From Spirochaetota bacterium (GTDB lineage Bacteria > Spirochaetota > UBA4802 > UB4802): a stretch of 37,767 nt of DNA. Both the position numbers and the translations under genes were made by a program. Under the pieces are notes generated by a model, which made no database searches, was not told the DNA's origin, and saw nothing but the letters and a program-made list of their open reading frames with translations. The stretch is from assembly GCA_040756435.1 (NCBI GenBank), contig JBFLZD010000015.1:24947-62713 (forward strand), given 5' to 3'. Every line of letters starts with the position of its first letter. The first letter of the stretch is position 1. Shown piece by piece: positions 1 through 37,767 of the stretch.

Positions 1-168
1 GATCCGGAATCTCTTCGTCATTTGTCATTCCGGACTCGATCCGGAATCTCTTCGTCATTTGTCATTCCGGACTCGATCCGGAATCTCTTCGTCATTTGTC
101 ATTCCGGACTCGATCCGGAATCTCTTCGTCATTTGTCATTCCGGACTCGATCCGGAATCTCTTCTTCC
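1..168. repeat. 37-bp tandem palindromic repeat, four copies plus a partial
   Basis: A 37-bp unit starting GATCCGGAATC is repeated exactly at 1, 38, 75 and 112, followed by a partial fifth copy from 149 that diverges after about 16 bases. Where two units join, ATTCCGGA and TCCGGAAT form an 8-bp inverted repeat around CTCGA, so the array can fold into serial hairpins. There are no unique spacers, so it is not a CRISPR array. The window begins inside or at the edge of the array, so its true size is unknown. It looks like an intergenic palindromic repeat family and lies downstream of the minus-strand arsR-type gene. Confidence 0.9.
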
Positions 169-181
169 TACCATTGGGATC

Positions 182-260
182 CTGAATCAATCCTGAAATA
201 AATTCAGGACATGGTTCAGGATGACTGGCTGAATCAATCCTGAAATAAATTCAGGACATG
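182..260. repeat. 32-bp direct repeat pair, each with an inner hairpin
   Basis: The same 32 bases occur at 182-213 and 229-260, 47 bp apart. Each copy holds the inverted repeat TCCTGAA-ATAAA-TTCAGGA. The pair lies directly downstream of the minus-strand regulator gene, so in RNA from that strand the hairpins could act in termination or 3'-end protection. No strong U tract follows, so that role is only a possibility. Confidence 0.75.
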
Positions 261-280
261 ACCAAATGACAAATACTAAA

Positions 281-631
281 CTACAATTTTATGCGCTTCG
301 TTTTACTACAACATTGCGCAATCTTAACCTGATGTGCCGCATTAAATTCAATAACTCTATCTACACACCCAATAAAATCTAAAACGCAGGGAGTTTTCAG
401 ATGATAATATACTGTTGTGCCCTGCTTTATATCATACACCAGCCCTGCATTTTTCATCACCGATAAATGTTTGGATACCGTTGACAAGTCTGCACCTACA
501 AGCTGTTGCAGCTCACACACGCATCGGGGTCCTTTTTCAAGCTCCTCCACCATCACAAGTCTACTTGGATGCGCCAGTGCCTTCATGATTGTAGCACGTG
601 TTTCATACTTTTGTCTTAACAGTGGGTCCAT
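281..631 (-). CDS. ArsR/SmtB-family metal-responsive repressor
   Basis: This is a winged-helix repressor of about 116 residues, a normal ArsR/SmtB length. The core reads as a classic ArsR HTH: LAHPSRL, then CVCEL (C37, C39), then DLSTVSKHLSVMKNAGLV as the DNA-reading helix, then the QGTTVYYHL wing. C37-x-C39 sits at the alpha-3 position used for arsenite or soft-metal sensing in the family, and a CC pair lies near the C-terminus. A longer frame reaches 685, but ATG at 631 has an AGGA ribosome site about 9 bases upstream and begins where family members begin. The longer frame would also run through the upstream palindrome. The gene follows an RND efflux operon and shares a 22-bp palindrome with it, so autoregulation plus control of the pump is the natural inference. 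The inducer is unknown. Confidence 0.9.
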   Translation of the reverse strand: MDPLLRQKYETRATIMKALAHPSRLVMVEELEKGPRCVCELQQLVGADLSTVSKHLSVMKNAGLVYDIKQGTTVYYHLKTPCVLDFIGCVDRVIEFNAAHQVKIAQCCSKTKRIKL

Positions 632-666
632 AGCAATATTCCTGTAAATTGATATATAAATTATCT

Positions 667-688
667 TATTTGGCAATATAGCCAAATA
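667..688. promoter_or_regulatory. Putative ArsR-type operator, copy 1
   Basis: The sequence is the palindrome TATTTGGC-N6-GCCAAATA. It lies 36 bp upstream of the regulator start and next to AT-rich TATATT/TATTAT, a possible -10 on the minus strand. The identical 22 bp recur at 7006-7027 in front of the TolC-like gene. That coincidence and the adjacent ArsR-family gene make an autoregulatory operator likely. Confidence 0.8.
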
Positions 689-734
689 TAATATATCTTT
701 CTAAAAATTTTTTTACTAGTGATCCCTCCATGGC

Positions 735-1433
735 TTACAATACTTCATAATACAATTGATTATATTGCTTTAAAAATACAACTAAGCCTTCTTTAACTGA
801 TTGTTTATCATGTGATTGAATTTTGCTTTTAAATTTATCCCATAATATAACTATTTCTTTTACAATGTCCTGTTGTGCTGAATCATTATTATGATTCTTA
901 GCTTGCGCTTGTAATCCTTTCATTATTGTATCGCACTGATTGATCTGATTATCAACACCGTTCCAGTTTCCAGCATTTGCCATAGACACTATCATTTTTA
1001 TACTGGATCGTAAATCAAACATCATGTCAGCTAAGCCTACATTTCCATTAATCTTATGCATTTTAACAAAAAGCATACAATTAGAGCCACAAAACTGAAC
1101 CGCACGTTTTATATTACCTTTTGCAACGTTCTCACGCATTAGCATAAAATTATCTTTTGCCTCATCAAAGTACAAAGCCCATGCCGGGTCATTACTATAT
1201 GGCAAAGGTGGATTATTCTTATACTTTGAAGAAATGGAACCCCATGCCAGTATAATCTGATCAACTTGATCAAGCATTACTTTGTTCAATTTAACATTAG
1301 GTTCCTGTAGCTGCGCACAAAGGGAAAAAACTTTTTTTCGGAATAAACTCAAATCATTATCAAAATCATTTGATCCCAATCCCATGCTAATACTACCTGC
1401 TATTAAAAAACATGTTATCAAAAACTTTTTCAT
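735..1433 (-). CDS. Secreted helical protein of unknown function in the RND operon
   Basis: The protein has 232 residues and I do not recognise its family. It starts with a clear signal peptide (MKKFLITCFLIAGSISMGLG), so the mature part is probably periplasmic. The rest is predominantly helical with scattered Cys, Met and His, including the patch FCGSNCMLFVKMHK around residues 114-127. It is not a c-type cytochrome, as no CxxCH is present. The start has a strong GGAGGA ribosome site. It lies 28 bp downstream of the RND pump gene on the same strand and upstream of the ArsR gene, so it is probably the last structural gene of the efflux operon. A periplasmic metal-binding or chaperone role fits the context but is inferred only from position and residue content. 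Confidence 0.75.
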   Translation of the reverse strand: MKKFLITCFLIAGSISMGLGSNDFDNDLSLFRKKVFSLCAQLQEPNVKLNKVMLDQVDQIILAWGSISSKYKNNPPLPYSNDPAWALYFDEAKDNFMLMRENVAKGNIKRAVQFCGSNCMLFVKMHKINGNVGLADMMFDLRSSIKMIVSMANAGNWNGVDNQINQCDTIMKGLQAQAKNHNNDSAQQDIVKEIVILWDKFKSKIQSHDKQSVKEGLVVFLKQYNQLYYEVL

Positions 1434-1461
1434 AAGTCCTCCATAAATTATTGTACTTTCT

Positions 1462-4400
1462 TCAATTCCTAGTTTTATGCATCATATAATATGCTACTGG
1501 CATAAAGAAGAATGTTAGAAATAATGAGTATATTAACCCACCAATATCTGCTATGGCCATTGGTTGTAATAATTCAGTTCCTTCACCCCATCCCATAGCA
1601 AGAGGCAGTAATCCAAATATACCCACAAAAACTGTCATGAGGATTGGGCGCAAACGAAGCCCTGATGCCAGTATAATAGCTTTTTCTATTGATCCTTCTT
1701 TTTGTTCAAGCTCACGTATGAAAGTTATCAACACTACTCCATGAATAAGTTCCATCCCTGATAAAATTACAACTCCAATCAATACGGTTACTCCAATTGG
1801 CGTATTGGTTAAAAACATAATAACAGAAATTCCTGCCAATGAAAGAGGTATTCGTATTAGTAATAGAAATGGAATGCCAAACGATTCAAATTGAATTGCA
1901 AGAATAACATACGCAAAGAATAATGCCAATGTAATAATGATCAGCAAACTTTTAAAATTTTCACTCATCATTCGTGCCTGAGCACCCATTGATATATTCC
2001 ATCCTGAAGGCAATGAGAAATCACTCAAGCGCTTCTGAATTTCATTGTTTACATCTCCAACACTTTCTCCAACAACCGATGCAGTTACTTTAATAAGCCT
2101 CATCTGATCTATTCGGTCAATTTCTACCGGTCCCTGTGATCGCTCAACTGTACCAATACTGGATATATAAATTGGAAATCCACCAACAGTAAAAAGGGGA
2201 ATATTACCAATGTCAATCTTGCCTTTAAACTGCTCTTCACCTAATACTACACGGACAGGATAATAATACCCACTATCAAAATAATATGTTGCAATTAATC
2301 CATCTATCAGCATTCTTGCTGTGGTAGCTATTTGATTAACAGAAATTCCAAGATCAGACACTTTATCCCTGTTTACCAGTATATGATACTCGGGCTTTGT
2401 TACATCCAGCGAAATATCAATATTTGTTAGCCCTTTTATATCTTTTATTCTGTTGATAATTGACTGTGCAGTTATTGCCATGTCCTTTACAGCAACAGTC
2501 TTTGGTGCTCTAATTTCAACTTCAACATCAAATTCACCTATCTGTCGAATACCTTTCATCTTTGAATGAAAAACCTTTACCTTTGCACCCGGATATCTTG
2601 CAGCTTTTCGCAACTGATCACCATATTTTTCAACAAATTCATCTGTAGTGATTTTTCGTTTATTACCCGGTATTAACTGTATATCCACTTCTCCTTCATT
2701 TGCAACCTCAGAAGTAACAAGCCCCCATATTTTCCCACCTGCCAATGAAAATGCTGTTTCAACATCCGGAAGTTTTAATACTTCATTTTCAATATTTTTT
2801 ACTACCTGAAAGGTTTGTTGCATTGAAGTTCCAATTGGCATTTTAACTTTTGCTGTAATCATGCCATCATCTGCTTTGGGCAAAAATTCAGTACCTACAA
2901 AATTTAAAAAGATTACGCCCAGTATAAAAATCACGATAGTAACAATTAGAATTCTGTAACGGTGTTCAAGAGCAGATTGTAACCTAACCTGATACCATTG
3001 TGTCAGATTATGCATGAACTTATCACGAAGTGGTGCTTTAGACTCTTTTGCAGTATTACTGGTTATTAATGTTTTTGTCATTTCTGGAACAGTAGTAAAT
3101 TCAAATAATAAGCGGTTTGCAAGCATAGGAGTTACAGTCAAAGCTACAAGCATAGAAAAGCCAATTGATAGTGCCACGGTAATAATAAGCTCATGGAATA
3201 GGAGGGATACAAGACCTGGTACCATAAGGAATGGAAGAAATAATGCCATGAATGTAAAAGTAGCAAATGCAAGTGCCACGTTAACCTGATTTGCACCTTC
3301 TTCAATAAAGTTTGCAGCACCCTCTTCCTGTAATCGCGTAATATTTTCAAGAACAACAACAGTTTGATCAAGAATAACCGTAATGGCTATAACCAAGCCA
3401 CCCAATGATAGAATATTAAGAGAATACCCAAGAATATTCATTGAAAAAAAGGTTAACAACAAGGGCAACGGAATAGACAATGTTACAATCAGTATTCTCC
3501 TCCATCCACTTAAGAAAAACCACGTCACCATTATAACCAGTAAGGCCGCAATCACTGCTGCATCTCTTACGCCAGATACGGCTGCACGAATATAATCTGC
3601 CTGGTTATATATAATTTTCATTGATACATCAGATGGTAGTATAGATTGTAATTCTTGAATCTTTTGTTTAATACGCTGCCCAACTTGAACTGTATTAGCA
3701 TTGGCTTGCTTAAAAATTGAAAGTTTTACCCCTTCATGCCCATTCAATCTGGTAATAATGCGCTGTACATCATGTGTATCTATAACCTGTGCAATATCCC
3801 GCAAATAAACATAGCCACCATATTCATCACGTTTCAAAATTACATTTTTTATATCATTGATACTGGTAAACCTGCCCATTGTACGTACGCTAAATTCCTT
3901 GGTTTCGCCAGTTATGCGCCCGGCAGACAATTCAATATTAGCATCCCGGAGAACTTTCATTAACGAATCAACAGTTATTCCCAGAGCTTGCATTTTATGG
4001 GGATTTACGATAACTCTGATTTCCCGTAGCAGACCACCGGTAACTTCCGTACCTGCTGTTCCCTCCACAGTGGCAAAATATTTTTGCAATTCATTTTCCA
4101 CCCATAATCGTAATGAAACAAGATCCATTTTTTGTGATACTACCAGTAAATCTATAACAGGTAGTTGCGAAGGATCAGCTTTTATAATAAGAGGTTCTTC
4201 AGCATCTGCCGGGAGTTTTTTCTTAACAAGCCCCATTTTTGCAGTAACATCCTGATATGCAATATCCCTATCTGCTGCATAATCAAAGTTAACCAGTAGC
4301 GTATATAAGCTATCAGTACACTGTGATTCCAGATAATCCAGATTATCAACTGTAGCCATTCTTGGCTCAATTACTTCAGCAACATTATCCTCAATTTCTT

Positions 4401-4569
4401 CTGGTGTTGCACCACGCCAGGTAACATAAACCTTAACCAGAGGATATGTAATATCAGGAAGCAAATTAACTGGCAATTGAGTAAAACCAAAGATGCCAAT
4501 AACTATCGCCGCAAATATTAATACAGTAATTGCAACCGGCCGTTTTATTGATTCATTAGTTAAATTCAT
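1462..4569 (-). CDS. RND-family inner-membrane efflux pump
   Basis: At 1035 residues this is a full-length AcrB/MexB-like proton-driven transporter. It shows an N-terminal membrane helix (SIKRPVAITVLIFAAIVIGIFGF), a large periplasmic porter loop, a membrane bundle at about 330-550, a second porter loop, and a C-terminal bundle. The TM4 segment reads VILDQTVVVLENI. The first of the two usual proton-relay aspartates is present (D401), but the second is Gln (Q402). In TM10 the usual polar residues are also replaced (GMELIHGVVLITF). The gene follows the adaptor by 15 bp and has a GGCGGA ribosome site. Whether it exports drugs or metals cannot be read directly; the CxC-containing ArsR regulator favours metal or metalloid stress. 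One copy of the AACTATCGCC decamer lies at its 5' end (4501). Confidence 0.95.
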   Translation of the reverse strand: MNLTNESIKRPVAITVLIFAAIVIGIFGFTQLPVNLLPDITYPLVKVYVTWRGATPEEIEDNVAEVIEPRMATVDNLDYLESQCTDSLYTLLVNFDYAADRDIAYQDVTAKMGLVKKKLPADAEEPLIIKADPSQLPVIDLLVVSQKMDLVSLRLWVENELQKYFATVEGTAGTEVTGGLLREIRVIVNPHKMQALGITVDSLMKVLRDANIELSAGRITGETKEFSVRTMGRFTSINDIKNVILKRDEYGGYVYLRDIAQVIDTHDVQRIITRLNGHEGVKLSIFKQANANTVQVGQRIKQKIQELQSILPSDVSMKIIYNQADYIRAAVSGVRDAAVIAALLVIMVTWFFLSGWRRILIVTLSIPLPLLLTFFSMNILGYSLNILSLGGLVIAITVILDQTVVVLENITRLQEEGAANFIEEGANQVNVALAFATFTFMALFLPFLMVPGLVSLLFHELIITVALSIGFSMLVALTVTPMLANRLLFEFTTVPEMTKTLITSNTAKESKAPLRDKFMHNLTQWYQVRLQSALEHRYRILIVTIVIFILGVIFLNFVGTEFLPKADDGMITAKVKMPIGTSMQQTFQVVKNIENEVLKLPDVETAFSLAGGKIWGLVTSEVANEGEVDIQLIPGNKRKITTDEFVEKYGDQLRKAARYPGAKVKVFHSKMKGIRQIGEFDVEVEIRAPKTVAVKDMAITAQSIINRIKDIKGLTNIDISLDVTKPEYHILVNRDKVSDLGISVNQIATTARMLIDGLIATYYFDSGYYYPVRVVLGEEQFKGKIDIGNIPLFTVGGFPIYISSIGTVERSQGPVEIDRIDQMRLIKVTASVVGESVGDVNNEIQKRLSDFSLPSGWNISMGAQARMMSENFKSLLIIITLALFFAYVILAIQFESFGIPFLLLIRIPLSLAGISVIMFLTNTPIGVTVLIGVVILSGMELIHGVVLITFIRELEQKEGSIEKAIILASGLRLRPILMTVFVGIFGLLPLAMGWGEGTELLQPMAIADIGGLIYSLFLTFFFMPVAYYMMHKTRN

Positions 4570-4584
4570 TGCTGTCCGCCTTTG

Positions 4585-5613
4585 TTAAATTTTCTTTTTT
4601 TCAGTATTTCCCTGTTTTTGTTTCATCACTTTTACTTTCATGCCATTTTTACAGTTTTCTTGTCCCAATACAACAAGCTCATCACCAAATGATAATCCCT
4701 GTAGTATTTCAATTTTAGTATTGGACTCTATTCCTGTTATAACAGTCTTCTCCACAGCTTTACCATCTTTTACAATAAATACTTTTTTGTTTCCCTGATA
4801 ATCTAACAATACTGACTCAACAGGAACAACAATGGTTTGGGATTTATGATCTGTGACAAAATCAACAACGCTGGTCATACCAGGTTTTAAAATGGGGTTT
4901 GAAGATATGTTGATTTCAACACCAGCTGTTTTTGACATTGGATTAATACCATATGTGATAATGGATATTCTACCTTTTAATTGTATTTCCTGGCTGTCAT
5001 TTGGCACCCTGACTACTACAGTATTACCAATATGAACTTTTGAAATCAGTTCTTCAGGTAATGACGCCCGTATTATTAATTTGTTCAAATCGGCTATTTC
5101 AACAAGATTTTGTTTTAAACCTACCATTGAACCATTTTCTATTGTTTTTGAAAGAACAGTTCCGCTTACTGGGCTTACACATGGTACTGGTTTGTAAAGA
5201 CTATACGATGACTGGAGCATTTTTTGTGCTTCTTCATATCGAGCTTTTGCTATTTCTTTATTTGATTCGTCTGCATTCTCATATTCCCGCTTAGCAGTAT
5301 TATATTCAAGCTGAGCCTGTCCCAACATGTTTTGAGAATCAACTGGTAGGATATAACATACTATCTGCCCTTCATGGACATACGAACCTTCTTTCACAGA
5401 GAGAGATTTTACAAAACCTTCGGCTGTTGCCTTAACCCATGTATGTGTTTTAGAATCAACATTCCCCAAAACAGAAACATAGCTAAAAATTTCCCCCGGT
5501 TTTACTGTAATTGTTTTAACTGGAATTATCTTTTCTTCTTGCTTTGATTTCTTTTCGCATCCGCTTATAAAAAATAATGCAATAATGACAATAACAATAA
5601 CAAACCGCTTCAT
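4585..5613 (-). CDS. RND membrane-fusion (periplasmic adaptor) lipoprotein
   Basis: The protein has 342 residues and a lipoprotein signal ending in the lipobox ISGC, so it is probably anchored by its lipidated Cys facing the periplasm. It shows the usual HlyD/AcrA order: a lipoyl-like half (GFVKSLSVKEGSYVHEGQIV), a short coiled-coil hairpin at about residues 90-125, the second lipoyl half (SPVSGTVLSKTIENGSMV), a beta-barrel, and a membrane-proximal domain ending in a Lys-rich tail. It bridges the RND pump and the TolC-like channel. Its ribosome site (GGAG) is embedded in the last codons of the upstream channel gene, with only 2 bp between the genes, which implies translational coupling. The short hairpin is typical of adaptors for metal or small-molecule pumps. 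Confidence 0.93.
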   Translation of the reverse strand: MKRFVIVIVIIALFFISGCEKKSKQEEKIIPVKTITVKPGEIFSYVSVLGNVDSKTHTWVKATAEGFVKSLSVKEGSYVHEGQIVCYILPVDSQNMLGQAQLEYNTAKREYENADESNKEIAKARYEEAQKMLQSSYSLYKPVPCVSPVSGTVLSKTIENGSMVGLKQNLVEIADLNKLIIRASLPEELISKVHIGNTVVVRVPNDSQEIQLKGRISIITYGINPMSKTAGVEINISSNPILKPGMTSVVDFVTDHKSQTIVVPVESVLLDYQGNKKVFIVKDGKAVEKTVITGIESNTKIEILQGLSFGDELVVLGQENCKNGMKVKVMKQKQGNTEKKKI

Positions 5614-5615
5614 TT

Positions 5616-6962
5616 TTATTTCTCCTTATCTTTTATAGTTTCTGTACAAAGATATTTCATCTCCTCACAGGCAATATAATAATCTATCAAACCATTTATG
5701 AAAGATAGGTATGCATTATTCCATATAATATGTGCATCAAGAAGTTCAATTGTTGTTAATTTACCTATTTGATATTTTAACTCAGATGCAATGAGTGATT
5801 CACTTGCCAGATCAAGGGCTTTCTGAGTTGTTAATATCCTGTTTTTTCTGTCTTTGAGCATTGCTAAGGCAGCCTGATATCGCACTCCTAATTCTATCTC
5901 GGTTTTTCGTAATGACTCAGTAACCTGATCATACCGTGCATGTGCCTGTTTTATTTCAGTATAAATGCTTCCACCATGAAAAAGGGGCATTGTTGCAATA
6001 AATCCAACATACCAGTTTGGATACCCTGGAAAGAATTTTGATTCTTCTCTATAGTAATTGGCATTAAAATATACTGTTGGCATTAATGTGCTGTATGCCT
6101 GTTCTTTTTCAAAATCAGATTTCTCTTTTAATAATTGCGCAATCTTGAGTTCAGGATGATTTTTGGGAAGTGAGTAACATTGCGATACATCAAAGTAATT
6201 ATCTGGTGGAGGTATCAGTTCATGTTGAGCATATACAGGTTCATCTGTTCCCAGTACCTGCCCCAACATCAAGGCTTTGGAATATGCTAGATTTTTTAAA
6301 TTTTCCAATGCATCTATAGATATGGCCAATTGTGTTTGCACTTTTAAAAGATCTATATTTGTAAGCTTGCCACCTCTATATAATAAATCTGTTATAACTT
6401 TTTGGTTCTGGAGTTTATCGGTCAACTCCTTCTGGATTGTTACTGCATAGTTGCTGCGCAATTGTTCATAAAACGCTTTAGCTATTGTAAGTTTTGTATT
6501 TAAAAGCATAACATCATACTTCGTTATCTCATATTCATAGGCTGTCTTTAATGCCTTAATTTGATAATATTTTTGACCAGAAAAGATTACCTGACTCAAC
6601 ATTACTCCTGCAAAATAGTCTTCAAAACCTGGTCTTTCACCAATCTTTTGCACGCCAGCAATTTCTTTTTGCGTTAATGGGAGCTGATCGTATTTTTTAT
6701 ATACAAGGCTGGCATCAATCTGTGGCAGATATGAGGCAATCATCTGATAATATTTATAACGTACTTCTTCAACTTTATTGTGCTGAAGTTTCAGGTCATT
6801 ATTATTTTTCAATCCTAGAGAAACGCACTCATCAATAGTAAACCGTTTTTCACCAGCAATTGCACTATGAGTTAATACAAAAAAACAGAATACCGTTATA
6901 AAGAAATTTTTTATATATATTTGGCAAATATGTATCAATGACTCATTCAATGTTGTATCCAT
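5616..6962 (-). CDS. TolC-like outer-membrane efflux channel
   Basis: This is an outer-membrane efflux protein of about 448 residues. A signal peptide (NFFITVFCFFVLTHSAIAG) is followed by FTIDECVSLGLKNNNDLKL, the usual start of the first repeat. Two long helical repeats follow, with the second starting near HPELKIAQLLKEKSDFEKEQA. An upstream TTG at 6983 is open in frame, but ATG at 6962 is preferred because GAGGA lies 8-9 bases before it. It is the first gene of the efflux operon, and the shared 22-bp palindrome lies 44 bp upstream, so the whole set is probably derepressed with the ArsR regulator. Confidence 0.93.
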   Translation of the reverse strand: MDTTLNESLIHICQIYIKNFFITVFCFFVLTHSAIAGEKRFTIDECVSLGLKNNNDLKLQHNKVEEVRYKYYQMIASYLPQIDASLVYKKYDQLPLTQKEIAGVQKIGERPGFEDYFAGVMLSQVIFSGQKYYQIKALKTAYEYEITKYDVMLLNTKLTIAKAFYEQLRSNYAVTIQKELTDKLQNQKVITDLLYRGGKLTNIDLLKVQTQLAISIDALENLKNLAYSKALMLGQVLGTDEPVYAQHELIPPPDNYFDVSQCYSLPKNHPELKIAQLLKEKSDFEKEQAYSTLMPTVYFNANYYREESKFFPGYPNWYVGFIATMPLFHGGSIYTEIKQAHARYDQVTESLRKTEIELGVRYQAALAMLKDRKNRILTTQKALDLASESLIASELKYQIGKLTTIELLDAHIIWNNAYLSFINGLIDYYIACEEMKYLCTETIKDKEK

Positions 6963-7005
6963 GCGATAATCCTCAAATGTCAATAAAAATTAACTAAATA
7001 TTTCT

Positions 7006-7027
7006 TATTTGGCAATATAGCCAAATA
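7006..7027. promoter_or_regulatory. Putative ArsR-type operator, copy 2
   Basis: This is an exact 22-bp copy of the palindrome at 667-688 (TATTTGGC-N6-GCCAAATA), located upstream of the TolC-like gene. On the minus strand a TATACT hexamer lies just before it, preceded by TTTTTTAGA. The regulator gene has a similar TTTTTAGA plus AT-rich arrangement in front of its copy. Repression by occlusion of the promoter or early transcribed region is the likely mechanism. Confidence 0.8.
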
Positions 7028-7289
7028 GCCATAGTATATCTAAAAAATTTTCAGGTAAATATTTTTTTATAAAATAATCTTGCTCACATCACTAATTTAT
7101 AAAATAACAAGAGCATAGTATAGAGCAGCATTTCCTGCTATTCACTATTTTTTAATCAGGCATAAATTGTGTTGCAATATACATTTCTTTTTTTATACTG
7201 TTTGTGGCGATAGTTACTGTTCATAAATCCACACATAAGTATTAACTTAAAAATGGAAAGAATATGAATTGCAATTTTATTTACACTAT

Positions 7290-8537
7290 ATGAGAAACAC
7301 CATGAACAAGAAAACTCTTAACTCTCTTACACGATATGCATTTACCATTGTTAAAACAATCATTACCACTATTGGTCCACGCCCATCCTGCTCGGATGAA
7401 TCACACGTAACAGCACGCATATTTGAAATACTGTACAGAGCGTATTGCCACCGGTCACAGCTTCAATCATTTACCACCCATCCTGCTGCTTTTTTAGGAT
7501 TTTTAACGCTGGTGCCATGGATATACAATGCTTCGGTTATATGTTTAATACTGCACTGGTATGGTATAGCAGCACTTGGATTCACTGTTGCAAATATCAT
7601 TGCATCGCATCAATTTATTTTTTACAAAGGCACCTTTGATTTTATGTACCCATCAAAAAAAGGTTACAATGCTATAGGCATTATTAATCCTAAAAAAGAA
7701 GTACGCCAGCAGATCATCATTAGCGGTCATCACGACAGTGCATACGAATTTACGTTTATGCGCACCACACCACGTTTGTATCGCATACGTGTTGCATCAA
7801 TTATTCTTTCCATGGTACTATCGCTTGTTATTGGATGGTTAATTGTTGTTAATGCGTACTGGTGTAATTCACATGCTTTGCACACTATCTTTACGGCAAT
7901 AATTGTGCTGCTTGGTATTGCTAACATGCAGATGCTTTTTTTCAAAAGCAAAAACGCTACACCGGGTGCCGGCGATAATTTAATTGCAAGTGCCATTACC
8001 GTAGTACTGGCTAAATTTTTCGGTAACTATCGCCCGGAATATACCCGTTTAATCTTTGTAAGCTTTGATGGCGAAGAATGCGGCCTTAAAGGCTCAAAAG
8101 CTTTTGCACATGAATACCGCGAGCATATTGGCAGCATGCCAACATATCATTTTAATATAGACAGTTTGTATAAACCAGAACTTATCAAATTTTTGACCAG
8201 CGATGTGAATGGGTTTGTGCCACTTTCAAAAGAATTTGCTTCACAATGTGTGGCAATAGCGCACGGTATAGGTTATCCTGCAAACATATTTGCCATGTAT
8301 CCGGGAACAGGTGCCACTGATGCTGCACCGCTGGCACAGGATGCTATTGCAACAACACTAATAGCACTTCCCACTGAAGTTGAAAAGCAGGAAAGTGTGT
8401 ATCACACCACCAATGATACAGTAGAAAACATACATCCCGATGTTGTGAAAGCAACCATAGAAATAGTTTATAGTGTTATTCACTACCTTGATAAAGAAAT
8501 AAAAGGCTGTTCAATAGTTGCAAATAAAAATCAATGA
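7290..8537 (+). CDS. Membrane-bound M28-family zinc metallopeptidase
   Basis: The metal-binding landmarks of M28 aminopeptidases are all visible in order: GHHDS (His), GAGDN (bridging Asp), DGEECGL (catalytic and ligand Glu), FNIDS (Asp) and YHTTNDT (His). Unusually, hydrophobic segments precede the domain (about residues 65-105) and interrupt it between the first two motifs (VASIILSMVLSLVIGWLIVV and HTIFTAIIVLLGIANMQM), so the protein is membrane-embedded. ATG at 7290 is chosen; a TTG at 7269 is also in frame, and ATG at 7302 is possible. A tiny reading frame (7264-7293, ATG to TGA) overlaps the start and might couple translation. The gene carries one decamer copy (8025), with another in its upstream region (7206). 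The natural substrate is unknown. Confidence 0.88.
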   Translation: MRNTMNKKTLNSLTRYAFTIVKTIITTIGPRPSCSDESHVTARIFEILYRAYCHRSQLQSFTTHPAAFLGFLTLVPWIYNASVICLILHWYGIAALGFTVANIIASHQFIFYKGTFDFMYPSKKGYNAIGIINPKKEVRQQIIISGHHDSAYEFTFMRTTPRLYRIRVASIILSMVLSLVIGWLIVVNAYWCNSHALHTIFTAIIVLLGIANMQMLFFKSKNATPGAGDNLIASAITVVLAKFFGNYRPEYTRLIFVSFDGEECGLKGSKAFAHEYREHIGSMPTYHFNIDSLYKPELIKFLTSDVNGFVPLSKEFASQCVAIAHGIGYPANIFAMYPGTGATDAAPLAQDAIATTLIALPTEVEKQESVYHTTNDTVENIHPDVVKATIEIVYSVIHYLDKEIKGCSIVANKNQ

Positions 8538-8544
8538 TATTTTC

Positions 8545-8910
8545 TCAGTAGGTTAATACTGCATCACTTTCAAGGACAATCTCATTTACTTTTGCGCCAC
8601 CTATAGCTTCAGCTCCTTCAATTAAATCTTCAACTTTAATTTTTCTTTTATTCATACACGGTGTGCAAACAAGAAGTTTGTTGCCTGCTTCGATATATGA
8701 TTTGATCATATCCATAAGCGGATTAAATCCTTCAAAATGGATGTGCTCAGCGTAACCTTTCATTGCAAGCATGACCGCTTTCCCCTGCAAAATAATAACT
8801 GGAGTTACATCCATAGCCACGGCGGTATTTGCAAGAACAAACGGAATGGAAGCCATTTCGGGATCATCATCAGCATGAGTGACAATATACGTAATCTGTT
8901 TACTGCTCAT
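8545..8910 (-). CDS. DsrE/DsrF-like small sulfur-relay family protein
   Basis: The protein has 121 residues and fits the DsrE/TusD-like fold. The opening is ITYIVTHADDDPEMASIPFVLANTAVAMDVTPVIILQGKAV, followed by a small-residue helix and then KLLVCTPCMNKR, the region where active Cys residues sit in this family, and a final ESDAVLTY. ATG at 8910 is chosen because a perfect AGGAGG ribosome site lies just upstream; the frame is open further to 9021 without good support. Members carry persulfide sulfur or act in sulfur redox chemistry, but many are uncharacterised. It converges on the M28 gene with 7 bp between stop codons. No other Dsr or Tus gene is adjacent, so a precise role cannot be given. 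Confidence 0.8.
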   Translation of the reverse strand: MSSKQITYIVTHADDDPEMASIPFVLANTAVAMDVTPVIILQGKAVMLAMKGYAEHIHFEGFNPLMDMIKSYIEAGNKLLVCTPCMNKRKIKVEDLIEGAEAIGGAKVNEIVLESDAVLTY

Positions 8911-9471
8911 ACATCCTCCTAAAATAATATTTATTGTGGAATAAATAAAAAATATATTGAAACGATGGTATTTTAATAATTTATATAATTCTTTAATATT
9001 TGACAACAAAAAATTATGCATTCAGTTAATAGTAAAACAAATTTTTTTAATGTATAATATTCTCTGATTTGGAAATGGTATAAGTAATAATATAGTACGG
9101 GGTTGTCCCAAAAGACACCTCTTTGCAATGACTTTTGCCTTCCTGTCATTGCGAGGAACGAAGTGACGAAGCAATCTTGTCTTCTATGGTATTTAGATTG
9201 CTTCACCCCGACTTCGTCAGGGTTCGCAATGACCTTCATACTTCGTCATTGCGAGGAACGAAGTGACGAAGCAATCTTGTCTTCTGTGGTATTTAGATTG
9301 CTTCGCTACGCTCGCAATGACTTTGCACCCGCGTCATTGAAAACTCCACGGATTGTTTTGGGACACCCCCGGTGTACACTATATTCATTATGAAATTTGT
9401 TAGGGAATGAGTACTGTAACAAAAAAATAGTTTTTTTGATATAAATGTGATTTTTATATTCAGGAAGGATG
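8911..9471. other. Intergenic stretch without a gene, largely repeat DNA
   Basis: From 8911 to about 9090 the DNA is very AT-rich and contains the promoter region of the DsrE-like gene. From 9099 to 9369 it is occupied by the composite palindromic element. The frames open through this stretch are by-products of the repeats and show no protein-like features. Confidence 0.7.
9099..9369. mobile_element. Composite palindromic (MITE-like) element
   Basis: The ends are inverted copies: GGGGTTGTCCCAAAA at 9099-9113 and TTTTGGGACACCCC at 9356-9369 (one indel), with partial similarity continuing outward (ATAGTAC versus GTGTACACTAT). Inside are two related hairpin units, 9145-9233 and 9245-9321. Each starts GTCATTGCGAGGAACGAAG, runs through GCAATCTTGTCTTC, and returns as AGATTGCTTC...CGCAATGAC. 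There is no transposase inside, so if mobile it would need help in trans. Similar 'cattgcgag...gcaatc' palindromes are widespread bacterial intergenic repeats. The outer inverted ends are what suggest a discrete inserted unit. Confidence 0.65.
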
Positions 9472-9545
<74 letters not shown>

Positions 9546-9554
9546 GTTAAAAAT

Positions 9555-9629
<75 letters not shown>

Positions 9630-9661
9630 AAATACAACAATTATACAATTATATATGGGAA

Positions 9662-9689
9662 AATATATCACACCAAATGATTTTGTCAA
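9662..9689 (-). promoter_or_regulatory. Sigma-70-type promoter of the tRNA pair
   Basis: On the minus strand a perfect -35 TTGACA (9689-9684) is followed by a 16-bp spacer and TATATT (9667-9662). Transcription would start near 9655, about 25 bases before the tRNA-Pro 5' end. A second TTGACA lies further upstream at 9715-9710 without a good -10. Confidence 0.75.
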
Positions 9690-9769
9690 AGTAATAAATC
9701 AATACTTTGTGTCAATAAAATTTTATTGTTAAATGTGTTTGCTGAATGTTATAAATAAAAATACTATCT

Positions 9770-10570
9770 CTACTGCAACGGATAATCCTGAAGTACTTTC
9801 TGTAGCAGTGGTACATCATCGGTTACTATCCCATCAACATCAACATCAAGAAGGCGACGCATATCCTGCTCTCTATTTACTGTCCACACATCAACCTGTA
9901 TGCCTCTATCATGTGCCATACGTATCAGTGCACCATTTGCCAGGTGCGAAGGCCCAATGTATTCCGGTATCTGCAGTGCATCACCAGGAAAATTTTTAAA
10001 AAGCCCCAGAAGTCCTGATCTGAATAAAAAATAAAACCCCAGTACACCCCACAGCCCAAACGATGTTGCCATAGTTGGGATTCTTTTCCGTACATACTGT
10101 AAATTTTTTCCATACTGGGATGCGCCCAAAACTCTGTGTTCAGACTTGTGACGCAGTACAATATCACAAAATTTTTCTGCCAGCACTATGGTATTATCCT
10201 TCAGGTCAACATTGAAGCGCTGACCAGGAAAAGCCTCCAGCATCTCTTCCAGTGTCATAATAGTAATGCTGTTGCCACGGTAGGGATAACTTTCCCCATC
10301 CAGGGTAAAATGATATGCCGCATCAAATTGTTTTATTTCTTGTAAAGTAAGCTCACTTACTTTCCCCTTTCCATTTGTTATGTGCGATAGTTCCTGGTCA
10401 TGAACTATCACCACATGTCCATCCCTGGTAAGATGCGCATCAGTTTCAATGACATCTGCTCCTAACTCAATTGCTTTTTCAAACGCAAGTGCAGTGTTTT
10501 CTGGATATTCTTTTGAATATCCACGATGAGCAAAGATACGGGCTGGTTTTTCAAAAAATGGTTTTTTCAT
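9770..10570 (-). CDS. Glycerophosphodiester phosphodiesterase (GDPD family)
   Basis: The protein has 266 residues and the usual single-domain GDPD size. The N-terminal signature is textbook: FAHRGYSKEYPENTALAFEKAIELGADVIETDAHLTRDGHVVIVHD holds the catalytic His pair (AHRG and VHD) and the metal-binding ExD. The C-terminus has VDVWTVN and DGIVTDDV, which close the TIM barrel. The family hydrolyses glycerophosphodiesters to glycerol 3-phosphate and an alcohol. There is no signal peptide, so it is cytoplasmic. Its ATG overlaps the gmhB-like stop codon by 4 bases (ATGA), which shows translational coupling and a common operon with the two genes upstream. Two one-mismatch variants of the decamer lie in it (10383, 10403). 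Confidence 0.93.
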   Translation of the reverse strand: MKKPFFEKPARIFAHRGYSKEYPENTALAFEKAIELGADVIETDAHLTRDGHVVIVHDQELSHITNGKGKVSELTLQEIKQFDAAYHFTLDGESYPYRGNSITIMTLEEMLEAFPGQRFNVDLKDNTIVLAEKFCDIVLRHKSEHRVLGASQYGKNLQYVRKRIPTMATSFGLWGVLGFYFLFRSGLLGLFKNFPGDALQIPEYIGPSHLANGALIRMAHDRGIQVDVWTVNREQDMRRLLDVDVDGIVTDDVPLLQKVLQDYPLQ

Positions 10571-11112
10571 GTTTGTACACTCTTTAGAATATACTCAACA
10601 GCATACTGTAAATTCTTTTTAACAACTATCGCATTATCAATTTCGTTTCTATGTTTTCTGCCATGTCCTGTCAACACATATATACCCTGCATTCCAGCAT
10701 TTTTTGCAAGCAGTATATCCGAAGGATGATCGCCAATAACAAAAGACTCATTTATATTAATTTTAAATGAAGTAATAGCTTTTTTTACAAAAAATGTTTT
10801 TGGTTTTCTGCATGCACAATTGTCTTCTTTTTTGTGAAAGCAACTATATACAGATTCAATGTGAATTCCATTATCGGACAAAACTTGTATAATATAATTA
10901 TTTACTACCAAAACTTCATCAGGAGTTACAAATCCCTTTGCAACTCCTGCTTGATTGGTAATAATAAAAAGCTTAAAAAATTTTTGAATTTTTCGCAACG
11001 CTTCAAACGTAAATGGATAAAACTTTACTTTGTGTATATCCCCTATATATCCATTATCTTTAATAATTGTCCCGTCTCTATCAAGGAATACTGCCCTCTT
11101 TATAGAATGCAT
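10567..11112 (-). CDS. gmhB: HAD-IIIA phosphatase, GmhB-like
   Basis: The protein has 181 residues. FLDRDGTI supplies the nucleophile and acid Asp pair of HAD enzymes, ITNQAG is motif II, CRKPKTFF carries the motif III Lys, and VIGDHPSDILLAKNAGM is motif IV. The segment CFHKKEDNCACRKP is the zinc loop that marks the GmhB/HisB-N group. GmhB dephosphorylates D-glycero-D-manno-heptose 1,7-bisphosphate on the way to ADP-heptose for lipopolysaccharide. No other heptose gene is nearby, so a related sugar-phosphate or histidinol-phosphate specificity remains possible. It sits between the DUF4914 gene and the GDPD gene in a tightly packed operon. Confidence 0.85.
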   Translation of the reverse strand: MHSIKRAVFLDRDGTIIKDNGYIGDIHKVKFYPFTFEALRKIQKFFKLFIITNQAGVAKGFVTPDEVLVVNNYIIQVLSDNGIHIESVYSCFHKKEDNCACRKPKTFFVKKAITSFKININESFVIGDHPSDILLAKNAGMQGIYVLTGHGRKHRNEIDNAIVVKKNLQYAVEYILKSVQT

Positions 11113-11114
11113 TT

Positions 11115-13004
11115 TTAATCTTCCATAATTAAACCATCATCTTTTATTAACTGCATATAATCACTCACCGTACCATCAGACATACAGCATTCTATGATCT
11201 GCTTGCCCAAGGGAAGAAGATTTGGATCATTGTAGTAATCCATAAGTTCCTTCTTGAAAAATTCAACCAGTATCTGCGCACCCCTATCATACACATCTTC
11301 ACCAACTTCATTTTGCAGCTCAGGCCTTAAAAGAAACTTTTCAATTTCCACTCCTTCTATAACAAGCTTATTCAATGAAAATCCTAACAATGAACAACGT
11401 GATTTAGATAATTCATCAGCAAAAAACTTGACGCCTCCTCTTCGTGCTAAATATTCACGCATAATCCATTGTGGATTAAAACCAACCTTCCATGCACCAA
11501 TATACTGATTGGGTGCCAGTACATACTTTACTTTTGGACTGACAATAATTTGTTCAAGCAGCAAATTTGCAAAATTAACTTTTTTACCTGTTGCAAAAGG
11601 CCAAAAAGAACCAACCCCTTCGGACTCAAGCCCTCCAGCTTTTACAATACTTGGATTATCATGACCTCGAGGTGACACAAGCCTCCATAACCAGGCTATT
11701 GCCGGTGGAAGTATATGAAATAAACCTATTATTCCATAATCAGGCTTTTCTTTTGTAGAAGGGGGAGTCCTTACACCAAAACTTCTTATATGAACCTGAA
11801 CAGGTTTATTAACAATGTCCGGCATTGTATTGCGTGGAACAAGAAAGCGTGGATTGGGACAGGGTTTTCCAGGCTCATCTTCAATATGTTCCCATAAAAG
11901 TGCCGTACTATATGGCTGAGCATCTATATTCAAAAACATCAATGGCACTTTTGGATGTATTGAAAGCGATTCAATGTCAGGATCAGTACCATACTGTTCA
12001 ATATGATTAACCCGTATAAACCATCCTGCTTCAGCATCTTTAACATATAAATAACCATCATTTTTCTGAAATGATGGATGGCATAATCCCATATCATCAA
12101 CAACTGGCCGCAAAAAACATCCTCGCGGTAGTACCAGTGATAATGTTTCACCAGTAACTATATTTTCGCCAAGTTTTATTGTTCCATCTACATCGCGATG
12201 TATATGTTCGTTTGTTTCACTTTTTCCACTTCCGCTAGCACCTTCATGCATTATGGTTGTTTTGTTACCATATGGGGTAATAACCTGCACAACCGCACAG
12301 TGATTTGTTACCCAACCTTCTTTCTCGCCAAAATCAAGCAACGATGAATATACACCTTTCTTTGCACTTGGACCTGGATATAGATTATAACTAAAAATTT
12401 CATGCACGTTTTCACTCCTGTAGTGAACAACTATCTGTTTCCCATTGAAATGGGTATGCCTGAATACTGGTGCAATGTATAATATACATTTAACAGGAAT
12501 TGTTCCTTCAATCTGTCCTTCATTAATGATTCCCTGTAATATCCCCAATCCTAAACAAAAGAAGCCAGCGTTTGCAGGTGCTATCGCCATTCCATAACAT
12601 CCTTCAAGTTGCCCTGCTTTAAAGAAAAACACTGCTAAATCCTGCTTTTGTAACCAATCAAATGTATCTTTTTTAAGCTCATTAAAATCTTTGCCAAATC
12701 GTTGTGTATAGGTTATCTTGTCAGTGGGCAGGTCATCTCCAATCACCATGCTATCAGGATCACGCCTGCGCATATATGCTTCAGTATAATTAACAGCAAT
12801 GCCATTTTTTACTTTATGAACTATCGCCTCACAATATCTTCCCTTTCCTGGAACATCATATTCAACCTTTTGCATACCATCACTGCCATATTTGAGTGAT
12901 AATGCAAATAGATCATCAATAGTATGGACAATAGTTATGCTGGTTGTTTGCAACAATGTTTTTACCTGTTCTGGTACAATTAATTTGCTCAGAAGGTCTT
13001 TCAT
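11115..13004 (-). CDS. DUF4914-type PEPCK-like nucleotide-binding protein
   Basis: The protein has 629 residues, and I recognise it as a DUF4914-type protein related in part to ATP-dependent PEP carboxykinase. The clearest motif is a kinase-1a-like P loop, [14 protein letters not shown], at about residues 248-261. It follows a PEPCK-like stretch ([19 protein letters not shown]) and a block ending [20 protein letters not shown]. No function has been established for the family to my knowledge. There is no signal peptide. The start is supported by AAGGA. It is the first gene of an operon with the gmhB-like and GDPD genes, which suggests phosphorylated sugar or glycerol metabolism; that link is inference. 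One exact decamer lies inside (12819), read as Ala-Ile-Val. Confidence 0.75.
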
Positions 13005-13311
13005 TGTGTTTCCTTTCTAATTCAAAGAATTCTAAGAAATGTAAAAACTATAATCTCCAATTGCCACTAATTAAAACATAAATAAAATTTCAATATTATT
13101 TTTTGAATATTTTGTAAAATGCTGCAATAAGTTGTATAAGCTGATATTTTACATAGTGAATTTTGGACGACAATATAATATTTTAAATGTTTACAAAACT
13201 GTTATTGTGCTATACTGTGTAAAGATATTACTTAAAATGCATATCGTGGTGATAATGCTTATATCCAATACTATTGTCATTACAATTACATTTTACTATC
13301 TTTAGCTATAT
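13005..13311. other. Divergent intergenic region
   Basis: These 307 bp separate the DUF4914 operon from the sensor-phosphatase gene and must hold both promoters. The DNA is very AT-rich. A 16-codon frame (13255-13305) ends just before the sensor start and has no supporting motif. I see no convincing operator, riboswitch or terminator here. Confidence 0.5.
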
Positions 13312-16300
13312 ATGCTCAGTACATTATTTTTACTACAGTATCTACTATTCACAGCTATACCTGTAGATAGCAATCATGAAACCATACTGCTTCACGATGC
13401 AGCCAATAAAATTGATATATCTGACTATCTGTACTATTTTGAAGATACATCCAACCGCTTACAATCCAATGATATAACGCAACAGCAAATCCAATCTAAG
13501 TTTAAAAAAGTACATAAAAAGATAAACCACGGTTTTACAAGAAGTACATTTTGGATTCGATATCACGTTAAAGACGTTTCTTCATCACCTACCACATGGT
13601 ATCTCCTTCTTGATTACCCACTCATTGAAAATGTAACACTGTATAAAAAAAATGGTGACCTATTAAAAAAAATTGCAGAAATATCTCAACAACACCAATT
13701 CAATACAACTGACATCTTATATACAGGACGTATATTTGCACTTAATCCTGATAAAAAACAAATTGGTGAATACTATATCAAATTAAAAACCCGCACCACA
13801 ATGCGCTTTCCCCTGTCAATATGTAATATACACTATATCAATAAAACATTCAGTTTCAAAATGCATATTAATGGACTCTATTTAGGCATAATCCTTATAA
13901 TGTTTTTGTTTAACCTCTTTTATTACTTTATAATACGGTCATATAATAGCATTTTTTATTCACTATATATCATTGGATTTGGTTTATTTGTTTCAATTCA
14001 AAATGGCATTTTCTTTGAAATAATTCCGCATTTTCCCATCAAATATTTATTGCCACTTTATATGGGAGCAGGGTCACTTGTATTCATATTTTCCACATTG
14101 TTTACAATGTTCTTTTTAAAAACCAGTATTCAACTTCCAAAAATCCATATCATCTTGCAGGGAGTTATTGCAATTTCACTGGTATTCCTTGCACTATTAC
14201 CTTTCTTAGATATGAGCTTTATGATACAATTTTTTGCCTTATTTGGAATACTATGGTCATTTGCTAATTTTTTAGCAGGCATGTACTCCCTGTCCACAGG
14301 ATATAGGTCTGCTCGATTTTTTATCACAGGCTGGATATTTTTCTTTATTGGCGTTGTAATCTTTGCATTACGTGGATTTGGATTGCTACCCAGCAATGCT
14401 ATAACGCTTTACAGTGTTGAACTTGGATCCATACTGGTTATATTCTTTTTATCGATAGCTATAGCAGACCAATATTATATCATACAACAGGAACATTCCC
14501 GGCAGCAATCTATCATTATAGAAAAAGAAAAGACATTGCGCGAAACACAAGAATTGCTTATACAAAATTTGCACCAGATGAGTACTTTTAAGGACGATCT
14601 CATCAATGCAACATCACGTCAGCTCCGTACACCACTTTCAAGTATCATTGGGATTACCGAATCACTACTAGGTGGGATAGCAGGGGAACTCAATCAAAAA
14701 ATAATATATAACTTGCAACTTGTACTGGCAAGCAGCAAACGATTGTCACGATTGATTCACAACTTCCTTGATTACTCTCAACTAAAATATAATACCACAC
14801 AATTATCGCTTGCAGCTGTAGACCTTAAATCAATGACTGATGTTGTCATTGATATTATACAGAAATTGCCGCAATCACATTCCATAGCAATAAAGAATAA
14901 TATTCCTGAAAACTTACCGCTGGCACTGGCAGATAAAGATAGGCTACCACAGGCATTGTTCAATATTGTCTATAATATCATCAAATTAACTTCTGATGCT
15001 ACTATCACATTTCATGCAGCAATTCAATCAGATGACCCTTCAAAAATTACTATCGCTATTAATGAAGATGGTAAAGGATTACTCCCCTATATTTTTGATA
15101 CAATTCTTCAGCAGGATATATATCATTACCAAAAAACCCCTAAAAACTCTTTCTTAACAGGTATTGAATTAACTATAGCAAAACAACTCATTGAGCTCCA
15201 TGGCACCACTTTATCCATAGATACAAATCCCACCACAGGAACTACGCTGTCATTTTCTTTACAATGCGCAGATTTATCTACTAAAAAGGATTCACATGCT
15301 TATTATAAAAACAACTACATTGAATATGATCACTTTATCGATCTTGCATCTATGCCACATATAGAAAACATTGATACAACACCAATACCATCCAATCAAC
15401 AAAGTGCTTGTATTGTTTTAGCAGATAGTGATCCTGTATTACTGAAAAGCATTGAAAACAATCTTGTGCTGAACGGATATCAGGTAGTGAAAGCATATAA
15501 TGGGCAGGAAGTATTGGGCATTCTTAATTCAGGCATACTCCCTGATGCTATGCTCCTTGATAGCATGCTGCCAAGAACAAATACACTGGAAGTAATACGA
15601 AATATACGAACCACATATTCTATTGCTGAATTGCCAATAATTGTTTTATCACCTATTGAAGAACCGGAAAGCCTGATGGCCAGCTTTGAAGCTGGCGCAA
15701 ATGATTATATAGTTAAGCCATTTTACATGTATGACGTTATATCACGGTTAAAAACACAGCTGCTATTAAAACAGGCAGTACAAAGCATTAAACGGGTTTC
15801 CCAAATTGAAAAAGAATTAGATATGGCGCGCCAGATTCAGCAAACATTAATACCACAGGAAACACCTGTTTCTGATAAATATGAAATTGCACATGTGTAT
15901 ATTCCAATGGATAAAGTTGGAGGGGATTATTTTAATTTCAATATAAAAGATGATAATCACATTGGCATTTTTATCAGCGATGTTTCGGGACACGGCATGC
16001 CAGCTGCTCTCATTGCTTCAATGCTACAGTCACTCATGCATACCGTTCATCATGCTGCTAATGATCCCGTATCCCTGTTACACATATTGAACACATCATT
16101 GAAAAAAAACCTGCATAATAATTTCCTTACTGCAATGTATCTCTATATTGATTTTGAATCGATGTCATGTAAGGTGTCCCGTGCAGGGCATGAGCCTCTC
16201 ATATTGTATAGACGCTCCCAGGATGAAATATATGAAATACTTCCGGAAGGAAGATTAATGGGTCTGAATCTTGAGCCCAATTATACCCTTAGTGAATTCT

Positions 16301-16533
16301 CCATTACAACAGGTGATCGTATTATTCTTTTTACTGATGGAATAATTGAATCCATTGATGCACAGAGTAACATTTTAGGTAAAAAACAATTTAAACATAT
16401 CATCAAAAAATATAGGGAAAAGCCCGCAACTGAATGTATAGATGCAATAATAGATGAACTGAAACATTTTGCTTATCCCAATGAGTCATTTAATAATGAT
16501 GATATTACCGTTATTATCATTGATATTAAATAA
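13312..16533 (+). CDS. 7TMR-DISM sensor with degenerate kinase, receiver and PP2C phosphatase domains
   Basis: This is a 1073-residue multidomain signalling protein. In order: signal peptide; periplasmic DISMED2-like domain (about 25-165); seven membrane helices (about 185-395); a linker coil; HisKA-like (about 420-490) and HATPase-like (about 530-660) regions; a receiver domain (about 695-815) with acceptor Asp in LLDSMLP and Lys in IVKPF; and a SpoIIE/PP2C phosphatase domain (about 855-1073). The phosphatase metal ligands are present (VGGDYF with D872, SDVSGHG, FTDGI, DDITV). The kinase core is degenerate: the acceptor His is Arg (R436, in TSRQLRTPL), the G1 box reads EDGKG, and the G2 box lacks GLGL. 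It probably regulates anti-anti-sigma-type partners by dephosphorylation. The start lacks a strong ribosome site. Confidence 0.9.
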   Translation: MLSTLFLLQYLLFTAIPVDSNHETILLHDAANKIDISDYLYYFEDTSNRLQSNDITQQQIQSKFKKVHKKINHGFTRSTFWIRYHVKDVSSSPTTWYLLLDYPLIENVTLYKKNGDLLKKIAEISQQHQFNTTDILYTGRIFALNPDKKQIGEYYIKLKTRTTMRFPLSICNIHYINKTFSFKMHINGLYLGIILIMFLFNLFYYFIIRSYNSIFYSLYIIGFGLFVSIQNGIFFEIIPHFPIKYLLPLYMGAGSLVFIFSTLFTMFFLKTSIQLPKIHIILQGVIAISLVFLALLPFLDMSFMIQFFALFGILWSFANFLAGMYSLSTGYRSARFFITGWIFFFIGVVIFALRGFGLLPSNAITLYSVELGSILVIFFLSIAIADQYYIIQQEHSRQQSIIIEKEKTLRETQELLIQNLHQMSTFKDDLINATSRQLRTPLSSIIGITESLLGGIAGELNQKIIYNLQLVLASSKRLSRLIHNFLDYSQLKYNTTQLSLAAVDLKSMTDVVIDIIQKLPQSHSIAIKNNIPENLPLALADKDRLPQALFNIVYNIIKLTSDATITFHAAIQSDDPSKITIAINEDGKGLLPYIFDTILQQDIYHYQKTPKNSFLTGIELTIAKQLIELHGTTLSIDTNPTTGTTLSFSLQCADLSTKKDSHAYYKNNYIEYDHFIDLASMPHIENIDTTPIPSNQQSACIVLADSDPVLLKSIENNLVLNGYQVVKAYNGQEVLGILNSGILPDAMLLDSMLPRTNTLEVIRNIRTTYSIAELPIIVLSPIEEPESLMASFEAGANDYIVKPFYMYDVISRLKTQLLLKQAVQSIKRVSQIEKELDMARQIQQTLIPQETPVSDKYEIAHVYIPMDKVGGDYFNFNIKDDNHIGIFISDVSGHGMPAALIASMLQSLMHTVHHAANDPVSLLHILNTSLKKNLHNNFLTAMYLYIDFESMSCKVSRAGHEPLILYRRSQDEIYEILPEGRLMGLNLEPNYTLSEFSITTGDRIILFTDGIIESIDAQSNILGKKQFKHIIKKYREKPATECIDAIIDELKHFAYPNESFNNDDITVIIIDIK

Positions 16534-17097
16534 GCTTTTTATTGCCAAATTCTTAAGTGAACTATCATGCTCCCCTTTTATCATATACAGTTAATTTTTT
16601 CACTACACGATTACAATATATAGCAAATCAAAAACAGTAATAACAATTATACAATTAATTCACTGCTCATTCCTTAAATAAATTATACACGATACTGTGA
16701 ATATGCTTTTTCGATAATTATTTTGCTGTTTTATAACTAGAAAAATTACTGAAAGTGAGCGTTAATACACTTATATTGAAATGACCTTTTGGATAGCCTC
16801 AGAGGCAATAGTTAGATAAAAAAATTAATACACTTTATTATATTGCTACAGCTTAATATATATTACCATCATACTATTATTATGCTTGCAATACAACATA
16901 ATAATTGGTATAATTTCATTAGTAATCATATTAATTGGATTATAGTATTATTTATTTTACTGTAAAGGACTTGCTATGGCAATTTGACAGCCACTAAAAC
17001 TAACATCAATGAAATGTGTGGAGAGATAACCCACAATACATAGTCACTACCTGAAGAATTACATTGAACCATCATTTTATTCTCAAGGGCGAGAATC
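16534..17097. other. Long AT-rich intergenic region
   Basis: This 564-bp stretch has no credible gene on either strand. It contains a short perfect inverted repeat (GCCTC-A-GAGGC, 16796-16806) without a T tract, and a three-codon ATG-to-TGA frame at 16976 preceded by AAAGGA. No repeat family, tRNA or recognisable RNA was found. It may hold the promoter of the GH43-like gene. Confidence 0.6.
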
Positions 17098-18420
17098 ATG
17101 GAATACAAAAAAATAGTAAAGCGCATACTATTCTTGTTACTATCACTTTTCATTGCTGGTCAACTTATTATATATATCTATGTGGATATGCCTCTTTCAA
17201 CCGACTTTTATGGTTCAATCACCAGAGAATTGGCACAGAAGCTTCAGCGTCAGTACAAACTAAAAACTGTTTGTGGCAACAACTGGATTCATTTAGGCTG
17301 GATTGCCGATCCCGATACTGAAAAATATATAATTGAAATAAAGGACAATAATGGAACATGGCAACAGATTGGATCATCACAGTTTGGTTCATTTCTTTAC
17401 CGTGGAAACGGTGGACAATTTAGAGTAATAAAAATTAATAAAAAAACTAAGGAACAATCGGTACTGGGAATGGCAAAAGCTTTTTCTTACCATGCAACAG
17501 CATCTCTATACAAGCCAGTTATTACCGATAACTATCGCCCACTGTTTAAACCACAAAAACATGGCTATTATATAAATGACCACACCATTTTTAAAGACAG
17601 CAAGGGCAACTGGCGCCTGATTGGCATAACCTCAAAAACCGATGGTGACCCCAATGCCGAAACATACTTTGCTGTTGCTAAGGGGGAAAACTTTCCGCAT
17701 AATTTGATGGTTGAAGAAGAACCTGTTGCTGATGTTGGCGATTTAGCGTGGGCACCGCATGTTGTAACGCATAACAATGTATATCATATGTTCTGGTCAC
17801 CTCACAAACTGCATCACATGACTTCACGCGATGGCATTCACTGGGAAAATCATGCTGTAATTATGAATGCACCATACTATAAATTTTTCCGTGACTGTAT
17901 GATATTACAGGTTTCAAAAGATCAATGGCTTATGTACACAACCGCAAGGGGATTATTTTTCTCGCAGGTTGATGTGTATCAATCATTTGATTTAGAACAC
18001 TGGCAGTACATACGCACAGCACTGGCAAGCAGTTTTGGTAGTGAGCGCAACTCGCCATTTGCATCTATGGAATCGCCCTTTGTGGTTAAGTATAATGACG
18101 GCTACTATATGTCGGTAACATACAATAACGATACGCTTTTTATTCATGGGCTTCTTCTTCTTTTTAAGGTGTGGCTTGATACGGAAAGCTATAACGATAC
18201 ACTGGTGTTTTATTCGGACAATCCGTATGATTTTGGTATTTACAGGGGTAAAAAGTGCTCGGACCAACTCATAACAACGCTGCGTGCACATGCTCCTGAA
18301 TGGGTGTATGTGAAGGATACAAATCAATGGTACATTACCACCTGCGGATGGAAGTGGGTTGCAACATTAACTCACGGTGAGGTGGCGATAGTTCCTGTAA
18401 TGTGGCAAAAGGTTAAGTAA
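17098..18420 (+). CDS. Membrane-anchored GH43-like beta-propeller protein
   Basis: The protein has 440 residues, with an N-terminal membrane anchor (ILFLLLSLFIAGQLIIYIYV) placing the rest outside the cytoplasm. A fibronectin-like part (about 55-125) precedes a five-bladed propeller typical of GH43/GH117-type enzymes. Recurring blade motifs are visible: HTIFKDSKGNWRLIGIT, WAPHVVTHNNVYHMFWSP, HHMTSRDGIHWE, RDCMILQVSKDQWLMYTT, SFDLEHWQYI and MESPFVVKYNDGYYMSVTY. The last carries the ESPF segment often housing the catalytic acid in GH43-like folds. No other enzyme of a polysaccharide-degrading cluster is adjacent, so the substrate is unknown. Two exact decamers lie within (17530, 18384). Confidence 0.75.
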   Translation: MEYKKIVKRILFLLLSLFIAGQLIIYIYVDMPLSTDFYGSITRELAQKLQRQYKLKTVCGNNWIHLGWIADPDTEKYIIEIKDNNGTWQQIGSSQFGSFLYRGNGGQFRVIKINKKTKEQSVLGMAKAFSYHATASLYKPVITDNYRPLFKPQKHGYYINDHTIFKDSKGNWRLIGITSKTDGDPNAETYFAVAKGENFPHNLMVEEEPVADVGDLAWAPHVVTHNNVYHMFWSPHKLHHMTSRDGIHWENHAVIMNAPYYKFFRDCMILQVSKDQWLMYTTARGLFFSQVDVYQSFDLEHWQYIRTALASSFGSERNSPFASMESPFVVKYNDGYYMSVTYNNDTLFIHGLLLLFKVWLDTESYNDTLVFYSDNPYDFGIYRGKKCSDQLITTLRAHAPEWVYVKDTNQWYITTCGWKWVATLTHGEVAIVPVMWQKVK

Positions 18421-18423
18421 CTA

Positions 18424-18594
18424 TCAATTACTAGTAATATTCAGGATATTCCGGGTTACAATTTTACACCCATCAAAGGTTCATTTGCCCGCGATAAATG
18501 TGAAATCTGTGGGGAATATGTTTTTGAGCGATATATACGTATTAAAAATGGGAAAAAAGTTTGTATACCCTGTTCAGGATATGATGATAAATAA
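18424..18594 (+). pseudogene. Remnant of an FmdE/FwdE-type zinc-ribbon C-terminus
   Basis: Between the GH43-like gene and the Crp-type gene, one frame reads PGYNFTPIKGSFARDKCEIC, then GEYVFERYIRIKNGKKVCIP, then CSGYDDK and a TAA stop at 18592. The CxxC-17-CxxC spacing is the same as in the intact FmdE-family gene at 19372 (CDIC...CHPC). There is no ATG, GTG or TTG start and no ribosome site, and the N-terminal catalytic-like domain is missing. I read it as the surviving 3' end of a second FmdE-type gene whose front has been lost. It lies by chance in the same frame as the GH43-like gene after that gene's TAA. Confidence 0.7.
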
Positions 18595-18619
18595 ATTGTG
18601 ATATAGCAAGCAATACTAT

Positions 18620-19279
18620 ATGCTCAAAGAAAATGAACTTGTAAGTGTGCTGCTGCCTTATTGCAAGCCATACTCTATGCCCAAAGGCTCTATATTGTGG
18701 CTGGAAGGTGATACTAAAGGTATGGCAGTAGTATTAAAAAAGGGGAGAGTGAAAATTTACCGTATGGCTTCAAATGCAACAGCGGTAACCCTTTTTATCA
18801 TGAAACCGCATGATATATTTGGCTTTTTGCCACTCATTGATAATAAACCATATCCCGTCAGTGCTGAAGCGTTTGATGATATAGAAGCTATGGTACTTGA
18901 TAGAAATACTTTTGATACCATTATCAAAAAAGATCCTCAGGTATGTATATCTTTGCTGCACTATATTGCACATTATCTACGCTTGACATTTGATGGCATT
19001 GCACGTTTATCATCCAGGAGTGCAATTACACGGGTTGCATCTGCAATCGTTGGACTGGTTGAAGAACAAGGTTATTCAAAACATAACAAGCCTGTAATTT
19101 CTCTTCCAACCACTGCAAAAGAGTATGCACAACTTATTGGATTAACTCCAGAAAGCTTTTCACGTAAAGTAACCGAATTATCAAATTTAGGCATTATTGA
19201 GAAATTGGGAACTAACAGACTTAAAATTAAAGAAATTGAAAAATTGCGTGAACTGGCAAATCAAGAATTATTTTTTTAA
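18620..19279 (+). CDS. Crp/Fnr-family transcriptional regulator
   Basis: The protein has 219 residues: a cyclic-nucleotide-binding-type sensor barrel (about 15-120), a dimerisation helix, and a C-terminal winged helix (about 145-215). The recognition helix reads TPESFSRKVTEL. Its E-x-x-S-R pattern is that used by FNR to read TTGAT half-sites, and a perfect TTGAT-N4-ATCAA site lies 4 bases after its stop codon. The N-terminus has no FNR-type cluster of Cys residues (only C15 and C104 are seen), so it does not look like an oxygen-sensing Fe-S FNR; a Dnr-like or ligand-binding sensor is more likely. The effector is unknown. The likely target is the FmdE-family gene directly downstream. Confidence 0.9.
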   Translation: MLKENELVSVLLPYCKPYSMPKGSILWLEGDTKGMAVVLKKGRVKIYRMASNATAVTLFIMKPHDIFGFLPLIDNKPYPVSAEAFDDIEAMVLDRNTFDTIIKKDPQVCISLLHYIAHYLRLTFDGIARLSSRSAITRVASAIVGLVEEQGYSKHNKPVISLPTTAKEYAQLIGLTPESFSRKVTELSNLGIIEKLGTNRLKIKEIEKLRELANQELFF

Positions 19280-19282
19280 CAA

Positions 19283-19322
19283 TTGATTCAAATCAATGCC
19301 AAAATCCACCCAACCGTATACA
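19283..19322 (+). promoter_or_regulatory. FNR-type operator plus promoter for the FmdE-family gene
   Basis: TTGATTCAAATCAA at 19283-19296 is a perfect match to the FNR consensus TTGAT-N4-ATCAA. A TATACA hexamer follows at 19317-19322. If transcription starts about 7 bases later, the operator centre falls near -40, the class II activator position. The adjacent Crp/Fnr gene has the matching E-x-x-S-R recognition helix, so activation by its product is the simplest reading. Confidence 0.75.
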
Positions 19323-19371
19323 TTTATACCCAAAGTATTAAAAACTTCACATAAGGTTAAGGAGTTACAAT

Positions 19372-19986
19372 ATGGTTAATCCAAAAGAATATCTTGAATT
19401 TGGGCAAAAGTTTCATGGTCATAAGTGCCCTGCTATGCCTATGGGTTTACGAGTTGGTGCAGCTGCAATGAATGCATTAGGAGTGGAACGTGCCAAAGAT
19501 GGTCAGCTAATAGCATTGGTTGAATTGGGCGAGGATCACTGTGCAACATGTTTTGCTGATGGTATTCAGGTTATTACCGGTTGTACATTTGGTAAAGGCA
19601 ACATTAAAAAGCTTCATCATGGTAAATGGGGGGTAACACTTATAAATCGTGCAACTGGAGAATCCATACGGGTGGTACCCAAAGCTGAAGCAATGCTAAA
19701 AAATAAGAGCAGCGGTTTCATGCAAAATTACAGAAAAAAAGGAATACCTGCGTCACAGGTTCCTGAACATGTTGTGGAACCACTTATTGAAATGGTTATG
19801 AATGCTCCTGATGAACAGATTTTATCAATTGGGAAAATTTTTAAACAGGAAGTGCCACCAAAGAAAGAATCATTTGAAGGCTTTGTGTGTGATATCTGTG
19901 GTGAAATGACAGTTGAAGGCTATGGACGCCCATTGGGTGAAAAAAAAGTTTGTCATCCCTGCTATGAAAAAGCACTGCATGCATAA
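19372..19986 (+). CDS. FmdE-family protein with C-terminal zinc ribbon
   Basis: The protein has 204 residues. The N-terminal FmdE domain (about 1-140) shows GQKFHGHKCPAMPMGLRVG near the start and the conserved segment HCATCFADGIQVITGCTFGKGN, with Cys and His residues suited to metal binding. The C-terminus is a CDIC...CHPC zinc ribbon. The family is named for subunit E of molybdenum formylmethanofuran dehydrogenase, but bacterial stand-alone members without FwdABCD have no settled function. None of the other subunits is in this window. The start has AAGGAG 8 bases upstream. It follows a Crp/Fnr gene and its operator and precedes a TSUP permease, suggesting an anaerobic metal, cofactor or sulfur role, which is inference. 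Confidence 0.88.
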   Translation: MVNPKEYLEFGQKFHGHKCPAMPMGLRVGAAAMNALGVERAKDGQLIALVELGEDHCATCFADGIQVITGCTFGKGNIKKLHHGKWGVTLINRATGESIRVVPKAEAMLKNKSSGFMQNYRKKGIPASQVPEHVVEPLIEMVMNAPDEQILSIGKIFKQEVPPKKESFEGFVCDICGEMTVEGYGRPLGEKKVCHPCYEKALHA

Positions 19987-20010
19987 TACAGTGTTGCTTT
20001 AAAACGAAAT

Positions 20011-20057
20011 TGGTAGCACCAGCATTACGGTATAATACTACCATGATGGTGCTACCA
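20011..20057. promoter_or_regulatory. Inverted repeat spanning a promoter-like TATAAT
   Basis: TGGTAGCACCA (20011-20021) and TGGTGCTACCA (20047-20057) are perfect 11-bp inverted copies separated by 25 bases. A TATAAT hexamer (20031-20036) lies between the arms. The pair sits between the FmdE-family gene and the TSUP gene. The long loop and absence of a T tract argue against a simple terminator. A two-half-site operator around a TSUP promoter, or an mRNA hairpin, are the alternatives. Confidence 0.5.
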
Positions 20058-20086
20058 TAACATATTTGTTATGGAGGATTATTAAA

Positions 20087-20833
20087 ATGATAATACCATT
20101 ACTGGCGGGCATAATAACATTTTTATTTACCACTGTACTAACTATAGCCGGAGTTGGTGCAGCTTTTATTTTAATTCCTGTATTTATTGGACTCAAGATA
20201 GATATTCATGTAGCCATGGCAACCGCACTACTTCTTAATGCCATAGCCATGACCTTTGCATCATACCGATTTTATAAAGATAAGCTGATACTGTGGCAGG
20301 TTGCATTACCAATCCTTATAATAGCAACAGCACTATCACCATTGGGTGCATGGACCAGCAGATTTTTAGATCGCAATGTACTTTTATGGCTTTTTACTGC
20401 ATTTCTTGTATTTGCGGGAAGTATGATGCTATTTTACCAGCCAAAAGCTTCACAAAAAGAGCACTCACGTACAACACAAATCATATCGGGTCTTTTAGTT
20501 GGAAGTGCTGCAGGCTTTCTGGGAGGATTGCTTGGAGTTGGTGGGGGAAATTTTATTGTCCCTGTACTGGTGTGGTTAGGATATGACCCAAAAAAATCTT
20601 CAGCAACTACATCGTTCATAGTTATTTTCTCATCCCTTTCAGGTTTTATGGGACATGCAACATTAGGTGCAATTAATGTACCACTTCTGGCATTTACTGC
20701 CTCAGGATCAGCAACGGGGGCACTTCTGGGTGCATGGCTTATGAGTAAAAAGCTGCAGCAAAAGCAGGTTAAAGCTATCATTGGCGTTGTACTATTTGCC
20801 ATTGCCATAAAAATGGCATGGGGACTTTTGTAA
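20087..20833 (+). CDS. TSUP (TauE/SafE)-family membrane permease
   Basis: The protein has about 248 residues with seven to eight membrane helices. The two-fold repeated TSUP core is seen: GVGAAFILIPVFIGLKIDIHVAMATALLLNA in the first half, and GGLLGVGGGNFIVPVLVWLGYDPKKSSATTSF in the second, the latter with the diagnostic G-rich GVGGG and the Pro-containing helix. Members export or import sulfite, sulfoacetate and related small anions. ATG at 20087 with GGAGG about 10 bases upstream is chosen over the in-frame TTG at 20066. It follows the FmdE-family gene by 100 bp. The substrate cannot be deduced; sulfur anions are the family default. Confidence 0.88.
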   Translation: MIIPLLAGIITFLFTTVLTIAGVGAAFILIPVFIGLKIDIHVAMATALLLNAIAMTFASYRFYKDKLILWQVALPILIIATALSPLGAWTSRFLDRNVLLWLFTAFLVFAGSMMLFYQPKASQKEHSRTTQIISGLLVGSAAGFLGGLLGVGGGNFIVPVLVWLGYDPKKSSATTSFIVIFSSLSGFMGHATLGAINVPLLAFTASGSATGALLGAWLMSKKLQQKQVKAIIGVVLFAIAIKMAWGLL

Positions 20834-20836
20834 ACT

Positions 20837-23764
20837 TCACCAGCGCAATTTTGTAATGATCGTATCAAGCATAATTTTCAACTGCAAAGTTAGGGGCAAA
20901 TCCATGTCTTCCTTGATTTCCTGGGCGGCAAATGCATACACCGCCGAAAGTTTAGATTGCTTTCCCTGCGCGCTCACAGCCTGCACTGCAACATAATATG
21001 TATTGCCCTGCTTAAATGACCTATTCTTTGCATATTCTTTTACAAACAGTGATGTGTCTTTTGTTTTATACATTGCAGTCAATGAATCTTTTGTATCACC
21101 GCAATGAATAATGTAGGAAGCAGCCCCATCTGCTTTTTCAAAATTTACATACACACCACCATCTTTATATAATGCAAACACGCCTTTTGGCGGCTGTAAT
21201 GGTGGTGTAGTTTTTTTCTCCTGATTTTCATGCAAGAGCATTACAAACGGTTGATTTGCGTAGGAAATCATCAGTTGTTGTAATTTTTGTGGCAATGGAT
21301 AATGACTATGAACTATCGCCAATGCAAAATGTTGAGTGGTTCCACTGTAAGTGCATGCACCTGATTGATACTGATCCCCATTTAAGATTGCAGCTTTAAA
21401 CCCCCTGCCCTTGCCCCAGGTGGGCTGATAGTACTGTAGGCCAAAAAATGTTCCAAACGGATTGAGACTTACTGCAAAACCTGTAAAAAAATTATGCGTC
21501 ACCTGTAATGGACAAAAAGCAAAATTAGAAAGCGTAGCGTTATCCTTTGCTACAGCAATACATTCCTTACCATTGGTTATGGCCACATACTCCGCAGTGA
21601 TGTGATTGTTGACATTAGCAAGATCTAAATTTTTACGTGAATGTTTAAAGTAATCTATTGTGTACTGCGATTCCACACCCAAGTAATTACGCTTTAATAC
21701 AGTAAAAGGCTGTTTCTTTGTAGCACGCATGGCTGGATACAGCGGGCAAGGTGCAACCTGCTGCCAGGCTGGATCATAGATGCGCGCAAGCTGTGGCATA
21801 CCCGGCTTAAAAATTTTTGTACGTGGTGTATCAGGATAGGTAATGGTGCCATCAACAAAGATTATATCAATACCAGCAACAAGCGCAATGACATACTCAA
21901 ACTGCCCGGGGGTAATGTTTTGCGGAAGTGCAACAGTTCCTGAAATCTTAACTGCTGCAACACCATCATCTCCGTTGCGCAGCACTGTTACATCAATTTT
22001 TTCGGGGCGATAGTTTTTGTTATTGTACTGTATCCAGGGAAGTAAGCTGTACTCATCAAGAACATCTTTGCCATGTGCTTCTACTGAATTAACCCCCTGC
22101 TTAAATGTAATAGCAATTGTACTGTTTTTCAGAAGCTGTTTTGTGGCATTTGTTGTGTACTGAGTTTGACGGTGAGGCTTGCGAACAATATGATACACGC
22201 CATCAGAAAGAATCCCTTCCTTTACAAAAATTCGGCTTATTCCATTATGTGAAAAAACAAACACCGGTAATAGTGTACTATTATATTTCAGGAAATAATC
22301 GTAACCTTCATGCAAATCACCAGCAATTGTTAACACAAAATTATCAGCATTTTGTGTAAGAACCAGCAGAGAATTGACATATTCGTAGTTATTAAAATTT
22401 TGCACTTTTTTATCCTGGCTGCAAATCTTTTGTGCATATGCTTTACTATCACGTACAACAGGATTGGTTGTTGATTGCATTTGTTGAATGAGTTCATCAA
22501 CAATGTGTTCACGGTTTTTTGCCAGAAACGGTGTTGCCATGCCAAAGTTTGTTGTTGAAAGAAGCCGCATACGTTTTTGAAACGATTCACCCAATGCAAC
22601 TTTAATGTTTTCAGGAATAGGTTGCTTGATGTATTTATACAACGCTTTTACCAATGCATGCGTCATTCTGTCTTTTTCAACTGCAGTCCAGTAATCGCTG
22701 CAATATTTTTTCTCAGCCCAGGATACATAGCCATTAAAACTGCCATCAGCAGTATCCTGGCCAAATGAAATTTCTTTTACCGGCTTATGATGTTGCACAT
22801 AATCATGTAACGTAGTAAACTCAACATAATCAAGGGATGCAATGTCATCAATGAGCTGTGAAAGCCCACCTGTATTGGGCACCCATTTTAAATATGAAGG
22901 TAGTTTATACCCATACCAGTATGAATCATCAGCATCACTGTTGATACATATCAACACATCATTCTTTATATTACCACGCAATTGCTCATGGCGTAGCATC
23001 TGAACCCAGTTATAAATGCTTACATTTTCAATGAGGTCAGCATGATTATACGCAGGTATTACAAGCATTCTTTCATTGGTTATCGTATTATTGTATATAA
23101 GCGGATTGTGAGCCTCTTCAAGCGATAATTCATCAACAAAAACTCTAAATGCATCAAACGGTATAGCACTGTAATATAGAACAACTCCCTGTATGCCAAG
23201 CTCCTTATATAGATTAAAATTTCCTGCAGATGTCATCATCTCCTGCGGACGAACATACGGCGAATACACACCAAAAATATCTTTCACTCCACTTTTCTTT
23301 ACATTGGTAATAGCGTTTTGCAATGAATATACAAATTCATCGCGAGTCATTGCAGAAACAAGTCCATTATTATACGACATCAGGATGATTTCATCACCAT
23401 GTTCCTTCACACGGTGTTTGATGTTCTGTATGATATCGGGAGCATATCTTGGTAATATCTCTTCTAAGGTAAAAAGGTTTTCAAAATCCCACACACCTTT
23501 AACAGGGATGCCTTTTTTATTCTTTTCATCCAGCACTTCAATAATCTTACGTACAATACGTATATCTTTGCCAAAACCTGCTTCATCGTTGGTATCAATT
23601 CTGTATGAATGATAAAAATTGGCATGAAACCCCAGTAAAACATATACTTTGTGTTTTGACTCTTTACCAATAACAGACAGTTTTGGCAATATTATTGAGC
23701 CAACCAGATATACGATATACACAACGACAAGTAAAGCTAACGCATATTTAAAAATATTTTTCAT
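20837..23764 (-). CDS. Large exported GH57/deacetylase-like protein with a fibronectin-type C-terminus
   Basis: The protein has about 975 residues, with an N-terminal membrane anchor (FKYALALLVVVYIVYLVGSI). Residues about 35-420 look like the seven-stranded barrel shared by GH57, GH38 and polysaccharide deacetylases: VYVLLGFHANFYHSYRIDTNDE has the metal- or substrate-binding His, and ICINSDADDSYW is a plausible acidic catalytic segment. A large beta-rich middle follows (about 500-860), resembling the carbohydrate-handling half of such hydrolases. A fibronectin III-like domain ends the protein (about 870-960). ATG at 23764 with GGGAGA is chosen over an in-frame GTG at 23779. It converges on the TSUP gene with 3 bp between stops. 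Two exact decamers lie in it (21311, 22016). Family assignment is moderate. Confidence 0.65.
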   Translation of the reverse strand: MKNIFKYALALLVVVYIVYLVGSIILPKLSVIGKESKHKVYVLLGFHANFYHSYRIDTNDEAGFGKDIRIVRKIIEVLDEKNKKGIPVKGVWDFENLFTLEEILPRYAPDIIQNIKHRVKEHGDEIILMSYNNGLVSAMTRDEFVYSLQNAITNVKKSGVKDIFGVYSPYVRPQEMMTSAGNFNLYKELGIQGVVLYYSAIPFDAFRVFVDELSLEEAHNPLIYNNTITNERMLVIPAYNHADLIENVSIYNWVQMLRHEQLRGNIKNDVLICINSDADDSYWYGYKLPSYLKWVPNTGGLSQLIDDIASLDYVEFTTLHDYVQHHKPVKEISFGQDTADGSFNGYVSWAEKKYCSDYWTAVEKDRMTHALVKALYKYIKQPIPENIKVALGESFQKRMRLLSTTNFGMATPFLAKNREHIVDELIQQMQSTTNPVVRDSKAYAQKICSQDKKVQNFNNYEYVNSLLVLTQNADNFVLTIAGDLHEGYDYFLKYNSTLLPVFVFSHNGISRIFVKEGILSDGVYHIVRKPHRQTQYTTNATKQLLKNSTIAITFKQGVNSVEAHGKDVLDEYSLLPWIQYNNKNYRPEKIDVTVLRNGDDGVAAVKISGTVALPQNITPGQFEYVIALVAGIDIIFVDGTITYPDTPRTKIFKPGMPQLARIYDPAWQQVAPCPLYPAMRATKKQPFTVLKRNYLGVESQYTIDYFKHSRKNLDLANVNNHITAEYVAITNGKECIAVAKDNATLSNFAFCPLQVTHNFFTGFAVSLNPFGTFFGLQYYQPTWGKGRGFKAAILNGDQYQSGACTYSGTTQHFALAIVHSHYPLPQKLQQLMISYANQPFVMLLHENQEKKTTPPLQPPKGVFALYKDGGVYVNFEKADGAASYIIHCGDTKDSLTAMYKTKDTSLFVKEYAKNRSFKQGNTYYVAVQAVSAQGKQSKLSAVYAFAAQEIKEDMDLPLTLQLKIMLDTIITKLRW

Positions 23765-24051
23765 AATAATTTCTCCCACAAAATACTTCTAACAAAATTT
23801 TAGTAAAACTTCTCAATTAAAAAGAGTATTACAATTATCATTTAAACCTGGATGTTACAGGTATTAATAGTAAAACTTAATCGTAAACTTTTTAAGCATT
23901 TTTTCCTGACTGTGATTATAAACAGCACTCCAAACTATACCCATAGAACATATCACATTAATTATATCAGATAGTAACCATAAAACATACTGGTACCATA
24001 CCAGATACAGTTATAAAAGGCAAGAAATTATAAAGTAAGGATTTGTTGGAA

Positions 24052-24540
24052 TTAAATTGCTGTACGCAATGCTTTTGGTGGTGGTCCCCAGTAGAATTTT
24101 AGGCAATGGATGCCGTTTTCACGGTGAAAATCAAAGGTATATGACCTGTTTTCATAATAACTGGGTAAATTATTAGGATAGTTATCGGTATTTATTTCTT
24201 TTAATCGCTTTTTGAAATACAAAAAAAATTCTTCCAGAACATTATCCACACAAAATGCAATGATATTGGCAAGCGACATCTTCCATAACTTCTTCACATC
24301 TAAGAAAAACTCATACTCTGACTGATACAATACCAGATGTACCCGTTTCCAGGGATTGCCAGCATTACGTTTGCGGTAGGCTATGCGTTTAAATGCTACA
24401 TACGTCTTTTTTTCCTTCTTTGCTGCATACATAACCAGGTACACAATAAGTGTTGTAAGCGGCACATCTAACGTGTGTGCATAATCACCAAGGATAGCTA
24501 AATGGGGAAGCGAAATACAGGTAGTGGTTTCAAAATCCAT
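24052..24540 (-). CDS. Small protein of unknown function with two similar helical modules
   Basis: The protein has 162 residues and I do not recognise its family. It has a strong start (GGGAGGAATCT before ATG). Two stretches resemble each other: ISLPHLAILGDYAHTLDVPL followed by TTLIVYLVMYAAKK, and EFFLDVKKLWKMSLANIIAF followed by CVDNVLEEFF. Each is a strand, a polar helix, and a hydrophobic helix, which could be a ribbon-helix-helix-like arrangement repeated in one chain. The C-terminal third is rich in aromatic residues. There is no signal peptide. It diverges from the GH18-like gene. A DNA-binding role is a guess from the helical pattern only. Confidence 0.7.
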   Translation of the reverse strand: MDFETTTCISLPHLAILGDYAHTLDVPLTTLIVYLVMYAAKKEKKTYVAFKRIAYRKRNAGNPWKRVHLVLYQSEYEFFLDVKKLWKMSLANIIAFCVDNVLEEFFLYFKKRLKEINTDNYPNNLPSYYENRSYTFDFHRENGIHCLKFYWGPPPKALRTAI

Positions 24541-24743
24541 AGATTCCTCCCAAAGTGTGTATTGTAGTATTATCTGTTATGTCAATACTACATTACCGAT
24601 AACTATCGTTGCAACAATTTTTTGTATATGCAATAGCAATAATCAATAATAAAAAAGTTGAAAAGTGCCAACCAATTCTTAAGTCTATTCCAGTGTGGTA
24701 CACAAATAAAAATTGTTGCAAACACATACAAATAATTTATACA

Positions 24744-25688
24744 ATGGAACCCATGAAGTTAATTTATTTTTGCATTTTTATTGTGTTCATCCTGACAGCA
24801 CCTGCATACCCTCAACTGTGGGGATACTATCTTAAAAATTCCATCCCCTATGATAAACACGAGCACTACTGGGAAAACCGATTCACCAATCTTACTGTGC
24901 TGTGTTTTACAGGGATAACGGTAACCAGTACCGATTGCATTATACCTGAATTAACCAACGAACAAGCACTTTTTAAAAAAGCAAAACAGCGAGGCATAGC
25001 ACTTATACCGCATGTAACCTTTAAAAATGCTAAAAGCGGTATAGCTTTCTTAACTCATCCACACCACTGGGAAAAAACAATACAAAAGCTTGCTTATGCT
25101 ATACACACCAATGGCTGGGCAGGATGTCATTTTGATTTTGAATACCTGCCACCCAAATATGCTGCCAACTTTGCACAATTTTTAAAAACTTTTAGGGCGA
25201 TAGTTCCTGATATAAGTCTTTCGGCGGCAATGTTTCCCCAGGTTGAATTTAATCCCACCCATGCTGCATTCCACGATTATTCACTTCTTAGCGCTTATCT
25301 TGATGCTATCGTTTTGATGTGCTACGACCACCATAACCCAAAAACAAAACCGGGGCCGGTAACAAGCGTTGCATGGTCCAGGAAAAATATTGATTACGCA
25401 TTAAAATTTTTTAACGCTCATCAAATATGGTTAGGTATTCCCGCCTATGGTTATATATGGAAAAATGGCATGTATTACTCTGTCATCACCATGAGGTCAT
25501 TGCCCAAATATATGTCACTTTATAGTAACTATCGCCACAGTTCCGGAACTGTTGTTATAGAATATACACAAAACAAAAACCACTACATTGCGTATGTTCC
25601 TGATTCAAAACTGCAAAACCAGTTGTGTGAGTTAGCTACTTCCTACAAGCTCAAAGGTATTGCGCTGTGGCGTTTGGGATTTGAATAA
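24744..25688 (+). CDS. Exported GH18-like (chitinase-fold) protein
   Basis: The protein has about 314 residues and a signal peptide (MKLIYFCIFIVFILTAPAYPQ). The body is a GH18 TIM barrel as found in chitinases and YaaH-like peptidoglycan hydrolases: IALIPHVTF on strand 3, then GWAGCHFDFEYLP carrying the catalytic D-x-E end of the family motif, SLSAAMFP on strand 5, and LDAIVLMCYDHH with the substrate-shaping MxYD. The first Asp of the usual DxxDxDxE is replaced (the segment reads GCHFDFE), but the terminal D-x-E is retained. The frame is open further upstream, but the signal peptide sets the start at ATG 24744 or 24753. Two exact decamers lie in it (25196, 25527). It probably acts on cell-wall or chitin-like glycans outside the cell. 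Confidence 0.82.
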   Translation: MEPMKLIYFCIFIVFILTAPAYPQLWGYYLKNSIPYDKHEHYWENRFTNLTVLCFTGITVTSTDCIIPELTNEQALFKKAKQRGIALIPHVTFKNAKSGIAFLTHPHHWEKTIQKLAYAIHTNGWAGCHFDFEYLPPKYAANFAQFLKTFRAIVPDISLSAAMFPQVEFNPTHAAFHDYSLLSAYLDAIVLMCYDHHNPKTKPGPVTSVAWSRKNIDYALKFFNAHQIWLGIPAYGYIWKNGMYYSVITMRSLPKYMSLYSNYRHSSGTVVIEYTQNKNHYIAYVPDSKLQNQLCELATSYKLKGIALWRLGFE

Positions 25689-25695
25689 AAAAGAA

Positions 25696-25721
25696 AAAGG
25701 GAAGCGTGTTAGCCTCCCTTT
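25696..25721 (-). terminator. Rho-independent terminator of the porin gene
   Basis: Minus-strand RNA reads AAAGGGAGGC, loop UAACAC, GCUUCCCUUU, followed by a U-rich tract. The ten-base stem is complete with one G-U pair. It lies 27 bp past the porin stop and 8 bp past the convergent GH18-like stop. In plus-strand RNA the same stem has one mismatch and also ends in U-rich sequence, so it may serve both genes. Confidence 0.85.
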
Positions 25722-25747
25722 CTTTAGGGGTAGAATTATGGGTAATG

Positions 25748-26908
25748 TTAAAATTTAACTTCTGTTTTTACAAAGATCTTGGTGTCAGGATCATCCAATG
25801 CTTCAGACTTAACATTCTGGTAATACACCACAGCCCTCAGGCCATTAGCCACATGATACCCTAACCCTGCTGCCCATGCTGTCACCTTTGATTTGTCAAG
25901 ATCATTGTTTTCGCCAAACGAATATCGACCAACTACTATAATCGGCATGCTTATGATAGTGTCTAACCTGATATTGAGCCAGCTATCAAACAATTTGTAC
26001 TTATTTTCAACAGCAGCTTGCCCCAAAGCTTTAGTGCCCACCTCAGGAAGCAGGTACATAGCACCTAGTTTAAAAAGCTCATCGGAGTAAACCACACCAC
26101 CACCCATGTACCTGTTGTAGTTGTCACTAATCGTGTCGTTGGTATCCTGGTTACGATAGATGCCAAAAATGTACAGGTCTTTAACTGGCATAATCGTTGC
26201 CATGCCATAGTATGCCTTGCCGTCATCACCAAGCTTTACCTCATCGGCATATTTATACCCTTCACCATTGGTATATGCGCCAGTGAACGTTACAAGTTTA
26301 TTGAACAGGGAAACTTCTAAACTAACTCCCATATCTGCAGAATTGTCAATTGACTGTCCCTTTATACTAGTGCCGCTAAGATAATAGAGAACGGTTTTTG
26401 CCTGGTCTGCATAGTTTTGCTCTAGAAAGCGGTAATCACTCTGCTTGTCAACAAAACCAATAAGTGGTGTGCTAATCATGCCAAACTGAAACTTAACGTC
26501 AGCAATGTCAAACTTTTGCTTTGCTTCCACATAGGCATATTTCAAGTATACGGTGTATCCATTGGTTTTTGATTCTACCTTTGATGATGTGGCACCACCA
26601 TCTTCAGTATACTTTGTTTCACTTTTAGCATCAACCTGGCCAACATCAGTGGTTACCCGCACACTCCATATATCATCCAGCTTCTTTTTGAAATCTAAAT
26701 ATACTCGTTTAATTGAAAAGGTATTGTTGTTTTCGGTCTGAGTTGTACTTGAATGTTTCAATTCCTTTGACCATTCTAAATATGCCAGCCCACCAACTTC
26801 CAGTTTTGGTTTTTCCGGTACCTTTTCCTCAGGCTTTGCTTCCTGCGCAAAACCAGCAGTTGCAATTGCTATCACCGCCAAAAACGCCATACATTTTACA
26901 AACTTCAT
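25748..26908 (-). CDS. Outer-membrane porin-like beta-barrel protein
   Basis: The protein has 386 residues and a signal peptide ending in GFAQ. A short, charged, Pro-rich linker (EAKPEEKVPEKPKLEV) leads into alternating strands such as GGLAYLEWSKEL, TFSIKRVYLDFKKKL and WSVRVTTDVGQ, resembling phosphate-selective porin O/P-type barrels. The last residue is Phe (KTEVKF), the usual signal for BAM-dependent insertion. A perfect AGGAGG precedes the start. It is monocistronic, with its own terminator. The residues give no clue to the solute. Its position beside the molybdoenzyme block could mean anion uptake, but that is speculation. Confidence 0.85.
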   Translation of the reverse strand: MKFVKCMAFLAVIAIATAGFAQEAKPEEKVPEKPKLEVGGLAYLEWSKELKHSSTTQTENNNTFSIKRVYLDFKKKLDDIWSVRVTTDVGQVDAKSETKYTEDGGATSSKVESKTNGYTVYLKYAYVEAKQKFDIADVKFQFGMISTPLIGFVDKQSDYRFLEQNYADQAKTVLYYLSGTSIKGQSIDNSADMGVSLEVSLFNKLVTFTGAYTNGEGYKYADEVKLGDDGKAYYGMATIMPVKDLYIFGIYRNQDTNDTISDNYNRYMGGGVVYSDELFKLGAMYLLPEVGTKALGQAAVENKYKLFDSWLNIRLDTIISMPIIVVGRYSFGENNDLDKSKVTAWAAGLGYHVANGLRAVVYYQNVKSEALDDPDTKIFVKTEVKF

Positions 26909-27285
26909 TAAAACCTCCTTAAACTTTTGTTAAATTATTAGTGTTTCAATTGTTTAAAATCTGATTGTAAATAAGCAGCACTCTATAAAGTAATTTTGTG
27001 GCAATTGTTAAGTTTTTATAAATTTTAATTTTTTTAGATTTTCCACTTTCTGTTGAAATCACTGCCCCTTAACCTGTTATAGTAGCTATTTATTAAAATT
27101 CCATTTTTTGCGTCATGTGGTTGTGAGCTTTATTTAACTCACCAAAGATATATGACTTCATATATCCACATTTATCCCCTTACACATTTAAGAACCAAAA
27201 TTTTGTTGTCTAAAAATATTCTATCAATAACGAGATGATTCGCATCGTAGTCAGGTCTAAAATATATTTTGTGTTAATTACTTTT
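26909..27285. other. Intergenic region between porin and mobB-like genes
   Basis: This 377-bp AT-rich stretch has no gene on either strand. It holds the promoter region of the porin and the 3' flank of the molybdoenzyme operon. I could not identify a convincing terminator, promoter pair or repeat here. It marks the edge of the molybdoenzyme block. Confidence 0.5.
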
Positions 27286-27996
27286 TTATGTAACAGATAA
27301 TTCTTTATTTAAATTATTTGTTCTACCAACTTTCTTCTCATCTTGTCCAGTCTCTATCCTCACCACAATTTTCTTATGCTCCTCACAACCATCAAGCGAG
27401 CGTATCATCCCTGATATGGCATTAATCAACATGGTTTGCAAAAATGGCTTCATAGAAATTGGTTTGCCATCAACCTCAAGCATGATCAGTTCTCGATTTC
27501 TATTCGCAAGATATTGCTTTTCAATGAAATCAACAATCTCCCTTGCATCATTTATATTAAACTGAGGTACGTTAACATCAAGTTGTGTATCCGTGGCCAC
27601 AGCTATCAGGTTGTCATCATCGGTGCAAAGAAGATCATTGTATGCTTCTTTTCTGAACACCTCAATTTTTGGTTTCTTTGAGCGCTTGTATCCTTCAGTC
27701 AGTACTATATCCACATCTTCAAAATATTTTGTTACAAGTTCGTCTATCTCGGCATCATGGTCTGTGTCCTTCATCACAGCAACACTAAAAGGAGATGATA
27801 TGACAGTGATAGCTGCACCAGCTTTCTTGTGGCGCCAGCTATCCTTCCCTTCATGATCTATGGTAAATCCATGCACATCGTGCTTAATAGTACCAACCCT
27901 CCAGCCCCGTTTTACAAGCTCATTAACTAACTTTTCTAATAGCGTAGTCTTCCCTGTTCCTGATCTACCAACAATAGAAATCACTATATTAGTCAT
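27286..27996 (-). CDS. mobB: MobB-like GTPase for molybdenum cofactor finishing, with an extra C-terminal domain
   Basis: The protein has 236 residues. The first 165 or so are MobB: a P loop (GRSGTGKTTLLEKL), IKHDVHGFTIDHEGKDSWRHKKAGA with the conserved DxxGxDSxR-type segment, and VDIVLTEGYKRSKKPKIEV. MobB binds GTP and helps MobA attach GMP to molybdopterin to form bis-MGD. A further 65 residues (LEVDGKPISMKPFLQTMLINAISGMIRSLDGCEEH) form an extra domain seen in some bacterial MobB proteins. GAGGTGA lies 5 bases before the start. It is the last gene of the molybdoenzyme operon, supplying the enzyme's cofactor. Confidence 0.92.
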   Translation of the reverse strand: MTNIVISIVGRSGTGKTTLLEKLVNELVKRGWRVGTIKHDVHGFTIDHEGKDSWRHKKAGAAITVISSPFSVAVMKDTDHDAEIDELVTKYFEDVDIVLTEGYKRSKKPKIEVFRKEAYNDLLCTDDDNLIAVATDTQLDVNVPQFNINDAREIVDFIEKQYLANRNRELIMLEVDGKPISMKPFLQTMLINAISGMIRSLDGCEEHKKIVVRIETGQDEKKVGRTNNLNKELSVT

Positions 27997-28065
27997 AGTA
28001 TCACCTCTAATGTAATTTTATCGTATTCCTGCCTCTTGCAAAAGATGCGTTGCATACATAAAACA

Positions 28066-28692
28066 TCAATCTTCACCATCATTTGCCTGTTTTTGAAATT
28101 TAACTTCCTCACAGATGAACTCATACGCAAAACGGCCAAGATTTTTATAAAACTTTGTTTTTGCCTTTTCCAAAGTCAGCTTGTAAAAATATTCCATCCT
28201 TGGGTAAAGGTGTACTGTTAAAAGATCATTAAAAATGGTGGTGTAGTAGCTAACGTCTTTCCTGGCATTGCTATTCCCTTTAACAAGGAATATTTTGTGC
28301 AAGAGAAACTCTGCAAATTGTAGTAGAAATGCAATGTGATGGGGCTCAAAGTTTCCTATTATTTCAAACCCAGCTTTTTTGCATAGACCAATAATCTTCT
28401 CTGTCATAACTCCATGATTATCGTAAAATACATCTTCCATTAGCGATTCTACTCCATTTTGCTCACTAACAGATGCGCTCTCATCTAAAAGGATTGTATA
28501 ATCTGTGAGTAGCAGATCAGTTTCTTCCACATTATCAGGAAGATATTTAACAAACTCAGGATATAGTTCACAAACAGCATCGCTCAATTCTAAAATCCTC
28601 TCGTAAATAGTAGCATAGGGTCTATAGAAACATTGAGTTAAATGCCTGTAGATTTCACTTCTAAACTGATCTCTTTTTCTTGCTTTCATCAT
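28066..28692 (-). CDS. TorD/DmsD-family molybdoenzyme chaperone
   Basis: The protein has 208 residues, all helical and without a signal peptide. The pattern fits TorD-type chaperones, which bind the Tat signal of a molybdoenzyme precursor and guard cofactor insertion. Typical elements are an N-terminal helix RSEIYRHLTQCFYRPYATIYERI, a middle segment LLTDYTILLDESASVSE (in place of the usual EYxRLF), and EPHHIAFLLQFAEFLLHKIF matching the D/E-P-x-H-I-A-x-E-L-x-F region. It begins 35 bp after the catalytic-subunit gene, the usual placement. Two adjacent ATGs (28692 and 28689) are possible starts. Confidence 0.85.
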   Translation of the reverse strand: MMKARKRDQFRSEIYRHLTQCFYRPYATIYERILELSDAVCELYPEFVKYLPDNVEETDLLLTDYTILLDESASVSEQNGVESLMEDVFYDNHGVMTEKIIGLCKKAGFEIIGNFEPHHIAFLLQFAEFLLHKIFLVKGNSNARKDVSYYTTIFNDLLTVHLYPRMEYFYKLTLEKAKTKFYKNLGRFAYEFICEEVKFQKQANDGED

Positions 28693-28726
28693 CCCTTGCT
28701 AATTAGTATGTAATTGCCAATCCACT

Positions 28727-31700
28727 TTATACTTTGATAAGGCGTACCTTTGTATCATAAAAGGACACACTACCACCCACCGGATCTAATAAACACGTAT
28801 TGTTTCGAAGAGAAGGATCGGTCCACATAGCTGCATTCGCATGTATGCCAGTACCCCTTTGTGGATCTCCATCTATAGTTTCCCCATCAATTACCATGTC
28901 GGTTGCTCCTGTAGCCCAGTGCCCAAAACCAAGAACAAAACTGATAACGCCAGGCCGTATATCTTCGGTAATAATCACCCTGCCTATCATTGATTTTTTG
29001 CTTCCATTTTTTAAATCCCATTCACCTGACGGGTTTGTTGAACTTACTACTTTAACACGATCATCTGCACCAAGACCAAGTCTTTCTGCATCTATTTTGT
29101 TTATAATAATGCCATTTTCTGGCATAATAGGTTTAAGCCAATAGTTAGTGGTGGTACGCGACTTCGTCTGTGTCACTGTTCTGTTGGTAATCAAATGCAA
29201 GTCATATCCTTTACTCATATCATCAAGCGTATCACCTTTGTAATTGCGTTGGGGCAAATATACAGCAATTCCTGGCATTGAACGTCCGGTGCCAGAATAT
29301 TTATTGCTGGCTGTTTTCTCCTGATACATATTCAACAGTTTTCCATAGGCGTTTTTTACATGGTTACCTTCATAGACGTGAGAATATTCTTCAAAACGCC
29401 CTCCGCGGTTTAATATATATACAACCTTTTTCCAATAAGGTCCACATATTGCTTTCCACTTTTCTGCGTCAAAAACAGTTTTAGGAAGGTGGCGCCTGGC
29501 CTGCATAAACAGTGCAAGCTCTCTTTCGTTGGCATCAGGAACATCTTTACCAGGCCCATCACCCACAGCAATGTTTGCTACCGCACGGAGATAAAAATCT
29601 TCCGGGCGTTTGATATGTAAACCATCTCCTAATGCATCAGGACCAAACGCCTTAAGACCCAGTGATTCGGAAAAAGCCATAAGCATAGCTTCAAGGCTTA
29701 TAGGCATATTCTCACCATACACACGTACCGTTTCAGGGATAGGTGCAATAGATGGCTGTCGTACCGGTTGCACTTTGTTAGGCATGTTTGGATGCGACCC
29801 TTGAAATTCCCAGCGCTCAAGATACGATAGATCAGGGAAAATATAGTCGGCATACATCGAAGAAGTACCTATAGTAATATCATTGGCAATAAATAGTGGA
29901 AGTTTGTTTACATCAGCAAGAACTTCAATATTGGTATGTCCTGCTGGCAGTGCATATGCAGGTGTTCCCATATAGAGGATGAGTGCCTTCACAGGGTAGG
30001 GATACGCATCACCTATGCTTGGGATAATCTCTTCATAGACGTCGCTTGAAAGCGGATACCAATTGCGCTTAGCTGGATAGCCCTCAAAGAGCGATGTTTT
30101 CTCATAGGCAATACCGTGACGTATGGAACTTACACCAAACGCTTCAATCTTTCCTTTTACTTTGGTAAGATCAAAAGGACCACCCTTCTTTCCATCATAT
30201 CCGTAAGTACTGGCTGCAATCATACCACCTTTCCAGTCAAAGTTCCCTAATAACATATTGACCGACATCCAGGCCAGCACATTATAAAAGCCATTGGTAT
30301 GCTGTGCCGGCCCTCTGTGGATATCCACTGAAGCTTGCTTGCCATACGTTGTGAGCTCCCTGCATACATCTTCAACATCCTGTGGCTGTACACCTGCTAT
30401 CTTGCACCATTTTTGGAAAGTATTCTGACTTGCCGATTCTTTAAGTAGCTGTAGGGATGATTTGACCATAATCATTTTCCCGTCATGAAAAATCTGACGA
30501 TCAACAAAGAGGTCACCATAAACTTGAATATTCTCACTGTTAGGATCAAAAAATACAGGATTGCCATTAACCAAAGCGCAAAGTGTATTCCCGTTTCCCC
30601 TGATGAACTTGCCCGGCTTACCATCTTTTACCTCAACAAGCCATGTGGCGTTTGACCATGATTTTTCGCCTATTGCTTTTGCTGCTCCCTTCGTGGCACA
30701 CTGTAAAAAACGCTGATCATATTTGCCATTATCAATAATCCAGCGTATAATTGCTAATGCCAGTGCAGCATCCTCACCAGGTTTTACTGGCAGCCATTTG
30801 TGCGCTTTTGAGGCAAGCTTAGAAAAGCGTGGATCTGCCACAGCTATCTTCGTTTTACCACTGGCTAAGTTTGCCGTAAGTCGGACAGTTCTATTCGTTG
30901 GCCCATAATTTGCTTCAAAAAGGTTTGCTCCTACAAAAAGTACATAGCGGGCATGTTCCAGATCGGTTTGCCAGTAGAATTTCTGACCATCTTTAAATTT
31001 CCCATCAATATACTGTTCGCTAATTGCCTTGCAGGTAAAATACAGTGAACCCTGACACACTGTCGTATGGCCATGAAGGTTTGTGGTACCAAAAGCAGCA
31101 CCAAAACGTTTGATAAAATCACTACGACCACCTTTGAGTCTGCCCCATGCTATTACCAGTTGATTGTTCTTAGGCCCTAGATCGGGATGATCAGGATCTA
31201 TGAGGGTATTAATAAATTCTGCATATTTCCTTTTAAAGGTTTCAAGCAATTGATTTTTTTGCTGAGGATTCTTTTCATCCCAATATTTCTGAATATCTTC
31301 TGCCATATTTTTGGCCACTTTCCCATCTTTTAAGGCCATAATTGATCTGAGCCCTTCTACATTCCTATTTTCCTCTCCCCTTACGTGTGCAAAGAGCTTT
31401 CCCCCTTCAACAATTTCTTTTACTGCCACATCAAAAGGTATGCTTTTCCACCTGTTAGATCCTCTTGGACCATCACGTTTTAAAACCTTTACTATCCTGT
31501 AGGGATCATAGGCAGTCTGTACACCGGCTTGACCTTTTGGACAAAGTCCCGCATCTATTTGAGCAGCCTCCTCCACAGAGGTATTCATAGAAATATTTGG
31601 TACCATATTGAAAGGATTGTAGGGATTACCATCGATTTTTACAGCAACATTGTTTTGTATTTTCGCTTTAATTCCACATCCGGTATTACAATTAAGACAC

Positions 31701-31888
31701 ACCGAATAAATGATATTCTCAGGATTGTTCAGTATCGAAGGTTCATCGGGTCTTGAACTTTCAATAATTGCATTGGGGTTATTCTTACAACCCATAATAC
31801 CCATAAGTGTTGCTATTCCGGCGCTTCCCAGAAGAGCTCCCGTAGTTTCTTTTACAAAGGTTCTGCGAGATAATTTCCTATTTTTCAT
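28727..31888 (-). CDS. Tat-exported bis-MGD molybdoenzyme catalytic subunit (tetrathionate/arsenate/polysulfide reductase type)
   Basis: The protein has about 1053 residues. The N-terminus is a twin-arginine signal (LSRRTFVKETTGALLGSAG), followed by MGIMGC, which could also be a lipobox. A [4Fe-4S] site is formed by CLNCNTGC and a later LCPKGQAG. The molybdenum ligand is probably the Cys in HGHTTVCQGSLYF. PTNRTVRLTAN and VADPRFSKLASKA bind the pyranopterins, and the dinucleotide-binding C-terminal domain begins near LHLITNRTVTQTKSRTTTNYW. Size, Tat export and an NrfD-type partner resemble TtrA, ArrA, SrdA and PsrA/PhsA enzymes, which reduce inorganic S, As or Se compounds; the substrate is not decidable here. 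The ATG at 31888 is favoured over 31897 because of AGGAGG spacing. Confidence 0.92.
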   Translation of the reverse strand: MKNRKLSRRTFVKETTGALLGSAGIATLMGIMGCKNNPNAIIESSRPDEPSILNNPENIIYSVCLNCNTGCGIKAKIQNNVAVKIDGNPYNPFNMVPNISMNTSVEEAAQIDAGLCPKGQAGVQTAYDPYRIVKVLKRDGPRGSNRWKSIPFDVAVKEIVEGGKLFAHVRGEENRNVEGLRSIMALKDGKVAKNMAEDIQKYWDEKNPQQKNQLLETFKRKYAEFINTLIDPDHPDLGPKNNQLVIAWGRLKGGRSDFIKRFGAAFGTTNLHGHTTVCQGSLYFTCKAISEQYIDGKFKDGQKFYWQTDLEHARYVLFVGANLFEANYGPTNRTVRLTANLASGKTKIAVADPRFSKLASKAHKWLPVKPGEDAALALAIIRWIIDNGKYDQRFLQCATKGAAKAIGEKSWSNATWLVEVKDGKPGKFIRGNGNTLCALVNGNPVFFDPNSENIQVYGDLFVDRQIFHDGKMIMVKSSLQLLKESASQNTFQKWCKIAGVQPQDVEDVCRELTTYGKQASVDIHRGPAQHTNGFYNVLAWMSVNMLLGNFDWKGGMIAASTYGYDGKKGGPFDLTKVKGKIEAFGVSSIRHGIAYEKTSLFEGYPAKRNWYPLSSDVYEEIIPSIGDAYPYPVKALILYMGTPAYALPAGHTNIEVLADVNKLPLFIANDITIGTSSMYADYIFPDLSYLERWEFQGSHPNMPNKVQPVRQPSIAPIPETVRVYGENMPISLEAMLMAFSESLGLKAFGPDALGDGLHIKRPEDFYLRAVANIAVGDGPGKDVPDANERELALFMQARRHLPKTVFDAEKWKAICGPYWKKVVYILNRGGRFEEYSHVYEGNHVKNAYGKLLNMYQEKTASNKYSGTGRSMPGIAVYLPQRNYKGDTLDDMSKGYDLHLITNRTVTQTKSRTTTNYWLKPIMPENGIIINKIDAERLGLGADDRVKVVSSTNPSGEWDLKNGSKKSMIGRVIITEDIRPGVISFVLGFGHWATGATDMVIDGETIDGDPQRGTGIHANAAMWTDPSLRNNTCLLDPVGGSVSFYDTKVRLIKV

Positions 31889-31903
31889 TACTATCATCTC
31901 CTC

Positions 31904-33094
31904 CTAATTTTCCTTTTCAATATATGTTGATAAAATTTTATGGCTAAAATAGAAAAGGGCAAGGCCAAATGCTATCACAAAGAGGGTGATGAGATATTCA
32001 ACCATTGTTGGCGAGTAGTTAAAATTAAGACGGGCATGGGTGAACGCTTCATTAAGGCCTTTCAGTTCAGGGATTGATTGCCCGGGTATAAGTATATTCA
32101 AGCGCGTTGAGATAAACGTAGTAACAATGATAAATGCCCCTATCGCAAGCTTTGTAACAGATTGGGCATTGAATATGAGATAGAAACCGATTATAGCTCC
32201 ACCTACATGGATTAGCCAAAACACCCACCAGAATTTTCCAAATAGGATAAGATAGATAGTTTCTTTCAGGTGTGATATTGGTGACCACAGTGCAAGGCTG
32301 TACTCGCTAAATTCCCCCATAAAATAGACAGCAATTCCTGCAAGAATGATTTTTCTAAGATACGGATAAGGCCCCTGCTCTGGAGTATCTATCGCAGCAG
32401 ATTCCCCTCTAAGGTAGTAATAAACCAGAAGCAGAGCAGATGCCCCGGAAGTGATTGCTGATGTGAGAAAAAGCACCGGAAGTATTGCAGAACTCCAGAA
32501 TGGCTTGGCATCAACAACACCAAAAAAAGCACCACTCTGGCTGGGATATGCAATAGAGAGCAGTAATCCAAGCAATAACAAGGGGACAAGCCATCCAGTC
32601 TTATCATTAACTACATTAGCCTGCCGTCTTTTCACACTCAAAAAAAGCATGATACCCACAAGTACAAGAAAGATGCTATACATCCAGGCATTGAACGCAA
32701 GCATAGATCCAAAATTAGGAGAAATCCCAACACGGTACGCACGAAACGGACGTCCCAGATCAAGCCATATTGCCAGAAGGCCAGTTATAAGGCTACAAGC
32801 AGAGACCAAAAGTGTAGTATTGAGATTTTCTCTTAATCCTTTAATTCCTTTCAGATACCCAATTACACCAACTGCAAAAGCTCCACCCGAAATACCCACA
32901 GCGTGAAAATATACCGCTATCCAAATTCCCCAGGGAACATAGCTCCCATATCCCGCAAGCCGTTCACCTGAAATTACTTTTATTAAAAGTCCTATTACTC
33001 CAGGAACAAATAGGCATAACCATAAGATCTTTAATTTTTTAAGCATAGTCTCGTTATTGAACACTTGTATCCATGATAAAAGTTTTGCTATCAT
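31904..33094 (-). CDS. NrfD/PsrC-like quinol-oxidising membrane subunit
   Basis: The protein has about 396 residues with eight to nine hydrophobic helices. The segment YGSYVPWGIWIAVYFHAVGISGGAF is the signature of the NrfD/PsrC family, whose periplasmic-side quinol site feeds electrons to an Fe-S subunit. LDLGRPFRAYR is another family motif. ATG at 33094 is preceded by GAGGTGG, which overlaps the stop codon of the Fe-S subunit gene; a GTG at 33106 overlapping that stop (GTGA) is the alternative start. The catalytic subunit gene follows by 15 bp. Together the three form a quinol-coupled reductase complex facing the periplasm. Confidence 0.93.
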   Translation of the reverse strand: MIAKLLSWIQVFNNETMLKKLKILWLCLFVPGVIGLLIKVISGERLAGYGSYVPWGIWIAVYFHAVGISGGAFAVGVIGYLKGIKGLRENLNTTLLVSACSLITGLLAIWLDLGRPFRAYRVGISPNFGSMLAFNAWMYSIFLVLVGIMLFLSVKRRQANVVNDKTGWLVPLLLLGLLLSIAYPSQSGAFFGVVDAKPFWSSAILPVLFLTSAITSGASALLLVYYYLRGESAAIDTPEQGPYPYLRKIILAGIAVYFMGEFSEYSLALWSPISHLKETIYLILFGKFWWVFWLIHVGGAIIGFYLIFNAQSVTKLAIGAFIIVTTFISTRLNILIPGQSIPELKGLNEAFTHARLNFNYSPTMVEYLITLFVIAFGLALFYFSHKILSTYIEKEN

Positions 33095-33102
33095 ATACCA
33101 CC

Positions 33103-34059
33103 TCACACTAAATAGATGACTTCGGGCTTTGTGCCTTTCTCTTCAAGTAGCTTCATCTGATTGCTCGATTTTGCCATTTCAGCCACAAGGCTTCTGGCGT
33201 CATTTGCATCACCAAAATAATTTGCACGGCCTATACAGGTGCTCACACACTGCGGCAAAAGCCCCTGCTCAATCCTGTGTAAGCAGAAGTGACATTTACG
33301 GGCATTCCCTACAGGTGAACCATGACCTTCACGGCTCCATGATTTGTTGTATTCATTTGACGGTTGTTTCTCGTATGGTTGAATCTCCGGGGTATGTTCA
33401 GTATAATAATTTCCAAAATCGCTGGTACGGGCACCATAGGGACATGCAGTAAGACAATACCGACAGCCAATACATCTATCGTAATCTATAATGACCACGC
33501 CATCTGGTCGTTTCCACGTAGCGCGGACAGGACAGACCGATACGCATGAGGGATTATTGCACTGCATGCAGGGTCTTGGGAAAAAGCGCGTTATCTGGTG
33601 AGGGTATTGACCAATATGTTCAGTTATCACTGGCCTATACACAACCCCCGGTGGAAGTTTGTTCTCAGCAATACATGCAACTGTACACGCATGACAACCC
33701 ACGCATTTTCTTGTATCTATCACCATTAACCATCGACGCTCTTCCATTGGTTTAAAAAGTGCACGGCGAAGCTCATTTTGCATCCTGACAAGGATATCAA
33801 CTTCTCCAGCACCATCCTGAACCGGGGGTATTTTGTGTGTTGTTATAGGGCCTTTTGGCACAGCTGGATTTGGTATAATTCTTGATATTACAGTGGACAT
33901 CACTCCAAGACCAATCGCAGATCCTATAAGGGTAATTGCACGTTTTCTGTCTATTGGAGTTAAAGAATAAGCTTCATCTGAAGACTCGTTATCATCCACC
34001 GCTGATCGCAATACCTCATCAGTTTGCTTTGGCGATTTAGTGGATTGTTTTTTTGCCAT
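33103..34059 (-). CDS. Four-cluster ferredoxin-like electron-transfer subunit
   Basis: The protein has 318 residues with four Cys groups, for four [4Fe-4S] clusters: [35 protein letters not shown]; and CHFC...CVSTC. This matches DmsB/PsrB/TtrB-type subunits linking the NrfD-like quinol site to the molybdoenzyme. The N-terminus has a charged stretch and then [23 protein letters not shown], an anchor or RK-variant Tat signal, so the clusters face the periplasm. GGAGGAATGAT precedes the start. It is the first gene of the reductase operon (Fe-S, NrfD, catalytic, chaperone, MobB). Confidence 0.93.
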
Positions 34060-34229
34060 ATCATTCCTCCTTCAATTTCCATTAGCTCATATAGTTAATG
34101 TGCAAACATAATATTATATGATACTGTAATGTGCTGCACTTGTGGTTTTATGAATTACCGTAAATGTCTTTTAAAAAAATTTAATAGTTTTACTCATTAC
34201 ACAGCATTTTTTACATACGTATATACTAG

Positions 34230-35357
34230 CTAATACATATCAGTCACACGCACCAGTTGATCCCACAATTTTTTTATCACTACCAAACCGTAATGCAAAG
34301 TCAATCCCGCAAGAAAACCAATTGTCAGATTGTTGAGCACAAAACCAAAAATTCCAACTATAAGCGCATTAAAAAAAGCTTTATTATCATCTATAATATC
34401 TTTGATATATGATGCATGCTGAATTCCCACGCAAAAAAGAATAATCCCTAAAATACCCACAGGGAATGCAGATATAAATGCAAAGGAGCTATTTCCTAAA
34501 AACAGAGCAATGGAAATGAATGTTATACCTATTATATACCCTGACATACTATCTTTTGCTCCAAAATTATAATGAGCAGTCAATCCACCAGAACCATGAC
34601 ACATTGGTGCGCCACCAAAAAAACCTGAGAGTATATTTGCCAATCCAATGCTCAGAGGAATGCTTATAAGATTTAAACGTGTTGCTTTATCTCCATATAG
34701 CAATATTCCAGTATTCCTGGTGGCAACAATGGAATTGCCAAATGTCAGGGCAATTTGCGGAATGACCAATATTGTAAACCCGGTCACAAAATTATCAATG
34801 TTTGGCAAGGAGGGAGTAAAATCAATATGACCTGTAAATGATAGTGATATTTTACTCAAAGAAATGGCAACGCCAAGAATCATTATGGGAATGAGAGGTG
34901 GAATACTTTTGTATTGAGTAAAAACCACAAAAAGAAAAAAACCCACAACACATGCAATAGCAATATCATTAAATATGAAATTAAAAGAAGTCTTTACCAG
35001 CATGGCCCCCAATCCCAGTTGAATACCCCGTATAACTGACAGTGGAAAAATATTCCCGAGTTTTTCACTAATCCCCGTTGCTGCTATTGCTATCAGAATT
35101 ATGCCCATCAGGATACCCGCAGCATTAATCACTTCAAATCCAAGACCCATCGAGATGGCTATAACACACATCGCTTTAAGCGGCTGCACTGGCATTGTAA
35201 TCCTGAAATAGAATGCTGAAACCACATAAAATATACCTGCAGCAAGGAACATAGCTGTGGGGTTTATCCCATTCTTAGAGATGAGGAGAATAGCTAATGG
35301 AAAAAAAATTCCAATGTCTCCAAAAGCTCCAGATATATCCCAGAGTAACTTCCTCAC
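34230..35357 (-). CDS. MOT1-type molybdate/sulfate transporter
   Basis: The protein has 375 residues with about ten to eleven membrane helices. The opening WDISGAFGDIGIFFPLAILLI and the repeat-like PMCHGSGGLTAHYNFGAKDS are the two signature regions of MOT1 proteins (SulP-related molybdate transporters). MPVQPLKAM is a third. Next to a molybdoenzyme and mobB, molybdate is the likely substrate; sulfate cannot be excluded. The start is GTG at 35357 with AGGGG upstream. An ATG immediately before it is followed at once by TGA (ATGTGA overlapping the GTG). It lies 170 bp upstream of the Fe-S subunit gene on the same strand, so it could be read with the operon. Confidence 0.88.
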   Translation of the reverse strand: MRKLLWDISGAFGDIGIFFPLAILLISKNGINPTAMFLAAGIFYVVSAFYFRITMPVQPLKAMCVIAISMGLGFEVINAAGILMGIILIAIAATGISEKLGNIFPLSVIRGIQLGLGAMLVKTSFNFIFNDIAIACVVGFFLFVVFTQYKSIPPLIPIMILGVAISLSKISLSFTGHIDFTPSLPNIDNFVTGFTILVIPQIALTFGNSIVATRNTGILLYGDKATRLNLISIPLSIGLANILSGFFGGAPMCHGSGGLTAHYNFGAKDSMSGYIIGITFISIALFLGNSSFAFISAFPVGILGIILFCVGIQHASYIKDIIDDNKAFFNALIVGIFGFVLNNLTIGFLAGLTLHYGLVVIKKLWDQLVRVTDMY

Positions 35358-35541
35358 ATTAGCCCCTGATACTTTGTTTCATAGTAAATCTTTAATTAAA
35401 ATAGTCTCTCGTAAAACAATAGAGCCAAAACATTTCTATAACATTTGCATACTGTGAAAATAAAATCAATCGCATGAAATACAAATGCCTTGTGGTAGTA
35501 ACAATTTTTTTGTTGTGGTATAAAAGACTACAAGAGGGTAG

Positions 35542-36192
35542 TTATATGAGTTTCGTATCTATAGCACGAATTGCATATTTTTGTAGCTCAAAGTTGTTTT
35601 TCAGGTTTAATTTATTTTTAATGCGTTCCCGATAGGTGTTTATGGTATTTATGCTCAAATTGAGTGCTTGAGAAATTTCTCGTACACTTTTGCCACTGCC
35701 GATTAAGCGTAATACCTCAATTTCTCTATTAGTGAGAATAGATAGCAAGTTTTCGCTGTTATTTGCTATACCACTAATAGCCTTATTTATTATTTTTTCA
35801 GACATCTGTTCACTTAAGTAGATCCCTCCATTCAGAATTTTCCGAATGGCGGTGATTACATTCTCGTATGTCTGCTGTTTCATGACATACCCCCGAGCGC
35901 CCAAACGCAACGCGCGCTCAGCATAAATTGACTCATCATACATCGATACAATAAGTACAGGAATATTCATACCAAATGCCACTATATCCTTTGTAAGTTC
36001 AAGTCCACTGGGACCATCAAGTCCTATATCCACAATAACTAAATCAGGCTTAAGCTTTCGTATAAGCTGTAGTGCTTTCTGTGCATTTTCTGCCTCTCCA
36101 CATACCTCAAGGCCTATCTCTCTACCAATAAGCTGGGAAAGGCCATATCTGAAAACGGGATGATCATCAACGATGAAAATCTTTTTGTTCAT
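35542..36192 (-). CDS. NarL/FixJ-type response regulator
   Basis: The protein has 216 residues. The receiver domain (about 1-120) has the acidic pair DDHP, the phospho-acceptor Asp in VIVDIGLDGPSG, and the conserved Lys in YVMKQQ. The C-terminal LuxR-type HTH (about 145-210) reads LTNREIEVLRLIGSGKSVREISQALNLSINTINTYRERIKNKL. It lies 6 bp downstream of the sensor kinase gene and is surely its partner. Position upstream of the transporter and reductase genes suggests that it controls them, in the manner of NarL. Confidence 0.92.
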   Translation of the reverse strand: MNKKIFIVDDHPVFRYGLSQLIGREIGLEVCGEAENAQKALQLIRKLKPDLVIVDIGLDGPSGLELTKDIVAFGMNIPVLIVSMYDESIYAERALRLGARGYVMKQQTYENVITAIRKILNGGIYLSEQMSEKIINKAISGIANNSENLLSILTNREIEVLRLIGSGKSVREISQALNLSINTINTYRERIKNKLNLKNNFELQKYAIRAIDTKLI

Positions 36193-36198
36193 AATCTT

Positions 36199-37767
36199 CT
36201 ATCCTTCCATTTTATTTTCATTATTACCACCTTTAACCCCTACAATGCAAGCAATTGATGTTCCTTCATTACCACTGTTAATAATAAGCTGGGCACCAAT
36301 CATATCTGCCCTGTATCTCATAATGCGCATGCCAAGACCATCCTGAGACCCTATTCCATTGCCAAAACCTTTACCGTTATCCATAACCTCCAACTTTAAA
36401 AGCCCGTCGTTCATTTTCATAGATATATTAATCTTTGTTGCTTTACTGTGCTTTCTTGCATTCGTAACAGCCTCCCGGATTATATAGAATAGATGTCGTG
36501 CGGTAATATCATCAAAATGGAAAGCTTCACTGCATATATCAAGTGAGCATTCAATGCCATATATACCTGCTGATTCTTCAACCATCTGGCGTACCGCCGG
36601 AATAAAATTTCCCGCACCAAGATCAACAGGACACAACCCACGGGCCAATCGTCGCGATTTTGAAATTGTGTTTTCAAGAAAGTGTGAGATCTCTTTCAGA
36701 CGAATAGAATCCTCATTGTTCTCATCCAAGTCAGAATATTTATTTTTCATAGAATGCACAGCCATTTTCAATAACACATCTATACCTATAAGGTTTTGCA
36801 TAAGGTCATCATGCAGGTCCTGTCCAATTCGTTGCCGTTCAGATTCATACACATGGATCACATCCCTTTCCAGTTCTCTACGTTTGGTAACATCTCGCCC
36901 TACTTCTACGATTCCTACCAGTTTGCCATCATCCCCATAAAGAGGGCTCGCTGACACTTCATAAATATACTTAAAGTCACCTGTGGTATAAATCCGCTCA
37001 AAAAAAACTGTTTTCCCTATACTTCGTACAACAGACTCTATATCGCCATTGCCGCATTCATCGCATGGATATGTACACCCATCAAGCACATTCATGCATG
37101 AAGCATTACTATTGGCAAGAAGCTGTTTTCTTTTGCGAGCCGAAACATTCAACATCACTACCTGGTTTTCAATGTTCCTAACTATTACTTCATCATCTAC
37201 ACTATCGATAATGGTTTGCAGGAAGCGATAGGAGTCAAGAAGGGCTATATCCGCCTCATTCCTTTTAACCGTTTCCTTCCAGAGCAAACCAACACGATCA
37301 TCAGTGCGATTTTTCTCTCCAGATGATACATTGTTATTGTTTGCCATCACGGCAAGGGCAGCCTCTATTCTTTTTCTGATTGTAATGTCCTTGGCAACAC
37401 CAACAAAACCTTTTATGTCCTTATCTATTCCATCCGAGATTGGTGACATTGAGAAAACTGCAGGTATCTCCTTGTTTTCTTTGCTTATAAAGCGCACTTC
37501 TGCTTCAATTGGTTCACCTTTTGATAATGTTCCATCAATCATTCCATCCCTATCCTTTTGTACCAGCAGTGTTCCCACATGTTTACCAATAAGATGTGAT
37601 TTCACACGTCCAGTCAACGATTCCATTGCCCTATTTACCATGACAATTACACCCTGTCGATCAGTGACCACCAGTGGATCAGTAATATTGGTAATAATCC
37701 TTTCAAGATATCGTCTTGACTTACTCTCGCTCTTAAGTGCCGATATCAGCCGCGCTTGTTTTTCTTG
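36199..37767 (-). CDS. PAS-containing NarX/DegS-type histidine kinase, 5' end beyond the window
   Basis: The reading frame stays open to the end of the window, and the residues before the first in-frame GTG (37671) fit a PAS domain (ERIITNITDPLVVTDRQGVI), so the gene is cut by the window edge. Visible parts: PAS 1; a linker; PAS 2 (about residues 165-270 counted from 37671); HisKA_3 with acceptor His in ERQRIGQDLHDDLMQNL; and an HATPase with REAVTNARKHSKA, DNGKGFG and GLGMRIM. PAS 2 carries a Cys-rich loop, CMNVLDGCTYPCDECGNGD, which could bind a metal or Fe-S cluster. No membrane helix is visible in the present part. It forms a pair with the NarL-type regulator 6 bp downstream. Confidence 0.92.
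   Translation of the reverse strand, partial: QEKQARLISALKSESKSRRYLERIITNITDPLVVTDRQGVIVMVNRAMESLTGRVKSHLIGKHVGTLLVQKDRDGMIDGTLSKGEPIEAEVRFISKENKEIPAVFSMSPISDGIDKDIKGFVGVAKDITIRKRIEAALAVMANNNNVSSGEKNRTDDRVGLLWKETVKRNEADIALLDSYRFLQTIIDSVDDEVIVRNIENQVVMLNVSARKRKQLLANSNASCMNVLDGCTYPCDECGNGDIESVVRSIGKTVFFERIYTTGDFKYIYEVSASPLYGDDGKLVGIVEVGRDVTKRRELERDVIHVYESERQRIGQDLHDDLMQNLIGIDVLLKMAVHSMKNKYSDLDENNEDSIRLKEISHFLENTISKSRRLARGLCPVDLGAGNFIPAVRQMVEESAGIYGIECSLDICSEAFHFDDITARHLFYIIREAVTNARKHSKATKINISMKMNDGLLKLEVMDNGKGFGNGIGSQDGLGMRIMRYRADMIGAQLIINSGNEGTSIACIVGVKGGNNENKMEG

What the first reader, a model, noticed from the sequence alone, without database searches (positions are those of the whole stretch)
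27286..37767. Self-contained molybdoenzyme respiration module of undefined substrate
On one strand lie a NarX/NarL-like pair, a MOT1-type transporter, Fe-S, NrfD and catalytic subunits, a TorD-like chaperone and MobB. Having sensor, metal uptake, cofactor finishing and enzyme together makes a portable respiratory island. The catalytic subunit resembles the TtrA/ArrA/SrdA/PsrA groups without clear membership in one by eye, so a new terminal acceptor is possible.
Basis: partly seen in the sequence, partly recalled or inferred. Interest (0 to 1): 0.6.

Follow-up and report, generated by a model that had tools for sequence, protein, structure and literature searches.

The report
Arsenic-linked TtrA-like respiratory molybdoenzyme module
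A spirochaete carries a compact gene set for breathing an oxidised chemical with a molybdenum enzyme that belongs to a large, unnamed sister group of tetrathionate reductase, and whose relatives sit beside arsenic genes and are switched on by arsenate, so it is probably an arsenate-type reductase that standard searches miss.

Summary
On the minus strand at 27286-37767 lie a PAS histidine kinase, a NarL-type regulator, MOT1, a TtrB-like Fe-S subunit, NrfD, a 1056-aa Cys-ligand molybdopterin subunit, a weak TorD-like chaperone and MobB. A beta-barrel porin (25748-26908) and a terminator-like hairpin probably complete the unit.

The catalytic subunit belongs to none of the characterised groups tested. 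It scores 480 bits against TtrA (cut-off 1750) and 117 against ArrA (cut-off 1600), and is 34% identical to a real TtrA. It falls in a fully supported clade spanning at least 18 phyla, outside TtrA, ArxA and PsrA/PhsA.

Its nearest studied relative is Melioribacter roseus 'TtrA' (MROS_1076): 69% identical, same B-C-A order, strongly induced by arsenate in published work, and preceded by ArxX-like X-S-R regulators and an ars operon. Across the clade, ACR3/ArsP genes lie within 9 kb of 7 of 21 catalytic genes, against 1 of 44 PhsA-like genes (p=0.001). Arsenate-respiring, arr-less Anaeromyxobacter PSR-1 carries two members. The window's contig has its own ars cluster 29 kb away.

Most likely a quinol-fed arsenate (perhaps antimonate) reductase. 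The substrate is inferred. AnrA and SrdA could not be compared.

The parts
36199..37767 (-). sensor histidine kinase, PAS + PAS_4 + HisKA_3 + HATPase_c, incomplete at its 5' end (contig end)
   Evidence: Pfam; 60% identical to the HK upstream of the 83%-identical enzyme in Spirochaetes bacterium RBG_16_49_21
35542..36192 (-). NarL/LuxR-type response regulator
   Evidence: Response_reg + GerE; 74% and 54% identical to regulators upstream of the enzyme in two other spirochaetes, L013 and L061
34230..35357 (-). MOT1-type molybdate transporter
   Evidence: PF16983 132 bits; a MOT1 gene lies near the enzyme in 7 of 79 loci
33103..34059 (-). TtrB/DsrO-like four-cluster Fe-S electron-transfer subunit (B)
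   Evidence: Fer4_11 and others; TtrB model 171 bits, cut-off 416; 69.6% identical to the M. roseus counterpart
31904..33106 (-). NrfD-like membrane quinol dehydrogenase subunit (C)
   Evidence: PF03916 93 bits; 54.7% identical to the M. roseus counterpart
28727..31897 (-). molybdopterin catalytic subunit (A), 1056 aa; Tat signal SRRTFVK, [4Fe-4S] Cys 67/70/74 and 119, Mo-ligand Cys281 in HGHTTVCQGSLYF
   Evidence: Cys ligand in 77 of 79 members; clade support 100/100
28066..28692 (-). TorD/REMP-like chaperone (weak call)
   Evidence: TIGR03482 19 bits; position directly after A; 34% identical to the gene after A in L013
27286..27996 (-). MobB molybdopterin-guanine-dinucleotide adaptor
   Evidence: PF03205 167 bits, TIGR00176 155 bits over its cut-off of 76; 69% and 62% identical to MobB genes by the enzyme in L013 and L014
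25748..26908 (-). OmpL-like beta-barrel porin, probable last gene of the unit
   Evidence: same family lies within 2.3 kb of the enzyme in 8 of 79 loci and between regulator and enzyme in M. roseus; 41.7% identical to a porin inside the ars cluster on the same contig; the window protein itself has no Pfam hit, the M. roseus one matches PF07642
25694..25723 (-). terminator-like hairpin, 12 pairs with T-rich tail, after the porin
281..685 (-). ArsR/SmtB regulator opening an ars cluster (ArsP, porin, Trx3, Trx, CcdA, truncated ACR3, LMW-type ArsC candidate) that continues left of the window on the same contig
   Evidence: HTH_metalloreg 85 bits over its cut-off of 55; ArsP at G000:C15:23427-24602; gene order and Pfam of L189

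Best explanation
The module encodes a periplasmic, quinol-fed respiratory reductase of the complex iron-sulfur molybdoenzyme type. Menaquinol is oxidised at NrfD, electrons pass through the four-cluster Fe-S subunit to a Mo-bisPGD centre held by Cys281 in the Tat-exported catalytic subunit, and a pentavalent group-15 oxyanion is reduced there; arsenate to arsenite is the likeliest, antimonate is possible. The PAS kinase/NarL pair switches the genes on, MOT1 and MobB supply molybdate and finish the cofactor, the chaperone loads it, and the porin lets the oxyanion through the outer membrane. Shown: gene content, domains, phylogenetic place, orthology to the arsenate-induced M. roseus enzyme, statistical linkage of the family to arsenic genes. 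Inferred: direction of catalysis, the substrate, the electron path and the roles of porin and kinase.
For: 1) Clade place: UFBoot/SH-aLRT 100/100 for the family; window, L013, L014, L016, L036, L066, M. roseus TtrA and one close kin of it form a 100/100 subclade. 2) Orthology: A 69.0%, Fe-S 69.6%, NrfD 54.7% identical to M. roseus, same B-C-A order. Published RT-PCR found this gene nearly silent without arsenate and strongly raised with it, beside 'ArrTSR' and arsRPCB (PMC5492636); M. roseus uses arsenate but is not stimulated by sulfur, thiosulfate or sulfite (PMC3534657). 3) Arsenic linkage: ACR3/ArsP within 9 kb of 7 of 21 family genes against 1 of 44 PhsA-like genes in an overlapping genome set (Fisher p=0.001); 0.21 pairs expected, 9 found. 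Linked members occur in most subclades. 4) PhnD-like X near 19 of 79 family genes, 26-41% (mostly 32-41%) identical to ArxX of arsenite-oxidase operons but about 20-25% to the TtrS sensor domain. 5) Anaeromyxobacter PSR-1 respires arsenate with no arr genes (PMC4432346), gives no ArrA-model hit at E<=1e-40 and holds two members. 6) The window's contig carries ArsR-ArsP-porin-Trx3-Trx-CcdA 29 kb away.
Against: No member has had its activity assayed in the papers read. In M. roseus the Psr/Phs-type gene was induced more clearly, and only that induction passed significance; the authors called TtrA auxiliary (PMC5492636). The window's genome has no PhnD-like X protein, its ACR3 is a 100-residue remnant, ArsB is only a weak superfamily match, and its ars cluster is 29 kb from the enzyme, not adjacent. 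Most family loci (66 of 79) show no ACR3/ArsP in the flank held. Induction and linkage cannot tell arsenate from antimonate, nor reduction from oxidation.
Confidence: 0.6

Rival explanations
1. Dissimilatory antimonate reductase: the family is, or contains, AnrA, and antimonate is the main acceptor.
For: An antimonate reductase AnrA was reported from Geobacter sp. SVR (cited in PMC13284237); Geobacterales carry many family members, one genome two in tandem. ArsR, ACR3 and ArsP systems can also handle antimony (general knowledge).
Against: The AnrA sequence could not be obtained, and its paper is not held. M. roseus induction and PSR-1 growth data are for arsenate (PMC5492636, PMC4432346).
Confidence: 0.15
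2. A sulfur-compound reductase: tetrathionate (as TtrA) or another polythionate or sulfur intermediate.
For: The best curated model is TtrA (480 bits). A TauE/SafE-type exporter gene lies in the window (20066-20833), and a similar-looking one follows the chaperone in L010 (no NCBIfam hit). Several hosts are sulfur-cycling lineages.
Against: Score far below the cut-off of 1750, 34% identity to a real TtrA, outside the TtrA clade with full support, a different Mo loop, no TtrSR; sulfur, thiosulfate and sulfite do not stimulate M. roseus (PMC3534657; tetrathionate untested).
Confidence: 0.1
3. An arsenite oxidase working in the ArxA direction, or a reversible enzyme.
For: X proteins resemble ArxX; the ArxA/ArrA family shows both directions exist within one fold (PMC7331816). 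Many members lack a nearby NrfD and carry a triheme cytochrome c7 instead (19 of 79 loci).
Against: Found mainly in anaerobes; induced in M. roseus growing on arsenate as sole acceptor (PMC5492636); the window's own module has NrfD.
Confidence: 0.07
4. A selenate reductase of the SrdA type, or a promiscuous oxyanion reductase with no single natural substrate.
For: SrdA is placed with TtrA (PMC7331816), and Anaeromyxobacter reduces selenium oxyanions (cited in PMC4432346).
Against: No recurrent selenium genes seen among the neighbours; SrdA sequence not available here.
Confidence: 0.08

Closest known systems
Melioribacter roseus 'TtrBCA' (MROS_1074-1076), arsenate-induced molybdoenzyme (PMC5492636)
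   Same: 69% identical catalytic and Fe-S subunits, same B-C-A order, same subclade, porin of the same family in the cluster, ars genes on the same replicon
   Different: M. roseus has ArxX-like X-S-R regulation and the ars operon directly upstream; the window has a PAS kinase/NarL pair, MOT1 and MobB, and its ars cluster is 29 kb away with a truncated ACR3
Tetrathionate reductase TtrABC (Salmonella/Klebsiella)
   Same: B-C-A gene order, NrfD anchor, Cys-ligand molybdopterin subunit of similar length; best curated model
   Different: 34% identity, below the family cut-off, separate clade, different Mo-ligand loop, no TtrSR
Respiratory arsenate reductase ArrAB / arsenite oxidase ArxAB
   Same: arsenic gene context and X-S-R regulators in many relatives; Fe-S plus molybdopterin subunits
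   Different: longer catalytic subunit (about 1056 against 828-942 aa for the ArxA used), separate clade from ArxA, ArrA model score 117 against 1600
'Seemingly novel lineage' sister to TtrA/SrdA/alternative arsenate reductase (PMC10100899)
   Same: phylogenetic position fits the family described here
   Different: the passages read give no function, context or gene order; identity of the two lineages is not tested
Arsenic-linked TtrA-like enzyme on enterobacterial plasmids (Citrobacter arsenatis, L141)
   Same: B-C-A order beside ars genes
   Different: about 32% identical, groups on the TtrA side of the tree

Membership tests
[quoted passage not shown]
   gaps of -4 and 6 bases between B, C and A
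Tetrathionate reductase TtrA | score above the curated TtrA cut-off (NF011567, 1750 bits) | tested here: not met
   479.6 bits
Tetrathionate reductase TtrA | same clade as a plasmid-annotated TtrA | tested here: not met
   L142, L166 and L144 group apart; family clade 100/100
Respiratory arsenate reductase ArrA | score above the curated ArrA cut-off (NF041714, 1600 bits) | tested here: not met
   117 bits
Anaerobic arsenite oxidase ArxA | same clade as ArxA of Cereibacter and Sulfuricella (identified here from arx-type gene order) | tested here: not met
PsrA/PhsA | clade membership and PhsA cut-off (694 bits) | tested here: not met
   214.6 bits; outgroup
SrdA selenate reductase | clade with B. 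selenatarsenatis SrdA | not testable with these tools
AnrA antimonate reductase (Geobacter sp. SVR) | clade with AnrA | not testable with these tools
   paper and sequence not held
M. roseus-type arsenate-induced 'TtrA-like' group | monophyly with MROS_1076 and B-C-A order | tested here: met
   100/100 subclade, 69% identity, same order
M. roseus-type arsenate-induced 'TtrA-like' group | ArxX/ArrT-like X protein and ars genes directly beside the enzyme | tested here: not met
   no PF12974 protein in the whole genome; ars cluster on the same contig but 29 kb away
Arsenate reductase activity | reduction of arsenate by the enzyme | not testable with these tools
   needs biochemistry

The most novel reading that the evidence does not exclude
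The family is a second, widespread kind of respiratory arsenate reductase, independent of ArrA, present in at least 18 bacterial phyla and overlooked because it is labelled tetrathionate reductase; it would explain arsenate respiration in isolates without arr genes and would mean that arrA surveys miss part of biological arsenic mobilisation.
Probability: 0.45. Interest if true: 0.8.

Novelty: new variant of a known kind. Interest (0 to 1): 0.6.

Why it matters
Arsenate respiration releases arsenic from sediments, and environmental surveys generally track it through arrA. Several isolates respire arsenate without arr genes (PSR-1 in PMC4432346; others listed in PMC9751042). This clade gives one concrete, testable candidate for PSR-1 and M. 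roseus, with gene order, an active-site signature (HGHTTVCQG) and ready-made comparisons.

Tried and rejected
- TtrA, ArrA, ArxA and PsrA/PhsA membership: tested and rejected.
- The MOLY cluster of sulfur disproportionators (PMC12998232): considered because many members have A and B without NrfD. No sequence or defining feature was at hand, and the paper describes MolyAB-TorD without an anchor, unlike the window; left open.
- A periplasmic X sensor for the window: searched genome-wide and absent; also absent upstream of the kinase in L013.
- Functional ACR3 in the window's genome: only the C-terminal 100 residues remain.
- Structure: AlphaFold with 17 sequences gave mean pLDDT 62.7, low at the active site. 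It was not used, and no fold search was run.
- My first automatic label of cluster c6 as ArsR mixed ArsR with LMW-phosphatase-type ArsC; corrected with Pfam.
- Gene calls in GC-rich loci come from a simple overlap-resolving ORF caller; some neighbours (for example NrfD in GC-rich genomes) may be miscalled.
- Literature searches for a name for this clade found none beyond the papers cited.
Full report
OBSERVATION. The catalytic subunit (28727-31897, 1056 aa) has a twin-arginine signal, the N-terminal [4Fe-4S] cysteines and a Cys molybdenum ligand (Cys281, in HGHTTVCQGSLYF). The same Cys motif occurs in 77 of 79 relatives. TorD is a weak call (19 bits). The histidine kinase runs off the window, which is also the end of contig C15 (62713 bases) of the 3.6-Mb, 99.65% complete genome. 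The unit probably continues to a porin at 25748-26908 and a hairpin at 25723-25694.

HOST. The closest relatives of the catalytic subunit are in Spirochaetes bacterium RBG_16_49_21 (83%) and a same-genus genome (80%), so the host is very probably a member of the Spirochaetota (inference). Only 1 of 4 same-genus genomes and 4 of 59 relatives carry the gene, which fits gain and loss.

WHICH ENZYME. NCBIfam scores are TtrA 480 bits (cut-off 1750), PhsA 215 (694) and ArrA 117 (1600). A scan of named genomes returned 78 loci at 52-83% identity in at least 18 named phyla (some record titles are loosely classified). In trees with a plasmid TtrA, ArxA from two arx plasmids, PhsA, Psr-like and ArrA-like proteins, the family is one clade with full support. 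Haloarchaeal enzymes plus a second Carboxydocella enzyme are its neighbours, and TtrA groups elsewhere. A 2023 study noted a 'seemingly novel lineage' sister to TtrA/SrdA (PMC10100899), which may be this one.

KEY RELATIVE. Genome G387 is a single contig of 3,300,414 bases with the gene at 1.248 Mb. Its order (ACR3, small disulfide protein, ArsC-type phosphatase, ArsP, ArsR, then divergent X, S, R, porin, Fe-S, NrfD, A) matches the published Melioribacter roseus locus (3.30 Mb, Mros1063-1076; PMC3534657, PMC5492636). Its A and Fe-S subunits are 69.0% and 69.6% identical to the window's, and it sits in the same 100/100 subclade. Gavrilov et al. found this 'ttrA' nearly silent without arsenate and strongly raised on arsenate. 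Only the second, Psr-type gene passed their significance test, and they proposed TtrA as auxiliary (PMC5492636).

ARSENIC LINKAGE. Neighbours were clustered without prior choice of function. ACR3, ArsP, ArsR, redox-active disulfide protein and X recurred and were confirmed by Pfam/NCBIfam. Distances were then counted in genomes of which most were chosen before this was noticed: ACR3/ArsP lie within 9 kb of 7 of 21 family genes and 1 of 44 PhsA-like genes (p=0.001; 0.21 pairs expected by uniform placement, 9 seen). In the loci held, 8 have ACR3 and 9 have ArsP (13 loci in all), in most subclades. X lies near 19 of 79 family genes and resembles ArxX (26-41%, mostly 32-41%) more than the TtrS sensor (about 20-25%). 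Anaeromyxobacter PSR-1, published as arsenate-respiring with no arr genes (PMC4432346), has two members about 6 kb apart, with ACR3 10-19 kb away on the same contig, and no ArrA-model hit at E<=1e-40.

THE WINDOW'S OWN ARSENIC GENES. The ORF at 281-685 is an ArsR-type regulator. Left of the window on the same contig follow ArsP, a porin 41.7% identical to the module's porin, Trx3, Trx, CcdA, a truncated ACR3 and a low-molecular-weight phosphatase. The cluster is 29 kb from the enzyme. The ACR3 remnant is 99% identical over 100 residues to the intact ACR3 of the sister species; a 100-N scaffold gap ends just before the window. There is no X protein in the genome and only a weak ArsB-superfamily match.

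SUPPLY AND CONTROL. Molybdenum-cofactor genes recur beside the family (MoaA 18, MoeA 16, MOT1 7 of 79 loci). MOT1 is poorly conserved between neighbours (31-33%) and lies on the other side of the enzyme in the sister species, so it seems recruited repeatedly (inference). The NarL-type regulator is shared by three spirochaete loci (74% and 54%). A second architecture, in 19 loci, pairs Fe-S and A with a triheme cytochrome c7, usually without an adjacent NrfD, suggesting that electrons there come from periplasmic cytochromes (inference).

CONCLUSION. I read the module as a quinol-fed periplasmic arsenate reductase (0.6), possibly used on antimonate, of a TtrA-sister family for which I found no assayed activity. 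Lineage, orthology and linkage are shown; substrate and direction are inferred. The most important missing comparison is AnrA, whose sequence could not be reached.

Noticed in passing
L189 (G000:C15:12000-26500), 7294-7638: ACR3 is reduced to its C-terminal 100 residues, 99% identical to the intact ACR3 of a sister species whose other genes are only 65-85% identical; real deletion, recent transfer or assembly fault is unclear.
   Followed up: partly
L013 4081-6582: In RBG_16_49_21 a second, Psr/Phs-like molybdoenzyme (833 aa) with its own Fe-S and NrfD genes lies between the regulator and the family module: two respiratory complexes in tandem.
   Followed up: partly
L141 (Citrobacter arsenatis plasmid) and L167 (E. 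coli plasmid from human faeces): An unnamed TtrA-like operon on enterobacterial plasmids; complete (B-C-A) and beside an ars operon in L141, C and A only beside transposases in L167. It groups on the TtrA side, about 32% identical to the window's enzyme.
   Followed up: partly
G060:C1:716440-719356 (Carboxydocella thermautotrophica): ACR3 directly beside a Psr/Phs-like catalytic subunit, recalling the second arsenate-induced enzyme of M. roseus.
   Followed up: no
G092:C1:1479493-1492917: A Geobacterales genome with two family members about 10 kb apart (68% and 78% identical to the Geomobilimonas query) near multihaem cytochrome genes.
   Followed up: no
L018 959-4138: A deep-branching relative (42% identical) just outside the family, in the same locus as a true member.
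   Followed up: no
window 18620-20833: CRP/FNR-type regulator, FmdE-like protein and TauE/SafE exporter in a row; FmdE away from a formylmethanofuran dehydrogenase is odd.
   Followed up: partly
window 13312-16533: Hybrid 7TMR-DISM sensor kinase with receiver and SpoIIE phosphatase domains in one protein.
   Followed up: no
window 735-6983: RND efflux operon (TolC, adaptor, pump, unknown 232-aa protein) leading directly into the ArsR-ArsP cluster; the pump is 85% conserved in the same place in the sister species.
   Followed up: partly
window 20837-23779: A 980-aa protein with no Pfam or NCBIfam match.
   Followed up: no
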